Shown: in pieces, positions 1 to 64,000 of the stretch | How positions within the stretch are numbered: position 1 is the stretch's first letter | Layout of the letters: every line of letters begins with the position of its first letter | Origin: Fodinibius salsisoli | GTDB lineage: Bacteria; Bacteroidota; Rhodothermia; Balneolales; Balneolaceae | Assembly: GCF_026229185.1 (NCBI RefSeq) | Contig: NZ_JAGGJA010000001.1 | Location: forward strand, 1 to 64,000 | DNA: 64,000 nt | Direction of reading: 5' to 3' | Program-made: the position numbers and the translations under genes | The notes under the pieces: model-generated | What the model saw: only the letters and a program-made list of their open reading frames with translations | Database searches by the model: none | What the model was told of the DNA's origin: nothing

Positions 1-53
1 TGTTGGATCACGTCCAATTTAAATTCTTTGCTGTAGGTTCGTCTTTTACTCAT
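1..53 (-). CDS. IS3-family transposase OrfA, N-terminal fragment
   Basis: The minus strand from the ATG at 51-53 reads MSKRRTYSKEFKLDVIQ, then runs off the window. This is the typical start of an IS3-family OrfA, the helix-turn-helix protein that binds the insertion sequence ends. OrfB would lie further left, outside the window. With only 17 residues visible, the family call rests on this motif and on the inverted-repeat-like end just upstream. Confidence 0.6.
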   Translation of the reverse strand, partial: MSKRRTYSKEFKLDVIQ

Positions 54-126
54 AATAGGTATTGGTCATAAATTGCGGCGACAATCTATGGCTTAACTGG
101 GTGTCCACCAAAATGTAGCAAGTTCA
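1..126 (-). mobile_element. IS3-family insertion sequence, end fragment cut by window edge
   Basis: The outer end is read from the minus strand, beginning TGAACTTGCTACATTTTGG near position 126. This resembles the terminal inverted repeats of the IS3 family (IS150-like group). About 70 bp further in, an OrfA-like reading frame starts. Only one end is visible, so neither the other inverted repeat nor a target-site duplication can be checked. Confidence 0.6.
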
Positions 127-365
127 TTAACTCCTTCCTTATAAGTATTTAGCAATATCACTTTTCACAAAGATGTTGATGCACACCGTTGGGATATGAG
201 ATATAATATATCATAAAATGCCGCCTCTCTAATTATAGCTATTAGGTACTTATCAACACTCTATTAAATACATATTAATTATATATTAGCTATACATAAG
301 TGCCCTATGATTAGAATGACTTGTTCTGTATAGGTCAATCATCGTATATTATAAATAGTGATTCG

Positions 366-399
366 AAAAAAGCTCTGCACCCGCAGGGCTTTTGTTTTA
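366..399. terminator. Rho-independent terminator-like hairpin
   Basis: AGCTCTGC (371-378) pairs with GCAGGGCT (383-390) around a 4-base loop, with one G-U pair. A-rich sequence lies on the left and a T run on the right, so it could work in both directions. The rest of 127-496 shows no gene or other clear signal. Confidence 0.6.
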
Positions 400-496
400 T
401 TATATCCAACTTCCTTCCCTCTTATTCATCATCTTTACATTTTTCGTAATCACAAAACTGAAATTATTGTGATTTCTACAACTTCAAGGTGGGAAT

Positions 497-965
497 TTAA
501 GATGTGTATCGCTCTTTAGTCATTCCCCACAGCTGAAAGCTTGGCTTTTTTTCGGTCCGGAAATAATAAATTACACTCCCCACTCCAAATAGAACAAACA
601 AAATATTTGTGAGGCTACCTACATAGGGGGATGTTTCTCAGTATTGCTATGATTATCATACCCAAAACTAAACCTGCGTACTGAGATGGGACGGCTACCT
701 TCTCCCTGAAAAGAAAAATGACTTGATTACCCAATACCAGTGCAACCAGTAGATAACTTAGGAAAAGAGCGAAACCATATATCAAAGACGGCAGGATGGC
801 CAGAGGTATAGTAATCAGCGATACAAATAGTAGTATGATAACAACCGGAATAACAATCAGGGAAATTACCCCGATACTCGTATGTCGCCATATACTTTGT
901 ACAGCCAAAACTTGCATCTTATCGGCAGTGACTGGGCAAAGCAGGCTACGGCAAGAACACAGCAA
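497..965 (-). pseudogene. Frameshifted remnant of a small membrane protein (C-terminal part)
   Basis: On the minus strand, 965 to about 640 encodes two to three hydrophobic spans (GVISLIVIPVVIILLF, then a second run ending in LVALVLGN). This style resembles the membrane tail of polymer-forming (bactofilin-like) proteins. The frame stops at 615. If one C is removed from the five-C run near 636-640, the frame instead continues as PYVGSLTNILFVLFGVGSVI and on to a TAA at 497-499. The break is therefore a +1 slip in a homopolymer, either a real mutation or a sequencing error. No convincing N-terminal domain is found upstream, so the gene is probably also truncated at its 5' end. The start at 965 is only the limit of the open frame. 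Confidence 0.5.
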
Positions 966-1164
966 TCAACACAATATTTTTTAGGATTCGATTTTGCTTC
1001 ATCTTCTATCCTCTCTCTCCGTTTTTTACCAACCCCATTGAATCGCAAGTTTCCAATCCATTCCCCTTCACTTTTTGAACATCAACATGAGGTAGTAAGG
1101 CCCCTGCAGCGAAAGATCCGCAAGAAAATGTTATCATAACCAGCCAACCTGATTTTATCACAAT

Positions 1165-1962
1165 TTACAAGAACGAAGAAGCGCCCAAACTAATTAGAAT
1201 CATAAGGATCCAGCTATCCAGTGCAACCTCCCGGGAATATTTTTCTTCCCATTGCTCCTGGTTCTTTTTGGCATCCTGTATGTATGCAGACCGTTTTATT
1301 AGGCTTAATATCGCTGTATTTAGAATATTCCCCGGGAATTTAAGCGGTCGCAGTATATCCATAAAAAGTACGACTCGTATTTCATCGGAGCTATTCCAGG
1401 CTTCATGTAGGTAGGTATCATCAAAAATAAGGCTTTCTCCCTCCTGCCAATGCCGGGTTTCCCCATTGACCTTAATGCCACACTGTAATGGTGGCTGTGG
1501 TACCTTTACGCCTAAATGGTAACGGATAAATCCTTTATAAAGCCCCCGGTGTTCGGGGATATGTTTTCCGGGAGCCAGGATAGAAAAAAAAGCCGTTTTC
1601 ATACCGGGAATACTTTCAACAAGCCTCGTGGTCTCCGGGCATCGGGCACAGTTTTGCTCAGCCTTATAGCCAAAACCATATAAGAAATAGGTTTTCCACT
1701 TGTCATCCGTCGTAATGGATTTCTGATCCGTAGAGATTTGCTGGAAATTGGGGATCTGTTCCAGATACTGCAACACCCCATCTAACTCTTTACGGATAAT
1801 GGGTTGATTCTTTTCCAGTTGTTCGGTCCAATCAAACAGATCGGAGTCAAAGTACGGTGTATTGTCTACTTTCGAGGTTTTAGCAATCAGCTTTTCGATT
1901 GTCCAAAGCGCTTTTCCACCCAAATCTTTCATTATTTTCCGCTTTTTCTCCTTGAAATCCAT
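1165..1962 (-). CDS. Aspartyl/asparaginyl beta-hydroxylase-family dioxygenase (LpxO-like)
   Basis: A 265-aa protein of the Asp_Arg_Hydrox family, Fe(II)- and 2-oxoglutarate-dependent dioxygenases that include aspartyl beta-hydroxylase and the lipid A hydroxylase LpxO. The first metal-binding part is HIPEHRG (134-140), with R147 nearby. The second is FDDTYLHEAWN (180-190), where H186 is the second iron ligand. RVVLFMDILRP (196-206) carries the arginine expected to bind 2-oxoglutarate. The last 20 residues are hydrophobic and could anchor the protein to the membrane, which fits a lipid substrate. The gene stands alone, with about 590 bp of empty sequence upstream. Family confidence is high; the substrate (lipid A or protein) cannot be decided. 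Confidence 0.8.
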   Translation of the reverse strand: MDFKEKKRKIMKDLGGKALWTIEKLIAKTSKVDNTPYFDSDLFDWTEQLEKNQPIIRKELDGVLQYLEQIPNFQQISTDQKSITTDDKWKTYFLYGFGYKAEQNCARCPETTRLVESIPGMKTAFFSILAPGKHIPEHRGLYKGFIRYHLGVKVPQPPLQCGIKVNGETRHWQEGESLIFDDTYLHEAWNSSDEIRVVLFMDILRPLKFPGNILNTAILSLIKRSAYIQDAKKNQEQWEEKYSREVALDSWILMILISLGASSFL

Positions 1963-2552
1963 AGTTGTAATCCTTAGTGATGAATTGACTATTAGTACCT
2001 ACATATTTTTAAGAATATGAAAGATCTTATTCTCGCGTATAGGGAAAAACTTGATCTAAGATGAAGGGAATTTCATTACCTGCTGGTAAACCAAGCGAAT
2101 TGCCTAACACTTTCAATATCCAACCTTAGCTATTCAAAGATATCATGGATATATCTCAATAAACTACCTCCCCTGTATAATGCTCAGTTGCCTCAAAAAA
2201 AGGAAAAGATCTCTTAAAGGACGCTGCCAATTACTACAACTTTTACTACTCCTGATGTATTTTATGGCATTTGATCTACTGGTAATTCTTAATAAGTGCC
2301 TTTATTTGGGCGAAGAAATCGCATTTAACCAGAATACATAAGATACGATTGTCTATACTGCTAAGGGAGTATAAATTACTAATTGCCTACGATTTATTTG
2401 TACTTATAATTGGGTATAGTAGTATGCGTTTTTTTAAAGAATAGAAATAGTTGCAAGTTATCTGAAATCTGGAACCATAAATTGCTACCAGTTTCTCACC
2501 TGTACTTTTCTACATCTATGTTGGACAAGAGACACTAGTAATCAAGTCAAAC
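1963..2552. other. Intergenic region, no feature recognised
   Basis: About 590 bp of AT-rich sequence with no open frame of note, no strong hairpin with a T run and no obvious repeat. It must hold the promoter of the hydroxylase gene (leftward) and the 3' end of the ATPase gene. It may be decayed sequence. Confidence 0.5.
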
Positions 2553-5273
2553 TCATCCAATGTGATTTTTACGCCAGCGATTGATAAACTTGTCAATTTC
2601 ACCGCCTAAAATGACTAAAAAACCAACACCGATAATCAACATCCACTGATCACTGCTGAGTGGCATGGTACGGAATATGGCCTGCAAAAATCCTACTTGG
2701 AGCACCGCCAGATGGGCAAGCAAAGCGGCAACAAGGCTGACAAACAAAAACTTGTTTGAGAAGAAATTGATACGAAAAATACTCCTGTCTAGTGAACGAC
2801 AGTTAAGAACGTGAAAAAACTGGAATACGACCATTTGGGTCATCGCTGCCGTTCGAGCCATATCCAAGTTACCTGTTTGTTGGTAAACCAACCAAAATAT
2901 TCCTAGCGTACCTACAGCCAGAACAAGACCTACTCCACCGAGGCGCTCCATCAAACGGCCTGTCAGTATGCCCTCTTTAGTGGGGCGAGGTTTGCGTTTC
3001 AATATGCCCGGCTCCCCGGGTTCAAAAGCCAGGGCTATGTCTTGTAATCCATTGGTTACCAAATTGATCCAAAGAATCTGCACGGCAATAAAGGGGAGTG
3101 GCCAATTCATAAGAACCGCAACCAGTATTACAATCAGTTCACCCACCGCTGTAGAAAGCAGGAAGAAGGTCACCTTTCGAATATTTGAAAAAACAATTCT
3201 GCCCTCTTCAATAGCGGCGGTAATTGTTGCAAAGTTGTCGTCAGACAAAACCATATCAGATGCCTCCCGGGCAACATCGGTACCACTTCTCCCCATCGCC
3301 ACCCCGATATGAGCAGCCCGCAGGGCTGGGGCGTCGTTCACGCCATCCCCGGTTACGGCCACCACATGATCCAGATTCTTCAGCCTGTCAACAATGCGGT
3401 ATTTATGTTTGGGAGAAACACGGGCAAAAATATTGATATTCATCAGCTGAAGATCGAGCTCTTCATCCGAGAGCCGATCCAGTACCTTACCTTCCAGTGC
3501 TCCGTGCCCTTCGGGATCCAGGCCAAGCTGTTGCCCGATTGCTACAGCTGTATCAATATGGTCTCCCGTGATCATGATCACCCGGATTCCGGACTCCCGG
3601 GCGCTTTGCACTGCTTCTATGACTTCGGGTCGTACGGGATCTTCCATGCCCTGCAGACCTGTAAGCACAAACTCTTCATCCAAAACCGACATGTCATCAA
3701 GGTATTTAGATTCTGTACTCCGGTAAGCCATGGCCAGCACCCGGAGTCCCTGGGCTGCCATCTGTTTTGAAACAGCCTTAACTTTTTCGGGTTCAACGGG
3801 TACAAGCTGGCCATCCTTAAGTTGGTATTTGCACCGGTCCAGAACCGCTTCTGGGGCCCCCTTCATGAAAATGGTCTGGCCACTCTCGTCCTTGTTTAAT
3901 GTGACCATAAACTTTCGTTCGGGTTCAAAAGGCAGGTAATCCAACTGTTCTTTCTGCAACCGGATATCAGACAGGCGGATACCTCCTTTATAGGCCGACA
4001 CATGCAGCGCGATTTCGGTGGGATCGCCCTGCGGCTCACTTCTCTCAACAGCAGTTGTATTGGCCTCATTGGCCAGAGTTCCCGCCAGTAATGCTTGGAA
4101 AAGTCCGCTTTCGGTGGAAGGCGTTACCACATTACCATCTTTGCTAATCGTTCCTTCAAGCTGGTACCCCGCTTCGGTCGTCTCGTATAGTTTGTCATCA
4201 GCCCAAATTTGACGCACCGTCATCTGGTTTTTGGTAAGCGTGCCCGTTTTGTCTGAGCCAATGACCGTGGTACTGCCCAAGGTTTCAACCGCAGGCAAAG
4301 ATCGAATGATGGCCCGCCGATTAGCCATCCTGCGAACCCCGATGGCCAGGGTTATCGTAAGAACCACTGGTAATCCTTCTGGAATAGCCGATACCGCCAT
4401 AGCAACAACAGTAATAAAGATCTCGGAAGGATCCATGTTGTACAGGAGCCCGATCACAGCGATTAGCACTGCAAACCCCAGGATAAGATTGCCAATGTGC
4501 TTCCCCAGCCTGTCAACCTTCTCCTGCAAGGGTGTTTTTATAATACCGATTTCTTTGACGGTGGAAGCTATCTTCCCCAGCTCCGTTGAATCCCCCGTGC
4601 GTACCACAACCGCTTTTGCCCGGCCCTGGGTAACAATGGTACCGGCAAAAGCCATATTTTTCTGATCAGCCGGGACCAGATTGGCCTTTCGCAACGTATT
4701 TACCTGCTTGTTGACCACCTCGGATTCTCCGGTGAGCGCCGACTCATCCATCTCCAGTCCTTTTGACGTTATTATCCGCATGTCTGCGGCCACCCGTCCA
4801 CCGGAGCTGAGCAATACAATATCACCGGGCACCAGGTCGCGACTCGGAACCTCAATCTCACGGCCGTCACGAATAACCTGCGCTTTGGGATCCGACAATT
4901 TGGAAAGTGCCCGTATAGCGTGTTGGGCTTTATTTTCCTGGATATAGCCGATGACAGCATTTAACAGGACCACCACCATGATCACCCCTGAGTCAATATA
5001 ATCCTGGAGCACGAAGGTCACAAAGGCAGCTGCCAGCAAAATATAAATCAGCGGATCTTTAAACTGGTGAATGAGGATCTGCCAGCGGGTCAACCCGACT
5101 TCTGTGGCAATTTCATTGGGACCAAAAAAGCTTATGCGCTTTTCAACCTCCTTATCTTTCAATCCTGTTTCAGGAGTGGTATTAACGATCTCGCATGTTT
5201 TTTCCGGGGTAAGAGTGTACCAGGGCTGCTCGGAAATATTAACATCAATCGGGGCTTCCATTTGATCGACCAT
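2553..5273 (-). CDS. Cation-transporting P-type ATPase, P2A (Ca2+-type)
   Basis: A 906-aa inner-membrane pump with every P-type landmark. The N-terminal cation-ATPase domain contains a PETGL-type motif, and the actuator motif TGES lies near residue 180. The fourth membrane span carries PEGLP near 297, the phosphorylation site DKTGTLT is near 339, and KGAPE, TGD and the hinge GDGVNDAPAL follow. It ends in a six-span C-terminal transport domain. PEGLP in M4 is the signature of SERCA/PMCA-like P2A pumps such as bacterial LMCA1, so Ca2+ export is the best guess, though Mn2+ or Na+ cannot be excluded. Length is normal for the family. Two universal stress protein genes lie immediately upstream on the same strand, suggesting a stress-related cluster. 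Confidence 0.88.
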   Translation of the reverse strand: MVDQMEAPIDVNISEQPWYTLTPEKTCEIVNTTPETGLKDKEVEKRISFFGPNEIATEVGLTRWQILIHQFKDPLIYILLAAAFVTFVLQDYIDSGVIMVVVLLNAVIGYIQENKAQHAIRALSKLSDPKAQVIRDGREIEVPSRDLVPGDIVLLSSGGRVAADMRIITSKGLEMDESALTGESEVVNKQVNTLRKANLVPADQKNMAFAGTIVTQGRAKAVVVRTGDSTELGKIASTVKEIGIIKTPLQEKVDRLGKHIGNLILGFAVLIAVIGLLYNMDPSEIFITVVAMAVSAIPEGLPVVLTITLAIGVRRMANRRAIIRSLPAVETLGSTTVIGSDKTGTLTKNQMTVRQIWADDKLYETTEAGYQLEGTISKDGNVVTPSTESGLFQALLAGTLANEANTTAVERSEPQGDPTEIALHVSAYKGGIRLSDIRLQKEQLDYLPFEPERKFMVTLNKDESGQTIFMKGAPEAVLDRCKYQLKDGQLVPVEPEKVKAVSKQMAAQGLRVLAMAYRSTESKYLDDMSVLDEEFVLTGLQGMEDPVRPEVIEAVQSARESGIRVIMITGDHIDTAVAIGQQLGLDPEGHGALEGKVLDRLSDEELDLQLMNINIFARVSPKHKYRIVDRLKNLDHVVAVTGDGVNDAPALRAAHIGVAMGRSGTDVAREASDMVLSDDNFATITAAIEEGRIVFSNIRKVTFFLLSTAVGELIVILVAVLMNWPLPFIAVQILWINLVTNGLQDIALAFEPGEPGILKRKPRPTKEGILTGRLMERLGGVGLVLAVGTLGIFWLVYQQTGNLDMARTAAMTQMVVFQFFHVLNCRSLDRSIFRINFFSNKFLFVSLVAALLAHLAVLQVGFLQAIFRTMPLSSDQWMLIIGVGFLVILGGEIDKFINRWRKNHIG

Positions 5274-5319
5274 AAGATATAGACTCTCTTCTTTTGTTTA
5301 TTTCATTTTAATTTAGGGT

Positions 5320-6154
5320 TCAATCACCTATCAATACCAATAATGGTATGTTAGAGTTAAAGACCATTTCATTAGAGTGGTTCTTTTCTACTAACTTCTC
5401 CCAAAAGGTTTTTTTATACCTGACCATCACCGGCAAGGAACATGGTTTGCTACTTAAGTAATCGGCCATGACTGGAAAAAAATCGGATCCATATTTGAGC
5501 TCAAAAGAAATATCCTCATAGTCAGTCTCACCTTTAACTAAGTCCCTGGACCCTCTAAATTTTATTTCATCTAACTGACTTTTCTGTTCCGATACATGTA
5601 TTATCTCAATATTTGCTTCGAACAGCCTTGCAAAATTGATGGTCTGTTGTAAAATCTGCAAGTCTCCCTCATGATAGTCGGTGGCAAATGTAATATGCTT
5701 TATATCATCGGGCGAACCTCCCGGAGGTACGGCTAGTACCGGAACATCAGACATATTTATTATGCTGGAGGCAACGCTCCCAAAAATTATATTTCGTTCT
5801 CCGGTAGCCCCATTCGTTCCCAGTACGATCAAATCAGTGTTATATTCATTGGAGATTTCTAATATCCCTGCAACGGCTGCTCAGATTCTACTACTCTTGA
5901 TATCTCAATATCTCTGTATTGTTCATCATTCTTGAGATCCCCGATAAGCCTATCGAATTGTTGATGGGCTTTATTAGCTACCTTCTCCTGGTCCTTTTAA
6001 AATCGGGTGCAAAATCCAAATCAACCTGGATTGCATGGAACAAAATTAACTTAGCCCTGGTGAGTGATGCTATTTTTGCCGCAAGTGGCAGCGCTTGTCG
6101 AGCATTGTTCGAGAAGTCTGGTGGGAAAAGAATGTTTTTAATTTCAATAGCCAT
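5320..6154 (-). pseudogene. Tandem-domain universal stress protein, two frameshifts
   Basis: The minus strand from the ATG at 6152-6154 encodes a near copy of the neighbouring 285-aa UspA protein, broken twice. The first break is near 6000, where adding one A restores DFKKDQEKVANKAHQQF. The second is near 5876, where adding one G restores ESGAAVAGILEIS. After that the frame is intact to 5320 and encodes the rest of domain 1, including the ATP-loop motif GTNGATGERNIIFGS, and all of domain 2. Both lesions are single-base losses in short homopolymers. The start overlaps the end of the upstream usp gene by 11 bp, so the two were one transcription unit. Either a young pseudogene or a gene damaged by sequencing error. 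Confidence 0.75.
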
Positions 6155-7001
6155 GGTCTAACTCTCCATCTCCAATTAAAACAAGCAGCGGTACTTTAGT
6201 ATAAAAAGCCATCTCTTTGGAGTGATTGTTTTCGACCAACTTTTCCCAAAAAGTTTTTTTATATCTGACCATCACCAACAGGGAATTAGGATTGTCAACA
6301 AGGTAGTCGGCCATAACAGGATAGAAATCATAATCATAATTAAGCTCAAAATTTATGTTTTCATACTCAGCATGATCTTTTACCAGATCCTTGAATCCTC
6401 TGAATTTAATTTCCGTTGACAGACTTCGCTGTTCTGCTACATGGATTACATCAACAGTTGCTCTAAACAGTTTTGCAAATTCAGTGGTTTGCAGTAAGGC
6501 CTGAAAATCACCTTCATGATAGTCGGTGGTAAATACGATATGCTTTAAATCATCAGGTGACCCTCCCGGAGGCACGGCTAGTACAGGGATGTCTGATCTA
6601 TTTATGATACTGCCAGCAACACTTCCAAATAACAGACTTCGATTACCAGTGGCACCTTTCGTTCCCATTACAATCAAGTCAGCATTACATTCTCTGGCTT
6701 TTGCAAGTAGCCCAACCGTGGGATGTCCAGACTGCAACACCGTTGATACCTCTAAATACTTGTATTGATCATCTTTCTTCAGGTCTGCAATGAGCTCATC
6801 AAATTGTTGACTGGCCTCCCTAATCGCCTTCTTCTTTTGTTTTTCAAAATCAGGTGCAAAATCCAGAGCACTTTGACTGGCATGGAACAAAGTGAGTTTT
6901 GAACCCGTAATGGATGCTATTTTTGCAGCAATTGGCAGCGCTCGTTGAGCATTTTTTGAAAAGTCGGTTGGGAAAAGAATGTTTTTTAAATCGAAAGCCA
7001 T
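6144..7001 (-). CDS. Universal stress protein, two UspA domains
   Basis: A 285-aa cytoplasmic protein with two UspA domains, about residues 1-140 and 145-285. Domain 1 has the nucleotide-binding signature G-x2-G-x9-G-S in GTKGATGNRSLLFGS followed by VPVLAVP-like sequence (IPVLAVPPGG). Domain 2 lacks that signature, as is common in tandem Usp proteins, where one domain binds ATP and the other is structural. The gene overlaps the frameshifted paralog downstream by 11 bp and precedes the P-type ATPase gene, so the three are probably co-transcribed. The trigger for expression cannot be read from the sequence. Confidence 0.85.
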   Translation of the reverse strand: MAFDLKNILFPTDFSKNAQRALPIAAKIASITGSKLTLFHASQSALDFAPDFEKQKKKAIREASQQFDELIADLKKDDQYKYLEVSTVLQSGHPTVGLLAKARECNADLIVMGTKGATGNRSLLFGSVAGSIINRSDIPVLAVPPGGSPDDLKHIVFTTDYHEGDFQALLQTTEFAKLFRATVDVIHVAEQRSLSTEIKFRGFKDLVKDHAEYENINFELNYDYDFYPVMADYLVDNPNSLLVMVRYKKTFWEKLVENNHSKEMAFYTKVPLLVLIGDGELDHGY

Positions 7002-7124
7002 AGCTAACTCTCCTGGATATAAAAAAGCTAATTTAAAATCAATATACTCAGCATATATTATCTTTTTTGTAGGGGCTTCCCTTATGGTTTACTTTACCGC
7101 AATAATCATTTCAAATACAATTAT

Positions 7125-7388
7125 TTAGTCCTTTCTCTTTAAATAAAGAGCCCGGTTTTTGGTGGGAACAACAAAATAAGATCTGTGATATCTCCAGCGG
7201 TCGACCTTCTGGAACATGCTCAGCATACCGCTGGTTGCAAGCCTGACCATTCCAGTAAGGATCATCCATCCAATCTTGTTTTTTTCGGTAGCACGGGGAC
7301 TGTAATATGTAATACTGCTAATCAGGGAATAATCACTGGGGTTTTTATATCGCTCCAGGAAGGAAGGCGTTTTGATCCAGCTCAGCAT
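7125..7388 (-). CDS. Hypothetical protein, 87 aa
   Basis: I do not recognise this small basic protein. It has one moderately hydrophobic stretch (IGWMILTGMVRLATSGMLSM, about residues 39-58) that could be a single membrane span, and a Lys/Arg-rich tail. An AAGG about 9 bases before the ATG at 7386-7388 is a plausible ribosome site. The gene is divergent from marR, and the palindrome at 7470-7492 lies between the two starts. It may therefore be under the same repressor, or be spurious. Confidence 0.45.
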   Translation of the reverse strand: MLSWIKTPSFLERYKNPSDYSLISSITYYSPRATEKNKIGWMILTGMVRLATSGMLSMFQKVDRWRYHRSYFVVPTKNRALYLKRKD

Positions 7389-7469
7389 TTCTAAACCTTC
7401 TGCAGCTGTTTAATAATAAGTTTTTAAAAGTTTTTTGTATTCATTTTTGTAAAAACCAACAATATTTAA

Positions 7470-7492
7470 GTTATTACAACTGATGTAATAAC
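7470..7492. promoter_or_regulatory. Perfect palindrome, probable MarR-family operator
   Basis: GTTATTACA (7470-7478) and TGTAATAAC (7484-7492) form a perfect 9-bp inverted repeat with a 5-bp spacer. It lies 41 bp before the marR start and about 82 bp from the divergent 87-aa gene. MarR dimers usually bind such 16-24 bp palindromes in their own promoter, so autoregulation of the marR-doxX-wrbA cluster is likely. A weaker partial palindrome, CAACAGTTG, follows directly. Confidence 0.6.
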
Positions 7493-7532
7493 AACAGTTG
7501 TTTAAACATAGTAATGATTAACGCCGGCAACT

Positions 7533-8021
7533 ATGGAATTCAAACAAGCAATAAAACAGAAACGATTTCCCAGTCCACAAATGGAAGCAATACTGAATAT
7601 GGTGTATAGCGCCAACCATTTTGAGAATATCATGCGAAAGCTGCTTCATGAATTCGATTTAAGCCACGAGCAATTTAATGTGCTGCGTATTCTCCGGGGT
7701 AATCATCCTGGCGCTTATGAGCTCAACCAAATTCGGGACCGGATGCTCAACAGCTGGAGTAATGTATCCCGGCTGGTTGAAAAACTTCGAAAAAAAGGAT
7801 TTGTGACCCGGCAGCCCAAGCCCGAGAACCGGCGCAAAGTTGAAATTAAAATCACCCAAGATGGACTTGATTTCCTGGAACAAGTAGATGCCAACCTAAC
7901 CACCGCTGAGCTCATGAAACAAACATTGGATGATGAGAAGGCCGCGCAGTTAACGGCCCTACTCGATGAGCTAAGGACGAACCTTGATAACGTTTTTAAC
8001 GGCCCCGATAACTTAGAATAG
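7533..8021 (+). CDS. MarR-family transcriptional regulator
   Basis: A 162-aa winged-helix DNA-binding protein. Helices in residues 15-60 (including EQFNVLRILRGNHPG) lead into the recognition helix near NSWSNVSRLVEKLRKKGFV. The wing is RQPKPENRRKVEIKIT, with the D/R-type wing residues typical of MarR, and a C-terminal dimerisation helix follows. MarR proteins usually repress neighbouring redox or drug-response genes and release DNA when they sense a small molecule or oxidant. Here the downstream genes (exported protein, DoxX, WrbA-type quinone reductase) suggest a quinone or electrophile signal. A perfect palindrome lies just upstream. Confidence 0.85.
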   Translation: MEFKQAIKQKRFPSPQMEAILNMVYSANHFENIMRKLLHEFDLSHEQFNVLRILRGNHPGAYELNQIRDRMLNSWSNVSRLVEKLRKKGFVTRQPKPENRRKVEIKITQDGLDFLEQVDANLTTAELMKQTLDDEKAAQLTALLDELRTNLDNVFNGPDNLE

Positions 8022-8106
8022 AATATCAACACAACCTCTATTTATTTAAGAGGTTAGCAACTTTTCTACTACTAAACTGATTCCACAACAACAGTCGTAC
8101 CAACAA

Positions 8107-8754
8107 ATGAAACGAATTATTGTAATAATCACCGCCTTTACCGCCATAGCAAATATCACCACTGCCCAACATTTGCAGCAAGAATTATTGAGTGGAACCG
8201 AAAAGATGGTATTCCAGACGACATTCTCGCAGCAGTGGAATCAAAATCCCAACCTCCGGGTCAATGGACTCGCCTTTTTCAATCGGTTTTATGATTCGGC
8301 CGATAGAACATTTGATGAAGCGGTCGTCCTCACGTCGGTCACTGGCTCACTCTCGAAGCATTTCAGTGCCGGACCGAAGCTCTTTTACAGTAGTGTGGCC
8401 GGCTTGCAACCCGGACTATTACTGAACGCTCATACAAGGGTCGCGGGCATTGATATGAGGCTGACGCCCCAGGCGGCCTACAACGTAGCCAACCAAGCAT
8501 TCCAGGGAGGCCTTGCCCTGCTGCTGCGGAAGATGGTGCCGATTAGTTCTCAATGGTCCATAGCCGCCGATGCCTTCCTGATGGGTTCCTGGCTGCGATT
8601 TGATACCCATGACCGCAGCAACATCCAGGCTCGCATTGGCCCTGTTTATAAAAAGCATTTTCAGTTTGGATTCAGCTACGACCTGGACCAGTACGGTCCG
8701 AAAATTTTGCACCGCGACCAGTTTGGGGCTTTTACTCGAATACTTTTCAACTAA
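8107..8754 (+). CDS. Exported hypothetical protein, beta-rich
   Basis: A 215-aa protein with a signal peptide (MKRIIVIITAFTAIANITTAQ, predicted cleavage after about residue 21). The mature part has alternating hydrophobic residues and several aromatic-ended strands, for example near FQFGFSYDLDQYG, suggesting a small beta-barrel or beta-sheet protein in the outer membrane or periplasm. No catalytic motif is visible and I do not recognise the family. It lies 85 bp after marR and 29 bp before doxX on the same strand, so it is probably part of that operon. Confidence 0.6.
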   Translation: MKRIIVIITAFTAIANITTAQHLQQELLSGTEKMVFQTTFSQQWNQNPNLRVNGLAFFNRFYDSADRTFDEAVVLTSVTGSLSKHFSAGPKLFYSSVAGLQPGLLLNAHTRVAGIDMRLTPQAAYNVANQAFQGGLALLLRKMVPISSQWSIAADAFLMGSWLRFDTHDRSNIQARIGPVYKKHFQFGFSYDLDQYGPKILHRDQFGAFTRILFN

Positions 8755-8783
8755 CTATTTCTAAATATCAATAACCAACCATT

Positions 8784-9194
8784 ATGATGAATACTAACCA
8801 ACGAAACATCCTACAGTTAATCGCAAGAATACTGCTGAGCAGCATCTTTTTCGTCTCCGTGATCAGTAAAATAACAGGACTTGAGGGAACCATTCAGTTC
8901 ATGGCTGCCAAAGGCATCCCGTTGCCTTCCATCCTAATCTGGGGCGCGATCATTACCGAATTTGTCGGTGCCCTGGCGCTGATAACAGGCTATAAGATGA
9001 AAGAAGCAGCCACTTTGCTTGTGCTTTTCCTGGTACCAGCGACCTTCCTCTTTCACAACTTCTGGACGATGGAAGGCCAGCAGTTCCAGATGCAAATGAT
9101 GTCTTTTATGAAGAACATCAGCATTATGGGCGGACTGCTACTCCTGGCCAGCTTCCCCGAAAACCACGTTGAACCAACTTTACAACAGCAATAA
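8784..9194 (+). CDS. DoxX-family membrane protein
   Basis: A 136-aa inner-membrane protein with four predicted spans. The first begins LIARILLSSIFFVSVISKIT, the usual DoxX opening, where a G/K follows the first span. DoxX proteins are small quinone-linked membrane proteins often regulated by MarR-type repressors in oxidative or thiol stress. Placement between an exported protein and a WrbA homologue under a MarR regulator matches that pattern. Length is normal. Confidence 0.8.
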   Translation: MMNTNQRNILQLIARILLSSIFFVSVISKITGLEGTIQFMAAKGIPLPSILIWGAIITEFVGALALITGYKMKEAATLLVLFLVPATFLFHNFWTMEGQQFQMQMMSFMKNISIMGGLLLLASFPENHVEPTLQQQ

Positions 9195-9220
9195 TTAAAT
9201 CCCAAAACTTACACTAACTT

Positions 9221-9871
9221 ATGAGTACCGAACCAATCAACGTATCAATTATTTTCTACAGCATGTACGGTCACATTCACCAGATGGCCGAGGCCGTTGC
9301 CGAGGGAGCAAACTCAATCCCCGGTGTCGATGCCACGATCTACCAGGTCCCCGAACTTGTGCCCGACAAGGTCCTCAAAAACTCCGGCGCCTGGGAAATC
9401 AAACAGGCTTTTGATCACATTCCCGAAGCAACTCCCGCCGTGCTGGAAGAATCCGACGCCGTTATCTTCGGCACCCCTACCCGCTTTGGCATGATGGCAT
9501 CCCAGATGCGGAACTTCCTGGATCAAACCGGCAAGCAGTGGGCCCAGGGAGCGCTCACCGGCAAAGTGGGTAGCGTGTTTGCCAGTGTGGGCGGTCAGCA
9601 CGGGGGACACGAAACGACCATCCGGAGTTTCCATACGACGCTGCTTCACCACGGGATGGCCATCGTTGGGGTACCCTACTTTGAAGATCGGCTCAATGAG
9701 GTCGAAGAGATATCCGGCGGCACGCCCTACGGAGCCACGACGGTAGCAGGTCCCACCGGCAACCGCACGCCTACACAGAATGAACTGGAAATTGCTAAAA
9801 CCCAGGGCAGACACGTAGCCCAAACAGCCCTCAAGCTGAGTGCCGAACCTTCCCCGGTCGCTGCGGAATAA
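9221..9871 (+). CDS. wrbA: NAD(P)H:quinone oxidoreductase, type IV (WrbA family)
   Basis: A 216-aa cytoplasmic flavodoxin-like protein expected to bind FMN and reduce quinones by two electrons, which avoids semiquinone radicals. FMN-binding motifs are [18 protein letters not shown] (about residues 12-29) and [19 protein letters not shown] (about 86-104), followed by [13 protein letters not shown]. The [12 protein letters not shown] loop near 165 is typical of WrbA. It is slightly longer than E. coli WrbA (198 aa) at both ends. Last gene of the marR cluster, with a terminator about 45 bp downstream. Confidence 0.88.
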
Positions 9872-9914
9872 ACAGCCCAAAAACGTATTCATTCGTTGCT
9901 AAAGTATACTATAT

Positions 9915-9952
9915 TGAAAAAAGGGAGCACCTATTGGTGTTCCTTTTTTCTT
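9915..9952 (+). terminator. Rho-independent terminator after wrbA
   Basis: GGAGCACC and GGTGTTCC pair (one G-U) around a 4-base loop, with A-run and T-run flanks (TTTTTTCTTTTT). The remaining sequence from 9953 to 10243, before the integrated element, shows no gene or clear signal. Confidence 0.8.
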
Positions 9953-10243
9953 TTTAACACTTTTTCTAAGAGTAAAAAGTTTCCCCACGGGACAGCTTGA
10001 CCAGCCGAGGATTGTTGGGACTATCCCTCTGGGCTTGGTAAGAAAAGAATAACAATCATTTCAAATTTTCGTCAATTAATGAAAATTTTGACAAAAGTTA
10101 GAAATTAGGTGCCTTATGGCTTACCTAAAATAGATTTTGGGATGGGTATACAATAAATGCGTTAAAATGCCGGATAGGAACATTAAAAAATGTATTAGAA
10201 AGCTTGAATTCATAATTCTTCATTTTTAATTCAGAATTCAAAA

Positions 10244-10264
10244 GTACCCCCACCCGGAATCGAA
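10244..10264. repeat. attL: left direct repeat of the tRNA-Arg 3' end
   Basis: The sequence begins GTACCCCCACCCGGA and matches 39438-39458 with one difference (A here, G there, inside the T-loop of the tRNA). It is the displaced tRNA 3' end left behind by integration. Confidence 0.85.
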
Positions 10265-10384
10265 TTTTGCACATCAAACAAAGCTTTTGGTGTTCAAAAA
10301 CCCTCTTCAAATACCATATAGAGCATTTAATGGCCTTTTATTCAAATTAACAACATTCATTATAGGGACTTTAAGTTGTAATTT

Positions 10385-10405
10385 GTTAGCACCTCATGTT
10401 AGCAC
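10385..10405. promoter_or_regulatory. Paired GTTAGCAC motifs, probable integrase arm sites (left)
   Basis: GTTAGCAC occurs at 10385-10392 and 10398-10405, 13 bp apart start to start. The same pair in the same orientation occurs near the right end (39373-39392). Such end-specific short repeats fit the arm-type sites bound by the N-terminal domain of tyrosine integrases. Confidence 0.55.
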
Positions 10406-10452
10406 CTTGTATATTGGAAGAAACAAAAATCACCTACAGAAATCCTTATCCA

Positions 10453-11679
10453 ATGAGTGCAACTTTTAAAGGGACATTAAAGAAAGACAAGAGAAAAAGT
10501 AATTTAGAGTATCCTGTTTATCTTAGAATTACATACAACAGAAATAACAGATACTATCATTTAGGGTTCAGTGTACTTGAAACAGATTGGAAACAAAAGA
10601 CAGGACGGGTCAAATCTAAACACTATAGCTCCGAAGTCTTCAATAATCGTATTGAGAGAGCCGAACATAAAGGGCAAGTAGCTTTTTTTGAATTAGAAGA
10701 TGAGATTGGTCGAGAAAATATTACTGCCAAAATGATCCTAGATCGAATGCACGGTAAAAATCATAATGATTTTTTTGAATATGCTGAGAAAAGAATAAAA
10801 CGATTAAAAAACAATGATCAAGTTTCTCAAAGGAAGCAACATCGAACAGTAGTTAATAAGCTAAAACACTTCACTAAGAGCGAAGTACTTCCTTTTGAAA
10901 AAATCACACTCCAATTCGTTAATGATTTTGAAGACTTTCTATCAACTAAATATGACAATGCAGTTAACACAATTCACGCTAACCTGAAAATATTTAGACG
11001 AATCCTAAACTATGCTATAAAGGAAGACTTAATGGCTTTTGAGGATAATCCCTTCCACAAAAAGAAATTAAAAAAAGAGAGAACCGAAAAAACCAAATTA
11101 TCTCTAGACGAAATTAAAGCAATTCATTCTGTAGAAGCCGAAAAAGGCACCCGGATTTTTGATGCCAAGAACCTTTTCCTATTCTCGTTCTATTGTGCCG
11201 GAATTCGCTTTAGTGATGTTGCTAATCTAAAATGGAATAATATTAAGGATAGCACCTTGAGTTATACAATGGATAAGACCGGAAAAACCAAAACGATTCC
11301 TTTGGTAATGCAAGCAATTGACATTTTAAACCACTACGGATATAAATCTAATAATAATAATTCTGACCATTACCTCTTCCCTCTCTTAGATAATAATGAT
11401 GACTATACTGACTTTGCATATCAAAAACGACAAATAGGTTCCAAAAATGCACTCATTAATAAATATCTTAAGAAAGTGGCTAAAAGTGCCGATATAAATA
11501 AAAATGTTTCATTTCATATAGCAAGACATAGTTTTGCTGATTATGCCCGTAAAAGTAAAATGGATCTGTATACGATTTCTAAAGCCTTAGGCCATAGTAA
11601 TCTTCAAACAACAGAGAAATATCTTAAAAACTTTGATCAAGATGGGCTCACAGAAGAAATGAATCAATTATTTAATTAA
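10453..11679 (+). CDS. int: Tyrosine recombinase / integrase of the element
   Basis: A 408-aa phage-integrase-family protein of the Bacteroidota type, cutting and rejoining DNA at the tRNA att site. An arm-binding domain comes first (residues 1-90, YPVYLRITYNRNNRYYHLGF), then a SAM-like core-binding domain (about 95-215), then the catalytic domain. Catalytic residues visible are R in CAGIRFSDV, H and R in HIARHSFADYARK, H in LGHSNLQTTEKY, and the nucleophile Y in the same segment. I chose the ATG at 10453 (MSATFKGTLKKDKRKS). The upstream ATG at 10396 would put coding sequence over the GTTAGCAC repeat. AT-rich compared with the flanking chromosome. Confidence 0.92.
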   Translation: MSATFKGTLKKDKRKSNLEYPVYLRITYNRNNRYYHLGFSVLETDWKQKTGRVKSKHYSSEVFNNRIERAEHKGQVAFFELEDEIGRENITAKMILDRMHGKNHNDFFEYAEKRIKRLKNNDQVSQRKQHRTVVNKLKHFTKSEVLPFEKITLQFVNDFEDFLSTKYDNAVNTIHANLKIFRRILNYAIKEDLMAFEDNPFHKKKLKKERTEKTKLSLDEIKAIHSVEAEKGTRIFDAKNLFLFSFYCAGIRFSDVANLKWNNIKDSTLSYTMDKTGKTKTIPLVMQAIDILNHYGYKSNNNNSDHYLFPLLDNNDDYTDFAYQKRQIGSKNALINKYLKKVAKSADINKNVSFHIARHSFADYARKSKMDLYTISKALGHSNLQTTEKYLKNFDQDGLTEEMNQLFN

Positions 11680-11730
11680 CAATTAGCCAATATTATTATC
11701 AATAGTCTGAGAAAACTACTCCCAAAAAGA

Positions 11731-12963
11731 GTGACTAATTTCTTCTATGGTTTGAGCCTGAACTTTAAAAAAACCTTACAAGAAAGGGTCAAAAATGAAA
11801 TTCAACTTCAACTCAATAATAATTGGACTCCATATCAACAATTTGAAGTTTTTTCTTATGATTTTGAATCACCAGAGGTAAAAGGACAAACCTATCCGAA
11901 GGAAGTTGTCCATTTTTTAGAATCCAGTCCTGAACTCAAAATCCAGATTGACAAAATTGACTTCCAGGATAATTGGAACAAAATAAACTCTCTATCCGAA
12001 GCTAACCTAATAAAGAAAAGAGCTTGTAATAGAAAAAAATTAAAAAATTTAGGATTTAAATATTATAAAACCCTAAATAATATCCCACCTAAGTTGGCAA
12101 GTATTTGTAAAGAAGAGATAAATAAAACTACTTCGGTCAGAAGAATCGAAGCCCAAACCTTAATATTAAATCCATTTTATAAACATAGGAAAAAACAGTT
12201 CAGACATGGGACGTTATTTAATCTACTTTTATTCTATGCATTGATACTTCAGCTTCTGATTTTAAGCATATTTAGTTTAGGTAGGCCAGCCCATTTCTTA
12301 ACCTATTATGTTTTGGCTGGAAAAAATTATAAACGAAAAGAAAAACAGCTATTCAAAGACCTTCAAAAACTTTCTGAAAAAATGGCTATGGGGTATGACG
12401 GTTCTAACACAGTTCCTTCCCTAATACATTTATTTGGCGAAAAAGTGATCACAATACTTGAAGACGAGTTAAAACAGCTACATCAGATAAAAAGTAAAGC
12501 TTCCTCAATTTATGTGGATTACATATTGTCACAACTTGCAAGTAAGAGTTTCAAATATGTTCATGGAATATCCTTTGATAATGGGAAATATCAAGTCAAA
12601 TTTAATACTTTTAATAAAGCTAATGATAAACAAATAATAGGCCTTTCACATTGGGAGACAGAAATTCGCAGAGGTATTCACGATGGACAAGGTCAATTCA
12701 AGGTATCAGCAACTTTTCGATTTCTACTTGAGTGGTTTAATAAAAACGAATTTTTACCTGGCTCAGAAAAAAGAGTCTATGATTTTATATCAGAACAATA
12801 TAAAAAGAAAAAAATAGTCGACCGAAAACCATCACGTGATACCATAGAGAATAAAATCAAAAAACTTGCTAAGGCCAATACCCTGAGTGAAGTTTCAACC
12901 TATTTGCTTGATTTATTTGATAGATATTCTCAGGAAAGTTCAGGAAGCTTGAGGAAAAAATAG
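11731..12963 (+). CDS. Hypothetical protein, 410 aa, with one hydrophobic segment
   Basis: I do not recognise this protein. It is Lys/Asn/Ile-rich and starts at a GTG, though other starts are possible. A hydrophobic run (LFNLLLFYALILQLLILSIF, about residues 164-183) could be a membrane hairpin or a buried helix. The rest looks alpha-helical, with a C-terminal region rich in Lys and Arg. It sits between the integrase and the excisionase-like gene, on the same strand. Location suggests a role in element maintenance, but nothing in the sequence shows one. Confidence 0.6.
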   Translation: MTNFFYGLSLNFKKTLQERVKNEIQLQLNNNWTPYQQFEVFSYDFESPEVKGQTYPKEVVHFLESSPELKIQIDKIDFQDNWNKINSLSEANLIKKRACNRKKLKNLGFKYYKTLNNIPPKLASICKEEINKTTSVRRIEAQTLILNPFYKHRKKQFRHGTLFNLLLFYALILQLLILSIFSLGRPAHFLTYYVLAGKNYKRKEKQLFKDLQKLSEKMAMGYDGSNTVPSLIHLFGEKVITILEDELKQLHQIKSKASSIYVDYILSQLASKSFKYVHGISFDNGKYQVKFNTFNKANDKQIIGLSHWETEIRRGIHDGQGQFKVSATFRFLLEWFNKNEFLPGSEKRVYDFISEQYKKKKIVDRKPSRDTIENKIKKLAKANTLSEVSTYLLDLFDRYSQESSGSLRKK

Positions 12964-13035
12964 CCTTAGCCCATCTTGAGCCATTAGATTTGAAGCAGTT
13001 GATCGAACCAGAACCCCAAAACAACTGCTTCAAAT

Positions 13036-13332
13036 ATGTCTACAGAAACAAAAGTTATTGTTACTTCAGAAGAAAAAATTCATGAATTACTTAGAGTAAC
13101 TATACAAAATATATTAGATGACGAACTTCCGCGAATTATCAAGAAAGCTACAAGAAAAGAATATTTATCGCTGGATGAGCTCAAATCATTAACAGGATTT
13201 TCATACGGAAAAATTAGATATTTACGCCAGTCTGGGGCAATTTCTCATGTCCGTTCCGGAAAATCTATTATCTATCCTACTGAAAGTATATACGAGTATC
13301 TTGAATCTAACAAGATAAGCCCTCCTGATTAA
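13036..13332 (+). CDS. Excisionase-like helix-turn-helix protein
   Basis: A 98-aa protein with a MerR/excisionase-type HTH at the C-terminal half. YLSLDELKSLTGFSYGKIRY is the helix-turn-helix, IRYLRQSGAISHVRSGKS the turn and wing, and IIYPTESIYEYLES the closing helix. Such proteins near integrase genes in Bacteroidota elements act as recombination directionality factors or as regulators of mobilization genes. The N-terminal 40 residues are charged and helical. Confidence 0.75.
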   Translation: MSTETKVIVTSEEKIHELLRVTIQNILDDELPRIIKKATRKEYLSLDELKSLTGFSYGKIRYLRQSGAISHVRSGKSIIYPTESIYEYLESNKISPPD

Positions 13333-13434
13333 GCAAGTACCCTTCAAAACTTATAAGTGGTTAACTATATCTGACTCTATTTAGGAATAGTGACAGGGAA
13401 ACTCCGAAACAGTATATAAAAATAAGATAACATC

Positions 13435-14301
13435 ATGAAAGGTTGGATAAAGATTCACAGAAAAATTTTGGAAAGCCGTGTATTTAGTAATCCTGAGCTT
13501 TTCAAACTTTTTATGCTTTGCTTAATCAAAGCAAACCATAAGAAAAATTATGTGCATATAAATGGAATAACAGATCCTATTAAAGTTAAACCAGGACAAT
13601 TCATAACTGGTAGAAATGCTTTACATAGAGAGTTTTATGCAATTCCTGCTAATGATGAAAAAGGGCCAAGGACAATTTGGCGCTGGATGAAGAGGCTAGA
13701 GAATTGGGGATCAATATCCATCAACTCTTCCAGCAAATATAGCTTAGTAACAGTAGCAAATTGGGAAAAATACCAAAATAGCACTTCGACTGTCCAAGAG
13801 GTTAGCCAGAAACCGACCAAAAGTAGTCCCCAAGCAAACCATCAGTCATCCACTGACAATAATGATAAAAGAAAAGTTAAAAATGATAAGAGTGAATACG
13901 CGCGTTTAAAAGAATTCACTTTTAACCTTCCTCCTGAACTAAAAGCTATAGATGATTTTCTGAATAACTATCGTAGATGGTGGAAGTACTTAATAATTAC
14001 GCGTGACCAAACATTCAATGAGTTTGTAGTTGAAGAAGAGCTAAACTTTTTGGTGAAATGTCAACAAAAGGGACACCCTCCCAAAAAAGTAATAAGCCAG
14101 TCAATTAGAAATAAGAATAAATCACTGTATCAATTACGAGAACAAACGATGCATTTGAATGGAGGAGCTAAAAAATTATTTACCTATGCGGAAGTACAGA
14201 AATTAAGAGAAGCTGGAACTTATAGTGAAGAAGATTTCAAGATAAGACATGATAAAAAGGATGGACGTGGCAACCCTTTAAGGGAATTAATAAGCAATTG
14301 A
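13435..14301 (+). CDS. Probable replication / replisome-organizer-like protein
   Basis: A 288-aa protein whose first 120 residues (starting MKGWIKIHRKILESRVFSNP) resemble the N-terminal winged-helix domain of phage replisome organizers and DnaD-like primosome proteins. The landmarks are VKPGQFITGRNALHREF and RTIWRWMKRLENWGSI, followed by LVTVANWEKYQ. A polar linker (NQSSTDNNDKRKVKNDKS-like, about 140-155) leads to a charged C-terminal domain of unknown type. This would let the excised element replicate or recruit the host helicase. Function is inferred from this N-terminal pattern and position between xis-like and mob genes. Confidence 0.6.
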   Translation: MKGWIKIHRKILESRVFSNPELFKLFMLCLIKANHKKNYVHINGITDPIKVKPGQFITGRNALHREFYAIPANDEKGPRTIWRWMKRLENWGSISINSSSKYSLVTVANWEKYQNSTSTVQEVSQKPTKSSPQANHQSSTDNNDKRKVKNDKSEYARLKEFTFNLPPELKAIDDFLNNYRRWWKYLIITRDQTFNEFVVEEELNFLVKCQQKGHPPKKVISQSIRNKNKSLYQLREQTMHLNGGAKKLFTYAEVQKLREAGTYSEEDFKIRHDKKDGRGNPLRELISN

Positions 14302-14540
14302 TCCTCTAATGGCTAAAGCCAGAAATATTATTTCTCTTAATCATTCTACCAGAAAAATAGAAAACAGCGTATGAAGTCAAGAATTATTTCAACCCCATAT
14401 TGGTCGGAGTTTTCAGAAGAAAAAATTCTTGACTTCATGGAAGCTTGTTTTCAGAACCTGCGTGTAGAAGGATTAAGGGAAATAGTAAAAACCCGGTTAC
14501 AAGCTGCTACAGGCTGCCGGGAGAAGGATGGCAAGCAAGT

Positions 14541-14603
14541 ACCTTTGGTACCAGATTCGCGAGGCGAATTGGCCAAAGGTAGGGGGATTTTTCGCATCTG
14601 CGA
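14541..14603 (+). promoter_or_regulatory. oriT: Putative origin of transfer (oriT): large hairpin plus small inverted repeat
   Basis: ACCTTTGG (14541-14548) pairs with CCAAAGGT (14573-14580). CCA (14551-14553) pairs with TGG (14570-14572), and ATTCGC (14555-14560) with GCGAAT (14564-14569). This gives a 17-bp stem with two small bulges and a 3-base loop. AGGGGG follows, then a second inverted repeat TCGCA/TGCGA (14592-14603). It lies 35 bp upstream of the mobC start, where oriT usually sits. The nick site cannot be identified by eye. Confidence 0.5.
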
Positions 14604-14637
14604 TGCTCTAAATGTAAACCAAAAAAACAATCAAGCT

Positions 14638-14973
14638 ATGGAAAACGACAATAATATCAGCCACAAAAAAGAATCAAATCATAGGCGTGATTATCTGCTA
14701 AAGATCTACCTCACCAAGGGAGAAAAGGCCCGGATTAAGAAAATGGCGAAAACAGTGGGAATTAAGTATTCAGCTTTTGGAAGGTCCGTTCTGCTGGATT
14801 ATGAATTTCCCAAAGACCTGCTTGATCTTCGGAAGATCCGATACGAGCTCAACAAGATTGGGGTCAATCTCAACCAGATAGCAAGGGTGGCCAATCGGAA
14901 CGGACAACTTCCCAGTGCCAAGCAAATCACTCAGATCGAACATCAATTACTCACAACCTTAGAGGAGTTATGA
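14638..14973 (+). CDS. mobC: MobC-family mobilization (relaxosome accessory) protein
   Basis: A 111-aa DNA-binding accessory protein that helps the relaxase open oriT. After a short basic lead, RRDYLLKIYLTKGEKARIKK forms a ribbon-helix-helix-like start. The MobC signature follows at the end, with ELNKIGVNLNQIARVANRNG and a final helix. The open frame extends back to an ATG at 14371, which would give 200 aa. That extension runs through the large inverted repeats, and the shorter form has the usual MobC length, so I prefer 14638. The stop overlaps the relaxase start by ATGA, implying coupled translation. Confidence 0.8.
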   Translation: MENDNNISHKKESNHRRDYLLKIYLTKGEKARIKKMAKTVGIKYSAFGRSVLLDYEFPKDLLDLRKIRYELNKIGVNLNQIARVANRNGQLPSAKQITQIEHQLLTTLEEL

Positions 14974-16022
14974 TCGCCAAAGTTGGAGGTTCTACCAGCA
15001 TCTTACAAACCCAGCATTATTTAGTCGAAAAAGATCCCACCCGCTTGGCCTGGGAGCATCCCCGGCATCTGGCCAGTACGGACCGCGAGTTTGTAATCAG
15101 CCAAATGCGGGAGGTGGCCAAAGACAGCCGGACGAATCAGCCCATTTATCATTATAGCCTATCGTGGGACGAATCAGATAATCCCACCCGGCAACAGATG
15201 ATTGAGGCGGCGACACAAACCCTTAGAGACTTAAGACTCGAGGAGCACCAGGCGCTGCTTGTTGCTCATAATGATCATGACTACAAGCACCTTCATATCA
15301 TGGTTAACCGCGTACACCCGGTTACCTGTACGGCCTGGGATCGTTATCGAGATTATATCAAGCTCGAGAAAAGTCTGCGGAGGATTGAGCGCAAGTATGG
15401 ATGGAAAGAAGTACCAGGACATCATCACCAGCTGGACGGCCAGCAAGAGCCGGAATTTGGGAACAGTCTGAACCAATTCGAATGTGCTCAGATAAAGAAA
15501 GGCCAAACGCCTTTATTCCTGCTTATCCGGGAACAGGCGGGGCATGACTTCCGGGAAGCCCAAAGCTGGGAAAACCTTCACCATCGGTTAGCGGAAAAAG
15601 GGCTCACCATTCAGCGAGGAAGCCGGGGCACCGGCGGCAAAGTCACTGATGGCTTTGAATATACAAATCTGTCGAAAATACACCGGGACTTTTGCATGGG
15701 ACGATTGGAGAAGCGCTTGGGCCTATTTCAATCGTTGAAGGAGGTACAGCAAGGAAAACAATTAACCGATATACAGCGTGCTTTCGCGCGTTACGAGCGA
15801 GCCCACCGGCTTGGCAGGCCCGGCCAGGCTCGTTCGTTTAAAAACGGACTTCAAAAAACACTGAAGGCCTTGGGAACCGCTCGCAAGATCCAGAAATCCC
15901 TAAACACGCTGCTGGCCATTAGCTCTCCCGGCAACCCGGCTTTTAAAGCGGTGAGCATGATTGGGAAAACAATGATTAACCACATAAAACAACATGAGCA
16001 ATCCAGAGGACGAGGATACTAG
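14970..16022 (+). CDS. mobA: MobA/VirD2-type relaxase
   Basis: A 350-aa mobilization relaxase that nicks oriT and stays covalently bound to the transferred strand. The metal-binding histidine motif is HDYKHLHIMVNRVHP (about residues 97-111), the HUH motif III of MOBP-type enzymes. HYSLSWDESDNPT (about 61-73) is the family's motif II region. The catalytic tyrosine is probably one near the N-terminus (Y18 in TQHYLVEKD), which I infer. The C-terminal part holds a small motif block, SWENLHHRLAEKG to KIHRDFCMGRLEKRLG (about 191-248), that recurs in the gene at 16449. Starts inside the mobC stop. Confidence 0.88.
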   Translation: MIAKVGGSTSILQTQHYLVEKDPTRLAWEHPRHLASTDREFVISQMREVAKDSRTNQPIYHYSLSWDESDNPTRQQMIEAATQTLRDLRLEEHQALLVAHNDHDYKHLHIMVNRVHPVTCTAWDRYRDYIKLEKSLRRIERKYGWKEVPGHHHQLDGQQEPEFGNSLNQFECAQIKKGQTPLFLLIREQAGHDFREAQSWENLHHRLAEKGLTIQRGSRGTGGKVTDGFEYTNLSKIHRDFCMGRLEKRLGLFQSLKEVQQGKQLTDIQRAFARYERAHRLGRPGQARSFKNGLQKTLKALGTARKIQKSLNTLLAISSPGNPAFKAVSMIGKTMINHIKQHEQSRGRGY

Positions 16023-16398
16023 TATGGCACAAAATATGAAGCAACGACTCAGAGATCAGAAAAAACAAGACCACGAAGAATTCCGCCAACAGATGGTCCA
16101 GGATGTCATGGAACAGCTGACTGAATGGAGGGAGGCCACCAATTGCATCATGGCAAAGAACCATAGGGTTATAAAAGATGCGGTCAATCAGATGAAGATC
16201 TATGAGCGCCGAGTTAATGAAGTTGGTAAGAATTTGAGCAGTATCGAATATAAAACCCTGACAGAAATTAAACGATTTAAACGGGGCCGAAGTTGGAAGT
16301 TTTTCGCGGCCTGCCTGCTGTCCGCCATCATTGGTGGATTCACCACTGTCGTTATTTGGGCGAAGTATTGGGGTACCCTGCGATACCTCTTAGAGTGA
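15994..16398 (+). CDS. Small coiled-coil membrane protein in the mob operon
   Basis: A 134-aa protein with a long charged helical region (residues 10-95, likely coiled coil) and one C-terminal membrane span (FFAACLLSAIIGGFTTVVIW, about 103-122). It overlaps the relaxase gene by 29 bp; a second possible start at 16024 would avoid the overlap. Proteins of this shape follow relaxase genes in other mobilizable elements, where a MobB-like protein attaches the relaxosome to the membrane. That role is inferred from position and architecture only. Confidence 0.65.
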   Translation: MSNPEDEDTSMAQNMKQRLRDQKKQDHEEFRQQMVQDVMEQLTEWREATNCIMAKNHRVIKDAVNQMKIYERRVNEVGKNLSSIEYKTLTEIKRFKRGRSWKFFAACLLSAIIGGFTTVVIWAKYWGTLRYLLE

Positions 16399-16448
16399 TA
16401 AATAGTGTCTTATACCATAAAACCAAAACATAATACATACATCTTACT

Positions 16449-17357
16449 ATGCTATTTGCTTTTGCCGATTTACAACCCCGCTACATCTATGCACTCATTG
16501 AACCGACTAATTTTTTACTTGGCTACGAGTATAATGACCTTCTTAAACCGACATGCTATATTGGAGTAGCCAAAGATCCTTTTGCCGATGTCAGTGATTT
16601 AATTAATAAGGCATCTCGAAATAGGAACAAACTATCAACATGGCTTCAGGAATTAGATGGAATTCTTGAAGCTCGTCCCGAATTGGTGATCCTTGAATCG
16701 ACCATTTCAACCTATACCCATGGAGATGCCCATAAGATACTCAAAGCTTGGCGTTGGGCGGGGTACCTGGCGGGGTATAACCTTGTTTCCAATCAGCGAA
16801 GTTATTATAGCCAAGAAAACTTTCACCAGGAAAATTTAACCGTCCGAGAGATGGCTATTGATCGGGAAGTAACGGTTGGTAGCCATACCTTGAGTGTATT
16901 TAAAAACATCCTGGGCCTACAGTCCCATAAGAGAACAATAGCATCCATTAAGCCTTATTTTGGCTATTCGTTAGTCTGTGACAATGGTAGTATCCACTAC
17001 TATGAGGCTCAAGAAGAGCGTTCCGAGGCGCTGAAGCAATATATGGACAACAGAGAAGCCAGACGCATCGAGAAGGATCCCGTACAGTATAAACAGCACT
17101 TAGCCATTGTGGATGAACGGGCAGAGCGATGCCACCCATTGAAACTAGCTAAATGGAAAGCCCGGCCTATTATTAAGGAAGCAAGTAGCTGGGAAAAGCT
17201 TGAAGAGGAATTATGGGAGTGGCGGTGGACTATTCACCGACTGCCTCGGGGTGGGGTTCTGTTTAATGGAAAATATCCGGTTCGGTTGAAGAAGATTCAT
17301 CCAGATTTCGCTTTAGAAAAGCTTGAAGAACGGTTTGGACAGGTTTTAATGGGATAA
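16449..17357 (+). CDS. Degenerate GIY-YIG-like protein with relaxase-type C-terminal motif
   Basis: A 302-aa protein I do not know as a family. Residues 11-115 follow the GIY-YIG nuclease layout: RYIYALIEP (11-19), CYIGVAKDP (36-44), a WLQEL helix and PELVILE (77-83), then a helix ending GYNLVSN. The usual catalytic arginine after YIG and the late glutamate are not at their expected places, so activity is doubtful. The C-terminus (about 240-300) has SWEKLEEELWEWRWTIHRL and KKIHPDFALEKLEERFG, matching the tail block of the neighbouring relaxase. This suggests that the two proteins bind a shared partner or DNA feature. Same strand as the mob genes, 50 bp downstream. Confidence 0.55.
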   Translation: MLFAFADLQPRYIYALIEPTNFLLGYEYNDLLKPTCYIGVAKDPFADVSDLINKASRNRNKLSTWLQELDGILEARPELVILESTISTYTHGDAHKILKAWRWAGYLAGYNLVSNQRSYYSQENFHQENLTVREMAIDREVTVGSHTLSVFKNILGLQSHKRTIASIKPYFGYSLVCDNGSIHYYEAQEERSEALKQYMDNREARRIEKDPVQYKQHLAIVDERAERCHPLKLAKWKARPIIKEASSWEKLEEELWEWRWTIHRLPRGGVLFNGKYPVRLKKIHPDFALEKLEERFGQVLMG

Positions 17358-17418
17358 TATAGAATAGACATATCATATTGAGCGATAAAAAGAAGGTTCT
17401 GTTCACCAAATAATTACC

Positions 17419-17607
17419 CTAATGACAGGAACACACCCGTTCTAAAATTTTTGTAATATGTAATAGGCTTTCTAAAATCAACTCATCAGACTTTTCTTTA
17501 TTTAGGCATGAGTATCGATTCAGTAATCGATCCCAAAAGATGGAAAGAAATAACAAAACCTTACGAGCAAAGAACTTTGGCTTCAGAATGAAAAACCTAT
17601 ATTTCAT
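17419..17607 (-). CDS. Small ORF coupled to the antitoxin-like gene
   Basis: A 62-aa frame whose ATG overlaps the stop of the antitoxin-like gene (ATGA), the spacing typical of toxin genes after antitoxins. The product is basic and rich in Phe and Leu, but does not look like a RelE/ParE toxin, which would also be longer (about 95 aa). It may be a truncated or replaced toxin, a new small protein, or chance. There is no room for a full-length toxin before the gene ending at 17357. Confidence 0.3.
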   Translation of the reverse strand: MKYRFFILKPKFFARKVLLFLSIFWDRLLNRYSCLNKEKSDELILESLLHITKILERVCSCH

Positions 17608-18095
17608 TCTGACAAGCGTTCTCTAATAGAGCGAATTACCTGGTCTCCCGGTATTGTTTCGACCTCACCATTTTCTATCTCGTCCAACCTTCGGTCCGCT
17701 TCTTCGGCCCACGCTTGTTCAATCTCAGGATCAGGTGGACGGAGCGTTTTTTGAATGGCTGTTCTTATTTTAATCCGTTCGGTGTCGGAATAGGTTGCTA
17801 TTTCCTCGATGACTTCTGTTAAAGTCATGGGCTCCTTATTGGTGAATTGCTGCCGAGTATCTCCCGTTTTTTTGTCTTTAAACAAGCGATATAATGTGTT
17901 ATGTATGTCTTCGCTGGGAATGAGCGCACAAGAGCCGTGATGAACACTATCAATGCGTCGTTGAACTTCATCTTCCCAGGTTTCTTGAATGTCAGAATCA
18001 TATATAGACAGGCTTTCCATAATATATTCAGAAAACAGCAACAGATAATCGATGGGAAGCATATCAAGAACGTCAAGGACTTTTTCTTTGCTCAT
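17604..18095 (-). CDS. Tandem addiction-module antitoxin-like protein
   Basis: A 163-aa protein made of two copies of the 'putative addiction module component' (CHP02574) pattern, which is normally about 75 aa. Copy 1 ends with ETWEDEVQRRIDSVHHG then ALIPSEDIHNTLYRL. Copy 2 ends with QAWAEEADRRLDEIENGEVE then TIPGDQVIRSIRERL. Such antitoxins pair with RelE/ParE-type toxins. Here only a 62-aa frame follows, so the toxin is missing or unusual. A stand-alone antitoxin could neutralise a toxin elsewhere or stabilise the element. It lies between the mob genes and the BREX operon, on the minus strand. Confidence 0.7.
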   Translation of the reverse strand: MSKEKVLDVLDMLPIDYLLLFSEYIMESLSIYDSDIQETWEDEVQRRIDSVHHGSCALIPSEDIHNTLYRLFKDKKTGDTRQQFTNKEPMTLTEVIEEIATYSDTERIKIRTAIQKTLRPPDPEIEQAWAEEADRRLDEIENGEVETIPGDQVIRSIRERLSE

Positions 18096-18401
18096 GATTC
18101 TGATAGTTAAAAATTGCCTGATTTATTCACACTGTTTAGTAAGCTAAATAACAAGATCACCGCTTAGAAACAAAATTTGAGACTTATTTTTAATAAGCAT
18201 CTAAATATGGATTTTTTTTGCGCTTTCAAGCTCCAGTAGATAGTCTCCAAAAAATGTGATTTTTTTGTCATATGTTTAATGACATCTCTACTCAGTAGTC
18301 TCTTAGCCAAAATAATTTAAGCCAACTTTTGACCGACCATAAAGTGCCTGTTTGGCTTAACGACTAAAAGTTAATTGCCCTCAACAATAATCATAACTGA
18401 A
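18096..18401. other. Intergenic region after the BREX operon
   Basis: About 306 bp, AT-rich, no gene seen. It holds an inverted repeat, TTAAGCCAA (18317-18325) with TTGGCTTAA (18352-18360), spaced by 26 bases. This could form a hairpin at the end of the BREX transcript, but no T run follows. The promoter of the antitoxin-like gene must also lie here. Confidence 0.45.
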
Positions 18402-18521
18402 TTAAAAAATTTTCTTTTGTTGTTCTTTACTATCTCTCCAAATTTGAAATACCAGCCAAAGTAAAGCTAATGCAGCTATATAGAAGCCTACATTTTCTGA
18501 GAATTTATTCATTTGATACAT
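18402..18521 (-). CDS. 39-aa single-span membrane peptide at the end of the BREX operon
   Basis: The ATG at 18519-18521 lies 14 bp after the brxL stop, on the same strand, and the frame ends at TAA 18402-18404. The product has a polar start (MYQMNKFSENV), one hydrophobic span (GFYIAALALLWLVFQIW) and a charged tail (RDSKEQQKKIF). This is the layout of a bitopic membrane microprotein. A second in-frame ATG three codons later is an alternative start. No Shine-Dalgarno site is seen, which is normal for this phylum. Position makes it a candidate extra BREX component, for example a membrane tether; function is unknown. Confidence 0.5.
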   Translation of the reverse strand: MYQMNKFSENVGFYIAALALLWLVFQIWRDSKEQQKKIF

Positions 18522-18535
18522 ATCAATATCAAGGT

Positions 18536-20575
18536 TTAACCTTCTTTTAAATAAGTGATTTCACAACCCTTACACTTTCTAACTTCCTGGTAATGGTCCG
18601 CGATATCATACCAGCCGTTTGTTTTTTGGAAAATATCGAGACCTCTACCTAAGATTATTTTCCATCCATTATCTAATTGAATTGAACGGTCATGAATTTC
18701 CTCATCAAATTCATAGGTAAACTGAACCCCGATTGGGTCAAGCGAATCCATCATATCAGAGAAAGCCTCTTTGGCATTCTCAATGTAATCCTCATTGTTA
18801 TTAGTCTTTAAATGGATACTAACCTCCTCTTCAGGCTGTTTCAGATCTGCTACTAAGCGTGCAAACTCCATGAAATTCTTCAACTGGTAGGGAAGACGAA
18901 TGTAGGGATCAACTACCTCTATCTCTGAAGCTCCTTTTAGATAAATACCGAATAGCTTTTTATAGCTGATACCAGTCTGATTTTCTCTGATTATCTTTTG
19001 CCCCGCTTCCGGTTGGACCGTTTCTTCTTTTTCTTCATTGGTTGATTGAGCAGGAATATTCTCTCCGTCTTCACTATCCCCTGCGTCTCCACCAGCCGGT
19101 ATATCTAGTTTAAAGTCCCCGTATTCAATAACTTCCAAGGTTTCTGTCTTATGGACTTTCCCGTCAGAAGTCTCGTATTGGAACTTAATTATGTCATCAT
19201 TAAAGGTTTCGTCCATTTTCCGAAGCTGGTCCTTAACCCGCTTTCGACATTCAATCGCGAAATCAAGCAGTTCTTTGCCTTCTTTTTCGTCAAACTCCCC
19301 ATGAGGATAAATGACTTTTACTAATCCAGAAAAAGTCTTCTCAATAGCCGTTTTATCCCGGGTGGTTATGCTATCAGATAACTCAAAGAATTGTTCATAG
19401 GACTTCATGTAATCTTCTTTACGAAGTTCCTTCATGACCTCAGCGAGATAGTCAACTATAAAACCATAGTCACTGGTAAACATTTCATTGCGTAGTTTCT
19501 GGACCTCCCAGCCGGGTAAATAACAGTGAACACGGTCAAGGAATGCTGAGTCGTAGTATTCTTCGGGAAGTGCCTCAAAGAGATCTGCATGACGTAACAT
19601 GTAGGGTACTGAATGATTCGTATTACCTACATAAACCATCGAAGCTTCTGCCTGAAAGACCTGAGTACCTCTTGAAAATGACTTATTAGCCATGTAGTTC
19701 TTCAGAATATCAACCAGGGCTCTATCTGTTCGTTTCTTCTTACCCGCGAACTCATCATAAGCAACGACATCCCAATAACCCACGAGCCCAATTTCACCAG
19801 TGTTATTGTTGATAAAGAGCTTGGCCTTAGTAACTTCCCCCCCTGAAATGAGGATCCCATGAGGAGAAAGCTCAGAATAGAGATGTGACTTACCAGTACC
19901 CTTTGGACCAAGTTCAATTAGGTTGTAGTTCTTCTCGGCAAAAGGTACTAAACGTGTTAACTGGAGAAGTTTAGAGCGATTCGAAAACCCCTCTGGGTTT
20001 AATCCAATGGACTGCATAAGCAGATCCATCCATTCCTCTTTGGTAAACTGCTTTCGAGCTTCTTTAAATTCTGAAAGATCAACGCCTGAAACTTGTATAG
20101 GCTTGAGCTTCTCAACAGTCCACGGTAACGAATCTCGCTCTTCAGAAACTTGATACCCCAAGGTGGCAATACACCAAACGCCGCCGGTGAGAAGCTTCGG
20201 GTGCTTTTTTATAAAAGAATCATTGATAGGAATCTGTTTTAACCCAAGATTCCCAAAGTAGGCTTCATACTGATCTTTTTTGTCATTCAGCTTAACGGCC
20301 ACCTTATCAATTATGCGATGAGCTCCACGTTCTCGTACAGTCGACTTGATAATCTGGGCCTCATCTCTGTGGACAAAGTGCTTTGTAATAATACTCTTAA
20401 CCGTTTCAACGCCCTCCTTAATCGTCTCCTCATCATCTGTGGCACAGTACTGACCCAACAGATACTCCAACACATAGGTTGGGATACTCGCATTACCCTT
20501 GATCAGACTTGTTAGATCCTTCCTAACGACTCTGCCTGCGAAATGTTCGTTTATTTTGTTGTTGAATGCATCCAT
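18536..20575 (-). CDS. brxL: BREX AAA+ protein BrxL, with MIT_C-like C-terminal domain
   Basis: A 679-aa protein. The N-terminal half carries the BrxL AAA+ ATPase: Walker A GPKGTGKSHLY (223-233) and Walker B VVAYDEFAG (270-278). The segment ALVDILKNYMANKSFSRGTQ follows. BrxL assembles into MCM-like rings on DNA and is needed for phage exclusion in type 1 BREX. An acidic linker (about 490-525) leads to residues 536-679. There SYKKLFGIYL, VVDPYIRLPYQL, EIHDRSIQLDNGW and ILGRGLDIFQK match, in order, the MIT_C (PLD-like) domain of eukaryotic MITD1. No Lon serine-lysine protease region is evident. Lies 3 bp after pglZ. Confidence 0.85.
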   Translation of the reverse strand: MDAFNNKINEHFAGRVVRKDLTSLIKGNASIPTYVLEYLLGQYCATDDEETIKEGVETVKSIITKHFVHRDEAQIIKSTVRERGAHRIIDKVAVKLNDKKDQYEAYFGNLGLKQIPINDSFIKKHPKLLTGGVWCIATLGYQVSEERDSLPWTVEKLKPIQVSGVDLSEFKEARKQFTKEEWMDLLMQSIGLNPEGFSNRSKLLQLTRLVPFAEKNYNLIELGPKGTGKSHLYSELSPHGILISGGEVTKAKLFINNNTGEIGLVGYWDVVAYDEFAGKKKRTDRALVDILKNYMANKSFSRGTQVFQAEASMVYVGNTNHSVPYMLRHADLFEALPEEYYDSAFLDRVHCYLPGWEVQKLRNEMFTSDYGFIVDYLAEVMKELRKEDYMKSYEQFFELSDSITTRDKTAIEKTFSGLVKVIYPHGEFDEKEGKELLDFAIECRKRVKDQLRKMDETFNDDIIKFQYETSDGKVHKTETLEVIEYGDFKLDIPAGGDAGDSEDGENIPAQSTNEEKEETVQPEAGQKIIRENQTGISYKKLFGIYLKGASEIEVVDPYIRLPYQLKNFMEFARLVADLKQPEEEVSIHLKTNNNEDYIENAKEAFSDMMDSLDPIGVQFTYEFDEEIHDRSIQLDNGWKIILGRGLDIFQKTNGWYDIADHYQEVRKCKGCEITYLKEG

Positions 20576-20578
20576 TAT

Positions 20579-23080
20579 TTAAAAATCATCAAAGTCATTC
20601 GTGAATGAAATATTAACAGTATATGGGAAGCGATCATACTCGATCCACTTGTTACTTCCTTCCACCTGTTCTTCCAGTGTCAAGTAAATAGTTTCATTTT
20701 TATATTCATTTTTTGCCTTACTGGAAAGGCGGAATTTGTACTCATACTCTCGATCTTTAGCATTTTTCGAGTCAGAGTCAAATGTATAAGTCATTACATC
20801 ACTGAGGGTTTCGCCACTCTCACTCTTAAACTGAACCTTTAATGTTCGTCCGAGTATCTTCTCCGAAGTAGGCTCATGCTGATAAAAACTAACACGCTGA
20901 ATATTAGTACTTATCTTATTATTCCGTTTGTTTAATACATCCACATCGACCTTTTCAACAGTATCTTCCCGCTTTTTCTTGATATGAATCAAAGGTACAA
21001 TTGTCTCCTGCAAGGTGGCTCCGCCGTGGACAAACCGAGACCCGGCTCCCTGAACACGTAAACGATTTATGCCTTTTGGAATTAAAATCTCAATATCTCC
21101 TTCAATACCTACTTCCGAAGAGTCATACTTAAAAACACTTTCATTATGAGCGAGGTTATTGCCAAGAACAAATCTGCGGTTTGTTTTTATGATATCACCT
21201 GAGACCTCCGCATCAGCAAAGTCACTCTCCTCTAACACATCATTTTGATAGATAAAACCGTGATCAGCAGTTACAATAATATTATACCCTCCCATATTTG
21301 TGGCCTTCTTGACAAGATCTACGAGAAAGCTGATTTCATCTTTTGCAGCACCAATTACCTTTTCTTCTGAGCTTTTATCGTCTCCAAGCTTATCGATTCG
21401 ATTATGGTACACGTATATCAAATCGTGACTGGTAACCAGCTCTCGGGCCTCATCACTTTTTGATGCCATTTTCATCATATCTTCGGCATCAATGACAGTG
21501 GCATCAACACCAGAATGGGATTTCAGAACTTTCTCTCGTTGACGAGAGCCTTTGGTACTGTCTCCATCGATTAATATGTCATCCGATTCATCAAACGAAA
21601 GCTTATTGTGTGGAAGCAAGAAAGCCATTCCAAGCTTTGTATAAGATGGTAGGGATGTCACCTGATGGTCTAGCGAGCTGTCAAAGCGATTTTCTTTCTG
21701 CATCAACTCATGCAAAGAAACACCACATTCATAGCGAAGGGCATCAGAAATGATGACAAACAAACGTGTATTCTTATTGATAAAAGGTTTGACGTCTCGC
21801 TTAAAGAAGCTTGTTTGAGCGTTATTTGAAACGGGCCATCCTTCCGTTTCATCCAGTGTTCGTTGCCAGGCATCACTGATATTAAGCAGCCAGTTGTTAC
21901 TGTATGCTTTGTTCACCTCTTTATACAGAGGATTAAGTACATTATTCTGATTCGTGGCACGGTACTGTTCAATAAAAATTCGATAATATTGATCGATCTT
22001 ATACCACTCAGAGGTATATCTTTCCACACCTTCATCAAAATGAGATATGACTAACTGTTCTGTATCATTTACTGCTTCCAGCAGGTTAAATCCAACAGTA
22101 AGAGCGTTATAGAAAGCTTCATAGCGGGAAAACCAATACTTTGACTCTCGCTCTTTGATAACTGCTTCCAATCGTTGCCTATCCACACTGTCATCGAGAA
22201 TACCGCGAATGAGCTCTGATATAATTCGTTGATCAATGAGTTCAAAGAGATCGTCATCAATGACTTCATCCAAACTAACGTCATTGAGGATATCTTCGAT
22301 ATGCAGATCAAATTGAATCCGATTAGAAATCGCTTGAAAGTCATCCTGAAAAGAGAGTGTATCCTTCCAGGTAGAAATCATGACCTCAGACTCCTTATTT
22401 ACCACGGATGAAGAGGCTGTAGGAGAGAAATTCTTTTGGAATACTTCAAGTAAGAAGTCATAGATAGAAGGCTCTTCGTGGGTATATCCAAACTTTTTGG
22501 CTACTTCATGCCAAAAAATATCCTTGAGTTTAAATCGCTCCAGTTCTCGTTCTATAGATTCATGCTTTTCATTGACAAAGGCCGAAGCGTAATTACGTAA
22601 ATACTCATTCAGGGATAACATCTTTGCCTGAAAGACTACCTGAAGTAGTTTCAAAGAAAGGAGATGATCCCCATCCTCTTCCTGAGCAATTTCTTTAAAA
22701 GCAGCAACCCGTTCTTTGTTTTTGAAGAATTCCAGATGCTTACTCATCCACTCTTTGTAATGATATCCTAAACCCACCTCCTGCAAGTAAAGAGCTTCTT
22801 GATCGGTGTGGTAGACGTGGTGAGCTAACTCGACATCTAATAACCAGTTCTCCTTATTCTCGGGTTTTTCTTTAGGTATATACAGCAAAAACTGTTGGCC
22901 AGGCTCTTCTAATAAAACCTGGACTTTTACTTCCAGCTCATTGCCCTCTACTTGTACCTTTTGAGCATTAGAGAGTTCAAGGCCTTCGTACTCTTTTGTA
23001 AAAGCCTGCTCTGCATCGTACCAGATTAGGATACGATGTTTATCAAGTAGCTTTTCTATAGATTGTTTAATCTTATTCAT
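20579..23080 (-). CDS. pglZ: BREX alkaline-phosphatase-fold protein PglZ
   Basis: An 833-aa member of the PglZ type A family, a core component of all BREX systems. An N-terminal helical region precedes the alkaline-phosphatase superfamily domain. Metal-site motifs are FVIISDALRYECG (441-453) with the catalytic-site alanine/threonine region after D446, and IVTADHGFIYQND (about residue 615), whose D and H bind metal. The exact reaction in BREX is not established; phosphatase or nuclease activity has been proposed for the family. Length is normal. It follows the cold-shock/zinc protein by 31 bp and is itself followed by brxL at 3 bp. Confidence 0.92.
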   Translation of the reverse strand: MNKIKQSIEKLLDKHRILIWYDAEQAFTKEYEGLELSNAQKVQVEGNELEVKVQVLLEEPGQQFLLYIPKEKPENKENWLLDVELAHHVYHTDQEALYLQEVGLGYHYKEWMSKHLEFFKNKERVAAFKEIAQEEDGDHLLSLKLLQVVFQAKMLSLNEYLRNYASAFVNEKHESIERELERFKLKDIFWHEVAKKFGYTHEEPSIYDFLLEVFQKNFSPTASSSVVNKESEVMISTWKDTLSFQDDFQAISNRIQFDLHIEDILNDVSLDEVIDDDLFELIDQRIISELIRGILDDSVDRQRLEAVIKERESKYWFSRYEAFYNALTVGFNLLEAVNDTEQLVISHFDEGVERYTSEWYKIDQYYRIFIEQYRATNQNNVLNPLYKEVNKAYSNNWLLNISDAWQRTLDETEGWPVSNNAQTSFFKRDVKPFINKNTRLFVIISDALRYECGVSLHELMQKENRFDSSLDHQVTSLPSYTKLGMAFLLPHNKLSFDESDDILIDGDSTKGSRQREKVLKSHSGVDATVIDAEDMMKMASKSDEARELVTSHDLIYVYHNRIDKLGDDKSSEEKVIGAAKDEISFLVDLVKKATNMGGYNIIVTADHGFIYQNDVLEESDFADAEVSGDIIKTNRRFVLGNNLAHNESVFKYDSSEVGIEGDIEILIPKGINRLRVQGAGSRFVHGGATLQETIVPLIHIKKKREDTVEKVDVDVLNKRNNKISTNIQRVSFYQHEPTSEKILGRTLKVQFKSESGETLSDVMTYTFDSDSKNAKDREYEYKFRLSSKAKNEYKNETIYLTLEEQVEGSNKWIEYDRFPYTVNISFTNDFDDF

Positions 23081-23111
23081 TCAACCTTTTAAAACTCATC
23101 TTTTAACGTGA

Positions 23112-26100
23112 TTAGTACTGTACATACTTTGGATCATGATTTGCGCCACAACCACATTTGCCGCATTCCACATTATCACAGATTAGCCAATTACAATTAT
23201 TGCAAGTTTCGCATTCTCTACTGTCCAGGATTTTCTTACATCCGCGGCAGTGTGTAAATCTAATAGGGTTTCCATGGTTTTCACAACTACTATTTACACA
23301 ATTAAATAATGGAACCGCATAGTACCCAAGTTGATTAGGGACATAACTTTTGGGACGCAAAATTTCACCGCACGAATAGCAATTTAGCCTATCAAGAATT
23401 GTGTTCATTCTATTCAGCCATCCAGCTAAATAGATGAACACCAATCGATCTAATTGCTTATCAAACAATTCATTCAATTCATTCAATTCATTCAATTCAT
23501 TTAGTGTCCATTCCTTAAAAGGAAGTGACAAATCCACATTATCATTTACCCCCACACATAAATCATTCTGACACCAATAAAGATTACAGGATTCACCGGT
23601 GGGTTTATTTGAATCACTGTCATAAAATTGTTGTTCCTTCCAAAATCTCCCCTCACAGTAAATATCTAATGTTGCACCTTTACTTATATAATGGTTTCCA
23701 TCTGTGTAATACCTCGAAATATTTTTCCGCTGCCATAATTCAGCTCCACGAACTTTTTTTCTACTATTGCATTTTTTAACGAGCCCTTTTAATGAGAAAA
23801 TCTGATTAAATGCATCCTGGGTTAAATCTTCGCTTTTTAAGAGGTTGAAATGCTCTTTTAAAACCCGATTCATTATATTCATAAGTTGATTACGATTTTT
23901 AAATTCATCTGTAATGAATTTTCTTACTAACAATGAACTGAGTTGCACAGTATCAATTGATTTGAGTATCTCAACCAAAAACTGCTTAGGGAGCTTCCCA
24001 TTATGATGGAGGGAAATCAGATACTTAAATAGCGTAAGCTGAATTGAATATTTCTTTCTTTTTAATAGCTCATTTAAACTCTCAATATTGGAACTTTCGT
24101 TGTAATTCTTTAAAAAGTTCTTAAGAATAAAGAAGTCTGATTCAGCACCAGATACTTCAAAATCGACAACCTCTTCATCAATAATAGTTATTGTGGACGT
24201 AATGTTTCCCTTATTTATCTCAATTTTGTGTGCGAGACTCTCGGCTAAATCAGGATAATGTTTTACTACAAAGTTTATCACATCATATGGAAACTGGTTT
24301 ATAATATTACCTAATACTCTTTCCATTAATGATGCAGAAAGCCTTCTTAAAGAGTAACTCCCTTTTAGAAGTTCTAATAGCTTCCCATTCTCCTCAAATT
24401 GATAGTGTTCTAAGGCCTTTTCGATCATTCTTGGAGAATCGACCTTATCAATAATATTTAAGAGAGGCAGTTTTTCTTTCTTCTCTTTTATCAATTGTAC
24501 TAAACCTTCAATACATGCTTTCTCATTTACTGATTTTACCTTCTCAACTTGAGTAAGCAAAGTATCCAAATCATTTAGATTCAAACTTGAAATGAAATTT
24601 GAAATAAATACCTCAGGAAACTTTGATTTCTTACTTGAAAAGACTTCTAAAGTATCTAAAAAATCGTGTATAGATATTTTAGCGGGATCTTTAAAAAGCT
24701 CTTCTAAGATGACGTTTTTTTCGGTTTCACTTAGATGTTCAATTAATGATTTATACTTATAAATCTTAGCAGGAGGAATACGATGAAGTAATTCCTTTTT
24801 AAGAAAATCGAATGGAACTAAATTGTATAGTTCTTCTACTTTTAAAAGGCTTCTCTCTTGATCAAGAGTATAACCATAATGCTCTTCTAACACCTTATAC
24901 ATTTTAGGTGTAACTTCAGCATTTGGCTTGTTTCCAATTTCAAAGCCTTCTTTTGAGAGGATTTCTAAAATTGAAGTAGTAGAATCGTTAAACCCAGAGG
25001 CAACTTTAAATAACCGTTTAGACTCATTTGTAGTTAAACTTAAAAAGTCATCAAAATATCTAAGGAAAGCTTCTTTAAAATTTTCATGAGCATTTAGGAT
25101 TTCAAATGGAATAATTTTAACTAGTTCTTTTGTAGAATTATTACTATCAAACTCCCAGTTTTGGATCGTAATATTTTGAACTTCTGCATTTGGCCATTTC
25201 TTTAAAAGTATTAATTTTTCTTTGTCACTTAACTCTTTCGCATACTTTCTAAAGTAGTTTAAACGCTTGTCCTCTTCTAATCTCTCAAAGACAGGAAGTC
25301 CATTCTTAACTGCTAGGCTGGGTTCAATTTCTTCTAAAGCTTGTTCAAAAAAGGAGAGGTATTTCTTTCGCTTGAGTTTATTGTGAAGGTCAATTATCTG
25401 TAAACATGAAGTGAGAAATGATTCTGAGGCATTCTCAAGTAAAAATTCTGCTGAATCTTCTAAACAGCAATCAATAAATATTTCCTGCACCTTTCTTTTT
25501 TGTTCCTCATCCTTAATCTGCTGTATAGCATAATATTTCTCTTTAGGGACCTGTAAACTCCCATTTTTACTAAGATTGTCGGATATGACAGTCACTAATA
25601 TTCGATCAGAATCATTATAAAGTCTTGAGATTCTCTTAATTTCGCTTATAGTCAGTCTTTCAGAAAACTTATATAATATGGATTTATTTATTTTATAATC
25701 ACCGGAATAAACCCTTGAAATAGTTTTATTAGCAAAATCTATTTGAACACTTTTAGTTACCCATGCTTCAAAAAAAAGCTCATCATCAAAATCATGTTCG
25801 ATTTTGCTAAATATTTCCTCTTTAAGATGATCAAATGTTTCAAAGACTTTCACCAAGCCAAGTAGATCTTCCTTTGGAATCCCATTACTTTCGTATTTCT
25901 TTTCAACTATCCTTATCAGAGTTTGATCATCAAAGTTATAATCATTGAATTTCAAAAGATTCTTTAAAGAAAGTAGATGAGCATATTGAATCAGATGTTT
26001 TTGTTTGAATGGAAAATCTTGTCTTGGGCGTAGCCAATCAAGTTCACTCCAGCTTCGCATTTTCTGACTCCTTTCTTTCCTTATATCATAAAATCCCTCT

Positions 26101-26660
26101 TTCCAAAGTATTACTGATGTTTCTGTATCAACATCTTTTTCTATCTGTTTAAAAATCTCAAGGATTTCATCCTTGTCAAAAAGAGTATATTTTCTAATTA
26201 GATCATTTACCTTTGTACAAAAAGGCGATATTAAATCAGTATGGTTATTCTTAGCAAATTGAAGGTTCTTTAAAATTAAATGATGAATTTCTTCTTTCGA
26301 TTTTTTCCGGAAAAATAATTTTAAAGCTTGGGTAAAAACATCCAGACTTCTTTTTCCTCCGTACCTTGTCTTCCTTCGGTTCCCTTTTATTATTATGGTC
26401 GAATCTTTACTCAGAAGGGTAATAATACTATTATATTGATCCGTATCTAATGGCGTTACTTTATATGCCATTTTTTTATCCCTCTTTTCGTCGTATCCCT
26501 TCTCAAAATGAACAACCATACCCTTTTTAAATGCTGTTTGGGGATCAACTGCATTAGTATAATATAGAAAATAATCTTCCTTATTGGGTGCTCCAATAAG
26601 ACCAAACTTTTTCTCTCGATTAAACCATTTGATAATGCCTATTGCTTTCTCTTGACTCAT
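23112..26660 (-). CDS. Cold-shock domain / helical-repeat / zinc-ribbon protein in BREX operon
   Basis: A 1182-aa protein I cannot assign to a described BREX family. Residues 1-72 form a cold-shock-like domain (GIIKWFNREKKFGLIG, then DYFLYY), a nucleic-acid-binding OB fold. Residues about 75-1000 are Lys/Glu/Leu/Ile-rich and look like long alpha-helical repeats. The last 100 residues hold several zinc-ribbon cysteine pairs: CYSCG, CVNSSC, CRGCKK, CETCNNC, CDNVECGKCGCG. The layout suggests a large RNA- or DNA-sensing scaffold. The gene is much more AT-rich than brxC or pglX. It sits between the AlbA-type ATPase and pglZ within the operon. A 9-bp microsatellite occurs near the 3' end. Confidence 0.7.
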   Translation of the reverse strand: MSQEKAIGIIKWFNREKKFGLIGAPNKEDYFLYYTNAVDPQTAFKKGMVVHFEKGYDEKRDKKMAYKVTPLDTDQYNSIITLLSKDSTIIIKGNRRKTRYGGKRSLDVFTQALKLFFRKKSKEEIHHLILKNLQFAKNNHTDLISPFCTKVNDLIRKYTLFDKDEILEIFKQIEKDVDTETSVILWKEGFYDIRKERSQKMRSWSELDWLRPRQDFPFKQKHLIQYAHLLSLKNLLKFNDYNFDDQTLIRIVEKKYESNGIPKEDLLGLVKVFETFDHLKEEIFSKIEHDFDDELFFEAWVTKSVQIDFANKTISRVYSGDYKINKSILYKFSERLTISEIKRISRLYNDSDRILVTVISDNLSKNGSLQVPKEKYYAIQQIKDEEQKRKVQEIFIDCCLEDSAEFLLENASESFLTSCLQIIDLHNKLKRKKYLSFFEQALEEIEPSLAVKNGLPVFERLEEDKRLNYFRKYAKELSDKEKLILLKKWPNAEVQNITIQNWEFDSNNSTKELVKIIPFEILNAHENFKEAFLRYFDDFLSLTTNESKRLFKVASGFNDSTTSILEILSKEGFEIGNKPNAEVTPKMYKVLEEHYGYTLDQERSLLKVEELYNLVPFDFLKKELLHRIPPAKIYKYKSLIEHLSETEKNVILEELFKDPAKISIHDFLDTLEVFSSKKSKFPEVFISNFISSLNLNDLDTLLTQVEKVKSVNEKACIEGLVQLIKEKKEKLPLLNIIDKVDSPRMIEKALEHYQFEENGKLLELLKGSYSLRRLSASLMERVLGNIINQFPYDVINFVVKHYPDLAESLAHKIEINKGNITSTITIIDEEVVDFEVSGAESDFFILKNFLKNYNESSNIESLNELLKRKKYSIQLTLFKYLISLHHNGKLPKQFLVEILKSIDTVQLSSLLVRKFITDEFKNRNQLMNIMNRVLKEHFNLLKSEDLTQDAFNQIFSLKGLVKKCNSRKKVRGAELWQRKNISRYYTDGNHYISKGATLDIYCEGRFWKEQQFYDSDSNKPTGESCNLYWCQNDLCVGVNDNVDLSLPFKEWTLNELNELNELNELFDKQLDRLVFIYLAGWLNRMNTILDRLNCYSCGEILRPKSYVPNQLGYYAVPLFNCVNSSCENHGNPIRFTHCRGCKKILDSRECETCNNCNWLICDNVECGKCGCGANHDPKYVQY
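23467..23502. repeat. In-frame 9-bp tandem repeat (about four copies)
   Basis: The unit AATTCATTC is repeated four times (the last with one change) and encodes repeated Asn-Glu-Leu just before the zinc-ribbon region of the 1182-aa protein. Changes in copy number would alter linker length without breaking the frame. Confidence 0.85.
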
Positions 26661-26692
26661 ATGATCCTCTTTCTACGGAGTTCCTATCTTAT

Positions 26693-28387
26693 TCATTCTG
26701 ATACTAAGTTATGTCCTCCAAGAAACAGTTTCCCTTTTTCCGTAATCACATATTTCTGATCGGGAGACTGAGGCTTATCGGGTATCGTCTTTGTCACAAA
26801 TTCTACGTTTTCCAAGGGATCCAGATAGTTTCCCCGAAAGGTAGCCCTATTCTTATATCCAATAGCAGACATCATATCATCCAAAGAAATAGGGGTAGAA
26901 GTTAGAGTTAGTATCTGGATTAGATACATGACTTTCTTATGCAGTAGCTTGGTACCATTTGTAGTCCAGCTTGGTACCTCTTTAATATCTTCCTCTTTAT
27001 AAAACTGCTTATCAGGCCAATCAAGGCGTTCTAGCTTGGTACCTTTTTTATGCCAGCTTGGTACCAAGTATAGAAGAACCTCGTTCCATGAAGCACCTAT
27101 AAGGTCCGAAGGAAGCAGTACTTCTTCTAGTCCTTCCTCTATATGTTGAGAAAGTTCTTCAGGGAGATCCAACAAGGTTATCCATTTGTTCACATAAGTA
27201 CCAAGGTGGGCAACTTCTAACGGAATAATAGTTTTGAAAACGTCATCCTCAATAAACAGTGGCTTGGCATTAGGGACATACCGGGGTAGCCACTTCGTAG
27301 TGTTGCGAATACCCGATCCTATTTCGTCTGTCCACCCAAAAGAAGTAAAGAATTTACGGATATTAGGGTTTTTGGGATGGGGATTAAAGCTTGATGGATC
27401 GATAGGACCATGGAACAGGGCTTTGTTGGGATTCGTAATCGTCACTTCATTTCTACCTATAATCAGGTTAGTAGAAAGAGCACTCGTATATTCCCGGTGC
27501 ACAACAGCATTGCCAATTACCTCACGAAAGATGACATCCCGCAGATCGATGCGTTGATCACCCTCCATGTGGAATTTCTGAGAGAGGTGCTTATACACAA
27601 ATTCTTTAAGCTGCTGGTAAGTATCGATTAGGTTTGTCCGTAGCGTAATTCGATCATCCCAACGATCCAGGTTTTCTCGTCGAACCATGGCCTCTACCTT
27701 ATAAGCTGGTAACAGACTCTGAATAGTTTGGTCTTTACCAAAAATTAGGGCAGCGGCAAGGGTAAGTCCTTCCTGACCGGTAGTAAAATCTTTCTTATAA
27801 AGAATGGAGGCTTCCAGAAGCTCTTTATCATCCAAGACAATCCAGGGATGATCACTTTGATTCGCTCGAATCAGTTTTCGGGCTTTATCAAACAGCGAAG
27901 AATCCAGATCTTCAAACGTTAGCTCAGGGTAAATCTTCGTTTCGGTAAAGGCAGTCCGCTTTTTTTGATAGAGATCTGATAATCGCTGCTGATTATTTGT
28001 TATATCGGTATCACTTTCTACATCCCGCAGATAAACTTTCCCTGCATGCTTATGTACCTGAGAACTGTTGGGTATGGTAACTGCTATGACCTTTCCCTGG
28101 TCGGTATCAATCGTTTGTGGCTGTACATATACAGGTGGTTCAATACAATCTGGAGAGTTAAGGGCAGTTACAAAATCACTTTTTAATTTGAGCTCGTCAT
28201 CTTCGTTGATACCCATAATTTCTCCAGCATCATCTATCCCCAGAAGAATAGTACCTCCATTGGTGTTGGAAAAACTGGCCACGGTTTCATAGGCGGAGGA
28301 GGGAATACTGTCACTACATTCTTTAAATTCTACACGGTCATTTTCGCCGCCCTCCACCATATTATGTAATTGTTCTTTATCAATCAT
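26693..28387 (-). CDS. AlbA_2/Schlafen-type ATP-binding protein, BREX-associated
   Basis: A 564-aa protein. The N-terminus is an AlbA_2 (Schlafen-like) domain: ENDRVEFKEC (15-24), then ASFSNTNGGTILLGIDDAG (37-55). The middle carries the HATPase-like module common to this family (FREVIGNAVVHREYTSA, about residue 290, and GSGIRNTTKWL). The C-terminal third looks like winged-helix segments. These proteins are often called 'ATP-binding protein' or 'RecG-like transcriptional regulator' and frequently sit in defence islands and BREX operons, where a regulatory or nucleic-acid-sensing role is suspected. It follows the PD-(D/E)XK gene by 57 bp. Confidence 0.8.
   Translation of the reverse strand: MIDKEQLHNMVEGGENDRVEFKECSDSIPSSAYETVASFSNTNGGTILLGIDDAGEIMGINEDDELKLKSDFVTALNSPDCIEPPVYVQPQTIDTDQGKVIAVTIPNSSQVHKHAGKVYLRDVESDTDITNNQQRLSDLYQKKRTAFTETKIYPELTFEDLDSSLFDKARKLIRANQSDHPWIVLDDKELLEASILYKKDFTTGQEGLTLAAALIFGKDQTIQSLLPAYKVEAMVRRENLDRWDDRITLRTNLIDTYQQLKEFVYKHLSQKFHMEGDQRIDLRDVIFREVIGNAVVHREYTSALSTNLIIGRNEVTITNPNKALFHGPIDPSSFNPHPKNPNIRKFFTSFGWTDEIGSGIRNTTKWLPRYVPNAKPLFIEDDVFKTIIPLEVAHLGTYVNKWITLLDLPEELSQHIEEGLEEVLLPSDLIGASWNEVLLYLVPSWHKKGTKLERLDWPDKQFYKEEDIKEVPSWTTNGTKLLHKKVMYLIQILTLTSTPISLDDMMSAIGYKNRATFRGNYLDPLENVEFVTKTIPDKPQSPDQKYVITEKGKLFLGGHNLVSE
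26946..27065. repeat. Duplicated module with four AGCTTGGTACC copies
   Basis: AGCTTGGTACC occurs at 26946, 26968, 27033 and 27055. The copies form two pairs, each with 22-bp spacing, inside the AlbA-type gene. Translated, each pair encodes a peptide of the form VPSW-x4-GTKL, so this is an internal duplication in the C-terminal linker. Confidence 0.7.
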
Positions 28388-28444
28388 TGTATCCTACTTC
28401 CTTCTATCCATTTGATTTCTTTAATTTTAAATGTAGTATTTAGC

Positions 28445-29929
28445 TCAATTTTCAAATAAAGTTACGTTTGATGCAGAAGGTTTTCTGCCAGCATCAATGA
28501 GGATGATATTCTCCTTGCCACCTAAACTAAGATCATTAATAATTTTTTGAACTCTCTTAAGCTCTTTGCCATCAAAATATAAAATCACTTTAATTGACTT
28601 ATTTGTAGCATTTGCTTTTTTATACACCTCAACCTGCTTTGCCAAGTTTTGCTTTAACTTTGTATTTTTAGCTAACTTGAATTCAATCAGCGTTTTGTCC
28701 CCTGCCCCTTTTGATATTGCATAGTCAACCGGCCCACGGCCATTATTGGGCTCTCTATTCACATCAAAGTCACTTGCAAACCATGTAAGTCGATAGATAA
28801 CTTGTAAGTCTGATTCTCGTTTTATTGGTTTTCCGTCAATATAGAAGAGTTTATATCCATCATTATTTTCAATGACATGTTTTAGGTATTTAATACGATT
28901 CAATGCTTCATCATATGATGAAATCGGTGGGATTTCATAAAAATTAGTTTCTTCCTGAAGCAAAGAAACTATCTCTTTTACATTGTCAATAAATGCAGAC
29001 TTCACCAACTCCACTTTTTTCTCAGAAATACTTTTTGCCATCTCTCCTTGTTCCTCCTTATGGGCAATGTAATAATCAATCAAGTCAGGATATTTTCTTA
29101 TGGTTGCATGAATGGCTTCTGAAACTTCTTTACTGGTATTTGTTCTCCCTTTTTTAGGTTTTGGTAGTTCTTTTTTAAAATAATTTACTACTTCACTTCT
29201 AAGTTGGTCATTCGGAATGCTATTACAAACCCTACTAAAATCCCCTTTAAGATCATGGTTATTAATCCAATTCTCATCCTTAGTTAGAATGTCTTTGGGT
29301 GTCAATAAAATATAATCACCAAAAATAAATGGTAGAGTAAAGGTTTTGGGCATCCACCTTTCAAGTTGATAATCAAAATATACTCGCTCAATTTTTAGCT
29401 TTTCGGTTTGGTTATCATTAAGATTAGCAAGGGCAAAGTTCTGAGTATATTCCAATAAAAACTCTTTAATCAAATTGGTAGTAAAATCACTGATATTATC
29501 TTTTCCTACACCAATTTCAAACAATGTTGCTTTTTCTAAATGAGAGGATTCGGTAATTGTTTCTTTACCTAAATCATCAAATAGAGCCTCTATGTTTTGA
29601 GAAAAGGCCTTACCAAATTTCATCCCCAAACCGCTACCACTGTTACCAACTTTGCTATAGCCAAACCAATTTTGTTTGACTTCTGAAAATTTATACCAAG
29701 ATTTAATTTTAGCTTTATTGATATTCTCTGCTTCTGATTTTGATTTTAGAAAAGCGATATATTTCAGAATGCTATCATGAAGCTTTTGGTACTCTTCTTT
29801 TTCACTACCAAATAACAGAAATGGATCTATGAATAAAGGCAAATCGTTGATCAGTGAAATATTAAAAGCCCCATAGCCTTCTAATACTCCAGGGTCAATG
29901 TTAAAAAAGTCTGAGAAGTAAATATTCAT
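28445..29929 (-). CDS. PD-(D/E)XK nuclease-like protein in BREX operon
   Basis: A 494-aa protein of a family I do not recognise overall. Its C-terminal 98 residues look like a restriction-endonuclease-fold domain: GPVDYAI (D402), a hairpin, LIEFKLAK (E416 and K418 of the D...ExK motif), and LAKQVEVYKKA with the glutamine typical of many members, followed by a VILYF strand. The first 300 residues are mixed alpha/beta without a known motif, and a KPKKGR basic patch lies near residue 255. Role in BREX is unknown; it could cleave phage DNA or serve as a sensor. Follows the membrane coiled-coil gene by 36 bp. AT-rich. Confidence 0.65.
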   Translation of the reverse strand: MNIYFSDFFNIDPGVLEGYGAFNISLINDLPLFIDPFLLFGSEKEEYQKLHDSILKYIAFLKSKSEAENINKAKIKSWYKFSEVKQNWFGYSKVGNSGSGLGMKFGKAFSQNIEALFDDLGKETITESSHLEKATLFEIGVGKDNISDFTTNLIKEFLLEYTQNFALANLNDNQTEKLKIERVYFDYQLERWMPKTFTLPFIFGDYILLTPKDILTKDENWINNHDLKGDFSRVCNSIPNDQLRSEVVNYFKKELPKPKKGRTNTSKEVSEAIHATIRKYPDLIDYYIAHKEEQGEMAKSISEKKVELVKSAFIDNVKEIVSLLQEETNFYEIPPISSYDEALNRIKYLKHVIENNDGYKLFYIDGKPIKRESDLQVIYRLTWFASDFDVNREPNNGRGPVDYAISKGAGDKTLIEFKLAKNTKLKQNLAKQVEVYKKANATNKSIKVILYFDGKELKRVQKIINDLSLGGKENIILIDAGRKPSASNVTLFEN

Positions 29930-29965
29930 AGATCCAATATTTGGTTACATTATTTTTCCCATCTG

Positions 29966-30955
29966 TTAATCATTATTGGAAGAACTATTCCCCTCAAGAA
30001 GTTCAACTTTAGCATCAGCTTTATTGAAATATTTCTTAATCCATCTAAATGATTCCAAATTATCGTTGATAATTGATATTGTTAACTCAATTTTCTTCTT
30101 ATTATCCCTTATTTGAATAGCATCATTCCCAAAGATATCACTATACTTTTCTCTATTTGCGATAAGATTTTCATAGGTATATGTTGCTTGATGAAGATAA
30201 GGCAAAACTTTTCTCGCTTCTTTATGAGGAATACTTTTTAAGCTAAGTTCTTTTAATGGGAGGATTAGTTCCTTGTATGTCTTTGTAGTATCAGCATCAT
30301 CCCGGTTATTCACCCATTTTAAAAGAATTGCATCAAATGCTGTGAAGAAATCATCTTTCTTGCTTTCATCTTCCTCAACCTTTCCTAATAGTTCGTCATA
30401 AAAACGAAAGATTTTGTCTGTCGACTCTACCCAAGACAATTCATTCCTATATGCATTAGTACTAAAATTGTTGTGATTAATAATAGCATGTTCCATTTGG
30501 CTATTAATACCATTTACGGCTCCACTCAATTTTTTGATTATTTCAAAGCTTTTTGGTTCATGCTTCTCCAATATTTTATGAACATCTTCAATTATATTCT
30601 GACTATAAAACGCAAAGCTCATTTCCGTAACTTTATTGAAAACATAATTTCGTTTACTAATATCTTTTAGTTGTTTTGAGAGCTCTTCAAATTCTTCAGC
30701 CTGCTTTTCTATTGATTTTAAGGTCTCATCAAGTGCCCCAATTAGATAATTTCCCCTTTGTTTTAATCTTTTTTGTTCCTTTCTATACTCATAAAAAACA
30801 GTTAGAAACCACCCAAGAGAGAAGATTCCTATTGATACAAGGACTGAGAAAACCGTATCAGAACTTAAGTCACTAAAATAAGTTTGCGCTGAAATGATTA
30901 GCCATTCAAAGAATCCAGCATCTTTATTTTGGAATATTAAATACATAAAGATCAC
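29966..30955 (-). CDS. Membrane-anchored coiled-coil protein in BREX operon
   Basis: A 329-aa protein with a hydrophobic span (TVFSVLVSIGIFSLGWFLTV, about 34-53) followed by a basic stop-transfer stretch (YEYRKEQKRLKQR). A coiled coil then runs from about residue 65 to 105, and the remainder is a mostly helical cytoplasmic domain. The frame can start at a GTG overlapping the pglX stop (GTGA) or at an ATG three codons later (30946). The overlap shows that it is translated with the BREX genes. I do not recognise the family. The architecture suggests a membrane-bound partner or effector, possibly working with the PD-(D/E)XK protein directly downstream. Confidence 0.6.
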   Translation of the reverse strand: MIFMYLIFQNKDAGFFEWLIISAQTYFSDLSSDTVFSVLVSIGIFSLGWFLTVFYEYRKEQKRLKQRGNYLIGALDETLKSIEKQAEEFEELSKQLKDISKRNYVFNKVTEMSFAFYSQNIIEDVHKILEKHEPKSFEIIKKLSGAVNGINSQMEHAIINHNNFSTNAYRNELSWVESTDKIFRFYDELLGKVEEDESKKDDFFTAFDAILLKWVNNRDDADTTKTYKELILPLKELSLKSIPHKEARKVLPYLHQATYTYENLIANREKYSDIFGNDAIQIRDNKKKIELTISIINDNLESFRWIKKYFNKADAKVELLEGNSSSNND

Positions 30956-33900
30956 CGTACCCTACTCCCGTCTACCCAATCAAAGTCTGCTACTTTCTTT
31001 TTCTTCTTTTTATCGTTGACGCTTCTAATCTCTTCTACGGCCTGACCGAATAAGTTATAGTTCACCAATACCCCATCATCCAGATCCATCTCGATACGTT
31101 CGGAAGCCAGGGGATAAAGGATCTCCCGCTCGTAGGTTTTGCAGTCTTTGATCATCTCATTGAGCTTGTCAATCTCTTTGGTGGCACTTGCTTTTTCACC
31201 GGTAGACCCTGACTGCTCTTGGTGTTTCATTCGTTCCTTTCGGGTCTCAAGTTTTTCGATAAACTCCCGCAGATAGTTGTTTAAAATATTGTTGAGGGTA
31301 TCAGGGGTATAGCGATGCATATACACAAGCACGCTAAAATGTCCCTTGGGAGAAGTGAACTTCCAATAAATGGGACGCTTGCTGTACCGCTTGTAGTGAT
31401 CTCTATAAAAGCTTCTATCAAAATATTTGCGAATATCTCCTTGTTTGATATTTTCTTCCACAAATGCCAGGTTCTTTTGGAAATTTTCCTCGCCAAAACT
31501 GGCTTTCAGAAATTGATGGAACCGGGACACGATATCATCTTCAAACCATTCGTCGTCGAGGACGGGAATGATATTGTCATCATCAGACAGGTAGGTCACT
31601 TCGTCTTTGGACTTCTCCACCTTATTTAGATAATCCTCTAACGTCTCTCCCTGGTTGGCTAAAATGAGCCCCTCTTTGTCTAAGGAGTATCGGCCAAACA
31701 TGCAGCCAACGGCATAGCTGACAAATTGGGCTAAGACTTCTTTTGGTTTAAAAGACAGAGTCCCATCTTTTATTTTTGTTTCACTTTGCTGAATGGTGAT
31801 TTCCTTCAAAGGTATTTCAGGACTGATTTCACCATTTAAACCATATATCTCAATGAATTGCCGATTGAGTTGTTCTTCTCTACCGTGAAGTTTCTTAAAT
31901 CTATTAGACCAATATTGCGTATAAAGATCGAGTGTTTCTTCAATATCAACCTCAACAGGTTGTTCACGTTTTATTCGAATTAATTCATTTTGTTTAAAAC
32001 CCCATGTAGTCTCGTTTGAATACCAGTCTGATTTTGCTATTGATATACACGAATTTACAAGACTGATAATATCAACAGAGTGATTTTCAGAATATTTAAA
32101 AGGCAACCTATTAATATCCCCAACTTGAAAAGCCAAAGTAGGATTTATTGTTTTTAAAAACTCATGCGCCAATTTTGAACACATAAAACCTAATATGTAC
32201 TCTTTTGAGTACTCATCATCTTCTAAAAACATCGACATTCCATTCACATCGAAAGCAGCTCCATTTTCTAGTATTCTAACTCCAAAGAACGAGGAGCTGA
32301 GTAATGTCCATGTAATCCCTTCCTTAAAGTAGTATGATGTATTTCTAGTTATAGAATTTTCATAATTTTTTATAATGGCTCCATTGTCAGTCCAGTTTAA
32401 AACATCAATAATATTGCCATACCATTTTCTAAACTTACCTCCCTTATTATAAGGCACCCATTCGCGATCCATATTGTTATCTGAATTAATATCAGACCTA
32501 GTAAGATTTATTGCTGAGTCATTTACCTCATACCATTTCCGTAAGAAACGAGCATTTTTCCCAGTAGTCATTCCATTTCTTGAAGTAGTTACCTCTGATA
32601 ATGGAGGGTAGGTTTCAAATAAGTCAAAGACTTTTTCAGTTACCCAATACCCAATAGGTCTTCCAGGTATCTTCTCAAAATTCTCTTGGTCTGCAACATG
32701 GAACCAATAACAATCAGGATTATTTATAGCCTCAAGTGTTTTTAGGGGCTGATTTTTTGCGCCTTTAAAATCACTTAATCGGATGAAATTTCCTTCATTA
32801 TTTTTAAGTTGTTCTTTTCTGATCGTAAAAGTACATACAGGAACTGTCGCCCCGTCAAATCCTGAATACTCTAGTTGTATCAAACTATTTATGCAGTGAT
32901 TATCAATGATCTTCGTACGAAGATCTTCATAGCTTGATATAAACATCCATACAAAAGGAGACATGTAACCAGTAAGACCTTCTTCCTTTGCAAGTTCTAA
33001 GCATCGGACAATGAAAGTAGCAAATAGGTCAGATTTTGTTTCTGAATAGTTGTTTTCCAGAAAGTTCTTCAAAGTTTTATTCATTCTTTTACCACCAACA
33101 TAAGGAGGATTGGTAACCACTAAGTCATACTTTCTACTTAAGTGGTCATAAATCTTTGCCCGATGACTATCCTGTTCTTCAAATATCGTACCCTCCCGAA
33201 TCTCTAAGTCGTCCGCTTCTTCCTCGGTTATATTAATAAGAGAGCCTAACGAATCCGCACTTTCTAATTTCTCATCATCCTCAAAGGATGTTATGTGAAC
33301 AATATTCGGTACCACACCTTTAGAAAAGAAGCGTCGCTGATATTCCCGGGCTTTAAACATAAGACTGAGTGAAGCAAGCTGCGCAGCCCGTTCATCGATT
33401 TCTAAGCCGTAAAGGTTATTTTTAATAATCAGTTCTGGAATTTCGGAAGGGGGATATCCTTCTTCTTCATACATGCTGTAGAAAAGATCAAAAGCATAAG
33501 ACAAAATGTGACCCGACCCTGCACAGGGATCCAGAAACGTAATCTCTTCAATTTTCTTGGTATCTCTTTCAGGGATCTGTTCCGGAGATGGAGGTTTAAT
33601 ATAGAAGTCCATTTTATCCTTCAACGATGAGGAAGGATGCATCTCAAGCCAGTATTGGCCCAAGGTGTTGTCCGTCATATACTCCACGATCCACCGGGGC
33701 GTAAACAGTTGGGTAGCCGGACCTATTTCTTCAGGCTTGTACTTTTTCTTTGCGCTAATCAGCTCTGAGTTTTTCTCCGAGATATAGTATTGATACAGCC
33801 AACCTAACACCTCAACCTGCTGGCAATCTTCGGCAGACATGCCTTCTACCACATCACGAATGATGGAAAACTCACTAATCAGATCATCCGGTAAAAGTAA

Positions 33901-34395
33901 CTCGGTATAGTCATCAATAGGCTCAAACAGAAATGGAAAAATCTCATGGAGATGGTTACAGGCCCCAATCAATAACAGCCGGTAAGCTTCATTTTCCGGA
34001 TTACTGGTACTCGTGCGCCCATCCAGGATATCCATGACCTGCTGTTGATCGACCTTCAGCTCTCCTGGAATATGTCCGCCCATGGCTTCCTGCAACAGCT
34101 CTGGACTTACCTGTCCATTCTCCGGTGTAAGAACCGACAGTTGGAATGGCTGAAATCCATTGGCATCCATATAGCGCAGGGCTACAAAGCGGTTAAACCA
34201 GGTATAGGCCATTTTGTCAATTAATTGCTTACGGCCATACTGGCCCAAGTCTTTTTTGAGATCCTCAATGATAGAGGCTTTTGCACGTAATTCACTGGTA
34301 TCCCCCTCTAATACATGATCTAATTTCGCTTCAACTTGTTTAAGCAGTTTACGGCGTGTCTCTTGTGCAAATTTTTTGAGTTTCTTAGTGTCCAT
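30952..34395 (-). CDS. pglX: BREX-1 adenine-specific DNA methyltransferase PglX
   Basis: An 1147-aa enzyme that methylates adenine in the BREX recognition site, marking host DNA as self. The SAM-binding motif FLDPCAGSGHILSYAF lies near residues 288-303 and the catalytic motif TNPPYVGG near 427-434, in the order of gamma-type N6-adenine methylases. The large C-terminal part (about 560-1147) is typical of PglX and probably holds the target-recognition region. A short low-complexity KKKKKK stretch lies near the end. Length is normal. The frame is intact, with no repeat that would suggest phase variation. Starts 9 bp after brxC. Confidence 0.93.
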   Translation of the reverse strand: MDTKKLKKFAQETRRKLLKQVEAKLDHVLEGDTSELRAKASIIEDLKKDLGQYGRKQLIDKMAYTWFNRFVALRYMDANGFQPFQLSVLTPENGQVSPELLQEAMGGHIPGELKVDQQQVMDILDGRTSTSNPENEAYRLLLIGACNHLHEIFPFLFEPIDDYTELLLPDDLISEFSIIRDVVEGMSAEDCQQVEVLGWLYQYYISEKNSELISAKKKYKPEEIGPATQLFTPRWIVEYMTDNTLGQYWLEMHPSSSLKDKMDFYIKPPSPEQIPERDTKKIEEITFLDPCAGSGHILSYAFDLFYSMYEEEGYPPSEIPELIIKNNLYGLEIDERAAQLASLSLMFKAREYQRRFFSKGVVPNIVHITSFEDDEKLESADSLGSLINITEEEADDLEIREGTIFEEQDSHRAKIYDHLSRKYDLVVTNPPYVGGKRMNKTLKNFLENNYSETKSDLFATFIVRCLELAKEEGLTGYMSPFVWMFISSYEDLRTKIIDNHCINSLIQLEYSGFDGATVPVCTFTIRKEQLKNNEGNFIRLSDFKGAKNQPLKTLEAINNPDCYWFHVADQENFEKIPGRPIGYWVTEKVFDLFETYPPLSEVTTSRNGMTTGKNARFLRKWYEVNDSAINLTRSDINSDNNMDREWVPYNKGGKFRKWYGNIIDVLNWTDNGAIIKNYENSITRNTSYYFKEGITWTLLSSSFFGVRILENGAAFDVNGMSMFLEDDEYSKEYILGFMCSKLAHEFLKTINPTLAFQVGDINRLPFKYSENHSVDIISLVNSCISIAKSDWYSNETTWGFKQNELIRIKREQPVEVDIEETLDLYTQYWSNRFKKLHGREEQLNRQFIEIYGLNGEISPEIPLKEITIQQSETKIKDGTLSFKPKEVLAQFVSYAVGCMFGRYSLDKEGLILANQGETLEDYLNKVEKSKDEVTYLSDDDNIIPVLDDEWFEDDIVSRFHQFLKASFGEENFQKNLAFVEENIKQGDIRKYFDRSFYRDHYKRYSKRPIYWKFTSPKGHFSVLVYMHRYTPDTLNNILNNYLREFIEKLETRKERMKHQEQSGSTGEKASATKEIDKLNEMIKDCKTYEREILYPLASERIEMDLDDGVLVNYNLFGQAVEEIRSVNDKKKKKKVADFDWVDGSRVR

Positions 34396-34404
34396 AGATG
34401 AAAC

Positions 34405-37400
34405 TTAGTCCAACAGTATATTGTGATTCTTATTAATGTGATCGATCATTGATTTGCGTAGCTCTTTCAGGTAGTCATCCACATCCTCTTCGGTTTCCAA
34501 TTCCTTCTTAGGAAAGGAAGGATGGAGGTTAGATTGCTTGATGAACATGCGCTTTGGTTCATCATCCTCTTCCGGCTGGGCCAGTTCGATCATCAAGTTG
34601 AGCTGATCCGTATATAAATGATTGCTAAGGCGACTACGCTGGTCCCGCAGGTTCCCGATAAAGCGTTCGTTTTTAGCTTTCTTCAACTCCTGTTGCAGTG
34701 GCCCCATGACCTCTTCTTTTTGCGCGTTGGAAAGTTCAGAAAACTCGTCCCGGCTTTTCAGATCCTCAATGGCTTCTTCATACCGTTCAATAGTCGCATC
34801 CTTTTCGCCCTTGAGCTCCAGCTTCACCCGTTCCTCCAGGGTATCCATCGCCTCCTTGGCTTCCCGCATGGTGGTCCCACGATACGGTGTTGAGTCTTCT
34901 TTGGCTTTCCTGAGTACTTCTTTCTCGTGGGCATCTACATAATCGAAATTCGCCTGATTGTAGGAATCAAACTGATTGAGCCGATCGTAAATCTCTTTCT
35001 GTCCGCTGTTCATGAACTGCTTAATCGGATCAAGGTTGTCCTGCTTGATATCTAACAGGTCATCCTCCATGGATCCGATTTCTGTAATCAGCGTCGCATA
35101 GTCCATCTCTTTAATCTTGCGCAGCTTATCGGCCATCGGTTGTAGCTGTTCCACAAACGGATAGCTCTGCTTTTGAGCGATGAGGTTACTTACTGTCTCC
35201 AGCTCATCTATGGCCTTCTCCTTAAATAAAGTAGCAGCATCCTTAGCTTCATTATGTGGATTGGATTCGTTAAACAGATCTTGGTGGATCTTTTTAAGCC
35301 TGCGCACCTGCCCTTGATCAAATTCAATCTGTGGATAGACCAGGGTATTGGCATGGCTTCGATTGTTCATCAACGCACTTTCAAACTCGGAATCCTCAAT
35401 GATATTGGAATCCTGTTTTGCAATAATTTTCCCACGCTTAAACAGCATGGCCACCATACACCAGATCGCAAAATCAGGCCAACCATAAGGTTTCTGGGAA
35501 AATTGTTCTTTCAGATTGGTTAGCGTCGTGCGTTCATTCATTTTCTTCCGGCGCTGAATAAAGTTCATAACCTCATTTTCCGGCGGAGTCATAGATGCTT
35601 CATCTTCTCCAAACAGATCATCCTGCCGACCTTTCATAATGCTTTTTAGCCTGCTTTCATCAAAGGTCGTATCCCCGAGCATTTTGAGCTTGCTGTATGC
35701 CAACTTCACCAGATCCTGAAACGCATAAATCACTTTGGTCTTCCCATCGCTGGTTGAGGATACCTGGTGCTCAGTCCCATTCAGATAAACTGTCGATTGG
35801 GCTAGCATTTCATTCAGGGTATCCAGCATTTCCCGTTTACGCTCTTGGTTTTGCTGACCCTGTTCAAAGAGGATCTGCTTTACCCGGTCCTTATTAGAAG
35901 TAGCCTGATTCTGTTTGATATATTTTTCGGTCTGCAGATAAAGACGCGCTTCTTTTACAATGCGATCATCCGGGGCCAACTTCATCAGCATATGGGTCTG
36001 ATTGCCCATAGAAAGTCCCTGGAAGTAGCTTTCGTTATCGTAGTTCTCACTATTGGGCGTAACCAACTCAACGGTAAGCTCCTTCTCTCTTCCGTAGAGG
36101 GTCCCATCCACCTTGCGAGTATATTCGTAATACTGCTTGTTATCCTGAAACTGCAGACGGGTTTCTTTAATCGTACCATCAAAGAGAAGACTGCTAAAGA
36201 GGTCCGTTACATCTGAGGAGTTGATCTCTGTATTCTTGATATCCTGTTTGATATCCTTCTCGATATCGGTCATGAATTCATAGGTATCCCCGCCCTTACG
36301 CTCAATATAATTTTGTTGCTCCAGCAGGCTCAGGGCTTCTTTCACCTCTTCCTCATGGGTATTCGGATTCACATTGAGGTGATTCAATGTGAGTACCAAT
36401 ATATTACGAATCGTCGTTTTAAAGCTGTCATAATACTTCACTAAGAAGAGCGCTTTAAGGATACGAACCGCCAAGGGGCGATTAGACAATTGCCGCTCGG
36501 CCAAGATAATAGAGTTCTGTATCTCTGTCCGCATGGTGGCTCTAAGCCCTTCAAAGAGCTGATCAAAACTGATTAAGCTACGCTCATCAAAGCCATCAAT
36601 ATCTTTAAGCACCTCTTGGAATACACCCAGCATGGACCGCTCACCTACAGAAGCATGCTTCCCCTGGAATGCGTTATGCTTGGCAAGGGTTTTTATGGAC
36701 TGCTGAAACAGATCAAACTGGTATGGTATGAAGGGGTATTTCGCAATAAACTCTTCTTCATCTTCATAGTTCTTAAACTGGACCCCCGCTTCAGAGAATG
36801 ACAAGAGGGTGGCCAGATTATCTTTTTCTTTCTGCCAGACGCTTGAAAGTTGAGACTCCCCTTCTGACCCTTTAGCTAGTAGCCGTTTCTCAATGACTTC
36901 ATCCACATTTGCAGAAGTCAGCGGCAAACGAATTTTAAACCGTCCCTGAATCTTCGAAAAGTCGTCAGATTGTGTAGCCGATTCATCCCCAACCACGCTT
37001 TCGAGATCCTCCTGTGAGGTCACTACAATCCACGAACGACCATCACACTTCGTAGCCAATGACTCTGCTATTGTTTGCAGGTTCAGCATCAGCTTGGTGT
37101 TATCTGCAATATACTGGCCCACTTCATCTACATAGAAGTTCAAGCGAAAGTCATCCGGCTTCTTCTGTAAATACTCATCGACCTTATGGGCAAAGTCCTC
37201 AATGGAATACTTTCGGGTATCTTCGAATTTGTCCAGAATGCCTTGGTACTTGGATGGATCCGCATCATAAATATCACCACATACCTCTGCAATGGCATCT
37301 TCAATCATGGGATCTACATAGTCATTCCGAGCATCTTCCCAGGGTTTACCAAACTCATTTTCGAAGCCCTCCTTAAAAGCCTCATAGTTTCCTTCTTTAC

Positions 37401-37902
37401 TTAACCACCGCTCAAATTCAGCAACATGGGGTTGAAACCCATAGAAGCCTTGATGCTCGTAGAGCACCTTATAAAAGACTTGCAGTATAGCGTTATCATC
37501 TTCCTTGGAAGTGATTTGAGCCTGCTGGTCAATATTGAAAAGGATACTTTCAGATGGGATCCGGGTCCCGTTTAATATATCTCCTTTAAGTTTGGCATCA
37601 CCCTCTACTTTATTAGCAAACAGTTCACCAAGGTGCGTACCATTAACCGTGCGGTCTTCAAGTACGTAACTTAAGATCTTCAGTAGGTGTGATTTACCAC
37701 TTCCAAAGAAACCCGAGATCCAGACCCCGTTAGCACCCTCATAATTATTATACTGCTCAAAGAAATCCGCCAGTTTCAAGGAGATTTCATTGGTTATAAC
37801 GTACTCTTCTACCTCTTGCAGAATATGAGATTTATCATCAGCCTTGATGACCGTTTCTATTGGCCGAGCAAAGTCGTCTGCGAATAGTTGTTTAAGTTCC
37901 AT
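34405..37902 (-). CDS. brxC: BREX P-loop ATPase BrxC
   Basis: A large ATPase (about 1165 aa) common to type 1 BREX (DUF499/BrxC family). Walker A is GFFGSGKSHLLKIL, near residue 65. A Walker-B-like region FYVDEVGQYIADN lies near 255, and an arginine/sensor region with KIQGRFKIRLPL follows. The C-terminal half has long charged helices, probably coiled coil. The frame can be extended two codons to a TTG, but the ATG at 37902 (MELKQLFADDFARP) is the natural start and leaves 2 bases after the brxB stop. Expected to power the BREX complex with PglX and PglZ. Confidence 0.92.
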   Translation of the reverse strand: MELKQLFADDFARPIETVIKADDKSHILQEVEEYVITNEISLKLADFFEQYNNYEGANGVWISGFFGSGKSHLLKILSYVLEDRTVNGTHLGELFANKVEGDAKLKGDILNGTRIPSESILFNIDQQAQITSKEDDNAILQVFYKVLYEHQGFYGFQPHVAEFERWLSKEGNYEAFKEGFENEFGKPWEDARNDYVDPMIEDAIAEVCGDIYDADPSKYQGILDKFEDTRKYSIEDFAHKVDEYLQKKPDDFRLNFYVDEVGQYIADNTKLMLNLQTIAESLATKCDGRSWIVVTSQEDLESVVGDESATQSDDFSKIQGRFKIRLPLTSANVDEVIEKRLLAKGSEGESQLSSVWQKEKDNLATLLSFSEAGVQFKNYEDEEEFIAKYPFIPYQFDLFQQSIKTLAKHNAFQGKHASVGERSMLGVFQEVLKDIDGFDERSLISFDQLFEGLRATMRTEIQNSIILAERQLSNRPLAVRILKALFLVKYYDSFKTTIRNILVLTLNHLNVNPNTHEEEVKEALSLLEQQNYIERKGGDTYEFMTDIEKDIKQDIKNTEINSSDVTDLFSSLLFDGTIKETRLQFQDNKQYYEYTRKVDGTLYGREKELTVELVTPNSENYDNESYFQGLSMGNQTHMLMKLAPDDRIVKEARLYLQTEKYIKQNQATSNKDRVKQILFEQGQQNQERKREMLDTLNEMLAQSTVYLNGTEHQVSSTSDGKTKVIYAFQDLVKLAYSKLKMLGDTTFDESRLKSIMKGRQDDLFGEDEASMTPPENEVMNFIQRRKKMNERTTLTNLKEQFSQKPYGWPDFAIWCMVAMLFKRGKIIAKQDSNIIEDSEFESALMNNRSHANTLVYPQIEFDQGQVRRLKKIHQDLFNESNPHNEAKDAATLFKEKAIDELETVSNLIAQKQSYPFVEQLQPMADKLRKIKEMDYATLITEIGSMEDDLLDIKQDNLDPIKQFMNSGQKEIYDRLNQFDSYNQANFDYVDAHEKEVLRKAKEDSTPYRGTTMREAKEAMDTLEERVKLELKGEKDATIERYEEAIEDLKSRDEFSELSNAQKEEVMGPLQQELKKAKNERFIGNLRDQRSRLSNHLYTDQLNLMIELAQPEEDDEPKRMFIKQSNLHPSFPKKELETEEDVDDYLKELRKSMIDHINKNHNILLD

Positions 37903-37904
37903 AG

Positions 37905-38489
37905 TCAAAGTTTATAATCGTCGATATTAAAAGCTCTGTAGTAATTGTCGTCTTTTAGCAGCCCAAAAAGCTCAAGTGATTCCCCATTAAATACTCCTGG
38001 AAAAAACATAAGTGTTGGAATGTCTTTTACCGAACTCTGTAAATTGTTTAGTACCGTATGAGAACGAATAAATGGGAAGGTAGCCCCTACGCCGTGAATC
38101 ATAAGCAGATCATGATCTTTTGATTCAACCTGTTCTCTAATAGCCGGTATTAAACGCTCGTGTATGTTGATGGTTGATTGAAGAGCTTTCTTAAACTTCT
38201 TTTTGCTCTTCCTCTTTTCCACCATCAACATTTTTTCCAGCCCGATATGCTTTTCAACAAGCTTAATTGATAATTCAAACAAGTTGATTACACAGGGGTT
38301 GATTCCATTGTTCTTAAGTCTCTTCGTCAGATTATGGATCTCTGTATTTACATCCGTTTCTTGCGTTGGATTATAAGTGGATATCCAAAAGGGCACTTCT
38401 CCCCCCAATGCTTCCATGGACAAAAAAGTAGGTGTCGAAATCACCTCAAAAATGTGGTCAAACTTTTTATGTAGCTGCTCTTCAATCAT
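37905..38489 (-). CDS. brxB: BREX protein BrxB (DUF1788)
   Basis: A 194-aa cytoplasmic protein of the BrxB/DUF1788 family, essential in type 1 BREX but without a known enzymatic role. Family-like features are an IHNLTKRLKNNGINPCVINL segment near residue 50 and DLLMIHGVGATFPFIRSHTV (about 133-152), followed by LMFFPGVFNGESLELFG. The start overlaps the brxA stop by ATGA, and the stop is 2 bases before brxC, so the three are tightly coupled. Confidence 0.9.
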   Translation of the reverse strand: MIEEQLHKKFDHIFEVISTPTFLSMEALGGEVPFWISTYNPTQETDVNTEIHNLTKRLKNNGINPCVINLFELSIKLVEKHIGLEKMLMVEKRKSKKKFKKALQSTINIHERLIPAIREQVESKDHDLLMIHGVGATFPFIRSHTVLNNLQSSVKDIPTLMFFPGVFNGESLELFGLLKDDNYYRAFNIDDYKL

Positions 38490-39091
38490 ACTAATTCATC
38501 AATGCGATTCTGGTCATACAAGAAATATGTTAACAAGTTGGGATCTTCAGATATGACAGCCTGCTCAACCCCTGAATGTAACATAGGTGTTTGGATTACA
38601 GCCTCTGAAACTGAGTTCAATAAGCCAACCTGTTTAAGCATCCTGAATATTACCTGCTTTACCTTTTTCTGGGTGGTTGGGGCACTATCCTCTAACTCCG
38701 GATGATCTATCTTTTTACTACTAATAAAGGTATTGTAATCAAGATCTGTCAGTGAATAATCAAATACCTGTACTTTTTCAGCTATTACTTCAGTGACAAA
38801 GTCTTTGTATATACCGTAAGTCTTGCATAGAGCTAAATGGGTAATCTGTTTTTGTTCTTCTATATTCCCCGTGGCCAAAATTTCTATTTGATGAAGCGTA
38901 AGGTTTTTAATTCTATGTTTCAACTCCCGGAATTGGCGACGATTGGTCTCAAGCTTTTCTCTACCCATAGTTTTATCGTCAAGCTCATCAACTTGAGCAC
39001 CTTCCACAACGAGTTGTGCTACTTTAATAAATTCAGGTATCATAGCACTAGCACCGGTAAAAGAGAAGCGGTATTTTGTTTGTGTTGCCAT
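38486..39091 (-). CDS. brxA: BREX protein BrxA (DUF1819)
   Basis: A 201-aa protein of the BrxA/DUF1819 family, a small winged-helix DNA-binding protein found at the head of type 1 BREX operons. Residues 5-30 (KYRFSFTGASAMIPEFIKVA) match the usual start. The middle is helical, with LALCKTYGIYKDFVTEVIAE, and the end has VKQVIFRMLKQVGLL. It is the first gene of the leftward BREX operon, so its promoter must be in 39092-39437. Confidence 0.9.
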   Translation of the reverse strand: MATQTKYRFSFTGASAMIPEFIKVAQLVVEGAQVDELDDKTMGREKLETNRRQFRELKHRIKNLTLHQIEILATGNIEEQKQITHLALCKTYGIYKDFVTEVIAEKVQVFDYSLTDLDYNTFISSKKIDHPELEDSAPTTQKKVKQVIFRMLKQVGLLNSVSEAVIQTPMLHSGVEQAVISEDPNLLTYFLYDQNRIDELV

Positions 39092-39437
39092 TTATAGTTA
39101 TATGGTAAAGTCTGAAAAAGTTATGTGATGAAGGTATCAAACAAACTTTTAAAATATAAGTATGTTTTCATGGGTCATCTGCCTACTCACAATATTGAAT
39201 TGTCCGAGCTCAATATCCCGTCTCCTGAAGTGGATTATTTTTCAAATCTATATTGTAAGGGCTAAGTAAGACCAAGCTGTAGTTTAATTTTTCCAGCCAG
39301 ACAAGAAATATAGATTTATAAGGGAGGCACAATTAGACTATGTACTAAATAATGATAAGCTAATTGATGAATGTTAGCACTATAGTTAGCACCCATATTT
39401 ATAAGATAAATAAAAACAAATACTTATGAATATTACT
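39092..39437 (-). promoter_or_regulatory. Upstream region of the BREX operon
   Basis: About 346 bp without a gene. It must contain the BREX promoter, reading left, but I cannot pick out a convincing -33/-7 pair of the Bacteroidota type. No operator-like palindrome was seen and no dedicated regulator gene is adjacent. The integrase arm-like repeats at 39373-39392 are inside this region. Confidence 0.5.
39373..39392. promoter_or_regulatory. Paired GTTAGCAC motifs, probable integrase arm sites (right)
   Basis: GTTAGCAC occurs at 39373-39380 and 39385-39392, 12 bp apart start to start, 46 bp inside the right att repeat. It mirrors the pair at the left end in sequence and orientation. Confidence 0.55.
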
Positions 39438-39458
39438 GTACCCCCACCCGGAGTCGAA
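39438..39458. repeat. attR: right direct repeat within the tRNA-Arg 3' end
   Basis: This matches 10244-10264 at 20 of 21 positions. It covers the acceptor strand, T-stem and part of the T-loop of the tRNA, so the element restores a complete tRNA gene after insertion. Confidence 0.85.
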
Positions 39459-39511
39459 CCAGGATTTGAAGCTTAGGAGGCCTCCGTTCTATCCACTTGA
39501 ACTATGGGGGC
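39439..39511 (-). tRNA. tRNA-Arg (anticodon CCT)
   Basis: The minus strand folds into a full 73-nt cloverleaf. The acceptor is GCCCCCA with TGGGGGT (a G-U closing pair) and the D-arm is GTTC/GAAC. The anticodon stem is GAGGC/GCTTC with loop CTCCTAA, giving anticodon CCT (reads AGG). The T-arm is CCTGG/CCGGG with loop TTCGACT, and the discriminator base is A. CCA is not encoded. It is the integration site of the mobile element on its 3' side. Confidence 0.92.
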
Positions 39512-39732
39512 AAGAAAGGAAAAAGCCAAGCTGCTTTGGTAAAGCATATCAAGAATAGACATATTCCCAAAATTTTGGAAGTGCTTTTTCCAGATGCCCG
39601 ATGCCGGATACCTGGTGCGGGACAGAACATCCGCCTCCGAACCCTACCCTATTGGCAATGGATCAAAAAAAGCAGTACTATGTTTTTGTTTGAACAGGGA
39701 TTATATATAATTAAACCAACGACCGACGATCT

Positions 39733-40764
39733 ATGATGCGATCACTTTTACTACTCCTTACGCTAAGCTTAATAATGGGCTGTGCCCAGACATCGGAACT
39801 CCTGGAATCTGAGGAACAGGAGAAGGCCCCGGAACCTAAGATGATCGGAAGCATCCAGCAGATGGAGCCGGAACTTAGCGAACTGCTGGATGTCAATGCG
39901 CGTCCGGAAGTAATCGGCGAAGGCTATGAATGGTCCGAAGGTCCGGTATGGGTCGAAGAGCATCAATTCCTGCTATTTTCGGATATCCCCAACAATGTAA
40001 TCCACAAGTGGAAAGAAGGCGAAGGCGTTACCGAGTACCTGAAGCCGGCTGGCTATACGGGCACTGAAGAACGGGGTGGCGAATTGGGCTCTAACGGACT
40101 CATTATCGGGAATGATGGCTCTCTACTCATGGCCCAACACGGCGACCGCCGCATCGTCCGTATGGATGCTCCGCTTACAGATCCAAAACCTAATTTTGTG
40201 ACGCTGGCGGACCGTTTTAACAACAAACGAATCAATACGCCCAACGACCTGGTGCAGCACAGCAACGGCAGTATCTATTTTACGGATCCACCCTACGGTT
40301 TTGAGCAGCGGGGCAACGACCCGGCCCAGGAGCTGGATTTCCAGGGCGTATACCGCCTTTCCCCTTCCGGCGATATTGAGCTGGTCACCGACGAGCTGTA
40401 TCGCCCCAACGGCGTGGCCCTTTCCCCGGATGAGAAGACTTTGTATGTCGGTAATTCGGGCCGGGAAGAACCCATCTGGCTGGCTTTTGACGTAGCCGAG
40501 GACGGCTCGACCTCCAACGGGCGTGTCTTTCTGGATCCCCAAAAAGTTGTGGACCAGCCGGGCGGTCCCGACGGCATGGATGTGGATACCGAGGGTAATA
40601 TCTATTCCACCGGTCCCGGCGGCGTATGGGTGATCAGCCCTGAAGCGAAGGTATTGGGTATTATCAACATAGACCGGCCGACTTCCAACTGTACCATCGG
40701 CAATGACGGGAAGGTGCTTTACATTACGGCGGATGACTACCTGCTGCGACTGTCCCTGAAATAA
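39733..40764 (+). CDS. SMP-30/gluconolactonase-family lipoprotein
   Basis: A 343-aa exported protein with a lipobox (LTLSLIMGC, cysteine near residue 17), so it is probably anchored in the periplasm or outer membrane. The rest is a six-bladed beta-propeller of the SMP-30/gluconolactonase/LRE family. GYEWSEGPVWVEEHQFLLFSDI carries the first metal-ligand glutamate (SEGPVW). NTPNDLVQHSNGSIYFTDPPYG and LYRPNGVALSPDEKTLYV hold the Asn ligands, and GGPDGMDVDTEGNIY holds the Asp ligand. It probably hydrolyses a sugar lactone. Stands alone between the tRNA and a divergent-looking noncoding stretch; the 221 bp before it hold no recognised feature. Confidence 0.85.
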   Translation: MMRSLLLLLTLSLIMGCAQTSELLESEEQEKAPEPKMIGSIQQMEPELSELLDVNARPEVIGEGYEWSEGPVWVEEHQFLLFSDIPNNVIHKWKEGEGVTEYLKPAGYTGTEERGGELGSNGLIIGNDGSLLMAQHGDRRIVRMDAPLTDPKPNFVTLADRFNNKRINTPNDLVQHSNGSIYFTDPPYGFEQRGNDPAQELDFQGVYRLSPSGDIELVTDELYRPNGVALSPDEKTLYVGNSGREEPIWLAFDVAEDGSTSNGRVFLDPQKVVDQPGGPDGMDVDTEGNIYSTGPGGVWVISPEAKVLGIINIDRPTSNCTIGNDGKVLYITADDYLLRLSLK

Positions 40765-41259
40765 TGGCAAAGGTAAAAATTTGGGGCTCTGCCCCCCTAA
40801 ATAATAGAATCAGATTTTAGGGTGCAGGTATCAGGTTACAGATAGAACCTTGTAAATTATGTAAACTCGATATAAGGAATGGAAATAATCTCCCCTTGAG
40901 AGGAGTACGCCGTTAGGCGGGAGGGGTGTTTTTTATTAATACTGGCAGCATTGTTTTATTTGGATTTATTTTGACATCAGCTATTTGTACGTGCATTTTT
41001 TTAACGACAAAAAAACGCACCAAAAAAGTCGCCGGGGAATTGTAGATATTGTTCTGTCTAAAATATCCCTATCATCTTATGCTCTGAAACAATTTCAACT
41101 CTTTCCCCGTTTTTCCCGCAATTCCCCGGACCCCGATTGGAAGTATACTGAAATATTAAAGTCGATATCTCTCGAACGTAACATTGAGAGTGAAATTTGG
41201 GTATACTACCCCTGATTCAAAAATTATTCACAATGAGGCCTTTGCAAAACTAACTTGTC
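40765..41259. other. Intergenic region with hairpins and a REP-like sequence
   Basis: GGGGC/GCCCC with a 3-base loop (40783-40795) forms a compact hairpin just after the gluconolactonase gene, but no T run follows. At about 40890-40936, CTCCCC and GAGGGG flank a small CGCC/GGCG hairpin (40908-40919), followed by a T run. It could be a terminator or a dispersed intergenic repeat. A 76-aa open frame at 40985-41215 has no supporting features and is not called. Confidence 0.45.
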
Positions 41260-43671
41260 ATGCCCCAGCAATTAACAAGAATAATCCTGTGTAGTATCTT
41301 ATGCCTGATAACGACCTCTGTATTTGCCCAGAAGGTTATCCGGGGAACACTCACCGATGCCAAAACCGGCGAAACGCTGCCGTCAGCCAATATTTCTATT
41401 GAAAACACCTATCGAGGGACTATCTCTAACGAAAACGGGAACTATTCCCTTGTTATCCCTGACACCCTCCTGCCGGCCACCATCCAGCTGCGGTACATCG
41501 GCTACCAGACGCGAAGCATCACGATTACAGCAAGCAGTGCCACACAACAAGATATTGCCCTTATGCCTTCGGTCACCGAAATGGAGGCCATCACCGTCAC
41601 GGATGAGGATCCGGGCATGCGGATTATGCGCGAGGTCATCCGACGGAAGCAGCAGTGGCGTCAACAGCTGGATACCTACAGCGCCGAAGCATACACCCGG
41701 CAGACGCTGGCCAACGATACCAGCATTGTCTCTATTACCGAATCGGCCTCACAGGTATACTGGCATAAAGAAGAAGGCCACCGAGAAGTGCTGAAATCGA
41801 AACGCCAGACCGCCAACATTGAGGCTTCCGATAACTTTGCGGGCGTCAGCTACCTCCCAAACCTCTATGATGACAATGTGGATATCGCCGGCTTCGATGT
41901 GGTCGGTATCACCCATCCCGATGCCCTGGATTATTACGATTTCGAACTGGTAGACCAAACCTCCATCGATGAGCAGACCGTATATAAAATTAAAGTCATC
42001 CCGGCCCGAAAGCTGCAGCCGCTGTTCAAGGGTACCGCTTTTGTGTTGGATGATGAGTATGCCCTGCTGGAAGTCGATCTCAAACCCAATGAGGTAGTTA
42101 CTTTTCCGCGTCCCGTTAAATCATTCGCCACCTCTTATCAACAGCAGTTTAACAACTTTGGACAGGACTACTGGCTGCCGATCGACATGCGCATCACCGG
42201 GGATCTTAAAATTTCACTCATCGGTCTCAACTTTCCTCGTATTAACTTTAAGCAACTTTCACGGATTACGAACTACCAGGTAAATACCGACCTGCCCGAC
42301 TCGTTATATCAACAGGATGATACCTTTAGTATTGACAGCCTGACCGTGCAGTCCGATTCCCTTATTGCCCGGCAAGCCAGCACGGTCCCACTCTCTGAGG
42401 ATGAGGAAGAAGCCTACGCCACCCTCGACAGTACGGCCACACTGGAAAAAGCGTTTAAACCGAGTGGATTCCTGGCTCGTTATATCGATGATGACGAAGA
42501 GGAAGAAGAAAAAGATTCCAGTTCCGGTAACGGATTTCGTCCGTTTAAATACATTCCGGGCTCCATCACGCCGGATGGCCGCTATAACCGCGTAGATGAA
42601 CTTTTCCTGGGATTAAAATATAAGGTCGAACCGCTTGACCGCCTCATCCTGCGGGGTAACGGGGGCTACAGTACCGGCTATGAGCAGTGGAGTTACGGCG
42701 GAGGACTTTCAGTTGAATGGTTGCAAGAAGGACCTTTAGAGTCAACCGTGGGATGGCAGTACAGCGCCCGAACCTCCACGCGCTATACCTCTCACATCTA
42801 CAGCCCCTATTTTACGATCATCCCCAACCTGTTGGGGAACACGGGTTATTTTGACTACTACCGGTCAGAAGGATACCGGGCCTTTTCCAAATGGGAACTG
42901 CCGGGCAAAGAACTGGCCTTCGAAATAGGATTTAACAGTGAAGAGCATCAGTCGCTTCCCACCACAACCGCTTACGATCTGCTCGGGCGTAACGGCAACT
43001 ATCGATTTAATCCCGCTATCAATGAAGGCCGCCTAAATGCCCTAAACTTCGTTACCGGTTACAACCTGGATGAAGCCTACAATTTTGGAGTCACCGGCCA
43101 GAAATATATCCGCTTTGAGGTTGAGCACTCCTCCGATGCCCTTGGCAGCGACTTTAACTTTAGCCGCTACGAAACACGGCTCGCCTGGTCATTCTCCACC
43201 TTCTATAAACGACGCCTTCTGCCCAACACCCTGGATGTAGGAGTCAAAGCAGGTACCTTCAGTGGCGACCTCCCCTATCAAAAGTTGGGCATTATTGACG
43301 GAGCCATTGGTCCGCTGGGCCCCTATGGAATTTTGCGGGCCGCCCGTGGACGTCCATACGAAGGCGAACAGTATGTAGCCTTCCATGCGGAGCATAATTT
43401 TCGGACCATTCCTTTCGAGGCAATTGGCTTAAAGCCTCTTGTAGATCGGGATATCGGCTTAATTCTATTTGCGGGAGCCGCCAAAACATGGGGACCTGAT
43501 ACCATTCCTCAACAATCGATGGACGGTTATGCTCTCCATGGAACAAATGGCACGCACTGGGAAGCGGGCGCATCGCTCAATGGTATCCTTGGACTTTTTC
43601 GTGTCGATTTTGCCGCCCGTATAGACCAGCCGACCTTGTTGATTAACATCGGAGTAGCCCGACTTTTTTAG
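41260..43671 (+). CDS. DUF5686 outer-membrane protein with carboxypeptidase-regulatory domain
   Basis: An 803-aa exported protein. A signal peptide (about residues 1-24, ending VFAQ) is followed by a CarboxypepD_reg-like beta-sandwich (VIRGTLTDAKTGETLPSANI to about residue 105). The DUF5686 region follows, with GMRIMREVIRRKQQWRQQLD near 120. A low-complexity acidic segment lies near 405-425 (DDDEEEEEKDSS). The last 380 residues look like outer-membrane beta-barrel strands, ending in a final aromatic-type residue (GVARLF). This architecture is common in Bacteroidota and its function is unknown; some relatives lie near TonB systems. No operon partner is obvious. Confidence 0.85.
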   Translation: MPQQLTRIILCSILCLITTSVFAQKVIRGTLTDAKTGETLPSANISIENTYRGTISNENGNYSLVIPDTLLPATIQLRYIGYQTRSITITASSATQQDIALMPSVTEMEAITVTDEDPGMRIMREVIRRKQQWRQQLDTYSAEAYTRQTLANDTSIVSITESASQVYWHKEEGHREVLKSKRQTANIEASDNFAGVSYLPNLYDDNVDIAGFDVVGITHPDALDYYDFELVDQTSIDEQTVYKIKVIPARKLQPLFKGTAFVLDDEYALLEVDLKPNEVVTFPRPVKSFATSYQQQFNNFGQDYWLPIDMRITGDLKISLIGLNFPRINFKQLSRITNYQVNTDLPDSLYQQDDTFSIDSLTVQSDSLIARQASTVPLSEDEEEAYATLDSTATLEKAFKPSGFLARYIDDDEEEEEKDSSSGNGFRPFKYIPGSITPDGRYNRVDELFLGLKYKVEPLDRLILRGNGGYSTGYEQWSYGGGLSVEWLQEGPLESTVGWQYSARTSTRYTSHIYSPYFTIIPNLLGNTGYFDYYRSEGYRAFSKWELPGKELAFEIGFNSEEHQSLPTTTAYDLLGRNGNYRFNPAINEGRLNALNFVTGYNLDEAYNFGVTGQKYIRFEVEHSSDALGSDFNFSRYETRLAWSFSTFYKRRLLPNTLDVGVKAGTFSGDLPYQKLGIIDGAIGPLGPYGILRAARGRPYEGEQYVAFHAEHNFRTIPFEAIGLKPLVDRDIGLILFAGAAKTWGPDTIPQQSMDGYALHGTNGTHWEAGASLNGILGLFRVDFAARIDQPTLLINIGVARLF

Positions 43672-43792
43672 GGAACCGCATCCATCGCTATACTCGAAGA
43701 GCAACCCTTAGATAGGCTGTGCTTCACAATTGTATTCTTTTTTCGCTATACTTTAAATTCATTTTAAATAAAAAGAAAAGAAATTTAGCGTC

Positions 43793-44320
43793 ATGCCGAT
43801 ATTTCGGAAGGATACAGCAAGTATTTTTGGCATCCTGGGCCTCTTAACCGCGTCCATTTTACTGGTTCACTGCAATGCTGGTCAGGAGCAAAATCAGTCC
43901 CAAGAATCTCAACCGCCGCCCACCCAGCGGGCCATGGAGGATGTCCCTGAACTGGCGGATGCCATGGGACAACTTCAGTATTATACACACAAATATGCAC
44001 TGGCCGTGGATGCCCAGAACCATGAACTTGCCACCTTCTATTTCCATGAAATACGTGCGGCAGCCGACGGTATTAAACAGAACATTCCGGGTTATGAGGG
44101 ATATGATATTGCCCGATTTATGCGCTTAATGCTCGACCCTACCATCGAGCCCATTGAAACGGCCCTTGCCAATAAAGAGTGGGACAGGGTTCGACAAAAT
44201 ACCATCGATATGGTTGATGCCTGTAACGCTTGCCATAATGCCACCAGTCACGGTTTCGTGGAGGTTAACCCCGGCTTTGATAACAATCCATATAACCAGG
44301 ACTTCTCTGCACCCGAGTAA
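43793..44320 (+). CDS. Cytochrome c'-like lipoprotein
   Basis: A 175-aa exported protein with a lipobox (ASILLVHC, cysteine near residue 27). The mature part is a helical domain with DVPELADAMGQLQYYTHKYA. One heme-binding motif, CNACHNATSH, lies near residues 144-153, close to the C-terminus. The layout of four helices with a late CxxCH is that of cytochrome c', so it is likely a periplasmic heme protein for gas binding or electron transfer. The C-terminal tail is short and acidic. Confidence 0.75.
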   Translation: MPIFRKDTASIFGILGLLTASILLVHCNAGQEQNQSQESQPPPTQRAMEDVPELADAMGQLQYYTHKYALAVDAQNHELATFYFHEIRAAADGIKQNIPGYEGYDIARFMRLMLDPTIEPIETALANKEWDRVRQNTIDMVDACNACHNATSHGFVEVNPGFDNNPYNQDFSAPE

Positions 44321-44329
44321 ATACATCCT

Positions 44330-44348
44330 GGTTTTGACTCACAAAACC
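44330..44348. terminator. Possible bidirectional hairpin between convergent genes
   Basis: GGTTTTG (44330-44336) and CAAAACC (44342-44348) form a perfect 7-bp stem with a 5-base loop, between the stops of the cytochrome gene and the leftward 176-aa gene. There is no clear T run, so the call is weak. Confidence 0.35.
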
Positions 44349-44351
44349 GAA

Positions 44352-44882
44352 TCATTCTGTTAATGTAATCCGACCCTGAAGGCTTTCATGTGTTACCTGT
44401 AAGTATCTTTCGGGTACTTCAGGAAGAATAATACTTTCACTATTCTTTATTTCAATCACAGTATTACTCTCTTTATCTCCGAAGAAAAAATCATAAATCA
44501 TGATGAAGCCTTCATCTTCGGACCCAAGGTAGCGGTCGATTGACCGTAGTACATTTAGCATAGCCACATAGTCTGAGTAATTTTCTGAAAATTGAAGCAG
44601 CGATAACTCCCATTCACTTCCCTCTTTGTTATAACCGATACGACCGTTACCTGGAAATGAGGAATCCTCCAACCACCTTTCTAAATATTGACCTACGGTA
44701 AGATCTGGATAGTCGATATCCAACACTTCTTCGGCAGAAAGATTCCCATAATAATGTTGCCCTTCTAACCAAGGAATCCAATCATCATAATGAGAAACAG
44801 GGGGTATACTGCCCGCCAGAAAATATTTAAGGCTATTCTGGTCTATGGATATGCGTGTATACAGTGACGTTAGTTCTGCCAT
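44352..44882 (-). CDS. Hypothetical protein, 176 aa
   Basis: I do not recognise this acidic, apparently cytoplasmic protein. It is rich in aromatic residues and has no signal peptide or membrane span. Motifs such as GQYLERWLEDSSFPGNGRIG and GFIMIYDFFFGDKESNTVIE recall the general texture of SMI1/KNR4-type or immunity-like proteins, but no family can be named. It ends convergently with the cytochrome gene and follows the GlsB-like and transporter genes on the same strand. Confidence 0.55.
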   Translation of the reverse strand: MAELTSLYTRISIDQNSLKYFLAGSIPPVSHYDDWIPWLEGQHYYGNLSAEEVLDIDYPDLTVGQYLERWLEDSSFPGNGRIGYNKEGSEWELSLLQFSENYSDYVAMLNVLRSIDRYLGSEDEGFIMIYDFFFGDKESNTVIEIKNSESIILPEVPERYLQVTHESLQGRITLTE

Positions 44883-44941
44883 AGTTCTTTCGCACCTCTT
44901 TTGACTGAGGAGTCTTTATATATCTTTTGGGAAAGTTCAGC

Positions 44942-45208
44942 TTAAACGCGGCGTCCTCGTGTGATTAGCCCAATAGCTATGGCGAATAACGCTGATCCAA
45001 GAGAAGCCCAGATAACGGGAATACCCATAATTTCAATCACATGCTGCAATCCCAGCTGGGCAGCAAGCCATTTCCCGATAAAAGCTCCGATGAGTCCCAC
45101 AACAATAGAGACCAGGCAGCCTCCCAGTGAATAGCCGGCAATACTTTGGCCAATGCCCCCGCAAATTGCGGCAATCAATAACAAAAGCAGAAATCCTGTA
45201 ATCGACAT
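44942..45208 (-). CDS. GlsB/YeaQ/YmgE family stress-response membrane protein
   Basis: An 88-aa inner-membrane protein of the transglycosylase-associated (GlsB/YeaQ/YmgE) family. Three glycine-rich spans are visible: FLLLLLIAAICGGIGQSIAG, CLVSIVVGLIGAFIGKWLA and the last span ALFAIAIGLI. A GGCLVSIVVGLIGAFIG-type core is diagnostic. These proteins are induced in stress, with unknown molecular function. Lies 16 bp after the iron transporter ATPase gene. Confidence 0.85.
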   Translation of the reverse strand: MSITGFLLLLLIAAICGGIGQSIAGYSLGGCLVSIVVGLIGAFIGKWLAAQLGLQHVIEIMGIPVIWASLGSALFAIAIGLITRGRRV

Positions 45209-45224
45209 AACGAAATAAGTTTGA

Positions 45225-46271
45225 TTAATTTTTGCCTTCTAAAATAACAGCTGATTCTAATGGTTTTATTACAACCTCGTCGTTCGGTTCAAATATGACA
45301 CGGTTATCAGTATGAACCAAATATTTTTCTTCTTTCAGTTGTACATGGTAAGTGATGTCATGGCCTTTAAACTCCCGTGCTACAACGGTTCCTATTTCAT
45401 CCGGATGTTGGGTAGTCGGCTTTTCAAGCGTTAAATGCTCGGGACGGATAGAACAAAGAACATTCCCTTTTGCTTTGCAATTAAGGTTCATCGGTCCAAG
45501 GTTGGTATGTACTTCTGAACCTCCGCTGGCCCGGGCCCAAAAGAGGTTGGTACGACCTAAAAATTGTGCTACAAACTGGGTTTTGGGATGATAATAGACT
45601 TCTTCTGGTGTTCCCACTTGCTCAATTTTCCCCTCGTTCATTACGGCAATACGATCTGCAAAAGACAGGGCTTCTTCTTGGTCATGCGTAACCAGTAATG
45701 CACTCATGCCTGCCTTTTTAAGAATAGCACGAACTTCTTTGCGAGTCGATTCCCGTAGCATGGCATCAAGATTAGAGAACGGCTCATCCAAAAGTACAAG
45801 CTTGGGTTTGGGGGCTATAGCCCGGGCCAGTGCTACCCGCTGTTGCTGTCCACCGGAAAGCTCACTGGGATTGCGATCTTTATAATCTCCCATCCCTGTT
45901 CGGCAGAGTACCTCTTCGGCATAGACGTTACGTTTCTGTTTTGGGATATCGGTTAACCCAAAAGCTACATTATCGATTACCGAAAGATGGGGAAAGAGGG
46001 CATAATCCTGAAAAACAAAACCTACCCCCCGATCTTGGGGTGCTATATGTTTTGTGGGAGAACCAAGCATCTCACCTGCAATAGATACGCTCCCCTGGTC
46101 GATATGCTCAAAGCCGGCAATAAGACGGAGGCAGGTCGTTTTACCACATCCGCTGGGGCCGAGTAAAGCAAATATTTCCTCTTCTCTAACGCTAAAGCTA
46201 AGCGCATCCACCACGGGACCGCTTTCATCAAATGCTTTCGTTAAATTGGTTACTTCTAAAAGTTTCTTCAT
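45225..46271 (-). CDS. Iron(III) ABC transporter ATP-binding protein (FbpC-like)
   Basis: A 348-aa ATPase. Walker A is GPSGCGKTT (about residue 35), the signature is LSGGQQQR, and Walker B is LVLLDEPFSNLD. The H-loop is VTHDQEEAL, and a C-terminal TOBE domain contains CSIRPEHLTLE. It matches the FbpC/PotA class for Fe3+ or polyamine uptake; the adjacent FbpB-like permease favours iron. The frame extends to a GTG at 46283, but the ATG at 46271 (MKKLLEVTNL) overlaps the permease stop by ATGA and is the likely start. No substrate-binding protein gene lies nearby. Confidence 0.85.
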   Translation of the reverse strand: MKKLLEVTNLTKAFDESGPVVDALSFSVREEEIFALLGPSGCGKTTCLRLIAGFEHIDQGSVSIAGEMLGSPTKHIAPQDRGVGFVFQDYALFPHLSVIDNVAFGLTDIPKQKRNVYAEEVLCRTGMGDYKDRNPSELSGGQQQRVALARAIAPKPKLVLLDEPFSNLDAMLRESTRKEVRAILKKAGMSALLVTHDQEEALSFADRIAVMNEGKIEQVGTPEEVYYHPKTQFVAQFLGRTNLFWARASGGSEVHTNLGPMNLNCKAKGNVLCSIRPEHLTLEKPTTQHPDEIGTVVAREFKGHDITYHVQLKEEKYLVHTDNRVIFEPNDEVVIKPLESAVILEGKN

Positions 46272-47791
46272 GACTTTTTCCACTCTTTCGAGAATACGAA
46301 CCCTACAAAGAGGGATGAAAACAGCATAATTGCAAGGGCAAAAGGAGCGGCCTCTGCAAACATCGCCTCACCCGTATATGACCATACTTTTAGTGCCAGG
46401 GTATCGAAACCGATGGGTGATAATAAAAACGTTATGGATAACTCTTTCATTGCTGATAAAAAAACCAAAGATGTAGCCGCTACCATTCCACCACGTAATA
46501 ATGGTAAGGTAACTTTAAAAAAGGACTTGATCGATGAATAGCCCAGTGATTGTGCTGCTTCTTCCAGTTCAGGGGGAGCCTGGTATAGAGCACTTCGAAC
46601 CGGCCCAATAGCTTCAGCCAAAAAATGCAACGAATAAGCAATAATAAGTAACAGCAGCGTCTGGTAAAGGGCTGTAGAGACGTAAAGCGAGAAGAAAACC
46701 AGTGCCAGTGCAAATGCCAAAGGCGGTGTTGCATATCCCAGGTAGGCCACCCGTTCAATGGGACCGCTCAGTTTTGTCTGGTATCGTACCCCAATATAAG
46801 CCAGTGGAATAGCCAATATTGTAGTAAGTACTGCTGCTGGTGCTGAAGCTCTAACCGAATTCCAGAAGGCGTCCATAAGATCTCCCATCAACGAACCAAC
46901 TGCCACCTCATTTAGCCAAAACCCAATGGACGAAACCGGCAATACAATGCTAATCAATAACAAAAAAAATATGAATATATAGGCCGGAACGGTCCATGGA
47001 CCTAAATCAAGATATGTTTTGGCCTTTGCAACGCCGCGTCCAAGCCGGTGGTAGATCGCCTGTTTTAATAGTCGGTACTCGAGCACAAGGGCTCCTGTCG
47101 TAAGGCCCAACAGCATTAGGGCCAGCCAGGCGGCATAGATACGATCATAGGCAGAAATATATTGCAGGTACAGTGCATAGCTGAAGGTTTCAAACCTCAT
47201 TAATGAAACCGTTCCGAAATCTCCGATCACGTGCAAACAGATTAACAGGCCACCGGCCAGCAATGCCGGTTTTAGTTGTGGCAATATGACTTTAATAAAG
47301 GTGGATTTAGCATCATGCCCCAGTGAACGTGAGGCTTCTTCTATTGATTGATCTAATCCTAAAAGAGCCGTTCTGAGGTTTAGATACAAATAGGGAAAGG
47401 TACAGATAGTAAGGACAATCAAGGAGCCGCCAAACCCACTAATTCGTGGAAAAGTCCACCCAAACCAAGCCTGGAATGTTCCATTGTATCCCCCGAGCCC
47501 CAGCAGCGCATAAGCCATAATGTAGCCCGGCATGGCAAGGGGGAGAACGCCCATCAGCGTAATAAAACGGCGGGCAACAACCTTACATCGTACGGACAGA
47601 TAAGCTAATGGTAAGGCAATCAGGACATCCAAAGCTAACACACTGCCGGCCAACAACAACGTATTAGCTAATAGTCGTAGATTGCGAATCCTGAAAATAA
47701 CATTGGTTAACATCTCTGTGGAGGCTCCAAAAGCACGAATCAAGAGGTAGACCAAAGGCAGAAGAACCCCAACAGCAATGATGCCCGCCAC
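46268..47791 (-). CDS. Iron(III) ABC transporter permease (FbpB-like)
   Basis: A 507-aa fused permease with about 12 spans and two EAA-type loops: EEASRSLGHDAKSTFIKVIL (about 167-186) and EEAAQSLGYSSIKSFFKVTL. The two-domain layout is that of FbpB/SfuB transporters. The first usable start is GTG at 47791, which puts the start inside the first span. The open frame runs further upstream with a basic lead (NIKIHKKSPPWYLL) but has no ATG/GTG/TTG there, only ATA and ATT codons. The true start is therefore uncertain and may be noncanonical or mutated. Confidence 0.82.
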   Translation of the reverse strand: MAGIIAVGVLLPLVYLLIRAFGASTEMLTNVIFRIRNLRLLANTLLLAGSVLALDVLIALPLAYLSVRCKVVARRFITLMGVLPLAMPGYIMAYALLGLGGYNGTFQAWFGWTFPRISGFGGSLIVLTICTFPYLYLNLRTALLGLDQSIEEASRSLGHDAKSTFIKVILPQLKPALLAGGLLICLHVIGDFGTVSLMRFETFSYALYLQYISAYDRIYAAWLALMLLGLTTGALVLEYRLLKQAIYHRLGRGVAKAKTYLDLGPWTVPAYIFIFFLLLISIVLPVSSIGFWLNEVAVGSLMGDLMDAFWNSVRASAPAAVLTTILAIPLAYIGVRYQTKLSGPIERVAYLGYATPPLAFALALVFFSLYVSTALYQTLLLLIIAYSLHFLAEAIGPVRSALYQAPPELEEAAQSLGYSSIKSFFKVTLPLLRGGMVAATSLVFLSAMKELSITFLLSPIGFDTLALKVWSYTGEAMFAEAAPFALAIMLFSSLFVGFVFSKEWKKS

Positions 47792-48028
47792 AATTAATAA
47801 ATACCAAGGCGGGGATTTTTTATGTATTTTAATATTTATAATATTGGATTTGTACAGTGGAAGTGAAGCACTTTTTCAAAAGCTAAATAGAAACAAACTC
47901 TTAAGCAACATTCAACGGTCCGACCTGTCGGAACAAATTGCCAGAGATTGAGTTATAGGAATTCATTGTGAATAATAAATTAAGCCATCTCGCACATACA
48001 AATTTAACATTTCAATCAGGGGGTCATC

Positions 48029-48529
48029 ATGGATAAGCGGATCATATTTTCACTCATCACAGCTGTAATGTTTGGCATCTTAACCGGATGCGGTCCTAGC
48101 GAGGAGGAAAGGCGACAAGCCGAACAAGCACGCCAAGATTCTCTCGAGAAAATACAAAAGCTACAACAGCTGGAGCAACAAAGACAAGACAGCATAGAAC
48201 AAGCCCGGCTGGATAGCCTGGCGGCAGCCAACCAAAAACAGGAGAAAGAAGAGCAGCAGATTAGCGTCAATTTTGATCCGGATGGTTCTTATTCTGTTCA
48301 GGTAGAAGCCTGGCGATCTCGTGCCAAAGCCGAAGGTCAGGTGCAAAAATGGGTTGACCGCGGTTTTGAAAATGCTTTTGTCGTTAAATATGGGCAAGAA
48401 GAAACGGGTAATATCTGGTTCCGTGTACGACTGGGACGTCTCTCTTCGCGAGCAGCAGCTGAAAACCTTCGGGAGCAGATCAGTAGCCAATACGACGTGC
48501 CTTCATGGATTTCTTCCGATGCCGGATAG
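48029..48529 (+). CDS. SPOR-domain lipoprotein
   Basis: A 166-aa exported lipoprotein (lipobox FGILTGCG, cysteine at residue 21). A Gln/Glu-rich coiled coil (about 24-78) follows, then a SPOR domain (about 85-160, YSVQVEAWRSRAKAEGQVQK to FRVRLGRLSSRAAAENL). SPOR domains bind glycan strands stripped of peptides at division septa, so the protein probably works in cell-wall remodelling. A reasonable ribosome site (AGGGGG) precedes the ATG. It is divergent from the iron permease gene; 47792-48028 holds both promoters. Confidence 0.82.
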   Translation: MDKRIIFSLITAVMFGILTGCGPSEEERRQAEQARQDSLEKIQKLQQLEQQRQDSIEQARLDSLAAANQKQEKEEQQISVNFDPDGSYSVQVEAWRSRAKAEGQVQKWVDRGFENAFVVKYGQEETGNIWFRVRLGRLSSRAAAENLREQISSQYDVPSWISSDAG

Positions 48530-48574
48530 CCCGAGCGGGTACCGTTTTAACTCTATATTTTGTGCCTATAATGT

Positions 48575-49504
48575 ATGGCTGCTCCTTGCGATGTACCTCA
48601 GAACCTTTCAGAGCTGGACTCTTTTCTCGCCGATCATGAGGCAACCTATGATCTGAAAGCCGGAACAGAGGCTCATATCGAGTGGCAGCCCAACAGCAAG
48701 CACCAACAAACAGAATATGCACTCGTTTATCTGCATGGATTTCGCGCCTCTCATCCGGAAGGCCATCCTGTGCACCGTGAAATTGCTGATTTTTTAGGAG
48801 CCAACCTCTATTTAAGTCGCCTTCAAGAGCACGGCATAAAGTCCAACTATCCTTTGATCGATCTAACTGAAAACAAGCTGTTGGAATCGGCCCGACTTGC
48901 GTTGACTATTGGACAAAAAATAGGAAAAAAAGTGCTTATCATGGGCTGTTCAACCGGTGGGTCACTTGCCCTCTACCTGGCGGCACAAGCAGATGATCGA
49001 CACAATATTGCAGGGCTAATCCTATATTCTCCACTTATCCAATTTTATGGACTCAAAGGAAAACTGCTGCAGCATCCCTTCAGTCGAACATTGCTTAAAC
49101 GTTTGATCCCCTCCTCCTACCTTATCACTACATCGGAGGTAAGCCAAGCTGAAAGTAAAATCTGGAATTCTTCTTATGCCTTGCGGGGAGCCCTGGCCCT
49201 GGGAGCATTCGTAGAGCACCAAATGCGATCGGAGCTTTTTGGAAAAGTAAGATGTCCGGTTTTTACCGGGTATTATTACAAAGATTCCAACAATCAGGAT
49301 AACACCGTGTCTGTGCCGGCCATCCAAAGAATGCTTACTATGCTCGGAACTCCGACCGCTCAGGTCCATTCTGCGAACTTTCCGGAGGCAAAAAATCACG
49401 TTATTTGCAGTTCTTTGTTATCAAAATCGACAAAAGAAGTTATTTCTGAGACAAAAAACTTTCTAAAATACGTTGGCATGCAAAAAGATAGAACAACACC
49501 CTAA
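48575..49504 (+). CDS. Alpha/beta hydrolase (carboxylesterase-like)
   Basis: A 309-aa cytoplasmic hydrolase. The oxyanion region YLHGFRASHPEGHPVH (about 50-65) precedes the nucleophile elbow MGCSTGGSLALYLA with Ser near 129. The cap and late region include FTGYYYKDSNNQDNTVSVPA, where the acid residue is expected, and KNHVICS supplies the histidine. It resembles serine-type carboxylesterases or lysophospholipase-like enzymes; the substrate is unknown. It starts 45 bp after the SPOR gene on the same strand. Confidence 0.8.
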   Translation: MAAPCDVPQNLSELDSFLADHEATYDLKAGTEAHIEWQPNSKHQQTEYALVYLHGFRASHPEGHPVHREIADFLGANLYLSRLQEHGIKSNYPLIDLTENKLLESARLALTIGQKIGKKVLIMGCSTGGSLALYLAAQADDRHNIAGLILYSPLIQFYGLKGKLLQHPFSRTLLKRLIPSSYLITTSEVSQAESKIWNSSYALRGALALGAFVEHQMRSELFGKVRCPVFTGYYYKDSNNQDNTVSVPAIQRMLTMLGTPTAQVHSANFPEAKNHVICSSLLSKSTKEVISETKNFLKYVGMQKDRTTP

Positions 49505-49591
49505 AATTAAATACCGTTTAATATTAACCCATATTTAATTTTAAGAAAACATTTGTGTAATAATGGGTAATTACTGTATATTACAGTGCGC

Positions 49592-49660
49592 TCAAGTAGC
49601 GTCTCTCTTGATGAATAGTCAGGGCCTCACACCTGATACGTGTGAGGCCTTATTTTTTTG
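49592..49660 (+). ncRNA. Possible small RNA ending in a strong terminator
   Basis: A 10-bp perfect stem, GGCCTCACAC (49623-49632) with GTGTGAGGCC (49640-49649), is followed by TTATTTTTTT, a clear rho-independent terminator. Just before it, TCAAG/CTTGA (49592-49611) forms a second small hairpin. Since the nearest gene ends at 49504, either the hydrolase gene has a long trailer or a short RNA of about 70-90 nt is made here. The rest of 49505-49830 shows nothing else. Confidence 0.45.
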
Positions 49661-49830
49661 AACCCTTCCTGCATTATTCTCGTATACTCCACCTACACAT
49701 AGCCATAAAAGGCGAAGATTGGTATCCAGCAAAAATTAGATCGTCTTTTTACATTGGATGTTCTGAATTTTTTTTATGTTAGAAACTTCAATTTATCCCG
49801 GGAATAGATGTCTAACTTAAAACCGCAACG

Positions 49831-50190
49831 ATGAAAAATTTTAGTATTAATCACAGAAAAGTAGAGACCTACGATGTGTTAGAGCTTACCGGTGAGCTGG
49901 ATGCCCATACAGCTTCTCAACTTGAGACCAAGCTCAAGCGACTGATAGACCAGAACCAGCATCACATTATTGTTAACTGTGAAGAGCTGGACTATATAGC
50001 AAGTGCCGGCCTGGGTGTTTTTATGGCTTATATTGAAGATGTACGAACCCTCGGGGGCGATATCAAGCTTACGAATATGAACCCCAAGGTATATAATGTG
50101 TTTGACTTGCTGGGATTCCCCACGCTTTATGACATTGTGCAGCAGGAAGAAGATGCCATAAAGAAATTTGAACAAGACGAAAGCAACTAG
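49831..50190 (+). CDS. STAS-domain anti-sigma factor antagonist
   Basis: A 119-aa STAS protein, SpoIIAA/RsbV-like. It has the fold's first strand (VLELTGELDAHTASQLETKL) and the phosphorylation helix YIASAGLGVFMAYIED, where Ser near 55 is the expected phosphoserine. When unphosphorylated it would bind the anti-sigma kinase encoded next and free its target. First gene of a three-gene partner-switching cassette. Confidence 0.88.
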   Translation: MKNFSINHRKVETYDVLELTGELDAHTASQLETKLKRLIDQNQHHIIVNCEELDYIASAGLGVFMAYIEDVRTLGGDIKLTNMNPKVYNVFDLLGFPTLYDIVQQEEDAIKKFEQDESN

Positions 50191-50198
50191 AGTAAGCT

Positions 50199-50621
50199 TT
50201 GGCAAAATCTACAGCTACATATAAAATCACAGTACCGGCTTCGACGGAGCATCTGGCCGAAGTACGCAGTTTTGTAGCTGACCATGCCACCAACTCTGGT
50301 TTTAAGGAGAATGAGGTAGCCGACATCCGCCTTGCTGTTGATGAGGCCTATACCAACATCATTAAACACGCTTACAATAACGACAAACAAAAATCCGTCG
50401 ATATTGAACTGGGATATGATAACACCGAATTTTGGGTAGCACTCTTGGATACCGGTGACGCTTTTGATCCCCAACGATATGATAAGCCTGATATTCGCCA
50501 GAAAATTAAAGAAAAAAAACGCGGGGGTGTCGGGGTCTACTTAATCCGTAAACTTATGGATGCTGTTGAATACCAGACGGATGACGCTGTTAACACCATA
50601 CGTATGACAAAAAAAAAGTAA
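50199..50621 (+). CDS. Anti-sigma factor serine kinase (RsbW/HATPase_c_2)
   Basis: A 140-aa GHKL-type kinase starting at a TTG, 8 bases after the STAS gene. The N-box is RLAVDEAYTNIIKHAY (about 43-58) and the G1 box is ALLDTGDAFDPQRY. The G2 region GGVGVYLIRKLMD carries the ATP-lid glycines. Expected to phosphorylate the STAS protein's serine and to bind a sigma factor or other target. No sigma-factor gene is adjacent, so the output may be elsewhere or non-transcriptional. Confidence 0.86.
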   Translation: MAKSTATYKITVPASTEHLAEVRSFVADHATNSGFKENEVADIRLAVDEAYTNIIKHAYNNDKQKSVDIELGYDNTEFWVALLDTGDAFDPQRYDKPDIRQKIKEKKRGGVGVYLIRKLMDAVEYQTDDAVNTIRMTKKK

Positions 50622-50628
50622 AGGCATT

Positions 50629-52365
50629 GTGAGTGACTCCTCCTTTCAGCAAAAAGATCGACAGTCACGGTTCGAGCTAACCACGCTATTAGAGACTTCC
50701 CGAATGCTCGTGGAGTCTCAGGACATGGAGTTTGTTCTTAATAACTTGCTCCTAATTACCATGGGTAAGTTGATGGTTAGCCGGGCGATGGTACTCATCC
50801 ACCATCCTGCTAATGATACGTATGAAATATCCAAAGCCAAGGGAAAAGACTGCCCCAATGAAGGAGAGCATCTGACGATCAAGTTTGGCGAGAAGGTCCG
50901 CGATAAATCAGTTATCCGTTGCGGTATTGATGAGATTGATCTGCCAAATATACTGCCAGGTGATGACCATTGCACCCTTTTTAACCTGCAAACCAGCAAC
51001 AATCATATTGGCTTCCTCTGCCTGGGGACAAAAGGCAACAAACAACCGCTTAGCAAGCATGAAATCGAATTTATTGAGAGTCTTTCTATTATCTCATCGG
51101 TAGCTATTGCCAACTCCCGGATGTTTACCGAATTGCGCCGCATCAATCGGATGCTTGACCGGAAAGTTTATGAGCTTAATACTCTTTTCGATTTGAGCAA
51201 GGATTTCAACATCATGGTTGATCGGCAGGAGATTATACGCATCTTCAAGTTTGCTATGCTGGGACAGATGTTAATCCGGAAATTTTTCTTTGTCCTGGAG
51301 CAGGACGGCAAACAACGACTGGTCACCACCAGTGGCATTCAGAAAGAGCCCAGCTCCGATGAAATTGATACATTATTCAACTTAGAAGAAGATTTAGTAG
51401 AGGTTGATGGTGAACTGGCGGACCAGATTCCTTTTCTCAAAGAGAATGACATCCGGGCTGTCATTGGGCTTCATTTTCAAAATGAGAAGATGGCGTTGGT
51501 CGGAGTAGGGGCTCGGGCCAACGGCGAGGCCTACAGCAGTTCAGATTATAATTTTTTGCGGTCACTGGGAAATCTGGCCCTTCTTTCTATCCAAAAAACA
51601 TACCTTCTGGAAGAACGTATTGAGAAAGAACGGATGGAGGAAGAACTCAATATTGCTAAAAACATCCAAAAGGGACTGCTGCCGGATCCCATCCCCCAAC
51701 ATGAAAAGCTGGATATCGCAGCTACGAATATCTCTTCGTACCAAGTGGGAGGCGACTATTTCGATATCCTGGAAACACCCGCCAAGAAACTGTTATTTGC
51801 GATTGGTGATGTTACCGGGAAAGGCATGCCGGCCGCCCTGCTGATGGCCAACCTGCAGTCTATGTTACATGTACTGCTTCCCATTGACATCTCGCTGGCT
51901 GAGGCTTCGAACCAAGTCAATGATATTATCTACCAGAATACGCCAAGTGATAAGTTTATCACCTTTTTCTGGGGCATTATCGATCCGGATGAACTTACAT
52001 TCCGATATGTCAATGCAGGGCACAACCCTCCCCTTTGGTTTAAAGCTGATGAGGAATCTCCGGAAGAGTTGCAGGAAGGGGGGCTCATTTTAGGCGCCAT
52101 GCCTACTATGACTCCCTATGAAGAACAACAGATTAAACTCTCCCCGGATGACTTGCTGGTCTTCTATACTGATGGCGTCACGGAAGCTATGAATGAGAGC
52201 GCTACAGAAGAGTTTGGTGAGGAACGACTGCTGAAATGCATCCAGGAACATCGTCAACAAACGGCCAAAGCCATTGAACAGGCAATAATAAAGGAAGTGC
52301 GCTCTTTTTCAAATGGCCAGCAATCTGATGATATTACCCTGATGGTGATTAAAGCGAACCGCTAA
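50629..52365 (+). CDS. SpoIIE/PP2C-type phosphatase with GAF domains
   Basis: A 578-aa protein starting at GTG. Two GAF-like sensory regions (about residues 15-170 and 185-325) precede a helical linker (EERIEKERMEEELNIAKNIQ) and a PPM/SpoIIE phosphatase domain (about 350-575). Metal-binding sites include YQVGGDYFDIL, FAIGDVTGKGMPAALLMA, VNAGHNPPLWF and FYTDGVTEAMN. It would dephosphorylate the STAS protein in response to a signal sensed by the GAF domains, completing the partner-switching circuit with the two upstream genes. The stop overlaps the convergent transglycosylase gene by 4 bp. Confidence 0.9.
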   Translation: MSDSSFQQKDRQSRFELTTLLETSRMLVESQDMEFVLNNLLLITMGKLMVSRAMVLIHHPANDTYEISKAKGKDCPNEGEHLTIKFGEKVRDKSVIRCGIDEIDLPNILPGDDHCTLFNLQTSNNHIGFLCLGTKGNKQPLSKHEIEFIESLSIISSVAIANSRMFTELRRINRMLDRKVYELNTLFDLSKDFNIMVDRQEIIRIFKFAMLGQMLIRKFFFVLEQDGKQRLVTTSGIQKEPSSDEIDTLFNLEEDLVEVDGELADQIPFLKENDIRAVIGLHFQNEKMALVGVGARANGEAYSSSDYNFLRSLGNLALLSIQKTYLLEERIEKERMEEELNIAKNIQKGLLPDPIPQHEKLDIAATNISSYQVGGDYFDILETPAKKLLFAIGDVTGKGMPAALLMANLQSMLHVLLPIDISLAEASNQVNDIIYQNTPSDKFITFFWGIIDPDELTFRYVNAGHNPPLWFKADEESPEELQEGGLILGAMPTMTPYEEQQIKLSPDDLLVFYTDGVTEAMNESATEEFGEERLLKCIQEHRQQTAKAIEQAIIKEVRSFSNGQQSDDITLMVIKANR

Positions 52366-53870
52366 TTGAAGAATCCCAGCACGCCGGGCAGAGCTTCATC
52401 CTCATTGTAATCTTCCATCGCCATAATATTCTTATATACTTTATATCGACTGTTGATCTCGCGCACATACCGCACGGTTTCGATACCCCGGCAAAAGCCA
52501 TAACGAGCATTACGGTAGTAACTACGATGCATTAGCTTAAGCAGGGCATCGGCTACATTATCCCATTCGTTGGGATCTTTATTGTGATCAATGGCTAATC
52601 GGCGGGCATCGGCCATATGCCCTTCCCCTGCATTATAGGCAGCCAAAGCAAACGACCACCGATCAGTACTGTCAATATATGAGTAGTGATCCAGATGATT
52701 ATTGATAATCCGTACCCCCTCGCGCAGGTTAACCTCTTCGTTATACAACATGGTTGTATCAGTAACTTGCGAATAACGAGGTAAAATCTGCATTAATCCA
52801 ACAGCACCGGCCCAGCTCTTAGCCATAGGGTCGAACTTGGTCTCCTGGGCAATGATAGAGGTTACCATCAGCCAATCCAGTCCGGCAGAATCAGCAACCG
52901 TCTGGATAAGCTCATCATATGGAGATAAGCTTCCGCTCTTCTCCATATCAGGACTGGGGCTATAGTATTCTGCCACTTGGCGCCCGCCTTCAAAATATCG
53001 CTGTTTCAACACATCCAGGAAAAGGGACCGCTTGGGATCCTTGCCCTCCGATCTAAACTGGAAATGATCAGACAAAAATCGATTCATCTCCTTTTTAAGC
53101 TGAGACGCATTCTTGCGAACGGCCCAGGCAATGGTATCATTTTCAGAAATGGTAGGTCCCTGCACTAATCCATCCATATACTTTGCGGAGGCCTGGAAGA
53201 TATTATCATCTGCAACAGTAGCGCTATACTTTCCCCGGGATACATCGAATAAAAGCGATTCGGTATCTTTCTGATTGGGAACCAGGTTCACGGAAATGTT
53301 GGTACTGTCTTCCCAGAGATCCTGGATGCGATGGTAGTAGGAACTGTTGCTGCGCATTGTCACCGGAATGCCACTTAGGGCCAAATCGTCGACTGTGGGT
53401 GGTGGATCCCCAATTTCACTTGAATAAACGACCACCTGGTCCACTAAGTTATAAGGGTGAGTAAAATCGACGTACTTTTTACGCTCCGGGGTGGTAGTAT
53501 AATTTCCGGCAATCAGGTCGCCTTGCCCGCTATTGAGCATATCATACGGATTTTCACCAACTCCAATGACCACAACTTCGAGCGCTACATCATGCTCTTT
53601 GGCAAAACGGCGAACTAATTCGTATTCAAACCCCCATTCCACTCCCTGATGCAGAAAATAGGTATTCGAACTATAGCGGGTAATCATCCGCAACACTCCG
53701 CGATCTTTAATTTCGTCGAAGTCGCGCTCAACGGGCTCTACAACGTTTACATCCAGACTATTACTAAGCTCCTGCTCCTCTTCCAGAGAGCTACATGCAT
53801 CCAAATAGAGGCTGACAGCCATAATCGCGAGTATGGCACCGCTCAACGGAAAGCTAAATTTGTGTTTCAT
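52362..53870 (-). CDS. MltF-like membrane-bound lytic transglycosylase
   Basis: A lipoprotein of about 502 aa (lipobox VSLYLDACSS, cysteine near residue 26). A periplasmic substrate-binding domain of SBP_bac_3 type (about 50-275, GVLRMITRYSSNTYFLHQG) precedes a transglycosylase SLT domain (about 320-470). The catalytic glutamate is in IIAQETKFDPMAKSWAGAVG, followed by LMQILPRY and ALAAYNAGEGH. This is the MltF layout, cutting peptidoglycan glycan chains. The frame opens at a GTG three codons earlier, but ATG 53870 (MKHKFSFPLSG) is the better start. Antisense to, and end-overlapping with, the SpoIIE-type gene. Confidence 0.88.
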   Translation of the reverse strand: MKHKFSFPLSGAILAIMAVSLYLDACSSLEEEQELSNSLDVNVVEPVERDFDEIKDRGVLRMITRYSSNTYFLHQGVEWGFEYELVRRFAKEHDVALEVVVIGVGENPYDMLNSGQGDLIAGNYTTTPERKKYVDFTHPYNLVDQVVVYSSEIGDPPPTVDDLALSGIPVTMRSNSSYYHRIQDLWEDSTNISVNLVPNQKDTESLLFDVSRGKYSATVADDNIFQASAKYMDGLVQGPTISENDTIAWAVRKNASQLKKEMNRFLSDHFQFRSEGKDPKRSLFLDVLKQRYFEGGRQVAEYYSPSPDMEKSGSLSPYDELIQTVADSAGLDWLMVTSIIAQETKFDPMAKSWAGAVGLMQILPRYSQVTDTTMLYNEEVNLREGVRIINNHLDHYSYIDSTDRWSFALAAYNAGEGHMADARRLAIDHNKDPNEWDNVADALLKLMHRSYYRNARYGFCRGIETVRYVREINSRYKVYKNIMAMEDYNEDEALPGVLGFFN

Positions 53871-53996
53871 AATCTGCACGGTCCTTGCCTAAAGTCACCT
53901 ACTGCAACTAAAAGTCCATCTACCGAATCTAAAACCTAAGATAGAAAAAATAGATTGAAATTGTAGTTTTTAGTCACAAGCTGCTTCATCCCTCAT

Positions 53997-56429
53997 TTAC
54001 AGCTGCGCGCGTAGTGCTACAGAAATATTACGGCCCGCGGCACTGATACCCGAAGAATACGGACGATAGTGCTTATCCAAAATATTCTCGATGCCTGCAT
54101 TGATCATCACCTCTTCATTTACCTGGTACGATGCTTTCATATTCAGGGTAGCCCAGGCCGGCGTGCCTTCAGGAGTGTAAAGGTGTGGTTTATTTCGTTC
54201 GGAAGGAGAAAACAGATCAATATCCTTTTTCCCATTAAATTCGGTATAGGCTTCGACCTTAATCTGTTTTGCCTTATACGTAATTCCTGCAGCCCCAAAT
54301 AACGGAGCAACGTGCCGTAGAGGCTCATCATTGGAGGTATCCTGCCCGCGGGTATAAGTGAGTTGAGAATCAAATGCCACATGGGGACTTAATTCCGCTG
54401 ATAAATCTGCGCTCACACCATAAATATAGGCCCGTCCTGCATTTACTAACGCCTCCACTTTGCTCTGTGTGCCGTCATATTGGATCGAATCTTGCCCGTT
54501 AAACTGGAAGTTGCGGCGCACCATTGCATCCCGGAGCCAAGTGTAGTAGGTGTTTAGTTCAAGCCGCAGTTGCTCATTAAAATCTTTGATCACGCTAAAA
54601 TCAACATTATAGGAATACTCCGGCTTTAGGTTGGCATTGGGAACAATAACTGTGCCCGGCTCAGAGTCAAAGACCTTGGCTACATCATCTATATTGGGAG
54701 CCCGAAATCCTGTGGACCCATTCAGGTTAAATTGAAGCGTTTTCGCCGGACGATAGGTAAAACCCAGACTCCCACTAAACGCGCCGGTGTTAAGGTCAAT
54801 ATCATCAAAGGGGAAGTCATAAAATTGATCACTAAACCGAGCGTCCAGCATCACATGACTATAGCGGGTACCGGCTACAGCCGTCAGGTTGGAGAAGAGG
54901 TCTTGTTTGTATTTCGCATAGGCTGCCAGCTGTGTATAGCCGCTTCCTTCATCCGGATAGCGCGTTGCAACCGGAGATTTGCGGCCCGTTTCCATCTGGG
55001 TTGCCATTGCCTCGGATGTTACGTAACTATGGATTCCTTCCAGTCCATAGAATAACTCCCGGGATGTTCCCCATTGTTTATCAAAATCGACATTGGCTGT
55101 ATAGACGTCGATATTTTCTTCCCTGTTGCGCAGGGTGGGACTTCCAAAATCACGGTCGTTACGACTTTCCTGGAACCACTGCTGAGAAATCACGGCGCTC
55201 ATCTTATCATACAACCCGGTATCGGCGAAATGATCCGCTTTTATGGTGTTCAGCATCCAAATTTGAGGCCCATAATACCATTCAGCATTTACCAGTGATC
55301 CCGCATCGCCTTCTGAGCGTTCTATCAGGCGGTCATAACGTGGTATATCGGTGGTAGTCGCATAATGCAATCCATAGCTTAGATCCCAGCTTCCGGTAGG
55401 CTTATAGCGAATTTTCTGCATCAGATTCAACTGCTGGTAGCCCGAATGACGCTGCATGGTTACATCATCATTCTCGACCACGGTGTCTTCTCCACTTTGG
55501 CGAACAACATATTCTTCACGCTTGCCGAAGGTTGGAAATTCGTCATAAAAATTTCCGCCGGATCGGAGGTCATCGAAATAGCTGTATGAGACGCTGCTTA
55601 GGAACCCCCACTGCTGTTTGCCATAACTCAGGTCGGCATGAAAGGTACGTTCGTTATTGGCGGAGCTGTAGCGGGCTAGCCCATTTACTTTCAAAAGGGA
55701 TTGCTCCTCAGAATAAGAAAGCACCGGCTGCTTGGTTTGAAAATTCATTACGCCGCCCAGGGCATCACTTCCATATATAATAGATCCGGGTCCAAAAAGT
55801 ACTTCCGTACTTTCCAGCGCGTTAGGGTCAACAGAAATAACATTCTGGAGGTTGCCACTGCGAAAAATGGCATTATTGATCCGAATACCATCAACCGCAA
55901 TAAGGACTGAGTTAGCAGCAAAGCCCCGGATCATGGGGCTTCCCCCTCCCAGCTGGCTTTTTTGTACAAATACATTCCCTGAGCTCTGAAGTAAATCAGC
56001 CGAGGTTTGGGGATTTTGAAACTGAATATCATCCATTGGAATACGCTTTATCCTCTGGGGAATCTCTTCTAACTTCTGTTCCCGCTTGTTGGCCGATACA
56101 AAAATTTCATCCATTACTACCGGCCGTTCTACCAAGCTGATTGTAGGGCTATCCCCTTTTAACTGGTGGAAAATAATGACCCGGGGTTTGAAAGAAGGAT
56201 GCTGAAAATGAAGGGTATCTTCGGCAGCAAACTTTGTCAATATGGCCTTGCCCTCAACATTGGTTGAGACTACTTTATTCCGGCTGTTATTAAAGATATA
56301 GACATCAGATATGGGCCTTAACGTAGTTTCGGCTATCACCTTTATGGTCTTCTGACCTAAAGCAATGCCTGAAGAAAAAGGGCCTGTAAATCCTATAAAA
56401 AATAGAATTAGAAATAAATGCTTTAGCAT
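53997..56429 (-). CDS. TonB-dependent outer-membrane receptor, heme-receptor-like
   Basis: An 810-aa receptor. A signal peptide (about 1-25) is followed by a beta-sandwich region (26-110) and the plug (about 115-235), with GGGSPMIRGFAANSVLIAVD, GIRINNAIFRSGNLQNVISV and VLFGPGSIIYGSDALGGVM. A 22-strand barrel follows, ending in VALRAQL. The plug wording closely resembles HmuR/HmuA-type heme and hemoglobin receptors of Bacteroidota. No HmuY, TonB or heme-transport gene is adjacent, so the ligand is inferred. Expected to import iron compounds across the outer membrane. Confidence 0.85.
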   Translation of the reverse strand: MLKHLFLILFFIGFTGPFSSGIALGQKTIKVIAETTLRPISDVYIFNNSRNKVVSTNVEGKAILTKFAAEDTLHFQHPSFKPRVIIFHQLKGDSPTISLVERPVVMDEIFVSANKREQKLEEIPQRIKRIPMDDIQFQNPQTSADLLQSSGNVFVQKSQLGGGSPMIRGFAANSVLIAVDGIRINNAIFRSGNLQNVISVDPNALESTEVLFGPGSIIYGSDALGGVMNFQTKQPVLSYSEEQSLLKVNGLARYSSANNERTFHADLSYGKQQWGFLSSVSYSYFDDLRSGGNFYDEFPTFGKREEYVVRQSGEDTVVENDDVTMQRHSGYQQLNLMQKIRYKPTGSWDLSYGLHYATTTDIPRYDRLIERSEGDAGSLVNAEWYYGPQIWMLNTIKADHFADTGLYDKMSAVISQQWFQESRNDRDFGSPTLRNREENIDVYTANVDFDKQWGTSRELFYGLEGIHSYVTSEAMATQMETGRKSPVATRYPDEGSGYTQLAAYAKYKQDLFSNLTAVAGTRYSHVMLDARFSDQFYDFPFDDIDLNTGAFSGSLGFTYRPAKTLQFNLNGSTGFRAPNIDDVAKVFDSEPGTVIVPNANLKPEYSYNVDFSVIKDFNEQLRLELNTYYTWLRDAMVRRNFQFNGQDSIQYDGTQSKVEALVNAGRAYIYGVSADLSAELSPHVAFDSQLTYTRGQDTSNDEPLRHVAPLFGAAGITYKAKQIKVEAYTEFNGKKDIDLFSPSERNKPHLYTPEGTPAWATLNMKASYQVNEEVMINAGIENILDKHYRPYSSGISAAGRNISVALRAQL

Positions 56430-56531
56430 ATTTAGGTCTTAGCTGTTTGTTAAAGGGATTCGCCAAGCTTTCTTGCGATTAATTTTGTGATGGTATAGAA
56501 TTTACGACGAAGTCGAAATACCATGATCATG

Positions 56532-57443
56532 CTATACGCCACTATCCGGCGAATGGGCCTCACGTCGCCATGTCAGGCCTACGCCTGCCAGAATAATAGC
56601 CATCGCCACCATAGACGTTATCGGCGGCAACTCGGCAAACAGAAAATAGGCCAGTACGGAAGCCAAGAGTGGTTCTACCAGGATAAGTGTGGAAAGAAGT
56701 GTTGGAGATATAAATTTCACGGCATAATTCATAGATCCATGGCCCAAAATCTGGGGACCAAACGCAAGGCCTGCACCAGCCCAGATACCGATTGTAGAAA
56801 TATTCAGCAGATCTTTGCCCACAATAACAGCAACTGCAACACAGGTAACGGCAGCATAAAAATAGACCGGGAACACATAGTCGATCCATGCCCGCTTTTT
56901 ACGAATCTGTTGGCCTATCAGCAAATACACTACAAAGATGATAGCGGCAGTCAAAGCCAGTAAATTACCAAACAACGGATTGGCAAAGGGCTGGTCGATC
57001 TGACTGTCTGAGATACCTAAAAAGAGTGAACCTCCAAAGGCAAAGAGTACACCGATCCACGTGGTAGCAGCAAAGCTCCGCTTAAACCAGAGCCGCTCCA
57101 CTAAAATCATAATAATCGGATGAATGGTAACCAGCACGGAGGCGGATGCAACCGAGGTATAATAAAGGGATGAAAGCCAACAGATAAAGTGAAGACCAAG
57201 ACACATCCCAGAGAGGGCAATCCACCAGCGCTCCTTTGCTTTCTCTGGTGAACTTTGCTTATTGCGCATCCAGATCCATGCGGGAAGGAGCATCAAAACG
57301 GCAAAGACAGTGCGATAAACCACTAATACAAGCGGAGATGTATTGGGAGCAAGCCGCACCAAAATAGGAGCAAAACCAAAGGCGACAAGCCCTAAAAAAA
57401 GAGCTGTTATTACACCAATTTTCGAATACTGATCAGATGACAT
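56532..57443 (-). CDS. EamA-family (DMT) transporter
   Basis: A 303-aa inner-membrane protein with about ten spans in two EamA repeats (residues about 12-145 and 155-295). The second repeat ends with the usual AEPLLASVLAYFLFAELPPI-like segment (here VEPLLASVLAYFLFAELPP). DMT transporters export amino acids, nucleotides or other small metabolites; the substrate cannot be told. It starts 23 bp after the end of the DUF4293 gene on the same strand, so the two may be co-transcribed. Confidence 0.85.
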   Translation of the reverse strand: MSSDQYSKIGVITALFLGLVAFGFAPILVRLAPNTSPLVLVVYRTVFAVLMLLPAWIWMRNKQSSPEKAKERWWIALSGMCLGLHFICWLSSLYYTSVASASVLVTIHPIIMILVERLWFKRSFAATTWIGVLFAFGGSLFLGISDSQIDQPFANPLFGNLLALTAAIIFVVYLLIGQQIRKKRAWIDYVFPVYFYAAVTCVAVAVIVGKDLLNISTIGIWAGAGLAFGPQILGHGSMNYAVKFISPTLLSTLILVEPLLASVLAYFLFAELPPITSMVAMAIILAGVGLTWRREAHSPDSGV

Positions 57444-57466
57444 CCCGGAACTTTAAGTTAATGGGA

Positions 57467-57874
57467 TTAGCGGATGCGGTCCATAGATTTGACCAGTTCG
57501 ATATCGTCTTTAATTTTTTTCCGGGCAACAAGCTGTACCACCAAGGCTAACATAAGCAGCCCAAGACCGATCGTTTCATCCCAGAGGAAGGTTCCAAATC
57601 CACCCAGTGAAACATAAATTCCGCAACTAAAACCAAGGGTAATAAGCTGTGCAAGAAGTCCGATGTTTATCCACCGAAGCTGATTCTGTCTATTGTTATA
57701 CAAAAAAATGGATACCAGGGGAAGCAGTGCTGCCAGGGTCAATACAATAGCAAAGGAAATACCCATCCACTGCTGGGGATCGGTTACGGCATGATGATAA
57801 AGGGCGTTAAAAAAGATGCTTCCATTCAAGAGAAAGGCCAGAAAAAGTAAAACAGACTGAATCCGTTGAATCAC
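57467..57874 (-). CDS. DUF4293-family membrane protein
   Basis: A 135-aa protein with four predicted membrane spans, starting MIQRIQSVLLFLAFLLNGSI, the conserved DUF4293 opening. The spans end at about residue 115, and a charged C-terminal tail follows. DUF4293 is found mainly in Bacteroidota and relatives, with no known function. Upstream of the EamA transporter gene, same strand. Confidence 0.8.
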   Translation of the reverse strand: MIQRIQSVLLFLAFLLNGSIFFNALYHHAVTDPQQWMGISFAIVLTLAALLPLVSIFLYNNRQNQLRWINIGLLAQLITLGFSCGIYVSLGGFGTFLWDETIGLGLLMLALVVQLVARKKIKDDIELVKSMDRIR

Positions 57875-57975
57875 AATACTTACGTTAGGTTGAGGATTTG
57901 ATTAACAGGCCTAAAATAGCATTTTTTAGGGAACAGGTCATCCTTAAATAAATTCAGCCCCTGCCAATCACTCCA

Positions 57976-59427
57976 TCAACCGGCAACGGATTGTGCCCAG
58001 GAGTAATTCAAGCCTTTCAGCTTGTCATGCGGTTCATGATGGGTTAATCCCAGCTTTTCCTGGAAAACATCGGCCCGCTTCTTATCGGTATCATTATTTA
58101 CAACCATTGCAGCACCCAAGGCCGAAGCGTGAGGTAACGAAGAGGTGTATATTTTTTTCTCCGGCAAAAGGGAAGCCAATAGCGTTGTAAAAAAGTCACT
58201 CTGGCTAAAGCCACCGGTTACAATTACCTTCTCAATATCCGTTGATCCTTCAGCAAGTTTTAGTGAGGCCACCTGGATAGCTACTAAATCCAACAATAAT
58301 TGGTGATACCCCTCTTTGTAGCTATCAAATTGATGAACTTCCCAGTCCCCTTGCTCCTCTTGTGGATATGGACCTGAATTATGACCTTTCTCCAGCTTGA
58401 GCTTCTTGGCGGGATCAGGATTGGCTGCAAGCTTTTGTATTAACTCCGGATCCAGCTCTACTGACCCTTCCACAAACTTCCGGTTAAAATGATCGCTCAA
58501 CTTTTTCGTTTGATGCTGATATTCTTTGCCCAGGAAAAAACGTGCTGCTTTTACCTGGTTTCCAAATATATTCATGTAGCAGAGGCAATCCTTTTTGAGC
58601 TCTCCGAAAGTTAACGGCTCGTCATTAAATGGATTCAAGTTAATACTCCATGTCCCTGTTGAAGCCAGGATAAACGGTTCTTCAAAAGCGATAAGGTACG
58701 GAGCAAGGGCCGCTGAACTGTCATGAATGCCTATGCCCGTCTTGAATGATGATTGTTCGTAGTCTGTATCGTAGGTTTGAAAAACCGTTTGTATTTTGGG
58801 AAACAGCTCTGCAATATCTTCTTCCTGGGTCCACTGGTGGTAATCCTCCGTATCATAATTCCACAGTGCTGTATGACAGCCGATGCTGGTAAGTTCTGTG
58901 GAAAGCTTTCCACAGATCAAATGGCTTAAATACTGCGGGAAGTGCAGGGAATGCTGGATCTCCTTAAACTTTAAAGGTCGTTTGTGCTTCAGCCAGTATA
59001 GCTGCAGGCCGGAATTGAGCATCCCCATGGGAGGCGAAGAGGTCTCCAGTGAAAACTGCTCTTCCCCACCGTAATCCTGATACAGCTTCTCAAGCAGTTC
59101 TTCCGGATAATCTTTGAGGTAGTTATACAACGGAGTAACAGCCTGACCATTTCGGTCAAGATGAACAAAACTGGCACCATAGGCAGAAAAATTCAGCCTC
59201 TTTACGGTAAATCCATCATTTTGAAGTGCCTTTTTTAGTTTAGTACGGACCCACGAATCAAGAGCCTCCAGTTCTTCGCAGGGATAGCCGTCTTCGTCTT
59301 TTGTAGGCTCTAAGTTTGTTTGTTGCTTCTGTAAGATCTTGTAGTCTTTATCAAACAGGAAAAACTTCTTGTTAGTCCTGCCAATATCGAAGATGGCTGT
59401 TACCGGTATGGGCTTAGATTGCTTCAA
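57976..59427 (-). CDS. rhaB: Rhamnulokinase-like FGGY carbohydrate kinase
   Basis: A 483-aa sugar kinase. The phosphate-1 motif is AIFDIGRTNKKFFLF (about 11-25). A middle region holds the catalytic-type Asp (GIGIHDSSAALAPY, about 240), the adenosine region LASTGTWSINLNPF follows, and the late glycine motif is KVIVTGGFSQSDFF (about 408-421). Expected to phosphorylate L-rhamnulose at C1. It is longer than, and only distantly like, E. coli RhaB; the adjacent rhamnose isomerase and rhamnulose-phosphate aldolase genes justify the assignment. Last gene of the leftward operon, 42 bp after the isomerase. Confidence 0.82.
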   Translation of the reverse strand: MKQSKPIPVTAIFDIGRTNKKFFLFDKDYKILQKQQTNLEPTKDEDGYPCEELEALDSWVRTKLKKALQNDGFTVKRLNFSAYGASFVHLDRNGQAVTPLYNYLKDYPEELLEKLYQDYGGEEQFSLETSSPPMGMLNSGLQLYWLKHKRPLKFKEIQHSLHFPQYLSHLICGKLSTELTSIGCHTALWNYDTEDYHQWTQEEDIAELFPKIQTVFQTYDTDYEQSSFKTGIGIHDSSAALAPYLIAFEEPFILASTGTWSINLNPFNDEPLTFGELKKDCLCYMNIFGNQVKAARFFLGKEYQHQTKKLSDHFNRKFVEGSVELDPELIQKLAANPDPAKKLKLEKGHNSGPYPQEEQGDWEVHQFDSYKEGYHQLLLDLVAIQVASLKLAEGSTDIEKVIVTGGFSQSDFFTTLLASLLPEKKIYTSSLPHASALGAAMVVNNDTDKKRADVFQEKLGLTHHEPHDKLKGLNYSWAQSVAG

Positions 59428-59469
59428 TGACTTCTTGCTTGGTTATTATCAATTATTGGATGCTGAATA

Positions 59470-60753
59470 TTAAAGCCCCGTTGCGATGGTCTCTTCTCCC
59501 CGTTCTTCAACAAGCTGATTTCTCACTTGTAATTCCCGGAACAGTTTCACCGGATAAGCAGCGGCCTTATTTCTAATTCGTGATTCTCTCAGCAGGGGGC
59601 GGACATCCGTCTGGTAAGCTTCCTGGAGTAGCTGCTGAGCTGCAACGGGATCATTATCTGCCTGGGCTTGTTGCAGCCCCTGCCGGTCAATGAGCAACGC
59701 TTTTGCATAGGCTTGTTTGATAGCTTCTACCGACTGCATTAAGTCTTCCAGTGGATCTTTAACATTATGACTGGCATCGATCATCCACGAAATATTATGC
59801 TTTAAATCATCATAAGTGTCGGTGCCGCCCACCAATTCATTAAAAATTAAAAAGAGTTGGAACGGCTTGATGGATCCTGCCGTCAGGTCGTCATCCCCGT
59901 ATTTGGAATCATTAAAATGGAATCCTCCCAGTTTATTCTCCATCAGCAAGGTGGCTACAATCTGCTCTATATTGGTATTGGGAAGATGGTGTCCTAAATC
60001 GACCAACGTCTGTGCCTTGTCGCCAAGCTTGTTAGCCAGTAAAAAGGAAGTTCCCCAATCCGGAATAACCGTAGAATAAAAATTGGGCTCATACGGCTTA
60101 TACTCAATCAGGACCTCCCAGTCAGCAGGTAGAGCTGCATAGATCTGTTCAAGTGATTCATGGGTCTGCTTCAGTGCTTTGCTTAGATTCTGCTGTCCCG
60201 GAAAGTTAGAACCATCCGCCAGCCACACGGTCAACGCCTTGGAACCCAGCTGCTCACCATATTTAATGACCTCAATATTATGTTCAATGGCCTGGTTCCG
60301 AACGAAGTCATCGGTATGGCATAACGACCCAAATTTATAGGAATGCTCCTGATCTTCCTGATCCTGGAAGGTATTGGAGTTCACGGCATCGAAGCTAAGG
60401 TCAAACTTCTCAGCTAACTGCTTTATAGCAGCGGTATCTTCCGGAATATCCCAGGGTATGTGCAGCGAAATAGCCCCACTTGACCGGTTTAAGGTGTGTA
60501 GCAGTCCCACATCCTCAATTTTTTCTTTTAGGCTTCCTGGTTCTCCCCCGGTTGGGAACCGTCCAAATCGTGTACCACCGGCCCCGAGGGCCCAGCTTGG
60601 TATAGCAATCTGGAAAGATCCTATCTGCTCAATGAGGGCGTTAACTTCAATGCCTTGTTTATCAAGCTGATCTACTAAGGGTGCAAAAGAAGCGATATGT
60701 CCTTCTTCTACCTCTTTGTTATGCTTTTCTATTTGCTGATCATTTATTTCCAT
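59470..60753 (-). CDS. rhaI: L-rhamnose isomerase (RhaI type)
   Basis: A 427-aa TIM-barrel isomerase converting L-rhamnose to L-rhamnulose. Metal-site segments are VLIEYKPYEPNFY (Glu, about 218-230), TLVDLGHHLPNTN (Asp and His, about 255-267) and GGFHFNDSKYGDDDL (His and Asp, about 286-300). The early segment SGAISLHIPWDIPED fits the family. This is the Pseudomonas/Bacteroidota-type rhamnose isomerase rather than E. coli RhaA. It is followed by the kinase and preceded by the 57-aa membrane protein in the same operon. Confidence 0.86.
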   Translation of the reverse strand: MEINDQQIEKHNKEVEEGHIASFAPLVDQLDKQGIEVNALIEQIGSFQIAIPSWALGAGGTRFGRFPTGGEPGSLKEKIEDVGLLHTLNRSSGAISLHIPWDIPEDTAAIKQLAEKFDLSFDAVNSNTFQDQEDQEHSYKFGSLCHTDDFVRNQAIEHNIEVIKYGEQLGSKALTVWLADGSNFPGQQNLSKALKQTHESLEQIYAALPADWEVLIEYKPYEPNFYSTVIPDWGTSFLLANKLGDKAQTLVDLGHHLPNTNIEQIVATLLMENKLGGFHFNDSKYGDDDLTAGSIKPFQLFLIFNELVGGTDTYDDLKHNISWMIDASHNVKDPLEDLMQSVEAIKQAYAKALLIDRQGLQQAQADNDPVAAQQLLQEAYQTDVRPLLRESRIRNKAAAYPVKLFRELQVRNQLVEERGEETIATGL

Positions 60754-60810
60754 AGAACTGCTATTTCCTAATAACCGGGCACAACAGCCACGGCTTCATC
60801 TTAAATCGGT

Positions 60811-60984
60811 TTATAATTTCTGTTCTTTCATCCAAAATGGGGATGTCCCAAACCACAAGAGCATTCCAAACACCATAATATTTTGGTGGGTTTGAAGAGA
60901 TATATCCTGAACAAAGACCAACACCGACGGAATAACCGTCAGCGCCAGCCCCAGAACAGAAAGTATGATGAGTATAATTTTCAT
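60811..60984 (-). CDS. Small membrane protein in the rhamnose operon, 57 aa
   Basis: ATG at 60982-60984 to TAA at 60811-60813, same strand as the rhamnose genes and lying between aldolase and isomerase. It begins MKIILIILSVLGLALTVIPS, a first span, and has a second span (NIMVFGMLLWFGTSPFW) followed by a short basic tail. The preceding GGTAAT is a weak ribosome site. Spacing to the aldolase stop is 24 bp. I do not know a function; in other rhamnose or uronate operons of Bacteroidota such a small membrane protein sometimes follows a transporter, so it may assist the permease. Confidence 0.6.
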   Translation of the reverse strand: MKIILIILSVLGLALTVIPSVLVFVQDISLQTHQNIMVFGMLLWFGTSPFWMKEQKL

Positions 60985-61008
60985 ATTACCTTTAATTTAG
61001 CCTGGCTT

Positions 61009-63249
61009 CTATCGTAAGAAGGCCTCTTTCAGGCCTCCGTCAACCGGAATTATATGGCCGGTCGTATTCTCAAACTCAGAGCTGAGAAGAGAATAGATCG
61101 CTTCGCACTGCTGTTCGAGTGTTATTGGCTCCTTAGTCAGGGTGCGGGTTGCATAAAAGTCAGCCAGCTTATCACGCAATTCTTCCGTGCTTTCGTCCTT
61201 GCTGAAATCAACGTCATATTTCGTCAGGGAAGCGATCACCCGATCACGGGGGAACATACTGCTTCCTTCTACTACCGTAGCCGGAGCTACGCCATTGACC
61301 CGCACTTTGGGCGAGCATGCAATAGCAAGCTCACGAATAAGGTGATTAGCAGCCGATTTGCTGGTATCATAAGCAAAGCTACCGGCTTTAGGGACGACGG
61401 CATTGGCACTGGTGGTAATGACCATGCTGCCTTTCAGATCCTGGGCTTCCCAGATATCCGAAACTTCGTCTGCCACAATATAGTTGCCTTTAACATTCAC
61501 AGCGAAGCTGTTATCCCAAGCCTCGTCACCCAGGTTGCCATCTTGGTCCGGCGTGGGATAAAGACCAGCCGTAACCGCCACATTATCGATACCGCCATAG
61601 GCGATCACAATATCGTGCAGTGCCTTCTGTACGGAGGCGCGGTCTGTAATATCACATTCTACTCCAATAATATCTCCGGATCCACTGATATCTGAGCCAG
61701 CAACGCCGATACCCATCCCGATATCATCCAACATTTCTTTTGCGGTTGCTTCCGCAGCTTCGGCATTTAAATCAAGCGCTGCTACCGTTCCCCCTTCTGC
61801 TATCAATCGGGGAGCCAGTGCCTTACCGATACCACTTCCGGCACCGACAACGGCAATTACCTGCCGGGAAAGTTCAGCCTCCGGAGGCATACGCTGCAGC
61901 TTCGCTTCTTCGAGAGCCCAATATTCAATGTCATAGGCTTCCTGTTTGGGCAATGCGGTGTAGGTAGCCACCGATTCAGAGCCGCGCATTACACCAATAG
62001 CCGCCGTGTAAAACTCAGCCGTTACCCGCGATTCGCTTTTGTTTTTACCCCAGGCAATCATCCCTAATCCCGGGATCAAAATAACCGTGGGGTTGGGATC
62101 TCGCATATCCGGCGAATCCTCGTCGCGATGCGTATTGTAGTAGTCGGCATAATCTTCGCGGTACCCCTGCAAGCCCTCTTTAATGGTGGCTTTCAGATCC
62201 TCAACGGAACCTTCCTGGGGATTCCAATCCACATACAGCGGCTTAATTTTGGTGCGCAGAAAGTGATCCGGGCAGGAAGTTCCCAACTCCGCCAGCCGCG
62301 GCGCATCCTCAGAGTTAATGAACTGCAGAGTTACGTCATCATCCTGTATGGTTCCTATAAATTGATTTTCCTGGCTTACTTGTCCCCGCAAATAAGGAAG
62401 AACTTCGGTAAGCACTTCGCGCCGTTCTTTCTTATCCAGCGACTGAAATTTGGCTCCGCCGTAGGAATCTTCCCCCAGCTCATGATCTGAAAGATAATCG
62501 GCCGCTTTGTTGATTAGTTCAATACTCAGCTCATAGCACTCCTTGTCGTCATCCGCCCAATTAATTAGTCCATGGCCTCCAAGAATAATGCCTTTGATGC
62601 CGGGATTCTGCTCGATTGTCTCCTGGAGCTTGAGCCCCAGCTCAAAACCGGGACGCATCCAGTCGACCCATGCTACTTCGTCGCCGTAAATTTCCTTCAT
62701 CAGTTCAGGACCGTTATCAGCGGTAGCGATGGCAATGACCGGCACCGGATGGGTGTGATCTACAAACTTAAAAGGGATAAAACTGTGCAACGGCGTGTCG
62801 ATAGACGGAGCACGTGGATTCAAGTTAAAGGTGCAGTGCGCATACATCTCCGTCATGGAATCTTCGGCCGGCGTTTTTAGCCCGGTATTTTCCATATCGT
62901 GATAGATATCCTGCAGCTGTAGCAATTTCTGCTGGTACAGTGAGGCAAAGTTGGGTTTGGTTGCGGTGCGTAAATCACCACCGGACCCTTTAACCCAGAG
63001 CACCTCAGCCTCTTCCCCTGTAATTGGATCTTCTTCCATCACTTTACTGGAGGTATTTCCGCCCCCCGTATTATTGATATACGAATCGCTGCCCAACAAG
63101 TTTGACCGATAGACCAGTCTGCTTAACAGGTCTTCTCCTTCAACGTGCTGGTCATCCCATTTACTTTCCACTTGTCTGAAATAGGATTTCGTAGTACTTG
63201 TTTCTTTCTTTTTTGCAATATCCACTTCAATCTCGTTTTGATTCGTCAT
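61009..63249 (-). CDS. rhaD: Bifunctional rhamnulose-1-phosphate aldolase / lactaldehyde dehydrogenase
   Basis: A 746-aa fusion. Residues about 25-440 are a class II aldolase/adducin-type domain with NTGGGNTSSKVMEEDP near 60, HSFIPFKFVDHTHPV near 155 (metal histidines) and GIILGGHGLINWADD near 225. Residues about 475-746 are a short-chain dehydrogenase: VIAVVGAGSGIGKALAPRL, the catalytic tyrosine-lysine in YDTSKSAANH and the ending GHIIPVDGGLKEAF. Such proteins split L-rhamnulose-1-phosphate and act on the L-lactaldehyde formed. Second gene of the operon after the permease. Confidence 0.88.
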   Translation of the reverse strand: MTNQNEIEVDIAKKKETSTTKSYFRQVESKWDDQHVEGEDLLSRLVYRSNLLGSDSYINNTGGGNTSSKVMEEDPITGEEAEVLWVKGSGGDLRTATKPNFASLYQQKLLQLQDIYHDMENTGLKTPAEDSMTEMYAHCTFNLNPRAPSIDTPLHSFIPFKFVDHTHPVPVIAIATADNGPELMKEIYGDEVAWVDWMRPGFELGLKLQETIEQNPGIKGIILGGHGLINWADDDKECYELSIELINKAADYLSDHELGEDSYGGAKFQSLDKKERREVLTEVLPYLRGQVSQENQFIGTIQDDDVTLQFINSEDAPRLAELGTSCPDHFLRTKIKPLYVDWNPQEGSVEDLKATIKEGLQGYREDYADYYNTHRDEDSPDMRDPNPTVILIPGLGMIAWGKNKSESRVTAEFYTAAIGVMRGSESVATYTALPKQEAYDIEYWALEEAKLQRMPPEAELSRQVIAVVGAGSGIGKALAPRLIAEGGTVAALDLNAEAAEATAKEMLDDIGMGIGVAGSDISGSGDIIGVECDITDRASVQKALHDIVIAYGGIDNVAVTAGLYPTPDQDGNLGDEAWDNSFAVNVKGNYIVADEVSDIWEAQDLKGSMVITTSANAVVPKAGSFAYDTSKSAANHLIRELAIACSPKVRVNGVAPATVVEGSSMFPRDRVIASLTKYDVDFSKDESTEELRDKLADFYATRTLTKEPITLEQQCEAIYSLLSSEFENTTGHIIPVDGGLKEAFLR

Positions 63250-63296
63250 TTAGTTTAAAAACATATTTTGAAATTTCAGTTGTTACTCACCTTATA

Positions 63297-64000
63297 TTAT
63301 CCTGCAACACTCTGGACGGCAGCTTCTTGTCTGCGTTGATAAAAAATGCTTAAGCCTATGTACAGTAATACGGCTATAAACCATCCTGGTAATCCCAGGA
63401 AAAATATCTCAATTCCCATATAAAAGTTAATAAAAACGCAAAGGATTAGTGTAATAAACCATGTCAATCCTGCTGCCCAGTTAAAGTCCGATCCACTTGC
63501 CTCCGCAAAGTTGCTCTGGAGGTTCATTTTTTTAAACACCATTACATCTAAAAAGATCACTGCGCCCATTGGCATGAGCACCAAGCCATACAGAGCTACA
63601 AAATCCAACAGCTTCATCACCAGTGCCGGGAAGCAGGCTGCTATGGATGTTACCAATCCGGTAAAGAGGGTCACTTTCCAGCGCTTCCAGTCTGGGGTTA
63701 CCGACTGGAAGGCCAAGCCCGCCCTGTAAATTGTAGGGTTGGCTGTTGTCCACCCTGCAATAACCACACAAATGGCGCCTGCAATACCTGCACTGTTATA
63801 TGCAATGATTCCGGGAGCGATGGCCCCTGCAGCTGCGGCTGTTAGAATACCCGATGCCATCCAGGCGATAAAATGTCCAAAAAACATTCCTGTAGCCGAT
63901 GAGAAGCCATGCTGCCATTTTTCGGCGAAGCGTAATATGGACATATCTGCCATCCCAATGTGCATTGCCATATTGGCGAACCATGCAAAAAACATAACGT
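63297..64000 (-). CDS. NCS1-type permease, C-terminal part (cut by window edge)
   Basis: At least 234 codons of an inner-membrane transporter whose start lies beyond the right edge. It has about seven visible spans. The segment WTTANPTIYRAGLAFQS resembles the NCS1 (CodB, purine/cytosine permease) motif, and YGLVLMPMGAVIFLDVMVF is also typical. As first gene of the rhamnose cluster it probably imports L-rhamnose or another methylpentose, although NCS1 permeases usually carry nucleobases or related compounds. Substrate is inferred from position. Confidence 0.72.
   Translation of the reverse strand, partial: VMFFAWFANMAMHIGMADMSILRFAEKWQHGFSSATGMFFGHFIAWMASGILTAAAAGAIAPGIIAYNSAGIAGAICVVIAGWTTANPTIYRAGLAFQSVTPDWKRWKVTLFTGLVTSIAACFPALVMKLLDFVALYGLVLMPMGAVIFLDVMVFKKMNLQSNFAEASGSDFNWAAGLTWFITLILCVFINFYMGIEIFFLGLPGWFIAVLLYIGLSIFYQRRQEAAVQSVAG

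Follow-up and report, generated by a model that had tools for sequence, protein, structure and literature searches.

A BREX BrxL protein with a MITD1-like PLD-fold domain in place of the Lon-like tail

The BREX locus and the domain layout of BrxL

A type 1 BREX locus lies on the minus strand of the window (the whole 64,000-nucleotide stretch of Fodinibius salsisoli DNA analysed here). It runs from 39091 down to 18536 in the order brxA-brxB-brxC-pglX-(four further genes)-pglZ-brxL and holds the type 1 gene set. The features are given below, where A2 denotes a set of 93 domains made up of the window BrxL and 92 of 113 loci (the best 80 of 569 from one search and 33 from a scan of viral-contig records).

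38486..39091, minus strand: brxA (PF08849, 7.3e-39)
37905..38489, minus strand: brxB (PF08747, 6.6e-42)
34405..37908, minus strand: brxC, with three Pfam BREX_BrxC domains
30952..34395, minus strand: pglX, BREX-1 adenine methyltransferase (NF033452, 1268 bits, cut-off 500)
20579..23080, minus strand: pglZ, BREX-1 PglZ type A (TIGR02687, 694 bits, cut-off 270)
18536..20575, minus strand: brxL, 679 aa, with BrxL_N, ATPase and MIT_C
19016..19105, minus strand: low-confidence linker between the ring part and MIT_C, residues ~491-520 (block pLDDT 64, 41 and 53 in the full-length model)
18545..18973, minus strand: MIT_C (PF16565) PLD-fold C-terminal domain, residues 535-677 (Pfam E=1e-45; MITD1 4A5Z E=1e-21; fold Z 21.7)
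18896..18910, minus strand: DPYIR, residues 556-560 (D556 in 93/93 and R560 in 90/93 of A2)
18671..18694, minus strand: HxRx4D motif H628, R630, D635, the PLD HKD motif with Lys changed to Arg (H and R in 93/93 of A2)
18635..18646, minus strand: RGLD, residues 644-647 (93/93 in A2, biased by the scan pattern; 23/24 HMM-found domains)

Other reading frames at the locus, all on the minus strand, were also recorded. Between pglX and pglZ, 28445-29929 encodes a 494-aa protein that matched the PADLOC candidate PDC-M36A (1e-23) and has a C-terminal D...EFK stretch resembling, by eye, a PD-(D/E)XK nuclease. The adjoining 329-aa protein (29966-30955) has a hydrophobic stretch at about residues 33-56 and is possibly a membrane partner. 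The operon also holds a Schlafen/AlbA_2 protein (26693-28387) whose C-terminal domain is Fic-like, and a protein of 1182 aa (23112-26660) whose N-terminal cold-shock domain match fell below the Pfam cut-off and which had no further confident family assignment. Downstream of brxL, 17604-18095 encodes a small protein with two Unstab_antitox stretches.

The brxL reading frame was single and uninterrupted over 679 aa. Pfam placed BrxL_N at residues 10-141 and BrxL_ATPase at residues 152-461, and MIT_C scored 155.6 bits against a cut-off of 25 with positions 1-142 of its 142-position profile covered. These three were the only Pfam domains above cut-off, and the N-terminal MIT domain of MITD1 was absent. 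The NCBIfam model TIGR02688 assigned the protein to BrxL (620 bits, cut-off 329); TIGR02653 reached 607.7 bits, below its cut-off of 628.25, with a match ending at 487 of 675. The PADLOC (2023) BrxL model PDLC02508 spanned residues 1-678. A phmmer comparison of the whole protein with all PDB sequences returned four distinct sequences at E≤0.01; residues 6-468 matched Acinetobacter BrxL 8EMC (E=6e-153) and 8EMH (E=2e-152), and human MITD1 4A5Z and 2YMB matched residues 528-668 and 513-669, respectively (E=1.4e-21).

The initial annotation had read 18536-18970, which corresponds to residues 536-679 and the stop codon, as a MITD1-like domain standing instead of a Lon protease domain. The strings that it quoted were located at residues 537-546, 554-565, 626-638 and 641-651 of BrxL, and the Pfam check for PF16565 found MIT_C on the tail at residues 535-677 (E=1e-45). 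Its statement that the Lon domain is absent was borne out, with no Lon family match, Lon-C included, in Pfam, NCBIfam or phmmer against PDB, and with the 8EMC sequence match stopping at residue 468. The swap thus stood, although the usual Lon-like BrxL tail is itself described in the passage cited as being without catalytic residues (PMC10164562). Where other BrxLs have this catalytically dead tail, the window BrxL carries a PLD-fold MIT_C domain on an apparently flexible linker.

Three other explanations of the tail were considered and set aside. Chance resemblance to MIT_C or MITD1 was ruled out by E=1e-45 (Pfam) and E=1e-21 (PDB), a degraded Lon domain by the absence of Lon family matches and the different fold, and a frameshift or artefact by the clean 679-aa frame and the presence of MIT_C on 24/47 BrxL-ATPase places.

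The AlphaFold2 model of the MIT_C domain, built from 93 sequences, had a pLDDT of 94.8 and a pTM of 0.90. The comparison with MITD1 that had been suggested at the outset showed a PLD-like fold, with MITD1 structures as the top Foldseek matches (E=6e-16). Superposition of MITD1 on the domain model gave a VIA Z of 21.7 and an rmsd of 1.5 Å over 144 aligned residues at 32-34% identity. After MITD1, the VIA ranking fell to Z 8.8 for the PLD nuclease domain of SauUSI (7CLG; 2.9 Å over 115), followed by phosphatidylserine synthase, phospholipases D, NgoAVII R protein (7.9), NucT (7.7) and FAM83B. Z values of 8-9 for PLD nucleases may reflect the common fold and are not evidence of function. SauUSI, an ATP-driven enzyme acting on DNA, has a single motif in each chain, as described in the part of PMC7913695 cited here, but it differs from the window tail in having HxKx4E with a real lysine, only 10% identity and a different ATPase.

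In the full-length model, the ring part matched BrxL cryo-EM chains at 2-4 Å over ~480 columns (Foldseek). For 7 of the 24 BrxL chains listed, the alignment continued across the tail at an rmsd of 12-17 Å and was not counted as a tail match. Acinetobacter BrxL (8EMC, 8EMH) therefore has BrxL_N and the ATPase in common with the window BrxL, whereas its tail is described as Lon/RadA-like without catalytic residues (PMC10164562, passage cited) and the window tail is MIT_C.

Conserved residues of the MIT_C tail

The motif reads H628-D-R630-SIQL-D635 in the window BrxL, against the PLD consensus HxKx4D. The domains of A2 depart from that nuclease motif, with Arg at the Lys position in 93/93 and Asp at position 635 in 62/93 (N 29, S 1, G 1). 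The 24 HMM-found domains, a set without L024 (fragment), L025 and L026 (remote), L027-L029 (below cut-off) and G140:C51 (no locus), had H in 23 (Q in L015) and R in 24, with D in 20 and N in four at position 635. The remote L026 reads SDR, with the His replaced. L043 was dropped for a stop codon inside the domain. The invariance of RGLD, and of DPY..Q in the viral scan, is biased in the scanned loci because both were search patterns; H628 and R630 lay outside the scan pattern.

The motif aspartate changed between D and N at least 21 times on the 86-row tree, in which D or N was present in 83 rows. The window BrxL has D at 635, relatives L007, L011 and L016 have N, and human MITD1 has Asn at this position. 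The aspartate therefore appears dispensable in the MIT_C family, since D and N flip repeatedly and MITD1 has N, while H and R are nearly always kept. SauUSI, with HxKx4E, shows that variation is tolerated at the acidic position, and two of its chains together form the site, according to the passage cited (PMC7913695). Arg in place of the motif Lys puts catalysis by the tail in serious doubt, since the K758R mutant of PLD2 serves as an inactive control form in the work cited (PMC10942622).

We compared 11 Lon-type BrxLs with random draws of 11 MIT_C BrxLs at matched core divergence (mean core identity ~52%), counting D, E, H, K, R, N, Q, S, T, Y and C as polar. The Lon-type set was small (11, one phylum, MAFFT alignment only), and none of its members had a MIT_C match. 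The Lon-type tails had 14 invariant columns of 199, four of them polar. The MIT_C tails had 13-25 invariant columns, of which 8-15 were polar (324 matched of 2000 draws, 113 sequences), and a control with the 23 HMM-found BrxLs gave 10-17 polar invariant columns (434 matched of 3000 draws). The MIT_C tail thus had about three times as many invariant polar residues as the 11 Lon-type tails, and because this invariance exceeds that of Lon-type tails at matched divergence, the tail appears to be held like a functional site. On this comparison of sequences, the strong polar constraint suggests a working site.

Distribution of MIT_C tails

The survey of BrxL homologues for domain swaps, also proposed in the initial annotation, covered 394 genomes of the phylum. 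PF16565 was above cut-off in 26 of them and BrxL_ATPase in 40, and MIT_C was present on 24 of the 47 BrxL-ATPase places with E<1e-50 (hand count over the 394 genomes). In 14 control genomes, PF16565 was found in none and BrxL_ATPase in two. We examined 147 loci, at least six of which were repeat places from another search and three of which (L027-L029) were at chance level, and a BrxL core was present in 131 ORFs. The tree labels included Bacteroidota, Spirochaetota, Pseudomonadota, Thermodesulfobacteriota, Cloacimonadota and Myxococcota. The tail matched 25 of 72,556 plasmid records, mostly annotated as BrxL and including Rhodococcus and Arthrobacter, and none of 50,697 phage records. Among putatively viral contig records, a single-sequence scan gave no match and an alignment scan gave 33 loci.

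MIT_C was also carried by proteins other than BrxL, namely L032, L033 (an IF2_N protein), L102 and L103 (no other Pfam domain). L032:6622-9465, on a Thiodictyon plasmid, encodes a dynamin-family GTPase with a C-terminal MIT_C, and the L102 ORF at ~6001-6444 in Kaistella joins an AbiEii nucleotidyltransferase to MIT_C. L022 looked, by eye, like a Sel1-type repeat protein. Two further arrangements were seen. In the viral-contig record L132 (ORF ~3803-4201), a PglZ-like part, recognised by eye, runs in frame into a BrxL tail with the BrxL core missing, which is either a natural deletion or a misassembly; and the plasmid BrxL at L031:7394-9435 seems to be broken, its annotation being split into several short pieces that include a stand-alone MIT_C protein.

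A single origin of all MIT_C BrxLs was rejected on the BrxL core (p-AU 1.3e-10). Without the type-4-like L019, it was not rejected (p-AU 0.26), and the two results therefore indicate at least two joinings, not three. L019 grouped with short tail-less BrxLs on the BrxL core tree (100/99). The quick core tree placed the MITD1-like clade beside Lon-type BrxL, and the careful tree left this fork unsettled.

The gene run of L019 (L170:98-13069) comprises an Eco57I-type methylase, DUF4007, a small AAA protein, an SspC/BrxC-like ATPase, PglZ and BrxL-MIT_C; the contig starts just before the methylase, and a further upstream gene (e.g. PAPS reductase) is possible. A second genome (L177:1-10218) has a full-length counterpart of the L019 BrxL that is 66% identical and also carries MIT_C, with upstream ORFs resembling those of L170 in size and order and the first gene cut by the contig end. 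An Abditibacteriota plasmid (L176:1733-14383) has the same gene order with neighbours 23-31% identical, and its BrxL ends after the ATPase. With MIT_C on L019 and L177 and no tail in L176, MIT_C was therefore gained by, or lost from, type-4-like BREX too. Type-4 BrxL is stated to be without C-terminal extensions in the passage cited (PMC12839542); the L170-type operon is called type-4-like here by gene content. The run in L170, L177 and L176 mixes type-4 BREX parts (DUF4007, SspC/BrxC-like ATPase, PglZ) with an Eco57I-type methylase.

Candidate roles of the tail and its relation to human MITD1

Replacement of the BrxL tail and the link between PF16565 and BREX are already in print. A 2026 survey reports, in the part cited, that in 1030 of 2913 type-1 BREX taxa an 'HKD-endoDNase' bearing an HRD motif takes the place of the Lon-like domain (PMC12839542). 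Its BrxL-HRD and the window BrxL agree in belonging to type 1 BREX, in a PLD-superfamily tail for the Lon-like one, in the Lys to Arg change and in the same HxR, and from motif and position we infer that the published HRD domain is the MIT_C domain. The survey infers retained activity, whereas the aspartate is labile in the MIT_C family here, and its main text does not mention MITD1 or MIT. PF16565 is listed among BREX families beside BrxL, crediting Goldfarb 2015, in a passage of PMC12715929 that gives the family name and does not treat fold, motif or relation to MITD1. In one open library we found no link between MITD1 and BREX, which may still be in print, nor the labile aspartate, the constraint comparison, the MITD1-BrxL clade grouping or the type-4-like MIT_C case.

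By analogy with known systems, the protein may be a DNA-loaded ring with paired, phosphodiester-acting PLD-fold MIT_C tails. As with Acinetobacter BrxL, BrxL_N and the ATPase would form a ring loaded on DNA, and the tails, with one HxR motif per chain, would pair, probably across a tail-to-tail double ring. The paired site would then act on a phosphodiester and most likely nick or cut phage DNA held in the ring. BfiI has one active site built from two chains. Acinetobacter BrxL rings are reported to pair through their tails (PMC10164562, passage cited), and nuclease action has been proposed independently for BrxL-HRD (PMC12839542, part cited). We counted in favour of a nuclease the conservation of H and R, the polar constraint and the place of the SauUSI nuclease next after MITD1 in the fold ranking, and against it the Arg in 93/93, the labile aspartate, the loss of His in L015 and L026 and the charge of -10. 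The presence of H and R alone does not mean a nuclease, because human MITD1, which is reported to bind membranes, keeps both. The net charge of the MIT_C domain, -10 in the window BrxL, is unfavourable for binding DNA in general; it averages -6.8 over 118 bacterial domains and -5.4 over 22 of the MITD1-like clade, and is -3 in human MITD1. Because the motif Lys is Arg, we put this account of a ring with paired, phosphodiester-acting tails at just short of an even chance.

The tail could instead be a pseudo-enzyme, bringing rings together in pairs and holding on to DNA phosphates without catalysis, and so take over from the dead Lon-like tail. This is rather unlikely, though the replaced tail is described as lacking catalytic residues yet mediating ring pairing (PMC10164562, passage cited), and the Lys to Arg change in 93/93, the D/N lability and the occurrence of MIT_C and Lon-type tails on related BrxL cores fit it. 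The kinds of constraint differ, however, with four invariant polar residues in the 11 Lon-type tails against 8-17 for MIT_C, and the nucleophile-like His is rarely lost. Envelope targeting, in which MIT_C would bind phospholipid head groups and bring the DNA-holding ring to the inner membrane at the site of phage DNA entry, was suggested by the initial annotation and seems improbable. It draws on the close homology to a MITD1 domain reported to bind membranes (PMC6015221, passage cited), on the retention in human MITD1 of the invariant polar set except the aspartate, and on the one fusion to a dynamin-family GTPase (L032). The envelope step nevertheless transfers one property of human MITD1 with mainly homology behind it; the domain is acidic (-10), the other fusions, to AbiEii nucleotidyltransferase and IF2_N, have no membrane theme, the HxR motif and a large invariant polar set are kept in the family, and PMC12839542, in the part cited, classes a tail that agrees in motif and position as an HRD-type endoDNase. 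Docking of another BREX protein (e.g. PglZ or BrxC) or a nucleotide signal, in place of DNA or lipid, in the conserved pocket might account for conserved polar residues without settled chemistry; unrelated proteins outside BREX carry MIT_C as well, and we regard docking as the least probable role. We therefore rank the paired phosphodiester site first and the non-catalytic clamp next, with membrane targeting as possible.

According to the passage cited, some BREX systems need BrxL for restriction whereas others do not (PMC12839542). A naturally occurring BrxL whose tail differs and is highly constrained offers a clean test of its role, in which H628 and R630 would be the residues that tell a cutter from a clamp or a membrane tether.

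The C-terminal domain of human MITD1 (4A5Z, 2YMB) is of the same family and fold as the window tail. Unlike the window BrxL, human MITD1 has an N-terminal MIT domain (PMC6015221, passage cited), no ATPase, and Asn at the motif aspartate. The trees were built without near-duplicates, and those of 86 and 64 rows also without the long rows L026, L032, L033, L022 and L103. In the careful 86-row tree, human MITD1 grouped with a BrxL clade of L002, L003, L031 and viral-contig loci (100/97), sister to the rest of that clade (95/73). In the 64-row tree, from which the long rows L019 and L031 had also been removed, human MITD1 and the clade were grouped at 100/100, with the human row inside the clade at low support (36/73). 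The MITD1 trees were unrooted, with one eukaryotic sequence and few columns, and the placement next to or inside the clade was unstable, so the direction of transfer is unsettled. Tentatively, the sequences are compatible with descent of the MITD1 membrane-binding domain from a bacterial BREX BrxL tail. One invariant PLD-fold site would then be at work in a ring for phage defence as well as in cell abscission, and MITD1 might have kept the binding or processing of a phosphodiester ligand of that kind; we consider this somewhat doubtful. Through the tie to BrxL, bacteria become a place to test where MITD1, a human ESCRT-III cofactor, came from and what it binds. Human MITD1 shares D556, R560, Q564, N567, H628, R630, RGLD (R644-D647) and R666 with the window BrxL, but not the aspartate, and was 50% identical over 135 residues to its best BrxL tail (L141). 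Mean path lengths on the 64-row tree were 1.43 between human MITD1 and the clade, 3.09 between the clade and other BrxL tails, and 4.30 between human MITD1 and other tails.
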